DNA from: a virus
Length of the DNA stretch: 39,845 nt
Reading direction: 5' to 3' (one strand)
IMG/VR virus record: IMGVR_UViG_3300032241_001210
Span: 1-39,845 of that record
Shown: positions 1 to 39,845 of the stretch, piece after piece
Position numbering within the stretch: position 1 is the first letter of the stretch
How the letters are laid out: each line of letters begins with the position of its first letter
Notes under the pieces: generated by a model
Told to the model about the DNA's origin: nothing
What the model saw: the letters and a program-made list of their open reading frames with translations, nothing else
The model's database searches: none
Made by a program: the position numbers and the translations under genes

Positions 1-150
1 CCAAAGCATCGTGGCCGGGCGGTCATACGAATACATCGGCCATTGCGGATTGGCGACCAGTTCCTCAAAACCGGGCAGCGGGCCAATGTGGCCAGTCAGG
101 TCGAAGCCGCCGCAGTGGCTTGGTGGGTGTTCTGGTTGATAACGTGCCAT
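1..150 (-). CDS. Partial hypothetical phage protein, N-terminal 50 residues
   Basis: Reading leftward from an ATG at 150, 50 codons stay open to the window edge, so the C-terminus is missing. The start is preceded by a GAGGGA ribosome site seven bases upstream. The visible part is hydrophilic and rich in Pro, His and Trp (begins MARYQPEHPPSH) with no membrane segment or motif I recognise. It follows the gene at 193-480 after a 42-base gap, so both are probably one leftward transcript. The function is unknown. Confidence 0.6.
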   Translation of the reverse strand, partial: MARYQPEHPPSHCGGFDLTGHIGPLPGFEELVANPQWPMYSYDRPATMLW

Positions 151-192
151 TATCATTTCCCTCGGTGCGGGGCCGGAGCCCCGGGTTGGGTG

Positions 193-480
193 TTAGAGGC
201 TAGTGTAAAGCCCGGTCATCCGTTCAAACGAAGACCGGAGTTCTTCAGCGTAAATGCCGGTCTCGGTCGCAACCGAAGTAACCGTCAGGCTGCGATATTT
301 CATGGTTTCGACGGTGTAGTCGTCAGCGCCGGTCAGGGTCACGCGGACCATGTTTAGCTTGCGAGCGCCGGGAACGCGCATGGCCAGGGAATTTTCGGAA
401 CCAACCAGGTCTTTTGCACCGGTCATCGCCAAAAAGCGGCGGCCGCCGAGTTGGTCAAGAATGGTTTGCGCTACAGTCAT
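193..480 (-). CDS. Conserved phage hypothetical protein, 95 aa
   Basis: I chose the start at 480 (MTVAQTILDQLGG) because GGAGA lies eight bases upstream. A longer frame reaches 543 but has no ribosome site. The pattern 'ILxQLGGxxFxxMTGA' at residues 7-22 and the ending 'FxxxTGLYTSL' resemble a small protein widely carried in early or accessory regions of tailed phages, whose function is not known to me. It is predicted cytoplasmic, with a mixed alpha/beta look and no Cys. It reads away from the late operon and is probably driven by the promoter candidate at 529-557. Confidence 0.75.
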   Translation of the reverse strand: MTVAQTILDQLGGRRFLAMTGAKDLVGSENSLAMRVPGARKLNMVRVTLTGADDYTVETMKYRSLTVTSVATETGIYAEELRSSFERMTGLYTSL

Positions 481-528
481 CGGTCTATCTCCGTTTTGGC
501 GCGACCTGATCGCCGCTGCCGTGCAACC

Positions 529-557
529 GTTATGGCCCACCACGCGCCATCCGTCAA
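529..557 (-). promoter_or_regulatory. Leftward sigma70-like promoter candidate
   Basis: On the minus strand TTGACG (557-552) is followed by 17 bases and CATAAC (534-529). The predicted start lies near 522, giving a leader of about 40 bases to the gene starting at 480. This lies in the 143-base gap between divergent genes. I saw no convincing rightward promoter in the same gap. Confidence 0.4.
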
Positions 558-623
558 CAACTAATTTGCGTGTAGGCGAAAAAATCTGATTGCGCGGCCC
601 GATGGGTTGGCGTAGAACGGAGC

Positions 624-755
624 ATGACTTCGGGATGGAGGGATGCAGTATTGAGACATTTTCTGATCGGCGCGGCCCGAGACATCATCCCGACCGCTGA
701 GCAGCGCGCAACCTTGGTGCGTGATACCCAAGAGCGTTTGCAGGTATGGGCATGA
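624..755 (+). CDS. Small hypothetical protein, 43 aa
   Basis: ATG at 624 has CGGAG five bases upstream and opens a 43-codon frame (begins MTSGWRDAVLRHFL). Its stop overlaps the next start as ATGA at 752-755, which argues that both are translated. The peptide is amphipathic, mostly helical in character, with several Arg and no membrane segment. No family is recognised. It is the first rightward gene of the window and sits just upstream of the packaging genes. Confidence 0.5.
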   Translation: MTSGWRDAVLRHFLIGAARDIIPTAEQRATLVRDTQERLQVWA

Positions 756-1099
756 AAATCCTTAATCGCGCGGACTTTCTGAAACTTCCGCCGGGCACGC
801 TGTATTGCCAGGGCGAGCGGTGGGCATTTGGGCCGCTGGCCGTCAAGGGCGAGACGCTCGACAATGATTGGTCGTATTGGAAACTCTCTTGGCCGGGAGG
901 TAAGCTATCAAATAAAGCGGCGAAATCGCTGGATGAGTTGCTCGAAACCGGCGCATCATTCAGCGCGTTTTCGGCGTCAGGTCGCGATGGTAACTTCGAT
1001 CCGGACGCCATTTTCTTGGTGCTGGAACTTAGGGACCTGTTGGCGTTATGCGATCATGCAAACCGCGCGCTTGATGTGTGCCCCGAAAACCGGGCATAA
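752..1099 (+). CDS. Hypothetical protein, 115 aa
   Basis: The start at 752 (MKILNRADFLKLPPGTLY) overlaps the previous stop by four bases. An in-frame codon at 746 gives two more residues but has no better ribosome site. The sequence looks like a compact soluble alpha/beta protein: 'FLKLPPGTLYCQGERWAFGPLAVKGET' in the first third and an acidic helix 'DAIFLVLELRDLLALCDHA' near the end. Similar small proteins with a 'FLxLPxGTxY' opening occur near phage terminases, but I know no function. Confidence 0.65.
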   Translation: MKILNRADFLKLPPGTLYCQGERWAFGPLAVKGETLDNDWSYWKLSWPGGKLSNKAAKSLDELLETGASFSAFSASGRDGNFDPDAIFLVLELRDLLALCDHANRALDVCPENRA

Positions 1100-1108
1100 T
1101 CCATACCC

Positions 1109-1540
1109 ATGAGCGATAAACCATCCCCAAAGTCTGCCCGAAAAGGCACCGGCAAGGGCCACGGTGGCCCGGCGAAAGGCGCTGGCCTTGGCGATGGCTG
1201 GGGCGGCCCGGCCAAGGGTGCGAGCAAAACGGCGGGTCTGATCGCGGAAAGCGGCCACCGTGTCGCGGTGGTGCCGCCCGAGGTTGCCGGGCGTAAAAAG
1301 GCGCATCGGGAACAGATGATCGCGGTTTACGAGGATATCGCGCTGGACACAGAAGCGCCGCCCGCCGCGCGGATCATGGCGGCGGAAAAGTGGCTGGACC
1401 GAGAGGAAGGCAAAGTTCCGCAGGGTTTGGCATTGGGTGGCATGGCGAACGCCCCGCCGATTGCATTCGACGCGGGCAAACTATCGGCGGAGGAGCGGGC
1501 CGTGTTGCGTGGGGCATTGATGAAGGCGAAGGGGACATGA
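1109..1540 (+). CDS. Candidate terminase small subunit, 143 aa
   Basis: The protein starts with a Gly/Lys/Ser-rich disordered tail (residues 1-45, including 'GKGHGGPAKG'), followed by a helical part with 'KAHREQMIAVYEDIALDTEAPPAARIMAAEKWLDREEG' character, the region that in related small terminases forms a DNA-binding or oligomerising helix bundle. It lies two genes upstream of the large terminase, the usual order, and overlaps the next gene by ATGA at 1537-1540. A small terminase would recognise phage DNA and load it on the large subunit. The assignment rests on position, size and composition, not on a diagnostic motif. Confidence 0.6.
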   Translation: MSDKPSPKSARKGTGKGHGGPAKGAGLGDGWGGPAKGASKTAGLIAESGHRVAVVPPEVAGRKKAHREQMIAVYEDIALDTEAPPAARIMAAEKWLDREEGKVPQGLALGGMANAPPIAFDAGKLSAEERAVLRGALMKAKGT

Positions 1541-1728
1541 AGCCCCGCACCATGCCTCCGACGCTCAATGAAATCATCGCCGCGATCCGTGAGCGGGACG
1601 CCGGTTCGCCGCGTCGCCTGTGCGATCCGATCCGGTGGGATACCGCACTGGCGAATGAGGTTGAGCGGTTGCGAGCGCAGTTGTGGCCATCAGCAACCCG
1701 CGTCAGTTGGTCCGACCCCGCGAAATGA
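1537..1728 (+). CDS. Small hypothetical protein between the terminase genes, 63 aa
   Basis: The start codon lies in the ATGA overlap with the candidate small terminase, and its own stop overlaps the large-terminase start as ATGA at 1725-1728. The peptide (begins MKPRTMPPTLNEIIAAIRERD) is a short charged helix pair ending in 'NEVERLRAQLW'. It has no membrane segment or recognised domain. The two exact four-base junctions make it likely to be translated and coupled to the terminase genes. Confidence 0.65.
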   Translation: MKPRTMPPTLNEIIAAIRERDAGSPRRLCDPIRWDTALANEVERLRAQLWPSATRVSWSDPAK

Positions 1729-4451
1729 CCACGATCCAACTCGGCCACGATGTCGTGGATGTGGATCAAGCGTTGATCGCGTTGGACCGGGCTGAGTGCG
1801 CGGACAGTCTGGCGGCGTTCATCCGGCTGGCGTGGCCGATCGTCGAACCCGGCCAGCCTTATACCCATGGATGGCATATTGACGCCATGTGCGAGCATCT
1901 GGAGGCTATCACATGGCAGGAAATCCCTGATTACAATCGCCTGTTGATAAACATTCCGCCCGGGACGATGAAAAGCCTGTGCGTGTCGGTGTTCTGGCCC
2001 GCCTGGGAATGGGGGCCGCAAAACATGCCGCATTTACGGTATTTGTGCGCCAGTCATTCGCTTGATATTGGCGTTCGGGACAGTATGAGGATGCGGCGGC
2101 TGGTGTCGAGCGATTGGTTTCAGGACCGATGGCCGCATGTCGTCCTGACCAAGGATCAGAACCAGAAAACCAAGTTTGAAAACACCGCGACGGGGTTCCG
2201 GCAGGCTGTGGCGGCCGGGTCTATCACTGGTTCGCGGGGAGACCGGGTGATTTGTTTCCCGGCTGATGAACTGGTCCATACAGAACATGGGTTGCGTTCG
2301 ATTGGTTCAATCGTCGAGGATAGATCGGCGGTCAAAGTATGGTCCGCCGATCCGCTCACCGGCAAACGGGAACTGAAACGGGTTATCGGCTGGCACAGGA
2401 ACCCGGCATCCCAATTGGTTGAAGTGGGTTTGTCCGATGGGTCACGGTTCCGATGCACGCCCGATCATCGGATCTGGACCGGTAGAGGATGGGTCGCGGC
2501 CGGGCTTTTGCAGGCCAGTGACCGTATTCCAAACTTTCCCGCGTCGAATGGCTTTTATAAGCGTGTGGCTGACGGCATACCTCTGGCCAAGAGCGCGGCT
2601 GCTTTCATGCGACGCCATGATTTCCTTGACCTGATCGGCCGTCAATTTATGCCAGGGCGTGGCTTCTCCTTGCAAGATATAGCTGCCGCGACGCTTGCCT
2701 TCGGTAATCGCGGACCAATTTGCGCCTCGCCTGATTTCTTGTATGGTTCCGCGTTTGACGCCATACCGCGCCGCAAGCGTATCGGCGGTTTCTCCGCTGA
2801 TGGCGATCTCGGCCGCTTGTTCGCGGGTCAGGATCGCGCCCGGTCTGTTTTCCAAAACCGGGAACGTCCCATGTCGTTTGGCGTCCGCGATATTGTCGGC
2901 GCGCGTTCCATAGCGAAGATTGAACAGTCGGCTATCCGAGCGGTTGCCGTTATGATGGCACACTTCCTGGCCCGGTCCAGGCGGCCCGATAAACGCCAGC
3001 ATCACGACCTGATGGACAAACATTTGCGTCGCTTGTCCGTCCCGGTTGGCGTTAAATCGCGGGTAGCCTTTGGTTGGAGGCGTTTTAAGGATTTTCTCCG
3101 GGATCGTGAGGCTTCCCCTTCCGATCCTTGGGACGATGCGGCCTTCGCTGCGAACGCGGCCCATATCGCTGACGCTGTAAAGTCCTTCAAAGCCAGGAAT
3201 CGGTTTCCATTGTTTGTGAGGGACGCCGGACATGTGGATGAGACCTTTTGTTTGACGGTAGAGGATCATCATACATTCTTTGTGGGGAATGGCAATGGTG
3301 TATTGGTTGCCAACTGCGATGATCCCCATTCAGTCGAGGGCGCGGCGTCGGATCAAATGCGTCAGACAACCATTGAATGGTTTACGGAGGCGGTTCCTAC
3401 CCGCCTGAACAATCCTGACAGTAGCGCGATTGTCGTGGTCATGCAGCGGTTGCATGAGGAAGACGTGTCTGGGGTCATCCTTGACCGGCAACTAGGCTAC
3501 GACCACCTGTGCTTGCCAATGCGGGCCACGTTATGGCGGAAGGAACACCCAACGAGGATTGGCTTTGTTGATCCGCGTGAGGAAGAAGGGGAATTGTTGT
3601 TTCCCGAGCGGTTTCCCGAAGAAGTGGTCGCGCGTGACGAGCGGGTGATGGGGATTTATGCGACCGCCGGACAGTTCCAACAAGAGCCCGCGCCACGCGG
3701 CGGTGGCGTCATCAAGCGCGAATGGTGGCAGCTTCACACTGAGAAAACTTACCCGCCGATGGATTTCATTATCGCGTCACTGGATACCGCCTACACCGAA
3801 AAGACCGAGAACGACTTTTCCGCGCTGACGGTCTGGGGCGTGTTTTCCGGTGCAATGGTCTCATGGGCGAACAAGTGGGCCGCGCCGGGATCGCGATTGA
3901 TGGATATTGGGGATCAAACGCTTCGGTTTGATGAGGCGATGCAGGTCAAGTCCCGTTCGGACCAATTCGGCGGCGACTTGCCGCGCGCCATGCTCATGAC
4001 GGCATGGGCTGAGCGGCTGGAATTGCACGCGCTGGTGTTGAAGGTCGCGCAGACCTGCCGGGCGATGAAGGTGGATCGTCTGTTGATCGAAGACAAGGCG
4101 GCGGGCCATTCCGTGGCGCAGGAATTGCGGCGGCTATTCGGCCATGAGGATTGGTCCGTCCAACTGGTGAACCCTGGCCGGATTGATAAACTGGCGCGGC
4201 TGCACTCGGTGTCGCATCTGTTCGCGGAGGGGATGATCTACGCCCCGGACAAAGCGTGGGCGGATATGGTCATTCAGCAAGTGAGTGTGTTTCCGAAGGG
4301 GAAGCACGACGATTTGGTTGATTGCGTTAGCATGAGTTTGCGCCACCTTCGCGACGCGGGTATGCTGAAACGTGCGCCGGAATGGGCCGCTGATGCGGCG
4401 GATGGGATGCGTGCAACGGGCGGCGATCCGCCGCCGATTTATCCGGGGTGA
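1725..4451 (+). CDS. terL: Terminase large subunit precursor with intein, 908 aa
   Basis: This is the DNA-packaging motor, acting at the portal. The precursor has an ATPase domain with Walker A 'PPGTMKS' at residues 78-84. It is then interrupted by an intein (177-530) placed immediately before the acidic pair of Walker B ('GDRVI' / 'CDDPHSVEG'). The nuclease domain carries Asp687 ('LDTAYTEKTENDFSAL'), Asp790 ('LLIEDKAAG') and Asp862/863 ('KHDDLVD'). Removing 354 intein residues leaves 554 aa, a normal size for TerL. I chose ATG 1725 because it forms an ATGA overlap with the upstream gene. A GTG at 1683 would add 14 residues. The 'ALIALDRAECADSL' opening is typical of TerL of alphaproteobacterial phages. 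Confidence 0.95.
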   Translation: MTTIQLGHDVVDVDQALIALDRAECADSLAAFIRLAWPIVEPGQPYTHGWHIDAMCEHLEAITWQEIPDYNRLLINIPPGTMKSLCVSVFWPAWEWGPQNMPHLRYLCASHSLDIGVRDSMRMRRLVSSDWFQDRWPHVVLTKDQNQKTKFENTATGFRQAVAAGSITGSRGDRVICFPADELVHTEHGLRSIGSIVEDRSAVKVWSADPLTGKRELKRVIGWHRNPASQLVEVGLSDGSRFRCTPDHRIWTGRGWVAAGLLQASDRIPNFPASNGFYKRVADGIPLAKSAAAFMRRHDFLDLIGRQFMPGRGFSLQDIAAATLAFGNRGPICASPDFLYGSAFDAIPRRKRIGGFSADGDLGRLFAGQDRARSVFQNRERPMSFGVRDIVGARSIAKIEQSAIRAVAVMMAHFLARSRRPDKRQHHDLMDKHLRRLSVPVGVKSRVAFGWRRFKDFLRDREASPSDPWDDAAFAANAAHIADAVKSFKARNRFPLFVRDAGHVDETFCLTVEDHHTFFVGNGNGVLVANCDDPHSVEGAASDQMRQTTIEWFTEAVPTRLNNPDSSAIVVVMQRLHEEDVSGVILDRQLGYDHLCLPMRATLWRKEHPTRIGFVDPREEEGELLFPERFPEEVVARDERVMGIYATAGQFQQEPAPRGGGVIKREWWQLHTEKTYPPMDFIIASLDTAYTEKTENDFSALTVWGVFSGAMVSWANKWAAPGSRLMDIGDQTLRFDEAMQVKSRSDQFGGDLPRAMLMTAWAERLELHALVLKVAQTCRAMKVDRLLIEDKAAGHSVAQELRRLFGHEDWSVQLVNPGRIDKLARLHSVSHLFAEGMIYAPDKAWADMVIQQVSVFPKGKHDDLVDCVSMSLRHLRDAGMLKRAPEWAADAADGMRATGGDPPPIYPG
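2442..3233 (-). CDS. HNH homing endonuclease encoded antisense within the TerL intein, 263 aa
   Basis: The protein has a NUMOD4 opening ('WKPIPGFEGLYSVSDMGRV', residues 9-27) and an HNH_3-type domain with His74, His93/His94, Asn95 and Asn105 ('VCHHNGNRSDSRLFNL'). Two homologous DNA-binding helix-turn-helix repeats follow, at about 135-177 and 197-239 ('LTxxQ...YxV...I..IRRG..W'). This is the full layout of a phage homing endonuclease. I chose ATG 3233 because the NUMOD4 domain starts right after it and AAAGG lies about a dozen bases upstream. The frame continues to 3329 upstream. The gene lies wholly inside the intein on the opposite strand, codon-in-register with TerL. Its last ~25 residues overlap intein block B and are probably not part of the folded enzyme. 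Confidence 0.9.
   Translation of the reverse strand: MSGVPHKQWKPIPGFEGLYSVSDMGRVRSEGRIVPRIGRGSLTIPEKILKTPPTKGYPRFNANRDGQATQMFVHQVVMLAFIGPPGPGQEVCHHNGNRSDSRLFNLRYGTRADNIADAKRHGTFPVLENRPGAILTREQAAEIAISGETADTLAARYGVKRGTIQEIRRGANWSAITEGKRRGSYILQGEATPWHKLTADQVKEIMASHESSRALGQRYAVSHTLIKAIRRGKVWNTVTGLQKPGRDPSSTGPDPMIGRASEP
3268..3295 (-). promoter_or_regulatory. Promoter candidate for the antisense HNH gene
   Basis: On the minus strand TTGCCA (3295-3290) is followed by 16 bases and TATGAT (3273-3268), each one mismatch from consensus. The predicted start near 3261 leaves a leader of about 28 bases that contains the AAAGG ribosome site. The promoter lies inside the DNA encoding intein blocks F and G, so the same bases serve splicing and transcription of the nuclease. 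Confidence 0.5.
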
Positions 4452-4459
4452 AAGATGAC
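4436..4459 (+). repeat. 24-bp direct repeat, copy 1 (end of terL)
   Basis: A perfect 24-base direct repeat with 4826-4849. It covers the last codons of terL (IYPG), the stop, the ribosome site GGGGTGAAAG and the first codons (MT) of the next gene. Confidence 0.9.
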
Positions 4460-4841
4460 AAAACCATACAATCTGAAATGGTGGCTGGAAGCCGACGATC
4501 TACCTCATCGGTTCTGGCACCCATTCAGGCGCGCGGCCGAGTGCCGCAAGAGACTGGAATATGTCACGCGGCGTTTGGATGGAGCTGAAAACCGAATTGC
4601 CATGATGTTAAAAGAAGAAAGCGAAGCGGGGAAAATCGGGATTGCTCTGTATGTTGAAAACGAACTGTTGCGAGCGAAAATTGGAAAAGACAGTATATTC
4701 ACGCCGCCTGATAATCCTCATGCGAGAGAAATCGAAAATTTGCGGATGAAAAACCGCGATCTTGAAGCAAGGTGTTGGGCGATGGCGAAAGCGTTGGATC
4801 AACAGGTTGTTGAGGCGTTGGACAAGATTTATCCGGGGTGA
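4455..4841 (+). CDS. Coiled-coil hypothetical protein, 128 aa
   Basis: The start (MTKPYNLKWWLEADD) has GGGGTGAAAG just upstream and lies three bases after the terL stop. Residues 25-128 are strongly helical and charged with heptad-like spacing ('RLEYVTRRLDGAENRIAMML', 'REIENLRMKNRDLEARCWAM'), which suggests a coiled coil. There is no membrane segment. It ends in the same 'IYPG' tail as TerL because both gene ends lie in a 24-bp repeat. It may assist packaging, by position only. Confidence 0.7.
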   Translation: MTKPYNLKWWLEADDLPHRFWHPFRRAAECRKRLEYVTRRLDGAENRIAMMLKEESEAGKIGIALYVENELLRAKIGKDSIFTPPDNPHAREIENLRMKNRDLEARCWAMAKALDQQVVEALDKIYPG

Positions 4842-4849
4842 AAGATGAC
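4826..4849 (+). repeat. 24-bp direct repeat, copy 2
   Basis: Identical to 4436-4459. It covers the end of the coiled-coil gene, its stop, the ribosome site and the first codons of the gene starting at 4845. The repeats bracket the coiled-coil gene almost exactly. Confidence 0.9.
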
Positions 4850-5042
4850 CCGTCCCGAACCCCTGGCTGAAATCAAGGCTCGCGCAGAATTGAGGATGCA
4901 GGCCTTCGACATGATACCAGCGCACCTCCGTCCGCTCATGTGTGCCACGAATGATCATTACGTGGCACATCGGCTCTATCTGGCGGGTGCCCGGACGTTC
5001 GAAGAAGCCGAAACATTGGTGCCGATGCTGCGGCCCCGATAA
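4845..5042 (+). CDS. Small hypothetical protein, 65 aa
   Basis: Translation starts at 4845 (MTRPEPLAEIKARAELR) with the repeated GGGGTGAAAG ribosome site. The peptide is helical and basic at its start, with 'AHRLYLAGARTFEEAETLVPML' near the end. I recognise no family. It is the last gene before the 141-base regulatory gap and ends at the A-tract that, on the other strand, is the U-tract of a terminator. Confidence 0.6.
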   Translation: MTRPEPLAEIKARAELRMQAFDMIPAHLRPLMCATNDHYVAHRLYLAGARTFEEAETLVPMLRPR

Positions 5043-5074
5043 AAAAATCCCCTCCGTGCGACACGAGAGGGGAT
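5041..5074 (-). terminator. Rho-independent terminator reading leftward
   Basis: ATCCCCTC (5047-5054) pairs with GAGGGGAT (5067-5074), and the stem extends inward by CGTG/CACG (5055-5058 / 5062-5065) around a three-base loop with one bulged A. On the minus strand it is followed by seven T (5047-5041). On the plus strand the A-tract precedes the hairpin, so it would not act as an intrinsic terminator for the terminase operon. Confidence 0.7.
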
Positions 5075-5102
5075 GAGTGGGTATCCAGGGGACGTCCCGG
5101 CC

Positions 5103-5131
5103 TTATTAGGCCATCTAACGGGCGTTGTCAA
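5103..5131 (-). promoter_or_regulatory. Leftward promoter candidate, TTGACA-N17-TAATAA
   Basis: On the minus strand TTGACA (5131-5126), 17 bases, then TAATAA (5108-5103). Its last spacer bases and -10 region (AGATGGCCTAATAA) closely match the promoter at 10823 (AGATGGTCTAACCA). The -10 lies in a perfect inverted repeat GGCCT-TATT-AGGCC (5099-5112), and another palindrome, GGGACGTCCC (5089-5098), lies at the predicted start. Transcription would run only about 55 bases to the terminator at 5041-5074. Confidence 0.45.
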
Positions 5132-5136
5132 CAATC

Positions 5137-5165
5137 TTGACACATGACGGGATATCCGTTAGTTG
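5137..5165 (+). promoter_or_regulatory. Rightward promoter candidate upstream of the portal gene
   Basis: TTGACA (5137-5142), 17 bases, then TAGTTG (5160-5165), a weak -10. Its -35 and that of the leftward promoter form an inverted repeat, TGTCAA-N5-TTGACA (5126-5142). The predicted start near 5172 is only about a dozen bases before the portal ATG and would fall in the AGAGGTG ribosome site, so the real start may differ. Confidence 0.3.
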
Positions 5166-5183
5166 CCTCTGCCAGAGGTGCTA

Positions 5184-7499
5184 ATGGCTCTAACGCCCGG
5201 TTTGTCCCCTTCGATCCGCCAACCCCCGCCGCCGCCCGGTGAGCGGTTCTCGGATGGCGACGTGTTGGTTGATGGCGACGATCCCGGCGGGGATCGCGAC
5301 GTGACGAATGGCGCGGGCGACCTTATCAAGATCGAGCATGACGACGGGTCGGTGACGATCACGCTGGATGGTGCGCCGCTCAAGCGGGCCAGGAAAAGTA
5401 AGGCGTCCTGGTTTGACAATCTCGTCGATGAGATTGACGCGATGGAGTTGTCGCGCATCGCGGAGGACCTGTTGCGGGGTATCCGGGACGATCTGGCCAG
5501 CCGGAAGGATTGGATCGAGAGCCGGGCACTTGGTATCCAGCTTCTCGGCCTGAAAACAGAAATTCCCGGTTTGGGTGGGTCCGCTGATGGTGCGCCGGTC
5601 GAGGGGATCAGCCGGGTTCGTCATCCGCTTTTGTTAGAAGCGGTGTTACGTTTCCAGGCTAACGCTCGGTCAGAGCTACTACCAACGGACGGGCCGGTCA
5701 AAATCCGGGACGATGCCAATGGGGATACGGCCGAGGAAGATTTGCTCGCGACGGCCCTCGAAAACGACATGAACCATTACCTGACGTCTACGGCGACGGA
5801 GTATTATCCGGACACGGATCGCATGTTGCTGATGCTGGGGTTCGGCGGGACGGCGTTTAAGAAGGTCTATTATTGTCCGCTTCGCAACCGGCCGGTCAGT
5901 GAGACGGTGGACGCGGACGATCTGATTGTGAACGCGGCGGCCACGGACCTCCGCAACGCGCGCCGGATCACGCACCGGTCGATGATGAAGCCGTCCACGG
6001 TCAAGCGGCTGCAAATTCTGGGGGTTTACGCGGATACGGACCTGTCCGCGCCGCACATGCAAGACCTGGACAGCGTGCAACGGGAAAAGCGGGCGCAACA
6101 GGGCATTGAACAAGCCCAGATGAACCCGGACGACCGCGACCGCGAGATATACGAATGCTATTGCGAGTTGGATATCAAGGGGTTTGAACATGAGCATGAG
6201 GGGCGGCCGTCAGGTCTGGAAATCCCCTATTGCGTGACGATCGATCTGTCGTCCCGTCAGGTTCTGGCGATCCGCCGCAATTATGATGAAGATGACCAGG
6301 AATTGCCCGAAGCGCGGTGTGATTTCGTCAAATACACGTTTGTTCCTGGGTTTGGTTTCTACGATATCGGGTTGCTGAACATCCTCGGCAACACGACGAA
6401 CGCGGTCACGGCGGCATGGCGCGAATTGCTGGATGCCGGGATGTATTCCAACTTTCCGGGATTTCTGGTTTCGGATGCCGGTGGGCGTCAGAATACCAAT
6501 ATCTTCCGCGTGCCTCCGGGCGGCGGGGCTCAGGTCAAGACCGGCGGCATGCCGATTTCTCAGGCCATCATGCCGTTGCCATACAAAGAGCCGTCACAGG
6601 CGCTCATGGCGTTGGTGGATAACATCGCGCAGACCGGCATGCGGATCGGCGGCACATCAGAACAGCAAGTCGGGGAAGGCCGGGCGGATGCCCCGGTCGG
6701 AACCACGCTGGCGATGATTGAGCAAGCCACGAAAATCCTTAATTCAGTCCATAAGCGGCTTCATGCTTCTCAGGCTGAGGAATTCCAGTTGCTGGCGCGG
6801 GTGTTCAAGGAAAACCCCAAGTCTTTCTGGCAGCGCAAACGGAAGAAGGCCTATCCGTGGGATGAAGAGACATTCTTGCGCGCGCTGGAAAACTGCCAAC
6901 TGATCCCGCAGGCTGATCCGAACACGGCGAGCCATGCGCAACGGGTCATGAAGATCATGGCCTTGAAGCAACTACAGGCCGCGCAACCGTCTTTGTATGA
7001 TCCCATTGCGATTGACAAAGCGGCGTTACAGGCCATTGGGTTCAACAACCCGGATCAGTTCATGGCGCCCCCGCAGGCGCAGGCGTCGCCGCCGCCGGAA
7101 CTGTTGGAAGCTCAGGCGCAAATCCGCCAGGGCGACATTGAGGCGCAGGCAGCCAAGACGGCGGCGGATGCCAGGATGCTGGATGCGCAGACCAAGGCGA
7201 AAATGGCCGGTCTGGCGGGGCAATCCGGGCCATCTCATGCGGAACTCGGGTTGAAGGCGGCCGATCTCCATTTACGGGCCAAGCAAATCGCCCTGGAACA
7301 CGAAAACAAACAGGCGGCGGTGGCGCAATCCGCGAAGTCCGACGCGGCGAAGATCGATATCGAACGGATGCGGATGGCGACCGAAGTCATGAAGGAACAG
7401 TCGCACGTCACGCATGAACAGGCGTTGAAAGATAAGGATATCATTGCCGGGCAGATGCCAAAGCCCGAAGCCCCGAGGGGGAAACCAGATGTTGAATGA
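5184..7499 (+). CDS. Portal protein, 771 aa
   Basis: The portal is the dodecameric ring at one capsid vertex through which DNA is packaged and ejected, and it docks the terminase. The core has the pattern seen in P22/SU10-type podoviral portals: 'KYTFVPGFGFYDIGLLNILGN' near residues 393-413, then 'AAWRELLDAGMYSNFPGFLV' and 'GTTLAMIEQATKILNSVHKRLHASQAEEFQLLARVF'. The C-terminal ~160 residues are Ala/Gln/Lys-rich and probably a long helical barrel or disordered crown. ATG 5184 is chosen for AGAGGTG five bases upstream. The frame opens 21 bases earlier at a TTG. Its stop overlaps the next gene by 11 bases. Size and position after terL fit. Confidence 0.92.
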   Translation: MALTPGLSPSIRQPPPPPGERFSDGDVLVDGDDPGGDRDVTNGAGDLIKIEHDDGSVTITLDGAPLKRARKSKASWFDNLVDEIDAMELSRIAEDLLRGIRDDLASRKDWIESRALGIQLLGLKTEIPGLGGSADGAPVEGISRVRHPLLLEAVLRFQANARSELLPTDGPVKIRDDANGDTAEEDLLATALENDMNHYLTSTATEYYPDTDRMLLMLGFGGTAFKKVYYCPLRNRPVSETVDADDLIVNAAATDLRNARRITHRSMMKPSTVKRLQILGVYADTDLSAPHMQDLDSVQREKRAQQGIEQAQMNPDDRDREIYECYCELDIKGFEHEHEGRPSGLEIPYCVTIDLSSRQVLAIRRNYDEDDQELPEARCDFVKYTFVPGFGFYDIGLLNILGNTTNAVTAAWRELLDAGMYSNFPGFLVSDAGGRQNTNIFRVPPGGGAQVKTGGMPISQAIMPLPYKEPSQALMALVDNIAQTGMRIGGTSEQQVGEGRADAPVGTTLAMIEQATKILNSVHKRLHASQAEEFQLLARVFKENPKSFWQRKRKKAYPWDEETFLRALENCQLIPQADPNTASHAQRVMKIMALKQLQAAQPSLYDPIAIDKAALQAIGFNNPDQFMAPPQAQASPPPELLEAQAQIRQGDIEAQAAKTAADARMLDAQTKAKMAGLAGQSGPSHAELGLKAADLHLRAKQIALEHENKQAAVAQSAKSDAAKIDIERMRMATEVMKEQSHVTHEQALKDKDIIAGQMPKPEAPRGKPDVE

Positions 7500-7761
7500 T
7501 GCCGTGGCCCGCGTGTCCGCTTTGGCTTTGCATGTGCGAACCGGCCTGGAATCGGGACGGCACAAGCAATTTTGCCGGTTCGGGTTCAAGACCAGGGCGG
7601 AAGCGTTGGATCATTTCGTCCAGGCGGCCACGGCGCATTATGCGAAGCGGGCGGCGGATACGATCGTTTGGCGTAGCCCGCTACAGGTCCAATACCGCGA
7701 TAATGGCCAGGGCTGGGGATATTACGCATGGGTTGGGTTCGGCCGGGGCAAGCCATCGTGA
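7489..7761 (+). CDS. Small hypothetical protein, 90 aa
   Basis: ATG 7489 (MLNDAVARVSALALHVR) lies inside the portal end and is preceded by the strong site GAGGGGG. The protein looks like a small alpha/beta fold: a helical start, 'HKQFCRFGFKTRAEALDHFVQAA' in the middle and a Trp/Tyr-rich end 'GQGWGYYAWVGFGRG'. No membrane segment is predicted and no family is recognised. It overlaps the tiny membrane gene at 7758 by GTGA. Confidence 0.7.
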   Translation: MLNDAVARVSALALHVRTGLESGRHKQFCRFGFKTRAEALDHFVQAATAHYAKRAADTIVWRSPLQVQYRDNGQGWGYYAWVGFGRGKPS

Positions 7762-7850
7762 CCGGCATTATCCTGGCTTTGTTTGCCTCCGTTTTCTCAA
7801 TCGCCGTCATATGGTTGATCGCAACCACACCTGAGGACCCGCTGTCATGA
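7758..7850 (+). CDS. 30-aa single-pass membrane micro-protein
   Basis: A GTG start at 7758 overlaps the previous stop (GTGA), and the stop overlaps the next start as ATGA at 7847-7850. The peptide is one hydrophobic segment, 'IILALFASVFSIAVIWLIA' (residues 3-21), with a short polar acidic tail 'TTPEDPLS'. The two exact junctions and the clean transmembrane composition make it more than chance. It has no recognised homologue. Confidence 0.55.
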   Translation: MTGIILALFASVFSIAVIWLIATTPEDPLS

Positions 7851-8827
7851 CCGAATATAGTGCCAAGGAAATCCGTGCCGCCCGTAAGGCCAAAGCCGAG
7901 CGTATGGGTAGCGCGGGCGAGCATGGGAAGGTGGACGCCTCCGGATGGACGCCGCCCGAACCGCTGAACGCGGAGGGCAAGACGGGATTGCGTCCGGTTT
8001 CGCCGCGCCAGTACAAGCGAGGCGGTCATGTCGATGGTCATGAGGCGCATCACCACGCCGGACGAAAAGCGCGCAAAGCTGGCGGCGGCGTCAATGCTTA
8101 CATGAACCGCGACGGCAAGGAAGCGAACGCTGAGTTCGGCAAGCCTCATGTCGGCGGATACAAGCATGGCGGTCACGCGGACGAGAAAGAGGATCGTGCG
8201 CTGATTGATCGGATGGTCAAGAAAGAAGCGCGGACCGGTCGCAAGGATGGTGGGGAAGCCGGTCATTGGATATCTGGTGCCATCAAGCATTCCGGCGCGT
8301 TGCACAAGTCGCTTGGCGTGCCGAAGGGCAAGAAAATCCCCGAGAAGAAGTTGGAAAAAGCGGAGCATTCGCGCAATCCCAAAACCGCGAAGCGCGCTCG
8401 TCTGGCGGAAACGCTCAAGGGGATGCACCACGAGGAACGCGGCGGTCGGGCCAACTACGAAGGCGGCACGCGGCCGACCGGGGACAGGATCGCGCGCGCG
8501 TCTGGTGGTAAGGCCAAGGGCAAAACCAACATCGTGATCGCGGTCAATCCACATGGTGGGCAGGATGGCCAGATGATGGCACCGGGCGCCGGACCTGTGC
8601 CGCCGCCGCGTCCGCCTGTGCAGCCCGTTCCCGTCGCGCCGCCCGCTCAGGGGATGCCAATGGGTGGGATGCCGCCCGGTATGCCTCCGCAGATGCCGCC
8701 GGGTGCCATGCCGCCGGGCGGTATGATGCCGCGCAAGAAAGGCGGTCGTGTGCATACGCCCGCTGACATGACGGCGGGTGCCGGTGGCGCGGAAGGACGG
8801 TTGGAAAAAATCGCACTGCAACGCTGA
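7847..8827 (+). CDS. His/Gly/Lys-rich basic structural-type protein, 326 aa
   Basis: The start lies in an ATGA overlap. The protein is very basic and low in complexity. Gly-Gly motifs with Lys or Arg recur ('YKRGGHV', 'HHHAGRKARKAGGG', 'YKHGGHADEKED', 'ERGGRANYEGG', 'RKKGGRVHTP'), followed by a Pro/Met/Gly-rich stretch near residues 243-300. The 'HHHAGRKxRKAGG' block returns in the protein at 13750. Such proteins are common among virion genes of alphaproteobacterial podoviruses. A nucleic-acid-binding or head-internal role is plausible from charge, but nothing in the sequence proves it. Confidence 0.7.
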   Translation: MTEYSAKEIRAARKAKAERMGSAGEHGKVDASGWTPPEPLNAEGKTGLRPVSPRQYKRGGHVDGHEAHHHAGRKARKAGGGVNAYMNRDGKEANAEFGKPHVGGYKHGGHADEKEDRALIDRMVKKEARTGRKDGGEAGHWISGAIKHSGALHKSLGVPKGKKIPEKKLEKAEHSRNPKTAKRARLAETLKGMHHEERGGRANYEGGTRPTGDRIARASGGKAKGKTNIVIAVNPHGGQDGQMMAPGAGPVPPPRPPVQPVPVAPPAQGMPMGGMPPGMPPQMPPGAMPPGGMMPRKKGGRVHTPADMTAGAGGAEGRLEKIALQR

Positions 8828-9051
8828 TGCTGACGTTTGATCGCCGCGTTCAACGCAAGTGCGAAGAATTGATAAACGACCGGATCAAGCTCATTTCCGA
8901 GACGATCTTGGAAGGGATGCTTGATCCGGATCGTTATAAGGCTCTGACGGGTCAAATTAGGGGGCTGCGTGAAGCCCTTAACCTGTTTGAGGACGCGATG
9001 TCCATAGCAGAAGGAAAGCCGGATGTCTTACATAACGACGCTGAAACATGA
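8827..9051 (+). CDS. Small hypothetical protein, 74 aa
   Basis: The start ATG shares one base with the preceding stop (TGATG). The peptide is helical and charged ('DRRVQRKCEELINDRIKLIS', 'QIRGLREALNLFEDAMSIAE') and probably forms a two-helix hairpin, a form often seen in small head-region proteins next to portal genes. No membrane segment or known motif is present. Its 3' end overlaps the GroES-like gene by 29 bases. Confidence 0.7.
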   Translation: MLTFDRRVQRKCEELINDRIKLISETILEGMLDPDRYKALTGQIRGLREALNLFEDAMSIAEGKPDVLHNDAET

Positions 9052-9421
9052 TACTGATCCGCGTAAATTGCTACAGGATCAAATCGGGGACCTGTCGAGC
9101 ATTGAACTGTTCAACAACCAGGTCCTGGTGGCCGTTTATCAGCGGCCCGAGCGCACCCAGGGCGGCATTATCCTGACCGATCACACGCGCGGAGAGGACC
9201 AATATCAATCGAAAGTGGGGCTCGTGCTGAAACGTGGCCCGGCAGCGTTTGATGCCAATCCCGAAGACGATTGGTTTAAGGATCAGGTCGTGAATGACGG
9301 GGATTGGATCGTTTATCGGGCCTCGGATGGCTGGCCGATCACGATCCGGAAGACGCTTTGCCGGATTTTGCTGGACACGACGGTTCGGATGCGCATTCAG
9401 AACCCGGATGAGGTGTGGTGA
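9023..9421 (+). CDS. GroES-like (Cpn10 fold) phage protein, 132 aa
   Basis: The middle of the protein reads as a Cpn10-type beta barrel: 'NQVLVAVYQRPERTQGGIIL' (residues 32-51), then 'YQSKVGLVLKRGPAAF' and 'VNDGDWIVYRASDG', the usual order of co-chaperonin strands with the mobile loop between. Phages carry such proteins beside capsid genes, where they can replace host GroES or act as structural barrels. Here it sits between portal and scaffold-like genes, which suggests help in capsid folding or assembly. AAGGAAAG lies nine bases upstream of ATG 9023. Confidence 0.75.
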   Translation: MSYITTLKHDTDPRKLLQDQIGDLSSIELFNNQVLVAVYQRPERTQGGIILTDHTRGEDQYQSKVGLVLKRGPAAFDANPEDDWFKDQVVNDGDWIVYRASDGWPITIRKTLCRILLDTTVRMRIQNPDEVW

Positions 9422-10278
9422 TGACCGAAGAAACCACAGACATCGTTGTCGAGCACGCTGATAGCGCGCCGGAAACGCCCGCCACTCCCGAGGTTCCGGT
9501 TTTAAGTGCCGAAGAAGGCATTGAAGACCTGAAAAAACGGCTGGCAGAAGAAAAAGCCGCGCGTCAGGCGGCGGAACAGCGCGAATACGAAGCGCGCACG
9601 CAGGTTGTGGCGGCCAAAAGCGAAGTCGAAGACGCCAATCTGACGCTCATCAAGAACTCCATCGAGACCGTCAAGCGCGATCAGGCCATGGCCAAGGCGA
9701 ATTGGCAGGCCGCGATGGAATCGGGCGATTACAAGGCCGCGAGCGACGCACAGGAAGCGGGGCAGATCGCGGCGGCGCGTCTGTCGCGCCTTGAGGAAGG
9801 AAAATCCGCCGCCGAAAGCCGTCCAAAGCCGCAAACGCCGCGTGCGGCCGATCCGGTAGAGGCATTCGCCGCCACTCTCACGCCTCGTTCGGCGGCATGG
9901 GTGCGCGCGCATCCTGAATGCGTCCGGGATGCGCGTCTGAACGCGAAAATGATCGCGGCGCATAATGTGACGCAGGCCGATGGCATTCCGGCGGACACCG
10001 ATGAATATTTTCAGGAAATTGAAAATATCATGGGCTTCCGTAGGCAAGCACCTTCGGAACCGCAGGATGATCCGATGGCGGCGGCGGCGCAGGTTACGCA
10101 ACGTCGAGCCGCTCCCCCCGCCGCTCCGGTCTCCCGTGCTGGCATGAATGGCACCAAATCCAATGTCATCCGTCTGTCCGCCGATGAACGCGAGATGGCG
10201 TCCATGATGGGCATGACGGAACAGGACTACGCGAAAAACAAGGCCGATTTGATCGCGGCCGGTCGTTTGAGGAATTGA
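9421..10278 (+). CDS. Candidate capsid scaffolding protein, 285 aa
   Basis: ATG 9421 overlaps the previous stop by one base. The sequence is acidic at the start, then one long charged helix (residues ~38-130: 'IEDLKKRLAEEKAARQAAEQ' and onward, Ala/Glu/Lys-rich), a Pro-rich break, and a short C-terminal helical region ('LSADEREMASMMGMTEQDYAKNKADLI'). This is the typical look of scaffolding proteins, which template the procapsid and bind the coat by a small C-terminal domain. Its place just before the capsid genes agrees. No protease gene is visible nearby. Confidence 0.7.
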   Translation: MTEETTDIVVEHADSAPETPATPEVPVLSAEEGIEDLKKRLAEEKAARQAAEQREYEARTQVVAAKSEVEDANLTLIKNSIETVKRDQAMAKANWQAAMESGDYKAASDAQEAGQIAAARLSRLEEGKSAAESRPKPQTPRAADPVEAFAATLTPRSAAWVRAHPECVRDARLNAKMIAAHNVTQADGIPADTDEYFQEIENIMGFRRQAPSEPQDDPMAAAAQVTQRRAAPPAAPVSRAGMNGTKSNVIRLSADEREMASMMGMTEQDYAKNKADLIAAGRLRN

Positions 10279-10280
10279 AC

Positions 10281-10814
10281 ATGAGCGAAACCACAGAACC
10301 CAAGCGCGGCCCTGGCCGTCCCCCGCTGCGATCGGATATGCGTGTCGCGCCGTCTCGCGCCGAAGCTGACCGCCGGACCAAGGAAATCCTTGGTCATTTG
10401 GGCGATCTGGACCAAGGGACGGATGAATTCTACATCCCGGATGGCATTACGCCGGACGGGTGGACGTACGAATGGAAGCGTCGAACCGTCCTGAACCAGG
10501 AAGACCCGGCGTATACGGTGCAACTGGCCCGCATGGGCTGGGAGCCGGTCCCGACCGAGCGCCATCCTGAGATGATGCCGAAGGGCGGCGATCATCCGGT
10601 GATCGAGCGCAAGGGCATGGTCCTGATGCAACGACCCGAAGCCATCACCGAACGAATTCGGGATATGGATCGTCAGCGGGCGCGCGACCAGGTGCGGATG
10701 AAAGAAGAACAACTGTCCGCCGCGCCTCCGGGGCATTTTGACCGGACCAGTGATCGCCGGGTTCGGCCGAAAATCAACAAATCGTATGATGCGATGCCGG
10801 TCCCGGATGCGTAA
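10281..10814 (+). CDS. AT-hook-bearing hypothetical protein, 177 aa
   Basis: The N-terminus has 'KRGPGRPP' (residues 8-15), an AT-hook-like minor-groove-binding motif. The middle is a folded part with many aromatic residues ('DGITPDGWTYEWKRRTVL', 'YTVQLARMGWEPVPTERHPEMM'), and the end is a basic helix and tail. Proteins of this layout lie between scaffold and capsid genes in related phages, and their role is not known to me. The start at 10281 follows the preceding stop by two bases. It is the last gene before the 142-base promoter gap. Confidence 0.7.
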   Translation: MSETTEPKRGPGRPPLRSDMRVAPSRAEADRRTKEILGHLGDLDQGTDEFYIPDGITPDGWTYEWKRRTVLNQEDPAYTVQLARMGWEPVPTERHPEMMPKGGDHPVIERKGMVLMQRPEAITERIRDMDRQRARDQVRMKEEQLSAAPPGHFDRTSDRRVRPKINKSYDAMPVPDA

Positions 10815-10822
10815 ATAACATA

Positions 10823-10851
10823 TTGACACCCGTTGTCAGATGGTCTAACCA
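10823..10851 (+). promoter_or_regulatory. Promoter candidate for the capsid operon
   Basis: TTGACA (10823-10828), 17 bases, then TAACCA (10846-10851). The stretch before the -10 matches the leftward element at 5103-5131, which suggests one regulator or polymerase form. The -35 is part of an inverted repeat TGACA-N5-TGTCA (10824-10838). The gap then holds a GC-rich hairpin CCGCC-N5-GGCGG near 10869-10883 without a T-run. The leader to the gene at 10957 would be about 100 bases. Confidence 0.5.
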
Positions 10852-10956
10852 ACCCAGACATAGCACTCCGCCGCGATGGCGGGGTCCCTTCTTCCCCGGT
10901 CCTTAGTCCCGCGCGATGCGCGATGATGGGCTCTCTGTCACAGGAGAACCTCCATC

Positions 10957-11589
10957 ATGGCGAACATCTTGTCGCCGTTTGGGTTCCAGCACTATCAAGG
11001 TGGCGCGGGCGGTGTCCCCACTTTCGCGATGCAAAAGCGTCGCATTGCCTCGGGCAACTCAACCGCCATTTTCGCGGGCGATCCGGTCATGCCGGTTATC
11101 GGTCCCGCGACTGGTTATATCACGCAAGCCGCGGCGGGCACGACCACGCTGGCTGGTGTGTTCTGGGGATGCGAATACATCTCCGTTGCTCAGAAGCGTA
11201 AAGTCTGGTCGAACTATTGGCCCGGATCGGACGCCAATGGTGATGTGACCGCGTATGTCATCGATGATCCCAACTCGCGCTTCAAAGTGCAGGCCAGTGG
11301 GGCGTCTTTCTACAACACGTCGGCTTCGTCCAGTATCATTACGTCCCTGCCAATTGGGCAATATGCTCAGTTCACCATCGGCACTGGTTCCACCGCGAAT
11401 GGTCTGTCCGGTGCGTATCTTTCGTCTGTTGGAACGACCGTTACCTTCCCCTTCATCATCATCGATTATCTTTTCGATCCTCCGGGGCAGAACGGCACTG
11501 ATCCCACGACCAACTATCCGGTTGTGGTTGTCGGGTTCAACAACGAAATCCTGCGCAGCAACGGCGCTGGCCCAACTGGCATCAGCTAA
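10957..11589 (+). CDS. Head protein, possible capsid decoration or stabilising protein, 210 aa
   Basis: AGGAG lies a dozen bases upstream of ATG 10957. The protein begins 'MANILSPFGFQHYQGG' and is rich in Gly, Thr, Ser and aromatic residues with alternating hydrophobic stretches, the composition of an all-beta virion protein. No signal peptide or membrane segment is seen. It is the first gene after the promoter and lies directly before the major capsid gene, where decoration or minor head proteins are usual. The family is known to me only as a phage structural protein, so decoration is inference. Confidence 0.65.
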   Translation: MANILSPFGFQHYQGGAGGVPTFAMQKRRIASGNSTAIFAGDPVMPVIGPATGYITQAAAGTTTLAGVFWGCEYISVAQKRKVWSNYWPGSDANGDVTAYVIDDPNSRFKVQASGASFYNTSASSSIITSLPIGQYAQFTIGTGSTANGLSGAYLSSVGTTVTFPFIIIDYLFDPPGQNGTDPTTNYPVVVVGFNNEILRSNGAGPTGIS

Positions 11590-11602
11590 GGAGTAGGCAC
11601 CG

Positions 11603-12517
11603 ATGGCTGTCAATCTTTCTGCGATTAAAGACCTTCTTCTCCCCGGCCTCCGGGGAGTTGAAGGCAAATACGAAATGATCCCGAGCCAATACGACAAAAT
11701 CTTCACCAAGCATGATTCGAAGATGGCTCTGGAACGCACCGCTGAAATGCGGTTCCTGGGTCTGGCTCAGCTTAAGACTGAAGGCGGTCAAACCGCGTTC
11801 GACAACGCGGCTGGCGAGCGCTTTGTCTACAACCAGGAACATGTGGAAATCGCTTTGGGCTATGCGATCACTCGCAAGGCCATTGACGACAACCTCTACA
11901 AGACGCAGTTCCACCCGTCGAACCTCGGTCTGATCGAAAGCTTCCAGCAGACCAAGGAAATCTACGGCGCGAATATCCTGAACAGCGCGCAGACCTACAA
12001 CACGGCCATCGCTGGCGACGGCGTGGCGCTGTGCAGCGTGGCGCATCCAATCGATGGGTCAACCATCGCCAATACGCCCGCGACGCAGGTGGATTTGAAC
12101 GAAGCGACGCTGCTTAACTCCATGGTCGCGGTTCGGACAAACTTTCGCGATCAGGCGGGGCTGAAAGTCTTCGCGCGGGCTCGCAAACTGGTGATCCCGC
12201 CGCAGCTTGAGCCGGTCGCGGTTCGTCTGACCAAGACGGAATTGCGTCCTGGCACGTCGGACAACGATGTCAATGCGATCCTCATGACGGCTGGCGGCTT
12301 GCCCGAAGGCTACATGACGAACGACTTCCTGACCTCGGCGTTCGCGTGGTTCCTGCTGACGAACATTGACGGCCTGTCCTACATGGAGCGCGTCAAGTTC
12401 GAGACAGACATGCAGGTCGATTTCGTGACCGATAACCTGTTGGTCAAGGGATATGAGCGTTATTCGTTCGCCTACTACAACTGGCGTGCGATTTACGGAA
12501 ACTTCCCGACCTCGTAA
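11603..12517 (+). CDS. Major capsid protein, 304 aa
   Basis: The shell-forming subunit. Early residues 'VEGKYEMIPSQYDKIFTKHDSKMALERTAEM' lead into 'HVEIALGYAITRKAIDDNLY' and 'LIESFQQTKEIYGANILNSA', followed by 'VALCSVAHPIDGSTIANTP' and 'KVFARARKLVIPPQLEPVAVRL'. This order is typical of a capsid-protein family of podoviruses and prophages with HK97-type shells. Length is normal for a coat without an attached scaffold domain, which fits a separate scaffold gene at 9421. AAGGAG precedes the ATG by about eight bases. Confidence 0.9.
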   Translation: MAVNLSAIKDLLLPGLRGVEGKYEMIPSQYDKIFTKHDSKMALERTAEMRFLGLAQLKTEGGQTAFDNAAGERFVYNQEHVEIALGYAITRKAIDDNLYKTQFHPSNLGLIESFQQTKEIYGANILNSAQTYNTAIAGDGVALCSVAHPIDGSTIANTPATQVDLNEATLLNSMVAVRTNFRDQAGLKVFARARKLVIPPQLEPVAVRLTKTELRPGTSDNDVNAILMTAGGLPEGYMTNDFLTSAFAWFLLTNIDGLSYMERVKFETDMQVDFVTDNLLVKGYERYSFAYYNWRAIYGNFPTS

Positions 12518-12529
12518 GGAGCACGCGGC

Positions 12530-13738
12530 ATGGCTATTTCTGCGTTTCAAGGGCCGCTTATCGCCTATGGCGTCGCCGCGTTGAACACGGATTACAACCC
12601 CGATCTCGGGGGCGCGTCCTTGTTCTATGCTGGATCTGGTATTCTGGACCCTCGCCCGATTTTCACCTATCTGCCGGGCGAGGCGCAGAACGAGCCAGAC
12701 TTTGGGTGGTTGGGCACGGATAACGTCACGACCCAAAACATCGTGCCGTATACCAAGGCGGCCGGCGCAATCGTGGCCTCGGCCAACGCGACCAGCGCGA
12801 CCCTTGCTCTGGTGTCCGCGAACTCGGCCACGACCGGCGTCTATCTGACGACCAACTTCACGCGGTCGGACACCGGCGTTTTGGATACCAACAGCAACGC
12901 CGGATTGGTTGCTCTGGATGCGTTCGCGTCGGTGACGGCCACGTTCGCGAACGGCGTCATGACGGTGACGGCCAACAGTGCCATGCCGATTTCTCCCGGC
13001 ATGGTGATCCTGGCGACCACGGGGACCATTACTCAAGGTGCGGTGGGTGGGACCGTCATCCAGCAACTGACCTTGACTGGCACCTATACGACGGTCGGCC
13101 AGGGTTATACCGGCACCTATCAGACCAACAGCAATCTGACCGCCACGACTGGCACGGTGACGCTGGCGTTTCAGAACGTCAACCAATGCGCGGTGCCGAA
13201 CAATGCGCAGACGCCTGGGCTCTACTTGTGGAACCCGCAAGCGTTGATTGGTCGCGCGGTCGCGGTGACGGCGGCGGCTGGCGCCACGGCGACGACTGCC
13301 ACGGTGTCTGGTTACGACATCTATGGCTTCCCGATGGTGGAAGCGATCACGCTGACGGCGGGATCGCAGGTATCGGGTAAAAAGGCCTGGAAATATATCA
13401 AATCGGTCGTTTTGAACGCGGCCGATGCGACGCATACTTACTCGGTTGACACCACGGATATCTTCGGGTTGCCGCTTCGGTCGGACAGCTTCGGGGATGT
13501 GATCGTCAACTATGCGACCTCACTGTCAGCGGTGACGCTGATTACCGCCGCCACTGGTTACGTGAACGCCGATCGCACGACGGCGACCACGACAACCGGT
13601 GATGTGCGCGGAACTTATGCCGGGTTCACGTCCGGCACAGCCGCGAATAAACTGGTCGTTCGCCAGTCTCCGCAGCCTTACATGGTCCAGAACGCCAATC
13701 CTGGTCTGTTCGGCGTCACGCAATACAGTAACTTCTGA
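12530..13738 (+). CDS. Structural head protein with beta-rich inserts, 402 aa
   Basis: The start has AAGGAG about eight bases upstream. The first 80 residues ('AFQGPLIAYGVAALNTDYNPDLGGASLFYAGSGILDPR') and the last 150 ('IYGFPMVEAITLTAGSQVSGKKAWKYIKSVV' onward) look like a conserved virion protein. The middle (about residues 80-225) is a Thr/Val/Gly repeat-like stretch with alternating strands, resembling an inserted Ig-like sandwich. The C-terminal part shares the 'KPRRVLITSAG / KAWKYIKSVVLNA' style with the protein at 14209, so they may be related. A capsid-surface or vertex protein is likely; the exact role is unknown. Confidence 0.65.
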   Translation: MAISAFQGPLIAYGVAALNTDYNPDLGGASLFYAGSGILDPRPIFTYLPGEAQNEPDFGWLGTDNVTTQNIVPYTKAAGAIVASANATSATLALVSANSATTGVYLTTNFTRSDTGVLDTNSNAGLVALDAFASVTATFANGVMTVTANSAMPISPGMVILATTGTITQGAVGGTVIQQLTLTGTYTTVGQGYTGTYQTNSNLTATTGTVTLAFQNVNQCAVPNNAQTPGLYLWNPQALIGRAVAVTAAAGATATTATVSGYDIYGFPMVEAITLTAGSQVSGKKAWKYIKSVVLNAADATHTYSVDTTDIFGLPLRSDSFGDVIVNYATSLSAVTLITAATGYVNADRTTATTTTGDVRGTYAGFTSGTAANKLVVRQSPQPYMVQNANPGLFGVTQYSNF

Positions 13739-13749
13739 GGATATGAGCC

Positions 13750-14145
13750 ATGAAGGGTCATAAGTCGCATCATCACGGCCACCATGCTCGCAAAGAGGGC
13801 GGCCGCCTGGAAACTCCGGAAACCGGCAAGCGTGAGTATGAGGAAGACCTCAAGTCCAAGCCGGATGAATACGATCACGCGCCGCTTGTCGAGGGAGAAG
13901 CCGACAAGAAAAAGCGCGGCGGTCGTGCGAAGCGCAAACATGGTGGGCATGTCCATCATGAGCACGGGAAGGAACTCGGCCACGCCAAGCATGTCGGTCA
14001 TGTTGAAGGCGCGAAAGCGCATCATCACGCTGGCCGAAAGATGCGGAAGGCCGGTGGCCGGGCGGGCGGGTCGAACGCCAATCCGCTTTCATCGGCTCAT
14101 GCCGGTATCCTTCCGCATCACCACAAAGACGCCAATATCGACTGA
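13750..14145 (+). CDS. His/Gly/Lys-rich basic protein, 131 aa
   Basis: The start lies 12 bases after the previous stop with GAGGATATGAG upstream. About one residue in six is His ('MKGHKSHHHGHHARKEGGR'), with a charged centre 'KREYEEDLKSKPDEYDHA' and basic Gly-rich motifs ('KKKRGGRAKRKHGGHVHH'). The block 'HHHAGRKMRKAGGR' is nearly the same as one in the protein at 7847. No folded domain is evident. It could bind DNA or divalent metal, from composition alone. Its place between capsid and connector genes suggests a virion component. Confidence 0.65.
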   Translation: MKGHKSHHHGHHARKEGGRLETPETGKREYEEDLKSKPDEYDHAPLVEGEADKKKRGGRAKRKHGGHVHHEHGKELGHAKHVGHVEGAKAHHHAGRKMRKAGGRAGGSNANPLSSAHAGILPHHHKDANID

Positions 14146-14149
14146 TGGG

Positions 14150-14165
14150 CGGGGCTTCGGCCCCG
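14150..14165 (+). terminator. UUCG-capped hairpin after the capsid genes
   Basis: CGGGGC-TTCG-GCCCCG forms a perfect six-pair stem with a very stable UUCG loop, five bases after the stop at 14145. No T-run follows, so it may be a weak terminator or an RNA-stabilising or processing structure that partly separates capsid from connector expression. Confidence 0.4.
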
Positions 14166-14208
14166 TCGCCTTCTGGGCGTGAACCCTGCTTCATAGGATC
14201 AATGATCT

Positions 14209-15069
14209 ATGCGCCCTGTTACCGTCACTGTTGGTCCGTTGGCCGCCGCTTCCGCGAACAATATCGCGACTTCGCAGTCGCTCGCGGCGGCGGGTCAGAT
14301 CGCGTTGAATGGCACGCTGGCCAGTGCGGCCTTCACGGGCACGGGCGCGATCACGGGCAATATCCTGAACGTGACCACATCATCCGCCGGGGCCATCGCG
14401 CAATATCAGGCGCTGAATGGTCTTGGTCTGGCCGCGAATACCGTTGTAACCGGGCCTCCCGCGCAAACGGGCGTTTTCGCTTCGTATGTTATCTCCCCTT
14501 CGCAGACCGTGGCGTCTGAAACGCTTTACGGCAATGCCGTGGCGACGCTGGATAAACCGCGCCGAGTGTTGATTACATCAGCGGGTAATGACGCCGGGAT
14601 CACGTTTACCGTGACAGGGAACACGTTCGGCAATACGCCCGTGACCGAAGTCGTGACCGGCGTAAGTGCCGCCGCTGTTGCGACCGTGACGGATTTCGCG
14701 ACCGTGACCAGTATTCTGACTTCTGGCTCCACGGCCAGCACCGTGACGGTCGGGACGAACGGCGTCGCGGGAAGCCCATGGTTCCGCTTCGACGATTACG
14801 CGCCCGCCCCGACTTCGCTGGAATGCGTCGCGACCGGAACCGTCAACTACACCGTGCAAACCTCGAACACCGATCCGAACATCAACGGTGGCACGGTGAC
14901 GGTCCCTGGGATGTCGTGGATTTCCAGCCTGGATACCAATGTCGTCGGATCGACCATCAGCGCGCAAAGCTATTTCGCCTACGCGCCGGTTTTTGGCCGT
15001 GTGCTGCTCAATAGCGGGACGGGCACTCTCAGCGCCACGTTCACGCAATCTGGCGTCACGCCGGTATGA
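14209..15069 (+). CDS. Beta-rich virion protein, 286 aa
   Basis: ATG 14209 lies after a 63-base gap with AGGATC upstream. The protein is rich in Thr, Ala, Val and Gly with few charges. A conserved-looking part ('DKPRRVLITSAGNDAGITFTVTGNTFGNTPVTEVVTG', about residues 106-142) is followed by 'WFRFDDYAPAPTSLECVATGTVNYTVQTSNTDPN', typical of small phage structural proteins that accompany connectors. The early part (about 28-95) looks like an inserted sandwich. No homologue of known role comes to mind. It overlaps the connector gene by ATGA at 15066-15069. Confidence 0.65.
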   Translation: MRPVTVTVGPLAAASANNIATSQSLAAAGQIALNGTLASAAFTGTGAITGNILNVTTSSAGAIAQYQALNGLGLAANTVVTGPPAQTGVFASYVISPSQTVASETLYGNAVATLDKPRRVLITSAGNDAGITFTVTGNTFGNTPVTEVVTGVSAAAVATVTDFATVTSILTSGSTASTVTVGTNGVAGSPWFRFDDYAPAPTSLECVATGTVNYTVQTSNTDPNINGGTVTVPGMSWISSLDTNVVGSTISAQSYFAYAPVFGRVLLNSGTGTLSATFTQSGVTPV

Positions 15070-15758
15070 CCAGTAGCGGGACTTATAACTTCGGTCCCTC
15101 TATCGGTGAATTGGTCCTCTACGCTTACAATAAGGCGCAGATCAGAGGAACGGCGCTCGCTCAAGAACATTTCGAGAGCGCGCGCATGGCGGTCAATCTC
15201 ATGCTCGCGCGGTGGGCCAACCAAGGGGTTAATCTTTGGAAAGTTGATTTGGTTACTGTGCCATTGGTGCAGGGAACTGCGACATATGCGGTTGATCCCT
15301 CTACGGTCATGATTCTGGACGCCTATGTCACGACGACCTCGGGATCATCTTCGACGAACCGGATCATTTTGCCGATCAGCCGCACCGAATACGCGTCTTA
15401 TCCGAACCCCACCGAGCAAGGGTTTACAACGGTTTTTTGGTTTGATCGTCTTATTTCCCCCACGATCACTCTGTGGCAAGTTCCGAACGGCACGTCGGCC
15501 ACATCGATGAGTTATTACCGGGTGCGTCAAATCCAGGACGCGGCCTTTACGGCCGGTCAAACGCCCGATATTCCGTATCGGTGGTTGGAGGCTTTCGCGG
15601 ATGGTTTGGCTTACCGGCTGGCCACAATTTGGAACCCGTCCATTGCCGCGCTCTTGAAAGCGGTCGCGGATGAAAGCTATACCATAGCGGCGGATCAGGA
15701 TGTCGAGGCGTCCGCCGTTTACATCTCGCCGCAACTGGCTGGTTATTACAGAGCGTGA
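15066..15758 (+). CDS. Head-tail connector (P22 gp4-like accessory) candidate, 230 aa
   Basis: The N-terminal part is a helical pair ('IGELVLYAYNKAQIRGTALAQEHFESARMAVNLMLARWANQGVNLW', residues 13-58) as in gp4-type tail accessory proteins, which bind under the portal and extend the channel. It is followed by beta strands, with 'LPISRTEYASYPNP' and 'TITLWQVPNG', and a helical C-terminus 'RWLEAFADGLAYRLATIW'. The next genes are adaptor and nozzle, the order expected for a P22/SU10-like tail. The start overlaps the previous stop. Confidence 0.75.
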   Translation: MTSSGTYNFGPSIGELVLYAYNKAQIRGTALAQEHFESARMAVNLMLARWANQGVNLWKVDLVTVPLVQGTATYAVDPSTVMILDAYVTTTSGSSSTNRIILPISRTEYASYPNPTEQGFTTVFWFDRLISPTITLWQVPNGTSATSMSYYRVRQIQDAAFTAGQTPDIPYRWLEAFADGLAYRLATIWNPSIAALLKAVADESYTIAADQDVEASAVYISPQLAGYYRA

Positions 15759-15765
15759 GGGATGA

Positions 15766-16527
15766 ATGACCGCGACAACGCCCTTAACCTACAACGCATA
15801 CGTTACCCAGATCGGGGTGATGGCGGTCGAGCAAACGCAGACGGTCAGCGGCGTGGTATCGGGCGTGAACGCGGCGTTCACGGCCATCATCCCGCAGGCG
15901 CTCAATTATGCGGAACTCCGCATCCAGCGTGATCTGGATTTTTTACAATCTCAGGTCGAAAACGATACTTACAGCGTGACGCCAACATCCAACCAACTAT
16001 CAATCGCGGTTGGGGATTTCGTCACGCTGCAAACCATGTCCATCAATGGGGCGCCGCTTGTGCCGGTGACGAAAGAGTTTATCCAGAATGTCTACGGGTC
16101 GAATGCGCTTATGGCTCAGCCTGTGTATTTCGCGGTTTACGGCGGCGATCTCAGCACGTTTGGCGCAACGTATCAGAATGTCCTTGTCGGCCCGTGGCCA
16201 GATCAGACGTATCCTGTTGTTCTGACCGGCACGATACGGCTTCCTACTCTTGCGACCTATGCGACCAATGGTCCGGCGTCCACGTCAACCACGTATATCA
16301 GTGCATGGTATCCTGACCTGTTGATACAGGCCAGCATGATTTATATCAGCCAATATCAGCGCAATTTTGCTCCGACTTCCAATGATCCGGAAATGCCGGG
16401 CTCTTATGAGGCGCAATACCAGGCGCTGCTTAAGGGGGCTGGGGTTGAAGTTTCCAGAAAGAAATTCCAGTCTGCCGCGTGGTCGTCTTACTCGCCCGCA
16501 CCCGTCGCCACACCTACGCGGGGGTGA
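15766..16527 (+). CDS. Tail adaptor protein (SU10-adaptor-like), 253 aa
   Basis: Residues 38-60 ('AIIPQALNYAELRIQRDLDFLQ') form the helix typical of podoviral adaptor proteins, which join portal and tail. Strands follow ('YSVTPTSNQLSIAVGDFVTLQTMSI') and a C-terminal helical part ('WYPDLLIQASMIYISQYQRNF', 'YEAQYQALLKGAGVEVSRKKFQ'). GAGGGATGA lies upstream of ATG 15766. Together with the gp4-like and nozzle proteins it should build the short tail. Confidence 0.75.
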   Translation: MTATTPLTYNAYVTQIGVMAVEQTQTVSGVVSGVNAAFTAIIPQALNYAELRIQRDLDFLQSQVENDTYSVTPTSNQLSIAVGDFVTLQTMSINGAPLVPVTKEFIQNVYGSNALMAQPVYFAVYGGDLSTFGATYQNVLVGPWPDQTYPVVLTGTIRLPTLATYATNGPASTSTTYISAWYPDLLIQASMIYISQYQRNFAPTSNDPEMPGSYEAQYQALLKGAGVEVSRKKFQSAAWSSYSPAPVATPTRG

Positions 16528-16530
16528 TGT

Positions 16531-18837
16531 ATGCCTCACGCCGCGCTGAAACTGATCCCAGGCGTTAATCAGAACGAAACCCCCGCGCTCAATCAGGCGT
16601 CGGTTTCATCATGCAATCTGATCCGGTATTTCTATGATCCGACCGGCGTCGGTCTGGTCCAGAAGTTGGGCGGATGGAAGACATTTTACCCGTCTCCCAC
16701 CAATACGATCACGCGGGCATTGCTGGCCTGGGAAGACACGAACGCGGCGACGCATCTCGCGGCTGGTAATCAGGCGAATACCAGCACGCTCGCGGCTGAA
16801 CTCGATGTCATCACCAATGGGAATTTGGTGAATGTCACGCCTCGCACCGCGACTACCAATCCATCAGTCAATTTCGCGACCACGGGTGGAAGCCCGAACG
16901 TCATCATCACGGATGCGACATTCACGGCGTCGAATTATGATAGCGTGTATATTTCCACGCCAGTCAGCGTTGGCGGTCTTGTCCTGTTTGGGTTTTATCC
17001 AACAATCGGGTTGACTTCCACGACGTATGAAATTCAGGCCACAGACGCTTTGGGGAATTTGCTAAATGCCCCCACCACGGCGACGGGCGGTGCTGTTCCT
17101 CAATTCACGACCGTTTCATCGTCTTCTGTTGTGACGGTCACGTTGGCGAACCATGGTTATTCCGTGGGCTCGACCTTCCCGGTTCTGATCCCGGCGTCCT
17201 TCAATGGTGTTGTGCTGTCCGGGAATTACACGGTGCAATCCGTGACCAGTTCCAGTTTCACCATTCAGGCTACAACCTTAGCTTCGGCTTCATCCTCGGT
17301 CTACCTGAACAATAGCAACGCCAATTTCGTCTATTACATCGGGACTGGCCCTATTCCGATGGGATCGGGATATGGTGTGGGAGGGTATGGGCGTGGCGGG
17401 TATGGGTCAGGCACGGCGGTCGTGCCATCGATCGGTGCGGCGATCTACACGAACGATTGGACGTTGGACAATTTCGGGCAAATCCTGGTTGCGTGCCCCG
17501 TCCCGGCGCTCAATATCGTTTTGACGACGACGGCCATGTCAGGGAACGGCACGACGGCGACATTGACCTTCGCGCAAAATTTCACGATCCCGGTAGGGAA
17601 TGTCATTCAGGTCGCAAGTGGGTCGCCGGTTGGGTATAACGGGACATATTATGTGACGGCTTCATCCCCTGGATCTGTTTCATACGCCAATGCGACCACG
17701 GGCGCGCAGACTTCGCCCGCGACGATAACGGCGAACGACCCGGCGTCTGGACCTATTTTCCAATGGGACCCCACGAGCGGCAATCCATTCGCGACGGTCA
17801 TGACTTACGCGCCTCCGGTCAATGATGGCGTTTTTGTCGCCATGCCACAACGGCAAATCGTGGCGTGGGGGTCAACGCTGACAGGCGTGCAAGACCCGCT
17901 TCTGATCCGGTGGTGCGATGTCCAGAACTACAATCAATGGATCGCGCAATCGACCAATCAGGCCGGGTCTTTTCGCCTTTCCAAGGGATCGCGGATCGTC
18001 GGATGTTTGCAAGGACCACAGCAAGCCTTGGTCTGGACGGATTTAGCCGTATGGTCGATGCAATACGTTGGTCAGCCGAATGTCTATTCGTTCAATGAAA
18101 TCGCGGTCGGGTGCGGGCTGATCGGCCGGAAGGCGTCGGGGACATTTAACGGCGTGGTCTATTGGATGGGGCAAAGCCAATTCTTCCAGCTTTCCTCGGG
18201 CGGCGTCGCGCCAATCCCATGCCCGGTCTGGGATGTGATCTTTCAACAGTTGGATATGACGAACGTCAATAAAATCCGGGTCGCGGTCAATTCCCGGTTC
18301 GCGGAAGTGGCGTGGTATTACCCCACGTTGACATCGGGCGGTGAAGTGGCCGCCTACGTGAAATATAACACGGTGTTGAACGCATGGGATTTCGGCGCGT
18401 TGGGGCGTTCGGCCTGGATCAACGAGAGTGTGTTTGGTCCGCCGATTGGTGCCGATCCGGTGACGCGGTATATTTTCCAGCACGAAACGTCACCGGATGC
18501 CAATGGGACCGTGATGAACTCGTGGTTCCAGACCGGGTATTTCGCGTTGCAAGAAGGCGATATGCAAGCGTTTGTCGATCAGGTATGGCCAGATGCGAAA
18601 TGGGGTTATTATAACGGGGTGCAATCCGCGACGCTGAATATCACGTTCTATGTGGTTGATTATCCTGGCGCGACGCCGGAGGTATATGGTCCATTTTCGG
18701 TCACGCAGGCGACGACTTATTTCAATCCGCGCTTCCGTGGCCGATTGGTATCGATCATGATCGGCGGCACTGACCTCGGATCGTGGTGGCGGACAGGTAA
18801 CTTGCGGTATCGCATTCAGCCTGATGGGAAGTATTGA
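16531..18837 (+). CDS. Tail nozzle / packaged-DNA stabilisation protein (P22 gp10-like), 768 aa
   Basis: The N-terminus 'LKLIPGVNQNETPALNQASVSSCNLIRYFYDP', then 'VQKLGGW', is the hallmark of the phage stabilisation family. In P22 this is gp10, a tail hub that closes the channel and carries fibres. The body alternates beta strands and aromatic loops, as expected for a beta-propeller. Two inserted beta-sandwich-like modules share 'VxxGNYTVxSV / YNGTYYVTAS' patterns (about residues 195-260 and 330-395). A Gly/Tyr-rich loop 'GYGVGGYGRGGYGSG' lies near residue 285. GGGGGTGATG precedes the start. Confidence 0.85.
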   Translation: MPHAALKLIPGVNQNETPALNQASVSSCNLIRYFYDPTGVGLVQKLGGWKTFYPSPTNTITRALLAWEDTNAATHLAAGNQANTSTLAAELDVITNGNLVNVTPRTATTNPSVNFATTGGSPNVIITDATFTASNYDSVYISTPVSVGGLVLFGFYPTIGLTSTTYEIQATDALGNLLNAPTTATGGAVPQFTTVSSSSVVTVTLANHGYSVGSTFPVLIPASFNGVVLSGNYTVQSVTSSSFTIQATTLASASSSVYLNNSNANFVYYIGTGPIPMGSGYGVGGYGRGGYGSGTAVVPSIGAAIYTNDWTLDNFGQILVACPVPALNIVLTTTAMSGNGTTATLTFAQNFTIPVGNVIQVASGSPVGYNGTYYVTASSPGSVSYANATTGAQTSPATITANDPASGPIFQWDPTSGNPFATVMTYAPPVNDGVFVAMPQRQIVAWGSTLTGVQDPLLIRWCDVQNYNQWIAQSTNQAGSFRLSKGSRIVGCLQGPQQALVWTDLAVWSMQYVGQPNVYSFNEIAVGCGLIGRKASGTFNGVVYWMGQSQFFQLSSGGVAPIPCPVWDVIFQQLDMTNVNKIRVAVNSRFAEVAWYYPTLTSGGEVAAYVKYNTVLNAWDFGALGRSAWINESVFGPPIGADPVTRYIFQHETSPDANGTVMNSWFQTGYFALQEGDMQAFVDQVWPDAKWGYYNGVQSATLNITFYVVDYPGATPEVYGPFSVTQATTYFNPRFRGRLVSIMIGGTDLGSWWRTGNLRYRIQPDGKY

Positions 18838-21629
18838 TGGCCAGCCTTGATGACATTCTGACCACTCAGAAAAATGGCGTCATCGCGATCAATGGTATCG
18901 TGAAGCAGTTGAATGCGCTCGCCATTACTTCGCAATGGACGGCGGGCACGGTGTCGGCCATTGGCGCAAACCTGACGATTACATCTGGCACGCTTATTTC
19001 CAATGGTGGGACTGGCACGGTTACGCAGGTTAATACGACGGGTTCGGGGATTACGGGTGGCCCTATTGTTGGCGTTGGAACGCTGGCGGTGGCGTGGAAC
19101 GCGGGCAGTGTCGCGGCAATCGGCAGCGGATTGACATTATCATCTGGCACGCTTTCGGCATCGACCGCATCGGGTAGCGTTACCAGTGTGCAGGTATCGG
19201 GTGGCTCCACGGGTTTGACAACTTCTGGCGGTCCTATCACGACTTCCGGCACGATTACCTTTGGCGGCACACTCGGAACGGGTTATGGCGGAACTGGATT
19301 GACCGCGCTTGGAACGGGTGTCCAAACGGCGCTCGGAACGGCGTTAAATGGGACTGGGGCTTTCGCGGGGACCACGAACCCGATCCTTGTGACGCCTACT
19401 CTCGGGGCGGCGGCGGGCACATCTCTGACGATATCGGGGTCTATTCTGGTCGCTGGCAATTCCGTGTTGTCATCGGTCACGGCGGTCGCGGCGGTAACGG
19501 GCACTCCCTCCGCCAGCAATTTCCTTCGTGGTGATGGCACATGGTCCGTGCCATCGGGGACCAGCGTTACCAGTGTGCAGGTATCGGGTGGCTCCACGGG
19601 TTTGACAACTTCTGGCGGTCCTATCACGACCTCGGGCACGATTACCTTTGGGGGCACGCTTGGGACGGGGTATGGCGGCACAGGTCTGACCGCGCTTGGA
19701 ACGGGTGTCCAAACGGCGCTCGGAACGGCACTAAATGGGACGGGCGCGTTCGCGGGGACCACGAACCCGATCTTTGTGACGCCTACTCTTGGCGCGGCAT
19801 CAGGCACGTCTCTGACGCTATCTGGCTCGCTTTTGGTTGCTGGCAATCCAGTGCTGTCATCGGTTACAGCCGTCGCGGCGGTGACTGGCACGCCATCGGC
19901 CAGTAACTTCCTGCGCGGCGATGGAACGTGGTCGGTTCCGGCGGGAACGGGCGTCACAAGCGTTGCTCAGACGTTTACGGGCGGTCTGATTTCGGTTGCC
20001 GGTTCGCCCATTACGACCTCGGGCACGCTGGCCCTGACAGTCGCGGGGACGAGCGGCGGCGTTCCGTATTTCAACAGCGCCAGCACATGGGCGACATCGG
20101 CCATCCTGGCCGCGAATGCGCTGATGATTGGCGGCGGGGCAGGTGTCGCGCCATCCACGACCACAACGGGAACAGGCGTCATCACAGCCCTGGGGTCCGC
20201 CGTCAGCGGCTCCGGTGGGTTGGCTCTGGTATCATCCCCGACACTGACGACACCCGCTCTTGGGGCCGCCACGGCAACCAGTGTCGTCGCGGCGAATGGG
20301 ATCATTTCGACCGGCACTTATGGCGGGACGTTCACGGATGGCCTTGTCCTTGATTATGCGTCGGGAACCGGACGGCTTAGCGTCGGGGCTTCGGATGGCC
20401 TGACGATTTACAACGGCGGCGTTGGCACCACGGCGTTATTCTCGCTTAGTTCTGGCGGGACAATTTCAACTTCGACCTGGAATGGTGGGATTATCACCGG
20501 AACCTATGGCGGGACCGGGGTGAATAATGGGGCCAATACGATTACGGTCGCGGGGAATTTGACCCATGCGGGTGCATTTGCCAGAACTCTGACCGCCACG
20601 GCCGCGACATCGCTTACGATGCCCACGAGTGGCACGATCATTTCGACCGTCACCAATATGGCAACAAACGCGGTGACGGGGACGCCATCGGCCAGCAATT
20701 TTTTACGCGGCGATGGAACGTGGAACTCTCCGGTTTCGACAACGGTCCTGACGGGTTCGCAATCGCAAACCGCGATCCCGGCAGGCGCGATTGGTGCGAT
20801 CGTGCAGCTTTGGGGGCCGGGTGGTGGTGGTGGCTCAGGGGCGAAGCAAAGCACTGCTGGGACGGCTTGCACGGGCGGCGGTGCGGGCGGGTCGGGGGCG
20901 TTTATTGAGCGTATCGTGACATTCGGGACCGCGACCGGTGAATTAAACGTATCTGGCGGATTTTACACGACCACGGTGCCAGCGGGTGGAACGGGTGGAG
21001 CAGCGATATCCGCGGCTGGAGCAGGCAATACCGGGGCCGCGCCATCGTCAAACACCAGCATTGTTTTCATTAATTCCGGGACCACAGCCATTGCGACCTT
21101 GGTTGCTTATGCCGGGGGGTTAGGCGGCCCAGGGAATACTTCGGCTCTCTCTGCTGGCGGTGGTGGTGGTGGGTTTGCTGCCGCGGCGAGTGGGACAACG
21201 GCCGGAACAAATGGCGGCGGCGCAGGCGGAAGCGGTGCCGCCGGAGGGAATGCGACATGGCCTTCCGCCGGTTCTGGGGGTGGCGGTTGTGGCGCTGCCG
21301 GTCCTGGACAGGCAGGGGGTAACGTCGCGTTTGGCGGCTCAGGTGGAGGCGGTGGCGCGGGCATAACCAGTGCGAATGCGGCGAGTTCATCTGGTATCAG
21401 CGGTTGGGCGAATAACGTCCAGGGCGCGACATCCAATCTCGCGGCCTTGTCTTTTGCGGGCGGCAATGGGGGCGCGGCTTCAACAACAGTCGCGGGTGGC
21501 GCGGGCGGTTCGCCTTTGATCTGTGGCGGCGGCGGCGGTGGTGGGGCCATATCTTCTACCAATACCACCACATCCGGCGCGGGCGGCACGGGCGGGGCCG
21601 GGCTCGCCATTATCAATTGGTTCTTCTGA
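18837..21629 (+). CDS. Tail fibre with tandem repeats and glycine-rich tip, 930 aa
   Basis: After a short N-terminal anchor (residues 1-40) come Gly/Thr/Ser-rich fibre repeats with 'YGGTGLTALGTGVQTALGTALNGTG' style linkers and three copies of 'TGTPSASNFLRGDGTW', a repeat common in phage fibres. From about residue 640 the sequence is a glycine-rich domain with long GGG runs ('GPGGGGGSGAKQ', 'AGGGGGGFAAAA') ending 'GLAIINWFF', like adhesin tips that bind host receptors. The ATG at 18837 shares a base with the nozzle stop. It should be the main receptor-binding fibre. Confidence 0.85.
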   Translation: MASLDDILTTQKNGVIAINGIVKQLNALAITSQWTAGTVSAIGANLTITSGTLISNGGTGTVTQVNTTGSGITGGPIVGVGTLAVAWNAGSVAAIGSGLTLSSGTLSASTASGSVTSVQVSGGSTGLTTSGGPITTSGTITFGGTLGTGYGGTGLTALGTGVQTALGTALNGTGAFAGTTNPILVTPTLGAAAGTSLTISGSILVAGNSVLSSVTAVAAVTGTPSASNFLRGDGTWSVPSGTSVTSVQVSGGSTGLTTSGGPITTSGTITFGGTLGTGYGGTGLTALGTGVQTALGTALNGTGAFAGTTNPIFVTPTLGAASGTSLTLSGSLLVAGNPVLSSVTAVAAVTGTPSASNFLRGDGTWSVPAGTGVTSVAQTFTGGLISVAGSPITTSGTLALTVAGTSGGVPYFNSASTWATSAILAANALMIGGGAGVAPSTTTTGTGVITALGSAVSGSGGLALVSSPTLTTPALGAATATSVVAANGIISTGTYGGTFTDGLVLDYASGTGRLSVGASDGLTIYNGGVGTTALFSLSSGGTISTSTWNGGIITGTYGGTGVNNGANTITVAGNLTHAGAFARTLTATAATSLTMPTSGTIISTVTNMATNAVTGTPSASNFLRGDGTWNSPVSTTVLTGSQSQTAIPAGAIGAIVQLWGPGGGGGSGAKQSTAGTACTGGGAGGSGAFIERIVTFGTATGELNVSGGFYTTTVPAGGTGGAAISAAGAGNTGAAPSSNTSIVFINSGTTAIATLVAYAGGLGGPGNTSALSAGGGGGGFAAAASGTTAGTNGGGAGGSGAAGGNATWPSAGSGGGGCGAAGPGQAGGNVAFGGSGGGGGAGITSANAASSSGISGWANNVQGATSNLAALSFAGGNGGAASTTVAGGAGGSPLICGGGGGGGAISSTNTTTSGAGGTGGAGLAIINWFF
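19176..19949 (+). repeat. Two tandem 387-bp repeats inside the fibre gene
   Basis: The units start at 19176 and 19563, a period of 387 bp or 129 residues. The first 68 bases of the two copies are identical and the rest differ mainly at codon third positions. Each unit ends with the 'GDGTW' motif; a further partial copy of the motif lies near 20680. The pattern implies duplication by homologous recombination and later drift. Confidence 0.85.
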
Positions 21630-21829
21630 TGATCGATCTTTCATCTTATCCAGCCGTTCCGATGTTGATGGTCCACACCGCGACAGGTTATGCTGTGCAA
21701 CGATGGATGATCCAGGAAGGCATCACTTGCACGCCGCCCGATGGTTACGAATGGGTGACGGATGACGGACGATCGTTCATCGCACAAGACCCGGCAACGG
21801 CGGTATTCCCGCCACCAACACAGGAATGA
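21629..21829 (+). CDS. Small hypothetical protein, 66 aa
   Basis: ATG 21629 shares one base with the fibre stop. The peptide (begins MIDLSSYPAVPMLMV) has 'VQRWMIQEGITCTPPDGYEWVTDDGRSFI', an aromatic-rich beta-like segment, and a short Pro-rich end. It follows the fibre directly and may assist fibre folding or attachment, by position only. No ribosome site is evident, so translation probably depends on coupling. Confidence 0.55.
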   Translation: MIDLSSYPAVPMLMVHTATGYAVQRWMIQEGITCTPPDGYEWVTDDGRSFIAQDPATAVFPPPTQE

Positions 21830-21831
21830 GA

Positions 21832-22011
21832 ATGTTCACTCTAGAAGAACTCCAGGCGATCCTCAATATCGTTGCGAACGCGCCGATTTCTTACGCGCAA
21901 GCCGCGCCACTGGTTCAGAAAATCCACGCGGAGGCGACTGCCATGATGCCGCCCCCCGCCGTGGCGGCGCAGCCCGAGGAAGCAAACTCTGGTCAGGTCA
22001 TTTTGGGATAA
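21832..22011 (+). CDS. Small hypothetical protein, 59 aa
   Basis: ATG 21832 is preferred because AGGA lies six bases upstream; an ATG at 21826 overlaps the previous stop. The first half is a helical pair with 'LEELQAILNIVANAPISYAQAAPLVQKIHAEA', the second half is Pro/Ala-rich. The pattern resembles small helical proteins found before ejection genes in related phages. The function is unknown. Confidence 0.6.
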   Translation: MFTLEELQAILNIVANAPISYAQAAPLVQKIHAEATAMMPPPAVAAQPEEANSGQVILG

Positions 22012-22015
22012 CGAA

Positions 22016-22774
22016 ATGCCTCTCGCGCGCGGATTATCTCAGGCTACCATAGGGCGAAACATCGCGGAGATGGAGCGCGCGGGGCATCCTCGCAAACAAG
22101 CTATCGCGGCGGCGCTAAACGTGGCGCGGGGGCGTGCGGCTGGCGGCACCATAACTGGCACGCCATCGCCCATTCCGGCTTTGAATACGCGCCCCCCGGG
22201 TATCCCTGGGGTTGGCCCGGAGCCGGAAGGCGTTCCTGGCATCCCGCCGATTCCTAAGCCGCCCAAACCGCTTGGGGGCGATAAAACGAAAGTCCATACC
22301 GGCCCGATCATGTCGCATGTTCCGGGCCGCACGGACCATCTTCCGATGCACGTCCCGTCCGGCGCTTACGTGCTGCCCGCTGATATCGTGTCGGCCATGG
22401 GTGAGGGTAATACCATGGCGGGCTTCAAGGTCGCGTCCGGTATATTCGGGCAACCGTTTTACGGCACAGGCAAGGTCGGTGAAGGCAAGCCGTATCACCA
22501 GGGTAAGCAACCTTACAGTCAGGTGGCGCAACCATACAAAGCAGGGGCCACGCCATACGATCAGGCTGCGCCGCATTACGCGGCGGGCGGTGCAGCCCAT
22601 ACGGTGCCCATTATCGCCGCTGGCGGAGAGTTTGTCATCCACCCTAACAATGTGGTAAAGCAAGGTAACGGCGACATGGACGACGGCCATAAGGTCCTTG
22701 ACGCCTTCGTGAAGCAGATGCGTGCGCGGCTTGTGAAGACACTTAAGGGCCTTCCCGGCCCGGCGAAGGATTGA
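22016..22774 (+). CDS. Virion-associated protein, 252 aa
   Basis: The start of the protein has a helical motif 'GHPRKQAIAAALNVARGRAAGG' (residues 23-44) found in many small phage proteins. A Pro/Gly-rich spacer follows, then a conserved-looking part 'VHTGPIMSHVPGRTDHLPMHVPSGAYVLPADIVSAMGEGNTMAGF' and 'VPIIAAGGEFVIHPNNVV', which in related phages occurs in proteins of the ejection block. The end is a basic helix. Possibly an internal virion or assembly protein; the true role is not known to me. Confidence 0.65.
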   Translation: MPLARGLSQATIGRNIAEMERAGHPRKQAIAAALNVARGRAAGGTITGTPSPIPALNTRPPGIPGVGPEPEGVPGIPPIPKPPKPLGGDKTKVHTGPIMSHVPGRTDHLPMHVPSGAYVLPADIVSAMGEGNTMAGFKVASGIFGQPFYGTGKVGEGKPYHQGKQPYSQVAQPYKAGATPYDQAAPHYAAGGAAHTVPIIAAGGEFVIHPNNVVKQGNGDMDDGHKVLDAFVKQMRARLVKTLKGLPGPAKD

Positions 22775-22775
22775 G

Positions 22776-23273
22776 ATGACAGACGATACGCCCGTTGTCC
22801 GAACCGGAATGCCTGATGATGTGCATGATGTCATGCGCCTCACGATGGAGTGTCATGCGGAAAACGGTTTCGTCTCAGCCAATACCGGCAAAATGCTTGA
22901 AGAAGTCTATTCCGCGTTATCCCGGCATCACGGCATCGTCGGTGTGATCGGCGGGATGGGGCGGCCGATGGAAGGGTGTGTTGTCCTTCGCATGGGCACC
23001 GTTCCTTATTCAGATGTGGACGTTCTGGAAGAAAAATTCCTGTTCGTGAATGAGCATTATCGGGCCGCGAGCATCGGGCGGGCGCGGTTGCTGGCTGAAT
23101 TCGCCAAGAAAACATCCGATGATCTCGATCTGCCGTTACTTATCGGCATCCTGAGCAATGAGCGGACGAAAGCGAAAATCCGGCTCTATACACGCACTTT
23201 CGGGGAACCGGCGGGCGCGTTTTTTCTTTACAATGCAAAAACCGGAGTATTCCGGGATAAGGGAGATGCGTGA
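22776..23273 (+). CDS. GNAT-like acetyltransferase, 165 aa
   Basis: The N-terminal half fits the GNAT fold: strand-helix 'VVRTGMPDDVHDVMRLTMECHAEN', strands around 'GIVGVIGGMGRPMEGCVVLRM', and the acetyl-CoA loop-helix 'EHYRAASIGRARLLAEFAKK' (about residues 89-108), where IGRAR replaces the usual Q/R-x-x-G-x-G/A. The end is 'IRLYTRTFGEPAGAFFLYN'. GAAGGA precedes the start. Such proteins sit beside ejection genes in several podoviruses. The acetyl acceptor is unknown. Confidence 0.75.
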   Translation: MTDDTPVVRTGMPDDVHDVMRLTMECHAENGFVSANTGKMLEEVYSALSRHHGIVGVIGGMGRPMEGCVVLRMGTVPYSDVDVLEEKFLFVNEHYRAASIGRARLLAEFAKKTSDDLDLPLLIGILSNERTKAKIRLYTRTFGEPAGAFFLYNAKTGVFRDKGDA

Positions 23274-26200
23274 TGGGCGGCAAGTCAAGCACTTCCCAGA
23301 GTAGCGTCCAGGTTCCTCCGCAGGTTCTGGCGCAGTATAACGCTGTCACCAGTCAGGCGAATGCCCTCATGGGCACGAACGCCAATGGTCAGCCGAACAC
23401 GCCATTCCAGCAATACAGCACCAATCCCAATGCGTTCGTCGCGCCGATCAACCAGGAACAGACGGCGGGGATCAATGCGACAAACCAATACGCCACGGCC
23501 GCGCAACCTTATTATGGGGCGGCGGCGGGATTGACGATGGCGGGTGCGGGACCGGCGAACCTGGGGACGTTGAACACGAACCAGTATATGTCGCCTTACA
23601 TGGGCGATGTGATGGGGTCATTGCTCGCGTCCGAGAATAATCAGAACCAGATCCAACAATCCGGATTGCAAGGCCAGGAAATCATGGCGGGGGCGTTCGG
23701 CGGGGATCGCGCGGGGATTGCCGCGGCGAACCTCGCGAACCAACAGAACCTCGCGAACAATCAGGTCAATGCACAAGCCCTTCAATCTGGCTATACCCAG
23801 GCACAGAATACGGCGGCGCAGCAACAGGGCGCTCAACTCACGGCGGAACAAGCGAACCTCGCCCGTCTGACGGGTGCTGGGGCGCAGTTTGGATCGTTGG
23901 GCACGGCGGCGCAATCGGCGGGGCTACAGGGCGCCACGGCGCAACAGACGGCGGGGGCGACGCAGCAACAGACGGAACAGGCCGGTCTGACGGCGCTCTA
24001 TAACCAGTTTGAGCAACAGCAGGCATATCCTTTTCAGACACTCGGGGAACTGGCGAACATTTCCGAGGGGATTGGCGCTCTGTCTGGTTCGACCACGACC
24101 ACGACGCAGCCGTCTTCGTTCTTTTCGGATGAGCGGTTGAAAGAAGATATCGAGCCGATTGGCGAAACCTATGACGGGCAGAAAATCGTCAAATTCCGTT
24201 ACAAGGGTCATCCTGGCAAGCAAATCGGCCTGATCGCGCAGAACGTCGAACATCATCACCCGGAAGCGGTAGGGCTCGCGCGTGGGTTCAAGACGGTCGA
24301 TTACGATGAAGCGACGAAGGATGCGGCGCATCGGGGTCATTTCGCGTCGGGCGGCGTCGCCGGGCCGAGTTACGATCCAAACTGGCTGACCAACTTGTTG
24401 CAAGCGCATCAGGCGATGTATGCCAACATGCCCGGCGCGTCGAACCTGTATGGTCAGAATGCCAATGGTCAACCCGGCAAGGGCGGACCCGCATCGGCGT
24501 TTCAAAGCTCGCCGGTCAGCCATTTGATGACGGCTAATCCGATCCAGCAACACCAACAGCCCACCGCTATGCAAGACCTCGCTTCGACCGTGAATGCGGG
24601 CGAGAATGTCGGGAAGGCCTATAACGGGGTTTCGGCTGGCCTGGGGCAGGCGCAAAAAGCGATCACGGGGTTGGGAAACCTCGCGACCGGCAACACCGTA
24701 AACGGTATGGCGACGGGTTCCAATCTGGCGGCATTGGACCAACAGGCGCAAACCAACATCGCGGATAATGGCCCGATGGCGCGTGGCGGTCTGGCGCGGG
24801 CCGCTGGCGGTATCGCGACGCCTTACGCGCCGGATGATGATACCGGCGGCGGTTACATGAATATCGCTCAGGCGGATCAGCCGCCAGGGCCGGTGAAAAT
24901 GGCGACGGCGAACGCGCCTGCACCGGGTCCAAGTGGGATGTCGCAAGTTTCACAGGGCATTGGAACGCTGGCGGGTCTGGCCGGTCTGGCGATGGCTCTG
25001 AAACGTGGCGGGGTCGCGGGGCGGCGCGGATATGATGATGGCGGCGGCGTGGATGATGGAACCTGGGACAGTCCTGATGATACTGCGTCCATTGGTAGCG
25101 TTATCCCTGCTGATCCGACTAATCTTGGCGTTATCCGAAATGCACCCGTTGGCGCTTCTCTGAAAAATGCATGGAACAATCTGACCGGCGCGACGCCGCC
25201 CGGCGTTGACGCCGGAACGTGGGATAATGGCCAGACGTATCCCAACGCCATTGCCGGGACAGGTCCCGGCAATATGCCGACGTATGATGTCCCGGATGGC
25301 GGATATACGCCGGATCAGGTGAACAAAATTGGCGCCGGGTCTTTTGCCCCTGGGACGATAGGCCAGGGCGCGGAGCAGGCGCGCGAGAAAAACGAGAAGT
25401 TGATCGGTCTTGCGCAAGACGTATCCGGCGTTATCCCTGGTAACGAGCCGGTTCCCGGTGTCGCGCCGAAGCCCATTGTCCCGTCCGACGCATCCAGCAA
25501 GGCCACGCACGAAGCCACGCCTCCCGGTGTCGCGCCGGGCAGGGTCCCGCCGCCTTTGCCGTCTGGTGGCATTGCCCCGTATGTTTCGGCGGGGATGACG
25601 GCAACGTCCGAGACGGCTCCCGCGTCACAGACGACGGAAAAGGGGAAAGGCGAGAACGCGACGCTTCCCGGCCAGAATTGGATGCAGGAAAACCAGGGAT
25701 GGCTTGTCCCGATCCTTTCCGGTATCGGCGCGATGGCGTCTTCGCCAAGCCGCTATCTTGGTTCCGCGATCCTGCAAGGCGTTGGCGCGGGTGCGGGCGC
25801 TTACGAACAGACGCAAAATCAGATTACGCAACGCGCGCAAGAACAGGCGCACACGCAAGAGGCGTTGCAGCGCGCCCGGTTGACCGGGGCAGAGGCGACG
25901 GCTTACCCAGAAACAGCGGGCTTGAAGCACCAGCAGATGCTTCAAGACCTCTCGAAAGGGACCATATTCCATTCAGGCGATGACGATTACGTCGTCACTC
26001 AAAGCGGCCAGATCATGTTGGCTGGAGCATGGAAACTTAAACCTACCGAACACCTCATGGGTGGTCCGCAGGCGCAACAACTGTTGCGGCGCATGGGATA
26101 TTCTGACGCCGCGCCAGCCGGACTTGATCCGGAATGGGCGGCGATCCGTCATCAGGAAAGCCACGGCCATCAATTTAACGAAGATGGCACGCCGTTGGTT

Positions 26201-27448
26201 TCTGGCGCGGGCGCGGTCGGGATTGGACAGGTCATGCCTGGAACCGGTCCCGAGGCGGCGCAACTCGCCGGTCTGCCATGGGATAAAAACCGGCTTTATA
26301 ATGACCCGGCCTATAACGAGGCGCTTGGCAAAGCATATTACGCCAAACAGCGGTCTGACTTTGGTGATCCGGACATGGCGGCAGCCGCGTATAACGCGGG
26401 ACCGCAAGCGGTTCGGGATGCTGTCGCCAAGGGACAACTCTCTGGCCGGTCGTGGCTGTCTTACCTGCCAGCCGAAACCCAGGATTACGTCCCATACGTT
26501 CGCGCGCTTCGGGCGCAATACGCCACGCAAATGCCAGAACCGCCCCCCAATCCGCTAAATGGTTTTAGTCCTTCAGAGGCAACCGGCGCGGCTGAACCGC
26601 CGCGGGACGCGGCTCCTGGCGCGCCGTCCAAGGCGACCACGCCGAACGATTACTCTTACACCGTCCCGCTTGGTCATGCGGGGCAGACCATAGCGGCGCG
26701 TGAAGCGTCTTATGTCGCCGTGCATCCGCCATCGAACGCGGATAAAACGGCGAATACCGCGCAGATGCAGACGGTCCAGCATCATGCCCTTGAAGCCCAG
26801 AACAACCGCCAGCAGCTTCTTGAACTAACGGCAAATATGGTGCGCGAGAATGGTCCGCTTGCAACAGGCGCGGGGATCAAGGATCGCGCCGAGATGGCAA
26901 ATTTCGCAAATACATGCGCGCGTTTGTTGGGATTTGGAGAACTTGGAATTTCCAAAGACGTGGGACAAGAGCAAATTGCCCAAAAACTAACCAATGCTCA
27001 AAGCGCCGCGATGGCGCGGGGTATGGGTGAACACGCGGTGGGAGCGCTTTCCCTTTTGCAACAGGGTTTCGCCAACAGCAGCATGACCTCGGAAGCGATA
27101 AAGCAAATCCTCGCTGACTCACTGGTCGCGTCGCAGCGCGATATTGACCGTGGCGCGTATGCCCGGAAGTATCTCAGCACCAGCCCTCTTGGCGTGGGGC
27201 GTGACATGAGCGCGGCTTTCGACGCGGATCATCCCGTGGGCGCTTATACCCAGGATCGTGACACGCTCATGAAGATGATGACGCCCGATAGGCGCCTTTG
27301 GAATTACTCCCCGATTCAATATATTATCGGCAGTCACGGGACTGAGGATCATCGAGACATCCAAGCGAAATTCCGCAATCCGGCCTTGGTCGAACAAAAC
27401 TATAAAGCGCCTGGGACTTACCGCTACTTCACGACGCGGGTGATGTGA
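23273..27448 (+). CDS. Giant ejection protein with S74-like motif and lytic transglycosylase, 1391 aa
   Basis: Residues 1-270 are Gln/Ala/Asn-rich and helical. An S74 (intramolecular chaperone)-type segment follows with the motif S-D-E-R-L-K: Ser285, Lys290, then 'GLIAQNVEHHHPEAV'. A long Gly/Pro/Ala-rich region contains RGG-type motifs. Near 955-1070 lies a soluble lytic transglycosylase domain: Glu962 in 'IRHQESHGHQF', then 'GAVGIGQVMPGT' and 'AAAAYNAGPQAV'. The last 300 residues are helical. The enzyme should open peptidoglycan during DNA entry, as in T7 gp16-type internal proteins. ATG 23273 has GGGAGA upstream. Confidence 0.85.
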   Translation: MGGKSSTSQSSVQVPPQVLAQYNAVTSQANALMGTNANGQPNTPFQQYSTNPNAFVAPINQEQTAGINATNQYATAAQPYYGAAAGLTMAGAGPANLGTLNTNQYMSPYMGDVMGSLLASENNQNQIQQSGLQGQEIMAGAFGGDRAGIAAANLANQQNLANNQVNAQALQSGYTQAQNTAAQQQGAQLTAEQANLARLTGAGAQFGSLGTAAQSAGLQGATAQQTAGATQQQTEQAGLTALYNQFEQQQAYPFQTLGELANISEGIGALSGSTTTTTQPSSFFSDERLKEDIEPIGETYDGQKIVKFRYKGHPGKQIGLIAQNVEHHHPEAVGLARGFKTVDYDEATKDAAHRGHFASGGVAGPSYDPNWLTNLLQAHQAMYANMPGASNLYGQNANGQPGKGGPASAFQSSPVSHLMTANPIQQHQQPTAMQDLASTVNAGENVGKAYNGVSAGLGQAQKAITGLGNLATGNTVNGMATGSNLAALDQQAQTNIADNGPMARGGLARAAGGIATPYAPDDDTGGGYMNIAQADQPPGPVKMATANAPAPGPSGMSQVSQGIGTLAGLAGLAMALKRGGVAGRRGYDDGGGVDDGTWDSPDDTASIGSVIPADPTNLGVIRNAPVGASLKNAWNNLTGATPPGVDAGTWDNGQTYPNAIAGTGPGNMPTYDVPDGGYTPDQVNKIGAGSFAPGTIGQGAEQAREKNEKLIGLAQDVSGVIPGNEPVPGVAPKPIVPSDASSKATHEATPPGVAPGRVPPPLPSGGIAPYVSAGMTATSETAPASQTTEKGKGENATLPGQNWMQENQGWLVPILSGIGAMASSPSRYLGSAILQGVGAGAGAYEQTQNQITQRAQEQAHTQEALQRARLTGAEATAYPETAGLKHQQMLQDLSKGTIFHSGDDDYVVTQSGQIMLAGAWKLKPTEHLMGGPQAQQLLRRMGYSDAAPAGLDPEWAAIRHQESHGHQFNEDGTPLVSGAGAVGIGQVMPGTGPEAAQLAGLPWDKNRLYNDPAYNEALGKAYYAKQRSDFGDPDMAAAAYNAGPQAVRDAVAKGQLSGRSWLSYLPAETQDYVPYVRALRAQYATQMPEPPPNPLNGFSPSEATGAAEPPRDAAPGAPSKATTPNDYSYTVPLGHAGQTIAAREASYVAVHPPSNADKTANTAQMQTVQHHALEAQNNRQQLLELTANMVRENGPLATGAGIKDRAEMANFANTCARLLGFGELGISKDVGQEQIAQKLTNAQSAAMARGMGEHAVGALSLLQQGFANSSMTSEAIKQILADSLVASQRDIDRGAYARKYLSTSPLGVGRDMSAAFDADHPVGAYTQDRDTLMKMMTPDRRLWNYSPIQYIIGSHGTEDHRDIQAKFRNPALVEQNYKAPGTYRYFTTRVM

Positions 27449-29808
27449 TGGTTGATGATCCGATTGCTGGCATTCTGGGGTCTGACACAGCAAACGCCAC
27501 GAATGCGTCTGACGACCCTATCACGGGCATTCTGGGGACTGATACGGCTCAAGGCACAACTACCGTCAACCCGGAGCAAGCATCACGCCGTGCCATGAAC
27601 CCGACGCTTCGGGCGATTGACGCGACGGGGCGCGGGATCGCGAATGCCGTCCCGTTCATGAGCGACATCGCCGCTGCTGGCGATACCGCCGTAAGCTACT
27701 TGCCGCAATCCATCCGCCAATATATTCCGGGTGTCCCGACAAACGACCAATCCAGCGAAACGTGGTCGCAACGCTATTCGGAAAATCTCGCCCGGCAACG
27801 GAGTATCAATGCAACAGACGAAACCGATCTGCCTGTGGAAAGCTATGGAGGACAGTTCGCCGGGGCATTGGCACTCCCTGTTGGCGGCGTCAATAAAATT
27901 GCTAACTTTGCTTCTCGTTATGTTCCTTTGGCGGCTGCTCGTTCACTGGCTTCAGGCGCGGTAGGGGCTGGATATGGTGCTCTTTATGGCGCTGGTAGCG
28001 GCACTGATCTTGCTGATCGTGCGCAACGGGCAGAAACTGGTGCTCTTTATGGTGGCATTGGAGGCGCCATTGTTCCGGCTGCTACTGGCCTCATTGGGTC
28101 TGTGGTCTCTCCATTTGTTAACAAAGTAAGTCCCGCCGTCAGCAAGATTGGGAACGCCCTACAGAGAGATGTGGCGTCGGGCGCGGCCATGGCACCGGAG
28201 GACATCGCGGCGGCGCAGGCATCCGGTCAGCCGCTCGCGGTGGCCGATATTGGCGGTGAGGCGACGCGCGCTCTGGCGCGATCCGCCGCCAACCTTTCGC
28301 CCGAAGCAAGAGCGGCGCTTTCGAATACCGTTAATGACCGGTTCGCTCAGCAAGGGCCGCGCTTTTCATCGTTCCTTAAAGGGATGTTCGGGACCGATCT
28401 GAACAACGCCACCGCATTGACCGATCTGGCGGAAAAGTCAAAGGCCACGGTTGGGCCGCTGTATAAGCAAGCCTACGCCGAAGGCGAAAATGGCGTCTGG
28501 AATGATACGCTCGCCAATCTCGTGCAAGCGCCGGATATGCGCGGAGCCATCGCGGACGCGGCCAAAAAGGGCGCGAACACGCAAGTTTTACAGAAGATCG
28601 CTTCTGGCGCGTCTCCCGCTGAACCGCCGCCCATCATTCGCAACCCGTTTGTGTCGGATGCCGAGGGGAATCTCTCGCTGAAAGTCGGCGAGAACGGCCA
28701 GCCGATGACGCCTAATTTGCAGTTTTGGGATCAAGTAAAAAGAGCATTGCAAGATAAAATTGATAGCGCCCGCGCTTCAAGAAACATGGAAGACGCGCGT
28801 GATTTCGGGCAACTGAAATCCGCGCTTGTCAATCAACTTGACGCTGCCGTCCCAACATATGCTGACGCGCGCATGGGCGCATTTCAGAAGTTCGGGGCAG
28901 AAAATGCCTTGGAAGCGGGACAGAACTTTGTTGGGATGACCAAGTCTCTGGACATTGACCAGATGAAAGCATCCCTGGCGAAAATGTCGCCTGAACAGAA
29001 AAGTTTTTTCGCGCAAGGCATGGCGTCGCAGATCGCGCAAAAAGCGGAAAACTCGAGCGAGCGGCGCAACATCATCGGTCTGTTTGACAGTCCGGCGACG
29101 CGCGAAAAGATGCAGGCCGGTTTGGGCATGAATAACGCCAACCAGATTGAGGCATTCCTGCGCCGCGAAGCTATCATGGACCGGCTAAGGACCTCTCTTG
29201 GAAACTCCACCACGGCCCGGCAGTTGGCTGAATTGGGCATGGCGGGCGCGCCGGGTATCTTTGGCATGATCCGTCACGCCGCCGCCAATCCCACGGCGGG
29301 CGCAATCGCGGGTGCGACCACATCGTATTATAACAACGGCCTCGATCCGGTCGCGATGGCGAAAGGCGCGATGACTGGCGCGCTTGGCGGGCTGCTTGTC
29401 AAGCACGTGGAAGGACTGCATCAGGCCAGCGCACAACGGATTGGCGAACTCCTGGCGTCAACCAACCCGGAAGATGTGCGGCGGGCCATCCAGGCCGTTT
29501 CCCGGCAACCGAAACTGCTTCATGGCTTTCGCCGAATTGATCACGCTCTGACCTATACTGTCCCGGAGCGCATGGAAGACAACAGCGCAGAACCGGCTCC
29601 CGCTTACGCACACGCCTCCGGTGGCCGCGTATCTCGCGCCACGGGCGGACGCGCCGCCATGGATCATGAAGCCGCCGCGACGCGGCTGGTTAACCTCGTG
29701 GATCGAGTGCGAAAGAACCAGGCGACGCACACCAAGCCGCTTCTCAAACTTCCGGACGAAACCATCGCGCGGGCTTTGTCCGCCGCTAATCAGGCGATCG
29801 CATCATGA
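27448..29808 (+). CDS. Internal virion / ejection protein, 786 aa
   Basis: The N-terminus has a duplicated 13-residue segment ('DDPIAGILGSDTA' at 3-15 and 'DDPITGILGTDTA' at 22-34). Gly/Ala-rich amphipathic segments ('GAVGAGYGALYGAGSG', 'GALYGGIGGAIVPAATGLIGSVV') follow near 165-220 and could interact with membranes. The rest is mainly helical, with another Gly/Ala stretch near 600-650. The end has 'HASGGRVSRATGGRAAMDHE' and a helical tail 'LLKLPDETIARALSAANQAI' seen in ejection proteins of related phages. It probably forms a trans-envelope channel with the transglycosylase protein. Confidence 0.75.
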   Translation: MVDDPIAGILGSDTANATNASDDPITGILGTDTAQGTTTVNPEQASRRAMNPTLRAIDATGRGIANAVPFMSDIAAAGDTAVSYLPQSIRQYIPGVPTNDQSSETWSQRYSENLARQRSINATDETDLPVESYGGQFAGALALPVGGVNKIANFASRYVPLAAARSLASGAVGAGYGALYGAGSGTDLADRAQRAETGALYGGIGGAIVPAATGLIGSVVSPFVNKVSPAVSKIGNALQRDVASGAAMAPEDIAAAQASGQPLAVADIGGEATRALARSAANLSPEARAALSNTVNDRFAQQGPRFSSFLKGMFGTDLNNATALTDLAEKSKATVGPLYKQAYAEGENGVWNDTLANLVQAPDMRGAIADAAKKGANTQVLQKIASGASPAEPPPIIRNPFVSDAEGNLSLKVGENGQPMTPNLQFWDQVKRALQDKIDSARASRNMEDARDFGQLKSALVNQLDAAVPTYADARMGAFQKFGAENALEAGQNFVGMTKSLDIDQMKASLAKMSPEQKSFFAQGMASQIAQKAENSSERRNIIGLFDSPATREKMQAGLGMNNANQIEAFLRREAIMDRLRTSLGNSTTARQLAELGMAGAPGIFGMIRHAAANPTAGAIAGATTSYYNNGLDPVAMAKGAMTGALGGLLVKHVEGLHQASAQRIGELLASTNPEDVRRAIQAVSRQPKLLHGFRRIDHALTYTVPERMEDNSAEPAPAYAHASGGRVSRATGGRAAMDHEAAATRLVNLVDRVRKNQATHTKPLLKLPDETIARALSAANQAIAS

Positions 29809-30779
29809 CCAGCACGTTTACGACAAACAAATATCTCGAAGAACCGGGCAATAGCGATTATGTGAACAGTTGGAATGTGCCCAACAACGCCAATTTTTCG
29901 GCTCTTGATGTGGCACTCGGTGGCCAGACCACGTTGACGGTTACAGGTCTTTCGGGCGTGCAAACCCTGACCAACACGCAATACCGCCCTCCTTATTATT
30001 ACGTGACGGGGACGTTGACGGCCAATGTGAACTGGCAGCTTCCGGCGGGTGTTGGTGGCTTGTGGGTGGTTAATAACATGGCGACGGGCGGGTATTCCGT
30101 CACGCTTTCGTCGGCTGGCGGGGGATCGTCAGCGGTAATCGCATCTGGCGCGACGCAGCAAATTTACTCTGATGGCACGAATGTGGCCTTGACCAGCAAT
30201 GTCGCGGCCACGCCCGGTGGCACGTCCGGGCAGGTCCAATACAACAATGGCGGGACCTTCGGCGGAACCGCCGCGATCACGGTTTCCGGCACAACCGCCA
30301 CCATTCAAAACCTGAACCTTGGCGCGGTCCTGTCCGTCTCCAATGGCGGCCTTGGTGTCGGGTCTCTGGCGGCGAATGGGATTGTCGTTGGAAACGGGAC
30401 AAGCGCGGTCTCGATTATCAATCCCGGCACGGCGAACAATGTTTTGACCGATACCGGGACGGGATTTGTCTCCAAAGCGCCGCTGTTTACCGCCGGAACC
30501 GTGTCATCTGTGTCAGGTGGCCTAACAATATCGAGCGGCGTTTTGTCATCTCCGTTGACGGCGGGCGGTGTCGGAACTTATACGTGGGGGACGCCGCGCT
30601 TGAGTCTCGCGACAACATTCAATCTTGGTTCGACCATCGCCGGAAGCAACTTGTCTAATCAGGCTGGGGTCTATCCATATGCCGGAACGTGGCAGTGCAT
30701 GGGATATTCGCTCTACTCTCCTTCGGGCTGTTGTGGACCGGCGGGGCAAACGGCATCGCTTTGGCAGAGGATCGCATGA
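29805..30779 (+). CDS. Second tail-fibre-like protein, 324 aa
   Basis: The start overlaps the ejection gene by ATGA. The first 130 residues ('TNKYLEEPGNSDYVNSWNVPNNANFSALDVALGG') are a conserved podoviral fibre or baseplate-attached head. Thr/Gly/Ser-rich repeats follow ('GQVQYNNGGTFGGT', 'LSVSNGGLGVGSL'), and the C-terminal tip 'YAGTWQCMGYSLYSPSGCCGPAGQTASLWQRIA' resembles the compact ends of many phage fibres. It is likely a receptor-binding accessory fibre. Confidence 0.75.
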   Translation: MTSTFTTNKYLEEPGNSDYVNSWNVPNNANFSALDVALGGQTTLTVTGLSGVQTLTNTQYRPPYYYVTGTLTANVNWQLPAGVGGLWVVNNMATGGYSVTLSSAGGGSSAVIASGATQQIYSDGTNVALTSNVAATPGGTSGQVQYNNGGTFGGTAAITVSGTTATIQNLNLGAVLSVSNGGLGVGSLAANGIVVGNGTSAVSIINPGTANNVLTDTGTGFVSKAPLFTAGTVSSVSGGLTISSGVLSSPLTAGGVGTYTWGTPRLSLATTFNLGSTIAGSNLSNQAGVYPYAGTWQCMGYSLYSPSGCCGPAGQTASLWQRIA

Positions 30780-31021
30780 CAACTCTTGAATATAGCAATC
30801 CCGCTTTTGCTTCGGCCGATAACCGGTCGATTACCTGCCAGATAACTTTGGCGTCGGGCGTTGTATTGCCATTCACGGCCAGCCTGGATGATCCGGAACC
30901 ACATGGACGCATGATCCATGAAGCGATCTCGGGCAACGCGGATACGCCGGTTGCTGCTTTTGTCCCGGAACCTGAAAAGCCTGCGCTTCCTGCTTCTGGA
31001 TCGCCTCCGGAGGACATCTGA
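30776..31021 (+). CDS. Small fibre-linked hypothetical protein, 81 aa
   Basis: The start lies in an ATGA overlap at 30776-30779. The sequence opens 'MTTLEYSNPAFASADNRSITCQITLASGVVLPFTASLDDPEPHGRMIHEAI', a small beta-then-helix domain common directly after fibre genes in tailed phages, with a Pro-rich acidic tail. It may be a fibre assembly or attachment protein. A GGAGG site for the next gene lies in its 3' end. Confidence 0.65.
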   Translation: MTTLEYSNPAFASADNRSITCQITLASGVVLPFTASLDDPEPHGRMIHEAISGNADTPVAAFVPEPEKPALPASGSPPEDI

Positions 31022-31022
31022 T

Positions 31023-31289
31023 ATGGGTCAGCCTGTCGCGAAAGTGTTGGGGTATGGCACGCTGTATGACTTCGCGGAGCCGGGCGACGTATTGCCGATG
31101 CACGACCATGATGAAACGACCGCGCATGATACTCTTGTCGCGCGAGGCGGGTTGCGTGTTTCAGGGCCGGGCTGGGAACGCCTTCTCGCGCCGGGCGATT
31201 TCGTGAAATTCAAGCCGGGCAATCCCCATGAATTGCAAGCGACGGAACGCAATACCCGCATTCTCAATATCCTGAACGGCGGTGTCTGA
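31023..31289 (+). CDS. Small cupin-fold protein, 88 aa
   Basis: Residues 21-69 carry the cupin signature: 'PGDVLPMHDH' with His27 and His29, His35, then 'PGDFVKFKPGNPHEL' with His69. These would form the metal site of a single-domain cupin. GGAGG lies about nine bases upstream of ATG 31023. Small cupins of this type are common in fibre regions of podoviruses. Catalytic activity is not shown by the sequence, and a structural role is possible. Confidence 0.8.
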   Translation: MGQPVAKVLGYGTLYDFAEPGDVLPMHDHDETTAHDTLVARGGLRVSGPGWERLLAPGDFVKFKPGNPHELQATERNTRILNILNGGV

Positions 31290-31804
31290 TGGCATACGCC
31301 TCAATCTCGGGCCACGCCCGGACCAATCCGTCCAACCCTCGGGCGCACGCGATCTGTGACCGATGCGGCTTTCGTTACAATCACGTGGACCTGAGATGGC
31401 AATTCGACTGGTCTGGATCATCGCTTATCAATAAGCGCATTCTGGTTTGCAATCCTTGCTATGATGTGCCGCAGCAACAACTACGCGCCATCGTGGTGCC
31501 AGCCGATCCCGTGCCGATTGTGCAGCCGCGTCCAGAATATCCGGTCAATGCGGAGACGGATTACCGGACGACGACCGGGCAAGACACAATTGATCCCACG
31601 ACCGGTCTGCCGGTTCCTGGCACGGTGCAGCGCGTCACGCAAACAAGTGACAACCGCGCGCCGCAACAGACCGGAGAGCCGCCCGGCGGTCAAAATATGT
31701 TACCCGGCACTGATCCTAACGCGCCAGGGAATAGCGCGCCGGGTCTGCCGTATCAAAATACATCGGTGCCCACGACTGGCCCGCTGGCACCGGAGGAACC
31801 CTGA
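31289..31804 (+). CDS. Zinc-ribbon protein with disordered tail, 171 aa
   Basis: Cys23-x2-Cys26 ('CDRCGFRY') and Cys54-x2-Cys57 ('CNPCYDV') form a four-Cys ribbon around 'HVDLRWQFDWSGSSLINKRILV'. From residue ~65 the protein is Pro/Thr/Gln-rich and disordered. Proteins of this type accompany fibre genes in many phages of Proteobacteria; their role is unknown. The start shares a base with the cupin stop. Confidence 0.75.
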   Translation: MAYASISGHARTNPSNPRAHAICDRCGFRYNHVDLRWQFDWSGSSLINKRILVCNPCYDVPQQQLRAIVVPADPVPIVQPRPEYPVNAETDYRTTTGQDTIDPTTGLPVPGTVQRVTQTSDNRAPQQTGEPPGGQNMLPGTDPNAPGNSAPGLPYQNTSVPTTGPLAPEEP

Positions 31805-34269
31805 TGGCGACTATCCAAATCCCTAACCTCCCCGCCGCTACGGCCCTGAATGGAACGGAATTGCTTGAAGCGGTGCAGGCCGGGTCAAGCGTTCGCGTGA
31901 CATCGGCGCAAATAGCGAACCTTGTCACGCAAACGGTTTTCCCAGGCGGGTTGCCGTCATTCAGTGGTGGTTCAACGGGACTTCTTCCATCTTCATCGAC
32001 GACCGGGCCGGTCACTTTATCGGGGACATTGGGACTTGCTTTTGGTGGGACGGGGAATACGAAACCGTTTTCTCTGATAGGGACCATCGCGGTCCCGTAT
32101 ATCGGGCAAGCCGGAACCGCTTATTCATATGGATCACTCGCGGCGACCGGAACCCATGTCGTCACGAATATCAGTGGCACATTAACGCAATCTCCCGTGG
32201 TAGGAACGGGAAGTGTTGTTTTCGGTGCCGCGAACAACATCGTTTTGAACGGCTCGACCATTGCTCTTGGCGGAACGGCGACCATCGGAACAAGTGGCCT
32301 GTTGGCGATTGGAACGTCATCCATCACGGGTGGCGCATCCGGCGGGATTTTGGTCGATAATGCCGGGACATTGGCGCAAACGGCCGGGACCATCCCCGCC
32401 ATCACCGCGACGAATGCCATTACGGCATCCGCGACGGTTGGCGCGTTCAACTATGGTTCGTTGTCTTTCAGCGACACGAACATCATTGAGGCGTTGCAAA
32501 CGAGCGTCAATAGTTACGCTCAGATGATTATCCAGAACACCAATTCTGGTTCGGCGGCGTCAACTGATTTCATCGTCGCGAACAATTCCGGCGCGGCCGG
32601 GAGTTATTACGGTGATTTTGGCATCAACAGCACGGGTTTTAGCGGGTCTGGCGCGCTCAGTCAGGCGGGGGCCGTTTATCTCTACAGTGCGAATGGCGAT
32701 CTCGCGGTAGGCACGTCCACCAACAACAACGTGCATTTTGTCGTCAACAACGGCTCTCTGGACGCCTTAACGATCCTTTCGGCGGGCACCATCACCGCCG
32801 GTCTGCCGGTCAGTCTGATCCAGAACAACTCGACATGGGCCGGGTCGTCTTTCGCGCAGGCGCCGCTCACGATCTCGCAGACCTGGACGGGGACTTGCAC
32901 CAATCCCGCTGAAACGCCGGTCGGTATCAACCTCAATATCGTCGCGGGGATGAATGCGACGGGCGGCGTGGTCGGTATCGGCGCGGCCATGAATGCGGTG
33001 TCGTCCACACAGGGCGGCGTGACGGGCCTGTATGGCGTGACGACGGTGCAGGGCACGACCAGCAACACCGGCAACGTCGAATATGTCGGCGTCCGCGCAT
33101 GGTCCTATGGCGGGGCCAGCGATGGCGGGACGAGCGGGACGGCCAAAGGGTCTTTGCTGGGATCGACGAATGTCGCGTCCCTGACCAGTTCCAGCGCGAC
33201 CTACTACAACAACGTGACGGCGGGCGAGTTCTCGGTGGCGTGCGTCAGCGGCTCCTCGACGTGGCAGAAATCAGCCATCTACACGATGCTGTATTCCAAT
33301 GACGCGGTGCAGGGGATTTACTCGGATCAGGCGCTCGGAAACTGGTCGCAATATCAGACGACTTCTTCCACGGGCTGGAAGGTTCTGATTAACATTGGCA
33401 ACGGCCAGGGCGGGTTCTTCAATCCGGTTTCCACGACCGGGACCGTGATGAAATTCAGCCCGAACCCTGGTGGTGATAACACCACGGTCGGGTCGGTTTT
33501 TGACTTTTCCAACTACACGACGATCACCAATTACCTTATGATCGCACCGCATTTCTCGATCTCCGGCGCGGGGAACATTCTGGGTGTTGGAGCGACGTTC
33601 GGGCCGAACGCTTCGACGGGCGGGATCGGCAACCAGATCGACATGCGAGGCGCGGCCAGCGGTGGCTATCCGACGTTCACCGCGTCCGGGACGGATGGGA
33701 GTGTAGGTCTGAATTTCGCGACCAAAGGCACGGGCGCGGTCACCTACTACTCCGGGTCGAACGCGACGCTTTCGATCATCAATGATGCGACGCCGGTCAA
33801 TTACATCTCGCTCTACGCGCGATCGACCGGGAATTACCCGCAAATCCTGGCGCAAGGCACGGACGGCACGGTCGGCCTGGTCGTCAAGTTGGGCGCGTCT
33901 TCGACCGGCGATTTCCAATGGTTGAATAATTCCAATTCGCAACAATTCGGCATCCGGACGACGGCTTCGGCTGACGGGTATGCGCTGGCCGTGCCGGGCC
34001 TGTCCGGCAGTCAGCCGGTGCAGTTCATGCCGAGCGGCACCGGCAACAACATCCTGCTTGGCGGAACGTCTGTTGGCAGCGGATCGTTGGGGACGGCGGC
34101 GACTACGGGGTTCGCGATGATCCCCTACATGGCCGGGACGCCAACGGGGACGCCAGTTAATTCTGGCCTGGGCGCATCCATCAGTGTAAACACGACGAGC
34201 AAAACTCTTAATATCTACGTGCCGGGCGTGGGTTTGTATCACATTGCACTAACCGCCGGAGCCGCGTGA
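31804..34269 (+). CDS. Third tail-fibre / appendage protein, 821 aa
   Basis: The N-terminus 'IQIPNLPAATALNGTELLEAVQAGSSVRVTSAQIANL' (residues 4-40) is the virion-attachment domain found on many phage appendages. The rest is Gly/Ser/Thr/Asn-rich beta structure with repeated strands, such as 'GTVGLVVKLGASSTGDFQWLNNSNSQQFGIRT', and a short hydrophobic end 'LNIYVPGVGLYHIALTAG'. Codon use changes midway: GC-richer, with more ACC, GTC and AAC from about 32880 on, which hints at a module from another phage. It is a likely receptor-binding protein or adhesin. Confidence 0.78.
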   Translation: MATIQIPNLPAATALNGTELLEAVQAGSSVRVTSAQIANLVTQTVFPGGLPSFSGGSTGLLPSSSTTGPVTLSGTLGLAFGGTGNTKPFSLIGTIAVPYIGQAGTAYSYGSLAATGTHVVTNISGTLTQSPVVGTGSVVFGAANNIVLNGSTIALGGTATIGTSGLLAIGTSSITGGASGGILVDNAGTLAQTAGTIPAITATNAITASATVGAFNYGSLSFSDTNIIEALQTSVNSYAQMIIQNTNSGSAASTDFIVANNSGAAGSYYGDFGINSTGFSGSGALSQAGAVYLYSANGDLAVGTSTNNNVHFVVNNGSLDALTILSAGTITAGLPVSLIQNNSTWAGSSFAQAPLTISQTWTGTCTNPAETPVGINLNIVAGMNATGGVVGIGAAMNAVSSTQGGVTGLYGVTTVQGTTSNTGNVEYVGVRAWSYGGASDGGTSGTAKGSLLGSTNVASLTSSSATYYNNVTAGEFSVACVSGSSTWQKSAIYTMLYSNDAVQGIYSDQALGNWSQYQTTSSTGWKVLINIGNGQGGFFNPVSTTGTVMKFSPNPGGDNTTVGSVFDFSNYTTITNYLMIAPHFSISGAGNILGVGATFGPNASTGGIGNQIDMRGAASGGYPTFTASGTDGSVGLNFATKGTGAVTYYSGSNATLSIINDATPVNYISLYARSTGNYPQILAQGTDGTVGLVVKLGASSTGDFQWLNNSNSQQFGIRTTASADGYALAVPGLSGSQPVQFMPSGTGNNILLGGTSVGSGSLGTAATTGFAMIPYMAGTPTGTPVNSGLGASISVNTTSKTLNIYVPGVGLYHIALTAGAA

Positions 34270-34304
34270 TATGCCCAATGACGACGAATTGACGGGGATT
34301 TAAC

Positions 34305-34499
34305 ATGGACGACCACCCGTTCCGGGATACAATGATGCACTTTCTGGACGGAATGTCCGTCGCTCTGGCCGTAGGGACATTTATCGGCATGTTACCCGCG
34401 ATCTCCGCTGGGTTATCATGCGTCTGGTTGGCGCTTCGGATATACGAGACGGCAACTGTGCAAAAGTTAATCAAAAGGATACGCCGCCGTGACAGTTGA
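34305..34499 (+). CDS. Holin candidate, 64 aa
   Basis: The protein has two hydrophobic stretches ('MSVALAVGTFIGMLPAISAGLSCVWLALRIYE', residues 17-48), a polar start and a basic tail 'LIKRIRRRDS'. This is the pattern of small phage holins with 'LPxIxAxLSxxWxxxRIYE'. It lies directly before the lysozyme gene and overlaps it by 11 bases. Holins make the inner-membrane holes that release the lysozyme. GGGGA is upstream of ATG 34305. Confidence 0.8.
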   Translation: MDDHPFRDTMMHFLDGMSVALAVGTFIGMLPAISAGLSCVWLALRIYETATVQKLIKRIRRRDS

Positions 34500-34929
34500 A
34501 TCCGACTTCGAAGCCCTTCTGGCCAATCGCGAAGGGAAACGGCTCACCGTTTACCGGGACAGCCTGGGCAAGCCCACCGTGGGTATCGGCCATCTGGTGA
34601 CGGATGACGACGGCCTTGAGGTCGGGGATACCATTACCGACGCGGACGTTGATGCGTTTTTCGCCCGCGACAGCGCGGCGGCCCTGGCGGCGGCCCGATC
34701 CCAGGCGGCGGAAGCGGGGATCACCGATGAGGCGTTCCTGCCCTACCTGGGATCGGTCTGCTTCCAACTTGGGTCGCATTGGACCGCCACCTTCCCGCAC
34801 ACATGGGCCATGATTTGCGCGGGGCAATACGCCGCGGCGGCGGACGCCTTGGACGGCACCAAGTGGCAGGCTCAGACGCCCGTGCGCGTCGCGGACTTCC
34901 AGGGCGCGCTACGGAGGCTGGCGGCGTGA
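34489..34929 (+). CDS. Endolysin, T4-type lysozyme (GH24), 146 aa
   Basis: It cleaves the glycan strands of peptidoglycan. The catalytic triad is visible with exactly T4 spacing: Glu15, Asp24 and Thr30 in 'REGKRLTVYRDSLGKPTVGIGHL'. No signal peptide is present, so export needs the holin. The C-terminal part has 'PHTWAMICAGQYAAAADALDGTKWQAQTP', typical of the family. Translation starts at GTG 34489 with AAAGGA upstream. Confidence 0.93.
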   Translation: MTVESDFEALLANREGKRLTVYRDSLGKPTVGIGHLVTDDDGLEVGDTITDADVDAFFARDSAAALAAARSQAAEAGITDEAFLPYLGSVCFQLGSHWTATFPHTWAMICAGQYAAAADALDGTKWQAQTPVRVADFQGALRRLAA

Positions 34930-35039
34930 TCCTGGCCCTCATGCTCATGTGTTGCCCCGCACACGCCACGCACCTCTGCACGGACGATCGTGGGGCTGTC
35001 ATCGTGTGCTGCGATGAAAAGCCGAGGCCGTGCAAGTGA
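34926..35039 (+). CDS. Cys-rich exported micro-protein, 37 aa
   Basis: GTG 34926 overlaps the lysozyme stop (GTGA), and the stop overlaps the next start in the same way at 35036-35039. The peptide starts with a hydrophobic 'ILALMLMCCPAHA' followed by a short Cys-rich part; six Cys are present in 37 residues. It could be a signal peptide cut after AHA, or a lipoprotein using Cys9. It sits in the lysis cassette where other phages carry Rz1-like proteins. Confidence 0.5.
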   Translation: MILALMLMCCPAHATHLCTDDRGAVIVCCDEKPRPCK

Positions 35040-35284
35040 GCGACTGCCCCAGCTTTATCCGATCCACCCTGACCGCCGCCGACAACCTGTCAGGCGACTT
35101 AACCAAGCTGCTGACCGTGTTCGCCGTGTTCGCGACGAGCCTGATCGAAGGGTTTGACGTGCTGTGGCGGAACGCGCATTTCGACCCGATCCAGTTCGCC
35201 GCCGCTCTGGGCGGGTTGGTGTTCGGTGGCGCGGCCGGTCAGAGGATTAAGGCCGGGACGGAGCCGGGCGACGCGGCTCGGTGA
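35036..35284 (+). CDS. Small membrane protein of the lysis cassette, 82 aa
   Basis: GTG 35036 lies in a GTGA overlap with the micro-protein; a GTG six bases earlier is also possible. Two hydrophobic segments are visible, 'LLTVFAVFATSLIEGFDVLW' (about residues 26-45) and 'FAAALGGLVFGGAAGQ' (about 57-72), followed by a charged tail with 'RIKAGTEPGDAAR'. Similar proteins lie beside lysozyme genes in other podoviruses and are possible second holins or antiholins. It ends three bases before the tRNA 3' end. Confidence 0.65.
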   Translation: MSDCPSFIRSTLTAADNLSGDLTKLLTVFAVFATSLIEGFDVLWRNAHFDPIQFAAALGGLVFGGAAGQRIKAGTEPGDAAR

Positions 35285-35711
35285 TAGCACCGGGGGCGGG
35301 GATTGAACCCGCGACCCACGACTTCAAAGGCCGTTGCTCTACCGCTAAGCTACCCCGGATTGATGCGCGTTCAATCAGCTGCACGCCGCCATCCTTCTGG
35401 CGCATATTCGCGCTGGTTCCGAACCTCATAGACGCCATGACACGCACTAGCGTCTCGTGCGTGTCATGGTCGCGCAGGTGTTTCAGTTCGGTCGGTTCCA
35501 TCACTTCGAGGTAAGCGATGAACGCATTTGCTTCGTCGATGAACCGATCCGCGGCCCGGCTTTCGATAACGTGATGATGGCCGGTTTCGCTATGGGCAAG
35601 AATGTGGACGCCGCGCTCCGCGACGGCGGTTTTCAGTCCGGCCGGAACCGCATCGATGCGACGGATCATCAAATCACCCTGGAAAGACGGGCGAGTGGTA
35701 ACTTTCTTCAT
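35247..35711 (-). CDS. Conserved phage protein with C-terminus running through tRNA-Gln, up to 154 aa
   Basis: Residues 8-50 ('SFQGDLMIRRIDAVPAGLK' and 'GVHILAHSETGHHHVIES') match a small phage and prophage family that usually ends with a 'DTHE' segment and a short basic tail; 'RDHDTHETLVRVM' is here at about 80-92. From residue ~114 the frame enters the tRNA and finds a stop only at 35247, inside the convergent lysis gene. The last ~40 residues are therefore suspect. The natural end may have been replaced when the tRNA arrived, or tRNA processing may cut the message. The start overlaps the upstream gene by ATGA and has AGGAC upstream. Confidence 0.7.
   Translation of the reverse strand: MKKVTTRPSFQGDLMIRRIDAVPAGLKTAVAERGVHILAHSETGHHHVIESRAADRFIDEANAFIAYLEVMEPTELKHLRDHDTHETLVRVMASMRFGTSANMRQKDGGVQLIERASIRGSLAVEQRPLKSWVAGSIPAPGAITEPRRPAPSRP
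35288..35359 (-). tRNA. tRNA-Gln (anticodon TTG)
   Basis: A full cloverleaf folds on the minus strand: acceptor TCCGGGG/CCCCGGT (six pairs and a U-U mismatch at 1-72), D-stem GCTT/GAGC, anticodon stem ACGGC/GTCGT with loop CTTTGAA (anticodon TTG), five-base variable region, and T-stem GCGGG/CCCGC with loop TTCAATC. Length is 72 bases without CCA. G73 and a weak first pair are known identity traits of tRNA-Gln, which supports the call. The gene lies wholly within the 3' part of a protein frame on the same strand. Confidence 0.9.
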
Positions 35712-36829
35712 GTCCTGTGTTCCTTTTGTTTCAACAGGTCGGCGGGGATGTCGTAAGTCCAGGCGTTCGCGGCCAGCGCGGTCGGAATGTCGCTGGGAAC
35801 AGGCAGCGCGAATTGACGGCCTGTTCCACAGCGAGCGCGGAGGAAACGCTCACGCCCGCTGTCCGGTAGATTGACCTCAAGTAGTATACCAATTTCCGGA
35901 TCGGGATCGCGATCAATTTCGACCGCATCCAGTTCGTTCAGTATCCGATCCCATCCCAGCATTTCACACGCGGCCCGGCGCTGCTCAAGGTTTTCGGTCC
36001 GCAGCGCGATTGAGGCGGTAAGCGTCTCGGGATGTTCGATCCAATCTTCCGGGATGGTCGTCCCGTGCCAATAATAAAGAGACCATCCGTCCGGATAAGC
36101 GCACGCGGGTCCGGATGGGTTATGGAGACGGCCCTGGTCATCACGAATAATCGTTGCGTGCCGCTCAGAGACGAAACAAATGTCGCGGAAGGGGATTGTC
36201 CATCCCGCTGAGCGGGCAAGTTCCCACAGACCTTCGAGGCGTTGGGTTTCTTTTTTCAGTCCCACCACATCATGGAAGTAGCGATAAAAAGCAAGCCAAT
36301 TCGCTTCGTGTTGTCCATAGACGCTGTCCAAGACGCTGTCGCGGACGCTGTCCGAGACGCTGGTCGAGACGCTGGCGCGGACGCTGGCCAAGACGCTGGC
36401 GCGGACGCTATCCGAGACGCTGTCCCAGACGCTGGCCGAGACAGCGTCCCGGACGCTGGTCGAGATGCTGTCGCAGACGCTGTTCCAGACGCTGGCCGAG
36501 ACAGCGTCCCGGACGCTGGTCGAGATGCTGTCGCAGACGCTGTTCCAGACGCTGGCCGAGACAGCGTCCCGGACGCTATACCGGACGCTGTCCCCGACGC
36601 TGGCGGGCATTTTGAATAAAACGGCCCGCGTCAGCGCCATGCTCATCGGCGATCCGCACCACACGACACGAGGTGCCGCAAGCCCCGCGATTTCATACAT
36701 TTTCGCGATGGCGCGTTCCGCGCGCGGCCGGTCGGCGGGTTCGGTGCATAGCCTTATCGCGGTCCATTCCGCGACGTAATCGTCGAATTTGGCAATCTGC
36801 TCAGGCGTCAGGTGGTTGATTATCGTCAT
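35708..36829 (-). CDS. DUF6745-like protein with tetrapeptide repeats, 373 aa
   Basis: An N-terminal helical part (residues 1-75) leads into a repeat block (about 76-170) of four-residue units of the form x-S-V-x, such as 'SVRDAVSASVWNSVCDSIST'. The C-terminal part carries the DUF6745-type sequence: 'YGQHEANWLAFYRYF', 'FVSERHATIIRDDQGRLHNPSGPACAYPDGWSLYYWHGTTIPEDWIEHP', and ends 'ALAANAWTYDIPADL'. This domain is of unknown function and occurs in actinobacteria and phages. The repeat block may form a regular solenoid or serve as a variable-length spacer. AAAGGA precedes the start. No membrane segment is predicted. Confidence 0.8.
   Translation of the reverse strand: MTIINHLTPEQIAKFDDYVAEWTAIRLCTEPADRPRAERAIAKMYEIAGLAAPRVVWCGSPMSMALTRAVLFKMPASVGDSVRYSVRDAVSASVWNSVCDSISTSVRDAVSASVWNSVCDSISTSVRDAVSASVWDSVSDSVRASVLASVRASVSTSVSDSVRDSVLDSVYGQHEANWLAFYRYFHDVVGLKKETQRLEGLWELARSAGWTIPFRDICFVSERHATIIRDDQGRLHNPSGPACAYPDGWSLYYWHGTTIPEDWIEHPETLTASIALRTENLEQRRAACEMLGWDRILNELDAVEIDRDPDPEIGILLEVNLPDSGRERFLRARCGTGRQFALPVPSDIPTALAANAWTYDIPADLLKQKEHRT
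36320..36603 (-). repeat. 12-bp unit array with 60-bp higher-order tandem repeat
   Basis: Some 24 units of the type GACGCTGKCCNN follow one another in register, each encoding one x-S-V-x tetrapeptide on the minus strand. Within it, a 60-bp period is nearly perfect over about 2.6 copies (36425-36578). Such DNA readily changes length by slippage in whole 12-bp steps, which keeps the reading frame. Confidence 0.9.
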
Positions 36830-36852
36830 GCGTGCGGGTCCTTTGCTCTGAA

Positions 36853-37347
36853 CTACTTTTCTTTCGTCATCCGCGCCAGAAAATCCCGCGCGACCACGGC
36901 CACGGGCAACGGTCTTGTATCGGTCTCAGGGATAACCGGCAACGCTTTGTCAGCGGTCAAATATTCCAGCATCCCCAAAACAGATTGCTCGGCCAGGATT
37001 TTCCGCAAGTCGCCGGGTTCAATCCCATTTTCGCCTTTAAGCGCGGTGGTGATTGTGCGATTGCCGCGCCGCGCGGTGGATCTGATGCGTGACCGGGCCG
37101 TCTCTCCGACTTTCGCCAGTTCGTTGACATTCAACCGGCGATACCCTTGGCCGCGGATGCAGGCGAATGCCGCGCCGCTTTCACGTTCGGCGACGCGCAT
37201 CGCCCGATATAATATCCATCGGTGCGCCTGGATGTCGCGGCCAATGACATTTGTCATGGCGTTGAAAGTAACCATTTCCCCGCGTGGCGTTGCGCAAAGG
37301 AAGTCAGCCAGTCTCCGGGTTTCGGCGTGCAGATCAAGAGCGATCAT
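36853..37347 (-). CDS. Hypothetical protein with winged-helix-like N-terminus, 164 aa
   Basis: ATG 37347 is chosen because the pentamer-array leader with AGGAC ends just upstream; the frame continues open through the array only by chance. Residues 1-70 ('LHAETRRLADFLCATPRGEMVTFNAMTNVIGRDIQAHRWILYRAMRVAERESGAAFACI') resemble a winged-helix DNA-binding domain. The C-terminal part is helical and ends 'VARDFLARMTKEK'. A transcription factor or DNA-end protein is possible. The family is seen in phage early or accessory operons; its role is not known to me. Confidence 0.7.
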   Translation of the reverse strand: MIALDLHAETRRLADFLCATPRGEMVTFNAMTNVIGRDIQAHRWILYRAMRVAERESGAAFACIRGQGYRRLNVNELAKVGETARSRIRSTARRGNRTITTALKGENGIEPGDLRKILAEQSVLGMLEYLTADKALPVIPETDTRPLPVAVVARDFLARMTKEK

Positions 37348-37350
37348 GTT

Positions 37351-37470
37351 GTGTTGTCCTGTTGTGTGGAGTGAGGTGTAGTGTTGTGGCGTGACGTGAG
37401 GTGGAGTGTTGTGCCGTGGTGTGAGGTGGAGTGTTGTGCCGTGGTGTGATGTGCTGTGACGTGACGTGAC
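37351..37470 (-). repeat. Pentanucleotide array A: 24 tandem GTGNN units
   Basis: The plus strand reads as 24 consecutive pentamers in perfect register, 22 of which start with GTG while the last two bases vary. On the transcribed (minus) strand the array reads NNCAC. A 25-bp block (five units) occurs twice in tandem at 37396-37445. One of the two deviant units is the AGGAC that serves as ribosome site for the gene starting at 37347. The array fills the whole space between the gene at 37476 and that start. Confidence 0.95.
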
Positions 37471-37475
37471 GCTAC

Positions 37476-38072
37476 TCAGGCCGTCAATTTGCGATTGTCG
37501 GCCCAAAGTAGTTTATCCAACCGGAACCGGCCGTTGCTGCCCATGTTTTGAGGGCGATACTGGCCAATGCCGATAAAGAGGCCCGCGAGTTCGATCATCT
37601 CGCGGAAAATCTGCTCAGTGATGATCGGGTCCAGAATGTAAACCTCGAACGTGGTTGACCATCCGGCGGGAATGGTGGGGAAGCGGCGCATGACCCGCTT
37701 GCCAGACCCGCGCACACCGTCCGCGTTTACGGAGACCGTATTACAAATGACGGTGTCAGGATCGGTATCCAGCGACGGGTTGCCGGGGAACATGACCCCG
37801 CTCGTAAATTTGGCGGTCCAGGTTGCCTTGCCCTGGCCAGGGATTTGACGCTTGGAATATTTGGCGGCGTCCGCGATGCACTGATGGACCGCGCGAGCCG
37901 GAATGACGACGGTGCGCTTCCCGTCGTGGGTTTCGGTGGTCATTTTAGACCGCCAAGTGCGAATGTCATAATCGTTCGGCCCTTCTCCTTCGAGACGGGA
38001 TTCGTCATGTTGTCGGCTTTGGCTGTAGGGCGAAGCGCCGACAAGCGTAACGGTGGCGATGGAGGCTTGCAT
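37476..38072 (-). CDS. Conserved phage hypothetical protein, 198 aa
   Basis: ATG 38072 follows the pentamer-array leader with AGGAC at the same distance as in the next gene. The protein opens 'MQASIATVTLVGASPYSQSRQHDE', has 'DYDIRTWRSKM' and 'VVIPARAVHQCIADAAKYSK' in its first half, and ends with a Gly/Arg-rich pattern 'GLFIGIGQYRPQNMGSNGRF'. This order belongs to a phage protein family without assigned function. The glycine-rich end recalls RAMP-type RNA-binding folds, but I would not claim it. It is the first gene of the leftward operon and precedes the second array. Confidence 0.75.
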   Translation of the reverse strand: MQASIATVTLVGASPYSQSRQHDESRLEGEGPNDYDIRTWRSKMTTETHDGKRTVVIPARAVHQCIADAAKYSKRQIPGQGKATWTAKFTSGVMFPGNPSLDTDPDTVICNTVSVNADGVRGSGKRVMRRFPTIPAGWSTTFEVYILDPIITEQIFREMIELAGLFIGIGQYRPQNMGSNGRFRLDKLLWADNRKLTA

Positions 38073-38075
38073 ATT

Positions 38076-38180
38076 GTGTTGTCCTGTTGCGTGGTGTGAA
38101 GTGGAGTGTTGTGCTGTGTAGTGACGTGTTGTGCTGTTGTGTGGAGTGAGGTGTAGTGGCGTGAAGTGTCGTGCCGTGAA
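38076..38180 (-). repeat. Pentanucleotide array B: 21 tandem GTGNN units
   Basis: Twenty-one pentamers in register, 18 beginning with GTG. As in array A, the unit second from the gene is AGGAC on the minus strand and provides the ribosome site, with identical spacing to the ATG (38072). A run of units (GTTGT GTGGA GTGAG GTGTA) is shared with array A. The predicted transcription start lies just outside the far end of the array, so it makes up nearly the entire 5' leader. Confidence 0.95.
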
Positions 38181-38190
38181 GCACAAATCC

Positions 38191-38219
38191 CGATTACGGC
38201 ATACGCGCTTGCATGTCAA
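38191..38219 (-). promoter_or_regulatory. Leftward promoter candidate of the accessory operon
   Basis: On the minus strand TTGACA (38219-38214), 17 bases, then TAATCG (38196-38191). Geometry and TTGACA-N17-TAA match the elements at 5103 and 10823. The start is expected near 38184, four bases before array B. The -35 overlaps that of the divergent promoter at 38209-38237 by one base. Confidence 0.45.
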
Positions 38220-38237
38220 TACGGAAATCGGTATAAA
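38209..38237 (+). promoter_or_regulatory. Rightward promoter candidate, start at the RHH gene
   Basis: TTGCAT (38209-38214), 17 bases, then TATAAA (38232-38237). The predicted start (about 38244) coincides with the ATG at 38243, so the RHH gene may be translated from a leaderless message or from the inner ATG at 38273. No ribosome site is seen before either. Confidence 0.5.
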
Positions 38238-38242
38238 ACGAC

Positions 38243-38392
38243 ATGGCCCGCCCATTACAACATTCTGAACCGATGATGACCCGGTATCCGCCCGGCACCA
38301 TGGCCGCGATTGACGCCGCGCGAGGCGACGAGAGCCGCCAGGATTTCGTGCGCCGGGTCGTGGCCGAAGCGACGAAAGACCCGGAAAAATGA
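38243..38392 (+). CDS. Ribbon-helix-helix (Arc/CopG-like) repressor candidate, 49 aa
   Basis: From residue 12 the peptide fits the ribbon-helix-helix fold: strand 'MTRYPPG', helix 'TMAAIDAARGDE', turn, helix 'SRQDFVRRVVAEATK'. Dimers of such proteins bind operators through the paired strand. It lies between a divergent promoter pair and so is well placed to control both its own gene and the leftward operon. Translation may start at 38243 or at the in-frame ATGATG at 38273. The stop overlaps the spanin start by ATGA. Confidence 0.65.
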   Translation: MARPLQHSEPMMTRYPPGTMAAIDAARGDESRQDFVRRVVAEATKDPEK

Positions 38393-38805
38393 TGGCGCTA
38401 CTCGCTGGCCCGTCCGCCAAGCTGATTTTCATGCTGGCCGCCGCCGTGTCGGTCGTGCTGGCGCTGGTCGTTATGATCCACCAGCATGACCAGCGCGTGT
38501 TGGCGGAAGCGACGGTCCAGCAACAGGCGGCGGCGATGGCGGAATTGCAAGCCGAACGGGATCGGACGGTAAGCGCGCTGGAAACGCGGGCCAGTCAGGC
38601 CGAGGATCAGGCGCGGAAGGCACAACAGATCAAGGCGGATGTCCATGCCCAACCGATCACGAAAGGCTGTTTGGCCAGTCCTGCTATCACTGTCGAATTG
38701 CGCGACCGTGCCGCCCGTGCCGGTGCCGCATCCGGTGCAGATACCGGCAAGCCTACGAACCTGCCCACCAGAGCCCGCCCCGCGCGCGATGAAAAGCGAC
38801 GCTGA
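38389..38805 (+). CDS. Inner-membrane spanin (Rz-like), 138 aa
   Basis: A single transmembrane segment near the start ('LIFMLAAAVSVVLALVVMI', residues 12-30) is followed by a long charged coiled coil ('QQQAAAMAELQAERDRTVSALETRASQAEDQARKAQQ'), the layout of Rz. The outer spanin partner starts inside this gene in the +1 frame. Spanins fuse the inner and outer membranes at the last step of Gram-negative lysis. The start overlaps the RHH stop. Confidence 0.8.
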   Translation: MMALLAGPSAKLIFMLAAAVSVVLALVVMIHQHDQRVLAEATVQQQAAAMAELQAERDRTVSALETRASQAEDQARKAQQIKADVHAQPITKGCLASPAITVELRDRAARAGAASGADTGKPTNLPTRARPARDEKRR

Positions 38806-38899
38806 TCTGGCCGACTACATCACCGATCTGGCTGACGCGGGGCAATCGTGCCGCGACGCGCTCCGGGCGGTGGTGACGATCATCAACCCGAAGGAGTAA
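38645..38899 (+). CDS. Outer-membrane spanin lipoprotein (Rz1-like), 84 aa
   Basis: The signal region 'MPNRSRKAVWPVLLSLSNC' ends in a lipobox with Cys19 (L-S-N-C; Asn at -1 is unusual but tolerated), followed by a Pro-rich stretch 'ATVPPVPVPHPVQIP', as in Rz1. The start lies inside the Rz-like gene in another frame, the classical nested order, but here the gene runs 94 bases beyond it. The C-terminal part is a charged helix 'DADLADYITDLADAGQSCRDAL'. An ATG six bases earlier would add two residues. Confidence 0.8.
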   Translation: MPNRSRKAVWPVLLSLSNCATVPPVPVPHPVQIPASLRTCPPEPAPRAMKSDADLADYITDLADAGQSCRDALRAVVTIINPKE

Positions 38900-38902
38900 C
38901 CC

Positions 38903-39262
38903 ATGTCAGGAACCACACCCGGCCCGCTGACCAGCACGGCCACCACCGTCGCCGCGACGATATCCGCTGCTCATGACATCGTTGCCAAAGCCAAGGCCGA
39001 TTTGGCGACGGCCGAGGCGTCTCTCGCGGCCGCCATCGACGCGGCGCGATCTGACCTGGCCAGTGCGGGTCAGACGATCGGACTGGATCTGGCCGCCGCC
39101 ATCAAGCGCGAGGCCGCGCCGATCGAAGCTGCCATCGTGGCCGAGGCGCACAAGGTCGAAGCACAGGTCGGAACATGGCCCGCATGGGCCAATGTGGCGT
39201 TCGGAGCGACGGCCGTGGTAATCGTGCTGGCCGTCGCCTATGTCGTGACTCATCTCCGGTGA
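38903..39262 (+). CDS. Ala-rich protein with C-terminal membrane anchor, 119 aa
   Basis: AAGGAG precedes ATG 38903. The protein is a long Ala-rich helix ('AAHDIVAKAKADLATAEASLAAAIDAARSDLASAG') and ends in one transmembrane segment 'WANVAFGATAVVIVLAVAYVV' with a short basic tail. This tail-anchored plan resembles some pinholin or lysis-regulator genes, but no family motif is seen. It is part of the spanin-end operon. Confidence 0.7.
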   Translation: MSGTTPGPLTSTATTVAATISAAHDIVAKAKADLATAEASLAAAIDAARSDLASAGQTIGLDLAAAIKREAAPIEAAIVAEAHKVEAQVGTWPAWANVAFGATAVVIVLAVAYVVTHLR

Positions 39263-39378
39263 GCCGCGACTGGTCGCACGTCCACTGGCGTCCGTGGTGT
39301 CATCCCCGTCACCATTGGCACGTCATCCTGACCGTCAACGGGGTATCTGTTTTTCTGCACCCAATGGAGCATACGCAC

Positions 39379-39696
39379 ATGGCAACCACGATCTCTGTCG
39401 GCCACACCCTGGCCCTCTCGATTCAATATCTGGATCAGCACGGCAACCCCATGCTGACCGCCCCGACGCCCGATGCCGCCCCGGTCTGGACGGACACCAC
39501 GCCCGCCACGGAGACGCTGACCGTCGCCGCGTCGGGCCTGACCGCCACGGGAACGCCCATCGCGGCCGGGACTGATACCGTCACGGTCAATCTGGCGGTT
39601 GGTGGCAAGACATTCACGGCGACGGTGGATGTGACTGTGACGCCGGAACCGCAGGTTCTGAGCGGCGTAGTGATCGTGACGACTGTCTCCGCGTAA
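39379..39696 (+). CDS. Ig-like beta-sandwich protein, 105 aa
   Basis: ATG 39379 has GGAG nine bases upstream. The frame is open back to a GTG at 39259, which overlaps the previous stop as GTGA and would add 40 His/Trp-rich residues; I prefer the ATG for its ribosome site. The protein is a single Ig-like domain: 'VGHTLALSIQYLDQHGNPM', 'APVWTDTTPATETLTVAASGLTATGT', 'AAGTDTVTVNLAVGGKTFTATVDVTV'. Such domains decorate virions. It has no signal peptide. Confidence 0.65.
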   Translation: MATTISVGHTLALSIQYLDQHGNPMLTAPTPDAAPVWTDTTPATETLTVAASGLTATGTPIAAGTDTVTVNLAVGGKTFTATVDVTVTPEPQVLSGVVIVTTVSA

Positions 39697-39721
39697 CAGA
39701 TCGGGCGGCGCGTGTCTGGCG

Positions 39722-39845
39722 ATGCTACTGACCGGATGCGCGTCCCCCGGCGCGATGGGGCTGGCCGGTGCCGCGCTTGGGTTTGGCGCGGCGGTGGTGG
39801 GCCAGGGGACGGAACTGATCACGATCTGGCATGAGGATCACGCGC
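39722..39845 (+). CDS. Partial lipoprotein-like gene at the right edge
   Basis: The frame reads 'MLLTGCASPGAMGLAGAALGFGAAVVG' and stays open to the window end. 'LLTGC' is a good lipobox, but the ATG at 39722 leaves only five residues before Cys. A more natural signal peptide would start upstream at a non-ATG codon (CTG at 39683, giving 19 residues before the Cys). A Gly/Ala-rich hydrophobic stretch follows and then polar residues. It may be a small phage lipoprotein; the start is uncertain. Confidence 0.4.
   Translation, partial: MLLTGCASPGAMGLAGAALGFGAAVVGQGTELITIWHEDHA

Follow-up and report, generated by a model that had tools for sequence, protein, structure and literature searches.

The window analysed here, a viral record of 39,845 bases, carries a gene for the large terminase subunit (TerL), identified by profile search (psiM2_ORF9/terminase profile, E=3.3e-13), and within its single open reading frame sits an intein (Table 1). 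Both NCBIfam intein profiles match this element (intein_Nterm, TIGR01445, E=5.7e-9; intein_Cterm, TIGR01443, E=3.8e-5); among the 34 intein members of the family described below, the former is matched by all and the latter by 23. The splicing residues C1, T69, H72 and N354 are unchanged in these 34 members, and the first residue of the C-extein is a cysteine at every locus. The histidine preceding the C-terminal asparagine is replaced by alanine or serine in most of them; some inteins tolerate the loss of this penultimate histidine, though it is unusual. AlphaFold2 modelled a HINT fold from intein residues 1-92 and 313-354 with pLDDT mostly above 90 (92-96 at residues 321-354), and the best PDB matches of the modelled halves are solved mini-inteins (Mtu RecA, DnaX and DnaB, E about 1e-7). 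Once joined, the exteins (554 aa) can be aligned end to end with TerL of the related locus L007, which has no insertion (72% identity, 1% gaps). The insertion point falls in the Walker B motif (GDRVI/C..N/CDDPHS, the empty gene reading GNRVIIDDPHS), which gives RVI/CDDPHS against RVIIDDPHS in L007, and a 354-aa loop left unspliced at this place is inferred to be fatal to TerL. Splicing motifs, HINT fold and exact empty sites in homologous genes together satisfy the criteria for an intein, splicing itself being inferred. The criterion for a classical full-length intein is not met, since Pfam and NCBIfam detect no nuclease in the intein's own plus-strand frame.

Table 1. Features of the intein-containing TerL gene and of the nuclease gene on its opposite strand (positions in the window)
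Feature	Position	Strand	Details
TerL precursor ORF	1725-4451	+	908 aa; 554 aa once the intein is removed
Intein	2253-3314	+	354 aa, CFPADEL...LVAN/C; precursor residues 177-530
N-terminal HINT splicing half (C1, TPDH block B), intein residues 1-92	2253-2528	+	pLDDT mostly 89-97; TIGR01445
Forward reading of the antisense gene, unstructured linker, intein residues 99-312	2547-3188	+	pLDDT mostly <50; pN/pS
C-terminal HINT splicing half (block F FCLTVEDHH, block G ..LVAN), intein residues 313-354	3189-3314	+	TIGR01443
Antisense homing endonuclease gene (putative)	2442-3233	-	263 aa plus stop; codon-aligned with TerL
Two helix-turn-helix DNA-binding repeats, nuclease residues 137-177 and 199-239	2517-2825	-	AlphaFold2 helices
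HNH_3 domain, nuclease residues 72-114	2892-3020	-	Pfam E=3.4e-9; in 31/31 members scanned
NUMOD4 domain, nuclease residues 8-59	3057-3212	-	Pfam E=1.3e-11; in 31/31 members scanned
Nuclease start codon (likely)	3231-3233	-	29 ATG and 2 GTG among 31 members
Shine-Dalgarno-like AAAGGT	3243-3248	-	9 nt before the ATG; antisense to the block F T-F-C codons
Promoter-like TTGCCA-16-TATGAT	3268-3295	-	best site in the region, 10/12

On the opposite strand, the same DNA contains an ORF of 295 aa (2442-3329) in which Pfam recognises a NUMOD4 (E=1.6e-11) and an HNH_3 domain (E=4e-9), and its frame lies in exact codon register with that of TerL. The nuclease itself most likely begins at the ATG at 3233 (Met33 of the ORF) and not at 3329, because the 32 residues ahead of this methionine are antisense to blocks F and G, and because homologues start there and a Shine-Dalgarno-like site precedes it. 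The helix-turn-helix repeats follow the HNH domain, in which H93 and N105 are invariant across the family and H74 nearly so. A profile of the nuclease family matches the sequence of I-HmuI (1u3e) with E=1.4e-21, and the AlphaFold2 model (mean pLDDT of 84) matches its fold with E=1.5e-7. With NUMOD4, HNH_3 and the catalytic residues all present, the minus-strand product meets the criterion for an I-HmuI-like NUMOD4/HNH homing endonuclease, its cleavage activity being inferred.

Using either the nuclease or the intein as query against viral contigs, and adding one scan of bacterial genomes, we found the same architecture at 32 distinct loci, the window sharing it with at least 31 further sequences of viral or prophage origin. 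In each, the interrupted gene is a terminase and the intein sits in Walker B, inside a span of four adjacent positions; the nuclease lies in the identical antisense register throughout. One of the 32 is in a cultured isolate, Escherichia phage BUCT618 (OM735461), whose intein ends at N323; its annotation gives the entire 789-aa precursor as terminase large subunit and leaves the nuclease unannotated. Similarity to the upstream part of its terL also pointed to Pseudomonas phage MR14 and Idiomarinaceae phage 1N2-2, in which the site may be empty. Identical copies also occur in separate datasets (e.g., L036/L038). The only prophage-like member from the genome collection is a Clostridia MAG contig (L219), and no match to the intein was obtained in E. 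coli genomes. Matches in Xanthomonas phage SAC and in a Microcystis phage were set aside, as these are free-standing nucleases located beside rather than inside neighbouring genes.

The two readings of the shared stretch are under very different constraints. Over 17 pairwise comparisons, differences at nuclease codon positions 1, 2 and 3 numbered 875, 619 and 1763, and nuclease pN is far below pS (e.g., 0.03 versus 0.34 for L113/L117). When the same stretch is read forward as the middle of the intein, pN roughly matches or exceeds pS in most pairs, while the N-terminal splicing block shows ordinary purifying selection in the forward frame. Purifying selection thus acts on the nuclease strand, and it follows from the pN/pS and codon-position patterns that the middle is maintained as a nuclease, with stop-freedom as the sole requirement placed on it as TerL sequence. 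Pfam and NCBIfam recognise no domain in the forward middle, only the splicing blocks on either side of it, and AlphaFold2 gives pLDDT values of about 50 or lower for intein residues 148-312 and for most of the stretch 99-147.

In this register, stop codons in the forward frame can only come from TTA, CTA and TCA codons of the antisense gene. None is found in the nuclease of the window, for which 2.9 would be expected (P=0.05), so that its open forward frame, taken alone, is only weakly beyond chance. Across the 32 intein-borne nucleases, these codons account for 0 of 945 leucine and serine codons, against 102 of 513 (20%) in 23 free-standing relatives used as a control. From codon usage in the rest of each contig, about 167 would be expected over the 32 loci (joint log10 P = -88), a value that is overstated as the loci were treated as independent despite their relatedness; synonymous sites are near saturation between the main lineages. 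The low-GC members (31-41%: L103, L109, L113, L118, L124, L148 and L219) should each contain 7-17 such codons (17 apiece in L103 and L219) and have none, and the other two antisense frames of the same nuclease genes contain 236 and 586 stops. Our first intein scan demanded one stop-free frame with both splicing blocks, which forces the count of stops to zero. We therefore rescanned, masking stops and taking only nuclease matches as the starting point; wherever both splicing blocks lay opposite a nuclease, the forward frame was open. Codon-aligned opposite ORFs and avoidance of TTA, CTA and TCA fulfil the criterion for an ambigrammatic arrangement in the -0 frame.

These results bear on a preliminary description of the locus made from the sequence alone. 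It had proposed a genuine TerL intein with splicing blocks at both ends (held, by NCBIfam and the HINT model), some 235 central residues without meaning in the forward direction (held, in the absence of domain, fold or protein constraint, with a modelled extent of about 215), a complete antisense NUMOD4/HNH nuclease with two DNA-binding repeats (held, by Pfam and AlphaFold2), and an exact codon register with no TTA, CTA or TCA in the nuclease (held). Two outcomes that would have refuted it did not materialise: no homologue of the forward middle as a real domain was found in Pfam or NCBIfam, and an artefactual frame due to assembly is rejected by the presence of the arrangement in the BUCT618 isolate genome and in independent metagenomes.

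Besides coding for the splicing domain, the conserved block F may provide signals for nuclease expression. Opposite the nuclease start, the intein codon is always a histidine (CAT/CAC), and the antisense of block F (..T-F-C-L..) yields AAAGGT or AGGAG at a proper distance across the family. Mean anti-Shine-Dalgarno pairing in the family is -5.2 kcal/mol, versus -1.9 kcal/mol under synonymous recoding of block F (z=-8.7); the copy in the window is not significant alone (p=0.43). Block F therefore likely doubles in antisense as the ribosome-binding site and start codon of the nuclease, whose expression remains an inference. The case for a promoter is merely suggestive: in about half of the relatives the best promoter-like site also lies at a distance of 34 nt from the nuclease start, an excess over synonymously recoded sequences with a family z of 5.3, and the promoter and Shine-Dalgarno copies of the window are not statistically decisive by themselves.

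The distribution of alleles was also informative. The search for empty TerL sites and for a mini-intein, called for by the preliminary description, was successful on both counts: about 70 TerL genes have an exact, gap-free empty junction and L156 is a 151-aa mini-intein with no trace of the nuclease gene. In addition, the catalytic half of the antisense gene is deleted in L152 with the forward frame still open, and the 154-aa intein of L157 keeps just a remnant of about 30 residues of it. Empty, full, mini and decayed states are thus all present and fit a homing cycle, which is itself inferred. Distances between nucleases track those between splicing domains (r=0.62) and between exteins (r=0.72), and long co-descent is therefore common; since nuclease and extein tree distances correlate and do not conflict, recent homing across lineages is not demonstrated. 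The smallest clade holding the intein-borne nucleases (support 0.97) also takes in six free-standing ones, and a single monophyletic origin is not borne out; nuclease escape or repeated capture is possible.

Hidden nucleases are not restricted to the antisense form. The TerL position used by the antisense form is occupied by a different intein, of 367 aa, in five contigs (L020/L226, L023, L227-L229), and this intein conceals an HNH gene in its +1 sense frame, which Pfam recognised in both contigs tested (HNH, E=4.5e-5 and 9.5e-5). Further downstream in TerL, L072 and three cultured phages (Tetrasphaera TJE1, Acinetobacter Highwayman and Rhodobacteraceae LS06-2018-MD07) have an intein with an HNH_3 gene in the +2 sense frame, and L205 has another +2-frame hidden HNH in a different intein. 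As for BUCT618, the annotations of TJE1 and Highwayman list the full precursor simply as TerL and overlook the nuclease. The same terminase group also includes in-frame LAGLIDADG-type inteins (L080 and the first intein of L005). Hidden homing endonuclease genes in inteins are thus recurrent, the antisense form being the largest group found. A bolder reading, which we consider likely, is that phage terminase inteins have repeatedly acquired HNH homing endonucleases outside their own frame (antisense -0, sense +1 and +2), the nuclease being expressed apart and the intein needing only stop-freedom, and that the antisense form is an old and widespread ambigrammatic lineage with block F as ribosome-binding site and start of the nuclease. 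With respect to the preliminary description, these data bring three refinements, i.e., a nuclease start at 3233, 32 loci in place of one, and relatives with +1 and +2 sense frames.

How does this arrangement compare with known systems? Published inteins have their endonuclease nested as a domain, and the place where it is inserted is conserved (PMC6801210). The TerL intein resembles class 1 inteins in its HINT domain with C1, TxxH, C-terminal Asn and Cys+1, in the location of the nuclease between blocks B and F at the conserved endonuclease site (PMC6801210), in that it interrupts a catalytic motif of a phage terminase, and in the existence of empty, mini and decayed alleles. Unlike class 1 inteins with an in-frame LAGLIDADG or HNH nuclease, the nuclease here is encoded by the other strand in a codon-aligned frame and would be a separate protein with a separate transcript, while the intein protein of the window carries an unstructured antisense translation instead of a nuclease. 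Bacillus phage intron nucleases of the I-HmuI type (1u3e) share the order NUMOD4, HNH_3 and helix-turn-helix, whereas the nuclease of the window is intein-borne and antisense, has two helix-turn-helix repeats and is purged of TTA, CTA and TCA. Antisense homing endonuclease genes are known in nuclear group I introns (Didymium L2066 and S956, PMC9548176), which likewise associate a splicing element with an antisense endonuclease, possibly with an internal promoter; however, rDNA introns act as RNA and need no open frame, whereas here the antisense gene must also be translatable within the host protein. The nearest precedent, alongside these introns, comes from mycobacteriophage methylases, in which an HNH gene of the ShiLan type lies out of frame on the same strand (third frame) without a splicing domain (Arsenault, Gosselin, Gogarten 2025, PMC11855218). 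The ShiLan/Pacc40 gp60 insertion is similar in that an HNH is hidden in another frame of an in-frame insertion without host-frame stops, but it is on the same strand of a methylase with no detectable splicing domain, while ours is antisense within a bona fide HINT intein; the ShiLan-type criterion (same-strand out-of-frame HNH, no splicing domain) is accordingly not met by the TerL intein. Finally, ambigrammatic narnaviruses also have long opposite-strand ORFs in the -0 register and avoid TTA, CTA and TCA (PMC6884476), but their reverse ORF has no known function, whereas here the antisense product is a recognised enzyme and the sense product mostly a discarded loop. According to the narnavirus work, -0 is the sole reverse frame in which every stop can be eliminated by synonymous changes (PMC6884476), which may be why this register has been successful here. 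To our knowledge, based on a search of the open-access literature that did not cover subscription papers, no antisense or alternative-frame homing endonuclease gene has been reported in an intein.

Architecture, codon register, stop avoidance, selection on the nuclease strand and the empty, mini and decayed states are established by the data above. The view that they reflect a mobile intein with an antisense, codon-aligned homing endonuclease gene in TerL is very likely correct, with splicing, expression, cleavage and homing being inferred from family membership and sequence conservation. In this view, the ribosome would translate the TerL precursor through the antisense-encoded stretch to give an unstructured loop of about 215 residues, occupying the usual place of the endonuclease between HINT blocks B and F. 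The HINT halves would then splice the intein out and restore TerL with a cysteine replacing an isoleucine in Walker B. Expression of the nuclease would be separate and proceed from the minus strand, relying on a ribosome-binding site, and probably on a promoter, within the antisense of blocks F and G. It would cut intein-free terL, the repair of which would copy the intein in, as inferred from family and distribution. Selection would hold the forward frame open solely by purging TTA, CTA and TCA from the nuclease gene. That the host protein is translated through the antisense residues and still splices, as initially claimed, remains an unproven inference, and the same applies to cleavage.

Four alternatives deserve consideration. 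The one that survives best, while being unlikely, is that of a real intein with an antisense nuclease gene that is no longer mobile, the nuclease being inherited vertically or domesticated. The correlated nuclease, splicing-block and extein distances, pointing to frequent co-descent, speak in its favour; the patchy distribution among some 70 empty TerL genes, the strong purifying selection on the nuclease and the decayed states speak against it, as these are predictions of homing. Maintenance of the nuclease through another role is possible. Much less probable is a non-splicing ShiLan-like insertion or a self-splicing RNA intron, which would be tolerated or removed in RNA. Out-of-frame HNH insertions without splicing domains do exist (PMC11855218), but this element has the complete splicing residues of an intein and a HINT fold, and unspliced protein should not be viable for the reason given above. 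Moreover, no Rfam match was obtained at E<1 over 1700-3900 on either strand, and a group I or group II RNA intron is rejected on this ground. A genuine protein domain in the forward middle, with the minus-strand ORF as its by-product, is all but excluded: close relatives are 29-38% identical in this region, but it has neither a Pfam/NCBIfam domain nor a confident fold, forward pN is close to pS or higher while the nuclease frame is under strong purifying selection, and on the minus strand the curated Pfam domains NUMOD4 and HNH_3 are both recognised in 31 of 31 members, besides the match to the I-HmuI structure. An unmaintained open frame arising as a by-product of high GC, with TerL dead or otherwise expressed, can be set aside with similar firmness, provided that the free-standing relatives are a representative control, for the marginal probability in the window alone and the scarcity of TTA, CTA and TCA in high-GC genomes are outweighed by their absence from low-GC members, their 20% share in free-standing relatives and the joint probability over all loci.

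To conclude, the homing endonuclease of an intein is, in accessible accounts, a domain in the intein's own frame, while the mobile TerL intein favoured here would associate genetically inseparable partners that are different proteins from different strands. It represents a natural functional antisense overlap in which both products are recognisable, the cost is measurable (three codons wholly lost) and free-standing relatives serve as a control. As illustrated by the annotations of BUCT618, TJE1 and Highwayman, surveys limited to in-frame inteins miss such elements. Besides, these loci offer a testable account of how homing endonuclease genes may invade mini-inteins, in which any frame would work provided that the host frame stays open.

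In the window (positions 3303-3314) and its relatives, most members have alanine or serine directly before the C-terminal asparagine of the intein, where histidine is usual. The start of the antisense nuclease is displaced in four of the compared loci (L102, L106, L107 and L118), lying either deeper inside or outside block F, and in L102 and L118 the nuclease has its own strong AGGAGG-like site.

The antisense homing endonuclease gene lacks its catalytic half, which has been deleted, in L152 (1569-2273), and is reduced to a remnant of ∼30 residues in L157 (3747-4208), while L156 (579-1031) is a mini-intein without any trace of it. These loci form a decay series of the antisense gene, and the forward frame is open in all three.

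Nuclease genes are also concealed in sense frames of other inteins. A separate family of TerL inteins, which shares the Walker B site with the antisense type, has a zinc-finger HNH gene hidden in its +1 frame; both frames are open in its five members, each of exactly 367 codons. At a downstream TerL site, an HNH_3 endonuclease occupies the +2 frame, and the three cultured phage records annotate the precursor just as "terminase". A further intein (L205, 4010-4972), whose host protein is unidentified, conceals an HNH_3 gene in its +2 frame (E=1.8e-18).

TerL inteins with a nuclease gene in another sense frame
Hidden gene	Locus	Coordinates	TerL site
HNH, +1	L020	2904-4004	Walker B
HNH, +1	L023	1869-2969	Walker B
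HNH, +1	L227	3001-4101	Walker B
HNH, +1	L228	3001-4101	Walker B
HNH, +1	L229	836-1936	Walker B
HNH_3, +2	L072	3721-4620	downstream
HNH_3, +2	L232, Tetrasphaera phage TJE1		downstream
HNH_3, +2	L233, Acinetobacter phage Highwayman		downstream
HNH_3, +2	L234, Rhodobacteraceae phage LS06-2018-MD07		downstream

A single terminase can carry two inteins, as observed in the reverse-strand TerL ORF of L005, with an in-frame LAGLIDADG-type intein in the Walker A loop and one of the antisense type in Walker B. Within Walker B, comparison of L002, L036, L113 and the window revealed four adjacent insertion positions for the antisense family (junction forms C-DD, C-V-DD, C-L-V-DD and C-I-I-I-DD). The target has therefore shifted by 0-3 codons between lineages.

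Follow-up and report, generated by a model that had tools for sequence, protein, structure and literature searches.

An HNH nuclease frame antisense to a viral terminase intein, with candidate expression signals in the C-terminal splicing blocks

As a rule, the homing nuclease of an intein is in frame with the splicing domain, and the two are then made together. The window analyzed here (an IMG/VR virus record taken over its whole 39,845 bp) presents another arrangement: the large terminase gene (TerL) is interrupted by an intein, and a nuclease frame occupies the opposite strand of that intein. How can such a nuclease be expressed? The sequence-only reading had placed a promoter, TTGCCA-N16-TATGAT, upstream of the nuclease start and within the C-terminal splicing blocks of the intein, and the two hexamers are found exactly there (Table 1). 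Comparison among relatives establishes the layout and the fact that it recurs, shows that both frames are under selection, and reveals a promoter-like and Shine–Dalgarno signal that is not random. On these comparisons, the final 80 nt of the intein most likely double as the promoter and ribosome-binding region of the nuclease, so that the nuclease could be made without the terminase message.

Table 1. Positions of the features discussed, numbered along the window
Feature	Position	Strand	Remarks
TerL gene	1683..4451	+	922-aa open frame, interrupted by the intein; 5′ end is an upstream ATG or GTG
Intein, 354 aa	2253..3314	+	Cys1 to Asn354, ahead of Cys+1; site at the DDPH (Walker B) motif
Nuclease (NUMOD4 + HNH_3), 263 aa	2442..3233	-	wholly within the intein, codon-on-codon antisense
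Intein middle, residues 98–314	2544..3194	+	antisense to the nuclease; AlphaFold pLDDT <50 over exactly 98–314
C-terminal splicing blocks F and G (ETFCLTVEDHHTFFV...GVLVAN/C)	3240..3314	+	from the codon table
Nuclease start codon ATG	3231..3233	-	antisense of block-F His codon CAT
Shine–Dalgarno core AAGG	3244..3247	-	10 nt ahead of the start; antisense of Thr–Phe codons
Candidate sigma-70-like promoter, TTGCCA-16-TATGAT	3295..3268	-	in blocks F/G; signal at the level of the family, not significant in this genome alone

The locus and its recurrence

In profile searches, the interrupted gene is identified as TerL by phrog_38 (E = 7e-77), with a Terminase_6C match (0.0017) under its cut-off. The intein begins with CFPADELV and ends with GVLVAN/C (the slash marks the junction). 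In the intein-free relative MW202675, the empty site reads GDRVI-IDDPHS where the window has GDRVI/intein/CDDPHS. The signature residues are all present, namely Cys1, the block-B TxxH (T69–H72), Asn354, and Cys+1; of these, Cys1, T69, H72, and Asn354 are invariant in 15 aligned inteins. The residue preceding the terminal Asn is Ala or Ser, a position where inteins usually have His. The Pfam models PF14890 and PF07591 give 21.8 bits (of 35.8) and 24.5 bits (of 27.7), both under the curated cut-offs, which are a database criterion and not a functional one; PF14890 stayed under its cut-off in a second scan as well. The AlphaFold model has two Hint halves (pLDDT about 90), for which mini-inteins are the top Foldseek matches (E = 5e-7). 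The C-terminal stretch is taken here to be blocks F and G of the intein motif nomenclature.

The antisense protein matches NUMOD4 (E = 1.6e-11, 44.7 bits for a cut-off of 23.4) and HNH_3 (E = 4e-9, 36.4 bits for 24.8), as well as phrog_59 (E = 2e-47). Its closest solved structure is I-HmuI (PDB 1u3e), a NUMOD/HNH intron-encoded homing endonuclease (E = 1e-7 by sequence and 1.4e-7 by predicted fold); the I-HmuI gene itself lies in sense orientation within a group I intron. The two frames are in strict register, every nuclease codon being the reverse complement of an intein codon. Residues His93, Asn105, and Asn114 are conserved in 31 of the 31 family members described below; the first two we take to be catalytic, by I-HmuI. 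The conventional layout, with the nuclease in frame on the same strand, was seen in none of these members, all of which have it antisense. The element is almost certainly an antisense nuclease within an intein.

Searches with the nuclease and with the intein yield at least 31 distinct TerL inteins with an antisense, codon-on-codon nuclease (a lower bound, since three of the searches had 132, 162, and 325 confirmed loci, of which the best 80 in each case were considered). The members are the window, L087, L088, L089, L004, L094, L099, L096, L221, L091, L093, L095, L097, L098, L101, L111, L259, L224, L296, L263, L261, L331, L295, L267, L229, L276, L277, L262, L260, L301, and L340. Only one of them, Escherichia phage BUCT618 (L004), is a GenBank phage genome; in its record, the terminase is the sole annotation across the intein and nuclease region, and the antisense layout would account for such a missed annotation. 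Shortened nuclease remnants, with the intein frame intact, are found at three further loci (L100, L174, and L105/L335). Locus L266 is left out of the set, as its nuclease is in two pieces over two frames and its sense frame is truncated. Also rejected were six loci with antisense open frames but no splicing blocks (L009, L011, L017, L282, L318, and L321) and, on inspection, L322, L294, L316, and L324. Among 80 loci from one nuclease query, the nuclease lies inside a TerL intein only in L007 and L008, both found earlier.

The insertion points vary by a few residues about the terminase DDPH motif, which would fit two or more invasions. A quick tree was built from the 31 members and 53 other relatives of the nuclease; in it, the family splits into groups of 13, 8, 5, 2, 1, 1, and 1, so that a single origin is not demonstrated. 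Nuclease and splicing-domain identities are correlated (r = 0.65, with 0 of 2000 permutations as high), and the two parts therefore travel together.

Translation signals and a candidate promoter in blocks F and G

For both kinds of signal, the controls are nuclease-free inteins whose blocks F and G a pattern could find (55, and later 13 more). The nuclease remnant L105 is among the 55 in the Shine–Dalgarno, homologous-site, and best-site tests and was dropped for the 34-viral-control and AT3-matched tests. Out of the later 67 controls, 33 are cellular and distant, which makes the 34 viral inteins the more suitable comparison. Members were assigned by hand to 17 groups, within which they are related.

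The start codon of the nuclease is the antisense of a block-F His codon in 31 of the 31 members (CAT read as ATG, but CAC read as GTG in L091). In L003, a stop codon lies directly upstream, so that the aligned start is the sole possible one. Across members, the Shine–Dalgarno site is the antisense of neighboring Thr/Ser or Pro codons. Most have AAGG or TAGG 10 nt upstream of the start, antisense of a Thr codon ACC; in the four with Ser in place of that Thr, the codon is always TCC. Where the start His is elsewhere (L267, L276, L277, and L295), the start is directly preceded by AGGAGG, GGAGGG, AGAGGG, and AGGAGG, respectively. In 15 of 16 groups, pairing with the anti-Shine–Dalgarno sequence is stronger than synonymous codons predict (z averages −1.33, and −0.01 for the 55 controls); the trend is reversed in L259 and L224. 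The plainest double constraint is on translation, with both the start codon and the Shine–Dalgarno site placed in block F.

The candidate promoter of the window has 10 of 12 consensus bases and, with two near-consensus hexamers and a spacer of 16, falls in the sigma-70 range of 16–18 nt; it lies 34 nt upstream of the nuclease start (3233). It is the best of seven sites with at least 9/12 in positions 1–6000 (shuffles give 2.5 ± 1.5). Sites with at least 10/12 number three on the minus strand and one on the plus strand in the whole window, and about 0.004 such sites are expected in the 82-nt minus-strand stretch from the nuclease start to the intein end. The −10 hexamer is the reverse complement of H-H-T codons (3267–3275) and the −35 hexamer that of N-G-N codons (3288–3296). 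Because the candidate is made of conserved intein codons, a fair null must keep the protein fixed. With such nulls, the window's own site is not significant, be it with synonymous codon shuffles (p = 0.139 and 0.087), ORF codon usage (p = 0.075), or local codon permutation (p = 0.303). Whether this exact site would be active in the phage appears evenly balanced; the −35/−10 pair is a good candidate there but not a conserved site.

At the level of the family, the signal is much stronger. Scores were computed with a matrix of E. coli frequencies, which may not fit the hosts. Scored at the homologous position in block F, all 26 loci with the block-F His (remnant L100 included) are above the synonymous mean (mean z 1.24, vs. 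−0.2 in the 55 controls); six of the 32 aligned loci have no block-F His behind the −10 and are unscorable (L004, L101, L111, L224, L296, and L174). The best-site test takes the top promoter anywhere from the nuclease start to 45 nt beyond the intein end. In that test, 30 members have a mean z of 1.33 (negative in L087, L089, L095, and L277) and the 55 controls −0.26, with −0.09 in 145 C-extein windows and −0.20 in 87 N-extein windows of the same genes. With L340 and further controls added, the mean over 31 members is 1.30, positive in 27 of 31 members and 16 of 17 groups, against −0.08 in the 34 viral controls (Mann–Whitney p = 6e-6). Over groups, the family z is 1.06–1.39 depending on the test. 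The opposite strand of the same stretch gives 0.44, and 0 of 60 column-permuted motifs are as high as the true one.

The hexamers themselves differ among relatives. Those of L259 (TTGCCA-16-TATGAT) are identical to the window's, and others occur in L262 (TTGCCA-16-TATGGT), in L097 and L098 (TTGACT-17-TATGAT), and in L295 (TTGACA-17-TATGAT). The close relatives L087 (TTCCCC-17-TATGGT) and L089 (TCGCCT-16-TATGAT) reach only 6.3 bits (p = 0.66 and 0.75). In several members, the best hexamers are at other positions than in the window, and a position profile gave no single conserved −10/−35 position, the excess being diffuse with no sharp peak at the window's site. Lineages appear to use different hexamers within the same 80 nt.

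The sequence-only reading also held that promoter and splicing motif evolve under a double constraint, visible at synonymous sites of inteins with and without the nuclease and refuted by free variation of the promoter bases. What stands is the family excess beyond protein and codon usage, present in members and not in controls; what does not stand is its extension to the exact bases, which are not fixed, or to the window alone. A first impression from three relatives, with promoter bases varying freely, was reversed at the family level by the larger set and the synonymous nulls. Free variation does apply in part to the exact site, weak in L087 and L089, but not to promoter capacity.

A different account accepts the nuclease as real and translated from the block-F start and Shine–Dalgarno site. 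On that view, its mRNA would start at some other promoter, in the C-extein or farther off, or would stem from general antisense transcription, and the F/G hexamers would simply follow from the protein motif and from AT-rich codons close to the start. The −10 is indeed largely dictated by the block-F (D/N)-H-(N/T/S), common to nuclease-free controls, with TATGAT in 9 of 55 of them; T-ending codons at the block-F xH occur in 31 of 46 controls versus 23 of 26 members. Promoter sequences are poor in L087, L089, and L277, and the local codon permutation null lowers the family mean to 0.82, with only 37% of 30 at p < 0.25. GC3 is also lower in the F/G stretch (0.44 vs. 0.58), yet an AT3-matched synonymous null keeps most of the signal (mean over groups 1.06, vs. 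−0.15 in viral controls and 0.11 in C-extein windows), and permuted motifs under that null give 0.13, with 0 of 40 as high. Neither AT-richness as sole cause nor permuted motifs account for this signal. A promoter elsewhere is disfavored by the minus strand between 3296 and 6000 of the window, where no further site with at least 9/12 was found. We hold this whole account to be possible, but unlikely. By the same comparisons, it is fairly likely that blocks F/G act as a promoter throughout the family, and the expression signals of the nuclease, probably including a promoter, would then be hidden in these blocks.

Selection on both frames

Across 17 pairs compared within groups, substitutions amount to 0.246, 0.164, and 0.486 at the first, second, and third nuclease codon positions, and in every one of the 17 the nuclease has a higher identity than the sense product. 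Within the overlap, it is thus the nuclease that is constrained, under purifying selection. The codons TTA, CTA, and TCA have a stop as antisense. In 30 members, TTA and CTA account for 0 of 479 Leu codons and TCA for 0 of 444 Ser codons, while in 122 other nuclease relatives the counts are 400 of 1277 and 148 of 946; members were partly found via their open antisense frame, and the zeros are therefore partly due to search selection. Where there is no intein to be kept readable, however, the relatives show such codons frequently: only 18 of the 122 are free of them across the matched domain. Several of these 18 are short or GC-rich, and at least two (L266 and L283) belong to the antisense-intein family. 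Judged from these patterns, both frames are maintained, with the nuclease under purifying selection and the sense frame kept open.

Such patterns leave very little room for the nuclease frame as a decaying or silent relic, its antisense frame open by chance only. Shortened remnants do exist (L100, L174, and L105/L335), as does a nuclease over two frames (L266), but the codon-position pattern, the catalytic residues kept in 31 of 31 members, and the conserved starts and Shine–Dalgarno sites speak against a relic.

Proposed mechanism and related systems

The reading that we favor, and consider likely as a whole, is that of a mobile TerL intein with its homing nuclease antisense and the 5′ signals of that nuclease in blocks F/G. 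In the sense direction, the ribosome would pass straight through, giving two Hint halves and a mirror peptide of about 215 residues, probably unstructured, and the intein would then splice out. On the minus strand, the terminal 80 nt of the intein sequence (blocks F and G) would be the 5′ region of the nuclease, with promoter, Shine–Dalgarno site, and start codon. A transcript of its own, presumably started there, would yield an I-HmuI-like NUMOD4–HNH enzyme that, as suggested by its family, would cut or nick intein-free terL and drive the copying of the intein. We infer that nuclease expression would be independent of the terminase operon.

If so, splicing and nuclease would be separated onto opposite strands and might switch on at different times, and one stretch of bases would be a splicing motif in one direction and expression signals in the other. 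We lean slightly toward seeing the antisense-HEG inteins as an undescribed class of mobile inteins. In that class, the C-terminal splicing block in reverse would be a full cassette (promoter, Shine–Dalgarno site, start), splicing and mobility would share bases, and the middle would be a mirror peptide with the sole function of staying open. Such a natural overlap, antisense codon on codon and with both frames clearly under selection, suits the study of how overlaps originate and persist.

In the open-access literature, no description of an antisense nuclease gene inside an intein was found. The ShiLan element, a phage methylase insert with a hidden HNH, apparently mobile and with expression unexplained, likewise has an HNH nuclease in another frame of an insert kept open in the host-gene frame (PMC11855218). 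That nuclease is on the same strand (third frame), with no detectable splicing domain and no ribosome-binding site found by the authors (PMC11855218), whereas in the window the nuclease is antisense, within a Hint intein, and with a Shine–Dalgarno site and promoter-like sequence in the splicing block. That the insert of the window is itself a translated ShiLan-like passenger, with no intein and no protein splicing, is hardly credible: Pfam scores under the cut-offs (21.8 of 35.8; 24.5 of 27.7) and Ala/Ser, not His, ahead of Asn would fit a passenger, but Cys1, TxxH, the terminal Asn, and Cys+1 are all there, the Hint fold has mini-inteins as top matches, and insertion in the Walker B region of the ATPase would be damaging for a passenger.

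The favored antisense intein has other partial parallels. Antisense homing endonuclease genes occur in myxomycete nuclear group I introns (Dsq.L2066/I-DsqI), for which the authors propose a separate promoter (PMC9548176). There too, a self-splicing element has the homing nuclease on its other strand, but the element is an RNA intron in eukaryotic rDNA and the gene is in a peripheral insertion, so that no protein frames overlap (PMC9548176). TerL inteins as such are well known, and those of mycobacteriophages also lie within the TerL ATPase domain, including the Walker motifs; in the accessible text, no mention of an antisense nuclease was found (PMC5050341). The dCTP deaminase of CL131 has, similarly, an intein with an HNH-type nuclease, but in frame, on the same strand, and as part of the intein protein (PMC6293099). 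Among the loci collected here, three (L357, L388, and L397) are reductase-like genes with in-frame, same-strand HNH inteins.

Variation, apparent decay and possible frame disruption of the antisense nuclease

Following the HNH core, the antisense nuclease of the member L091 has a Lys/Arg/Pro-rich insertion that is found in none of the 14 other members in an alignment of 15. Three remnants (L105/L335, L100, and L174) are shortened TerL inteins in which the start of the nuclease and pieces of its sequence remain, although most of the gene is gone; they look like stages of nuclease decay during which the reading frame of the intein has been kept. The members L263 and L261 and the locus L266 are closely related to one another. 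Because the nuclease matches of L266 are split over two adjacent frames and its sense frame is truncated, a frameshift is suggested, through mutation or sequencing error.

Other inteins and annotation

The terminase of L002/L087 contains two inteins: the antisense-HNH one lies at Walker B, and a conventional one, whose sequence includes the LAGLIDADG-like motif LLGYLIGDGSL, lies at the P-loop. Conventional inteins with an HNH-type segment in frame occur in L357, L388, and L397, where the host genes resemble those of ribonucleotide reductases; these inteins are a possible source of, or comparison set for, the antisense nuclease. In Escherichia phage BUCT618, the nuclease region is annotated solely as terminase, the antisense nuclease being without annotation.

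Coordinates of the features discussed and of one other gene in the window
Feature	Sequence	Position	Strand	Detail
Antisense nuclease with insertion	L091	3190-4059	-	
TerL with two inteins	L002	2912-6646	-	
Antisense nuclease region	L004 (OM735461), Escherichia phage BUCT618	1001-1672	+	223 aa
DUF6745 protein	window	35708-36829	-	Pfam E 3e-37

Follow-up and report, generated by a model that had tools for sequence, protein, structure and literature searches.

VIPR (Viral Interference Programmable Repeat) was described in a 2026 preprint (PMC13142463; bioRxiv 2026.04.26.720920), as a CRISPR-like weapon of phages against one another, with a phage-encoded ancestral RAMP protein (Vipr), a vap gene and vrRNAs of about 100 nt. 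The vrRNAs characterized there carry 9–16 GGY/NN repeats. Their NN pairs base-pair with double-stranded DNA, skipping one base between pairs, often at the codon wobble position, and the constant triplets do not pair with the target (PMC13142463). In type II vrRNAs the 3′ end is a structured, invariant tail, and for seven VIPR types the repeat is given as GGY/NN "or a related consensus" (PMC13142463). The natural targets given are satellites, prophages, and other VIPR systems (PMC13142463).

We analyzed a window of 39,845 nucleotides, the whole of IMG/VR virus record IMGVR_UViG_3300032241_001210. The virus is a tailed phage, and the locus of interest lies on the opposite strand near the end of the record, where two arrays of five-base repeats accompany two leftward genes. 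We consider it highly probable (about 0.92) that this is a phage-borne VIPR locus, read leftward in the order array B, vipr, array A, vap, and that its NNCAC tracts are vrRNA guides. The arrays are best read in this way because the product of the first gene (gpB) matches the Vipr of Escherichia phage SUSP1 and that of the second (gpA) is related to SUSP1 Vap1. Our own analysis established the arrays, the families to which the two proteins belong, and the conserved arrangement; it also gave targets, read with a one-base skip, for two relatives whose triplet is CGC.

With type II VIPR, represented by SUSP1 and a Pseudomonas fulva prophage, the window has in common homologous Vipr and Vap1 proteins, the vipr–vap order, and a phage home. 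In both, pentanucleotide arrays with a fixed triplet and a hypervariable NN lie beside the genes, and one-base-skip targets occur among the window's relatives. A Cas7-like Vipr, an adjacent vap, and tandem five-base repeats beside vipr identify the locus as VIPR, but not as the type II form, because the triplet in both arrays is CAC (CGC, GAC, GTC, or GTT in relatives) rather than GGY. The window differs further in the length of its arrays, 24 and 21 units, and in having them lead both vipr and vap with a Shine–Dalgarno sequence in phase. Whereas type II vrRNAs have a structured tail, the window's two RNA leaders fold no better than shuffled sequences (z −0.08 and 0.12).

Array A (37351..37470, minus strand) lies between the two genes and forms the leader of vap; array B (38076..38180, minus strand) is the leader of vipr. 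Both are predicted vrRNA guides. Each runs directly up to its leftward gene, with the ATG at 37347–37345 and 38072–38070, respectively, and the GTGNN units read as NNCAC in the sense of these genes. The sequence-only reading, made before any database search, had described 24 and 21 units in phase with three nearly constant and two almost free bases, and this description proved accurate. GT is present in 24/24 units of array A and 21/21 of array B, the third base is G in 22/24 and 18/21, positions 4 and 5 are mixed, and the phase is unbroken in both. The arrays score 21.4 and 17.1, compared with at most 3 in 60 first-order Markov resamples of the window, and no further GTGNN array exists on either strand of the record. 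The variable dinucleotides are GT GT GT AG AT AC GG AA TC CT AC GG AA TC CT GT GC AA TA CT TC AC AG AA in array A and, 5′ to 3′, TT GG GA TT GC TA CT TC AC AG AA GT TA AG AA TC TT AC GC AG AA in array B. The former contains an internal five-unit duplication (AC GG AA TC CT), indicating that slippage has contributed to array A.

The 3′ ends of the two arrays share a common setting. A Shine–Dalgarno-like AGGAC unit stands in phase within each (37356..37360 in array A and 38081..38085 in array B, both minus strand). It had been placed at an equal distance from the start codon in the two leaders, correctly so, because AGGAC is followed by AACAC AA[C/T] ATG in both. Recurring array ends, comparable to this shared AGGAC AACAC AA, are also seen in relatives. 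A transcription start had further been predicted at the far end of array B; a consensus scan limited to sigma-70-type promoters gave this no support, finding no promoter-like site there.

The vipr gene (37476..38072, minus strand) encodes gpB, a Cas7-like RAMP of 198 residues identified by profile match, hhalign, and its AF2 fold. Among solved proteins, the gpB profile has a sole convincing match, SUSP1 Vipr (PDB 36pp chain D, E 4.7e-7), which the window gpB also finds as a single sequence (E 4.7e-4). Aligned by hhalign with the SUSP1 Vipr gene (28474–29061 of that genome), it gives 96.2% and E 2.3e-9. The AF2 model (pLDDT 93.4) has a Cas7-type RAMP fold whose best structural matches are Lactococcus lactis Csm3 (6xn3_F, Z 13.5, 172 residues) and type VII Cas7. 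The vap gene (36853..37347, minus strand) encodes gpA, a Vap1-like protein of 164 residues with a predicted winged-helix N-terminal part. Its family matches SUSP1 Vap1 (28031–28471, beside the Vipr gene; 92.8%, E 4.1e-7) and the gene that follows vipr in Pseudomonas phage LESphi2 (93.6%, E 2.2e-7) in hhalign. The AF2 model (pLDDT 93.7) has weak wHTH fold matches, and gpA looks like a winged-helix protein. Neither protein is recognized by NCBIfam or PADLOC.

The backbones of Class 1 CRISPR effectors have the same RAMP fold and form a protein filament on a guide RNA, as proposed here for Vipr. Their spacer is contiguous with a flip at every sixth base, whereas the window's putative guide consists of five-base units. 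A tandem-repeat scan found no CRISPR repeat–spacer array in the window, and we saw no cas gene among the window genes examined. A second point of comparison is TRAP (trp RNA-binding attenuation protein), a ring of 11 subunits whose RNA sites are triplets two bases apart, with period 5, in mRNA leaders. The window's leaders resemble such sites, but the best structural matches of the neighboring protein are Cas7-type RAMPs, and the dinucleotides of relatives match target genes. We dropped a TRAP reading of the arrays, given the Cas7 fold of gpB and its match to Vipr. The sequence-only reading had suggested a multiple site for an RNA-binding protein. This much holds, since the neighboring gene codes for a member of the Vipr family of Cas7-like RAMPs, and characterized members of that family bind such repeat RNAs. 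What it missed was the informational role that homology to VIPR predicts for the "free" dinucleotides, as a gapped guide read against DNA.

To see how general the arrangement is, we scanned IMG/VR for runs of eight GTGNN units. The scan returned 115 stretches, dozens of them with at least two arrays about 700 bases apart, and in many cases the downstream genes are homologues of gpB and gpA, with lengths of about 190 and 165 aa, respectively. This sample of CAC loci is partly biased because the GTGNN pattern itself was used to find it, and since such a search selects for the array, we made a second one with the gpB profile alone. Its 94 homologues form an array-unbiased set, and in 75 of them a period-5 array whose three constant positions are adjacent lies upstream, which bears out the expectation that such arrays precede the same two gene families elsewhere. 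The triplet in this set is CGC in 48, CAC in 18, and GGC in 7, followed by GAC or AGT. When arrays after the gene are counted as well, 93 of 103 distinct homologues have a clear array (CGC 45, CAC 36, GGC 6, GAC 2, GTC 2, GTT 1, GGT 1).

Besides forming leaders, the arrays of relatives lie downstream of vipr and between genes. Among Viprs with at least 150 nt of upstream sequence, 70/92 have an upstream array. Downstream, 68/83 Viprs have one within 700 nt after the stop codon. The median length is 14 units, compared with 9–16 in the vrRNAs characterized in the main text of PMC13142463. Some relatives contain several consecutive arrays, each with the same 3′ end. Eight array loci of relatives gave no Rfam match and hence contain no hammerhead ribozymes. 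In two loci (L034 and L028), arrays of 61–70 units keep their phase despite many deviant units (NN[CT][AG][CT]); they are much longer than any vrRNA in the main text of PMC13142463. In another locus, which has a vipr homologue (L058:1380-1900, minus strand of the locus), NNCAC blocks alternate with near-identical spacers of about 40 nt (CGGTATTGAGCTTATGAGATTTATCGCC...), a region in which Rfam finds nothing. Two deposited phages, LESphi2 (L230) and DSL-LC04 (L231), contain vipr genes that had gone unrecognized, with GGC or GGT arrays. The one in DSL-LC04 is annotated "helix-turn-helix transcriptional regulator"; the gene that follows it was considered as a vap and rejected, as it is not Vap1-like.

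If the arrays are guides, the NNCAC tracts would be transcribed as vrRNAs or vrRNA precursors. Copies of the Cas7-like Vipr would line up on this RNA, one per five-base unit, gripping the constant CAC and leaving the two variable bases of each unit exposed. The exposed bases would jointly pair with double-stranded DNA, at dinucleotides separated by one skipped base (NNx NNx NNx), the skip often falling at the codon wobble position. DNA binding, which the winged-helix Vap probably strengthens, would then silence a gene belonging to a competitor, whether phage, prophage, or another VIPR. For the window itself we infer transcription and processing of the arrays, Vipr binding to the CAC units, a guide function of its own arrays, and repression.

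Each array in the loci that contain VIPR was interpreted as a gapped guide and searched against all the DNA retrieved. Only one guide rises above the rest when one base is skipped, scoring 26 against at most 18 for shuffled guides; readings with a skip of 0 or 2 give no signal above shuffles. This guide is the array after vipr in a Rhodospirillales MAG (L145). It matches the vipr gene of another locus (L211) over 13 consecutive codons, with 26/26 guide bases, in frame and with the skipped base at the wobble position. Against the vipr of a third locus (L149) it has one guide-base difference, and against L145's own vipr three, all in arginine codons.

The second guide with a target is the leader array immediately preceding vipr in Paracoccus litorisediminis (L144). 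This guide has 2 matches in 125 Paracoccus genomes, where reversed-pattern and two-base-skip controls have 0 each. Both matches extend to 11 units (22/22 bases), in frame with the skip at the wobble position, and by our own arithmetic about 5e-5 chance matches of 22/22 are expected in these genomes. The target is a gene for the large terminase subunit (Pfam GpA_ATPase and GpA_nuclease), and the two target stretches differ from each other at skipped wobble bases only. Leader arrays of this clade can therefore be guides against rival prophages, and array B occupies a position analogous to that of the P. litorisediminis guide. The two predicted targets, a rival vipr and the terminase of a rival prophage, independently support the one-base-skip rule and a role in warfare between phages, and they come from systems outside those characterized in the main text of PMC13142463.

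Both of these arrays have the CGC triplet. Other CGC guides that we tried gave no target; three further loci (L010, L142, and L148) and a second P. litorisediminis guide yielded either none or a single match, as frequent as in the reversed control. With the guides of the window itself, four exact nine-unit scans of IMG/VR returned 0, 0, 0, and one chance-like match. That single match, 18/18 in locus L232, was rejected as chance because it does not extend on either side and its skip does not fall at the wobble position. No target appeared when parts of array B were compared with 299 alphaproteobacterial genomes, and parts of array A with 385, drawn around a Roseomonas relative, or when the window guides were compared with 98 VIPR-bearing records. 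The best scores for a self-target in the window are at chance level, and peptide readings of the guides find nothing in PHROGs. Because the other CAC arrays tested likewise gave no target, the skip rule is supported here in CGC relatives only, and a guide function for CAC arrays accordingly rests on homology and on the CGC relatives.

The matches of relatives bear on whether the arrays are instead autoregulatory leaders and nothing else. By such TRAP-like logic, Vipr would coat the NNCAC units, mask AGGAC, and repress translation of vipr and vap, and the NN would hold no information. The placement of the arrays fits this idea: among relatives the array before vipr ends a median of 26 nt from the start codon, and AGGAC is an in-phase unit of both window arrays. 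Nevertheless, many arrays lie downstream of, or far from, start codons, and the guides of relatives match rival genes in phase and with wobble skipping, as free spacers would not. We regard autoregulation as the sole function as improbable, although it is compatible with guide function as a second role.

The remaining explanations fare worse. A ribosome standby or translation-enhancer tract working without a dedicated protein would suit CAC-rich RNA that has almost no predicted structure and precedes start codons. It leaves unexplained the near-exclusive link to vipr, the arrays after genes, the period of 5 with lineage-specific triplets, and the targets of relatives, and we give it very little credence. 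Much the same holds for a recent, functionless expansion of the microsatellite type, which could account for the duplication inside array A and for those GTGNN arrays in IMG/VR that lie away from any vipr. Here, the dinucleotides are nearly random, yet triplet and phase are kept, and the suggestion of a random expansion absent from relatives is contradicted by the same arrangement recurring, with other triplets, on deeply diverged branches of the protein tree. A DNA-binding array, whether an iteron or a DNA-coating site with two units per turn, might serve a winged-helix protein such as gpA is predicted to be, but it is most unlikely given that the arrays have a consistent orientation to transcription (265 sense, 3 antisense) and that the triplet correlates, though weakly, with a G-loop residue of the RNA-binding RAMP. 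Ribosome standby, translation enhancement, and DNA coating had all been put forward from the sequence, and none gained positive evidence.

Within the preferred reading, that of vrRNA guides, the variety of triplets deserves attention. On a tree of 101 Viprs the triplets cluster (21 changes versus 47 in shuffles), yet there are several switches, and the window Vipr groups with mostly CGC alphaproteobacterial Viprs. Residue 171, in a glycine-rich loop (GIG-Q-YRP in the window Vipr), is arginine in 45/45 CGC Viprs. All 18 Viprs that have Gln171 and a called triplet are CAC; the remaining CAC Viprs have Arg171 (14) or Ala171 (3). Arginine reading G and glutamine reading A is a classical pairing. 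In a comparison of independent branches, 3–4 pairs agree and 0 are opposed (p 0.125–0.25). Because so few independent pairs cannot reach significance, we keep the link as a lead: a role for residue 171 as triplet reader is suggestive only, though testable.

We tentatively propose a combined model, which we think possible but doubtful. The guide RNA would double as the leader of the mRNAs that encode its own effectors, and Vipr on the NNCAC units would hide the in-phase AGGAC, so that guide-bound copies adjust the synthesis of more. The triplet would be exchangeable, with residue 171 of the G-loop as its reader: Arg would recognize the G in CGC and Gln the A in CAC, so that related phages would have VIPR "dialects" independent of one another. 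If the dialects and the role of residue 171 are real, they explain how a RAMP distinguishes its own scaffold RNA from other such RNAs and provide several programmable DNA binders that are mutually orthogonal. More broadly, a hitherto unexplained repeat becomes a readable guide code, and VIPR, described from GGY systems, is extended to other triplets. Possible novelties are the use of guides to lead both genes with an in-phase ribosome site, the triplet variety together with a residue that may read it, and both targets.

Elsewhere in the window, genes for the large terminase, portal, and major head protein lie within 1686–12517. Two 387-bp direct repeats (85% matches) occupy 19176–19963, inside a long rightward ORF (18834–21629) that has no Pfam match. 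Adjoining the VIPR locus, a leftward gene (35708–36829) contains a 12-bp unit repeated imperfectly about 24 times at 36319–36602. Where this repeat region ends, a DUF6745 domain (Pfam E 3e-37) of the encoded protein begins.
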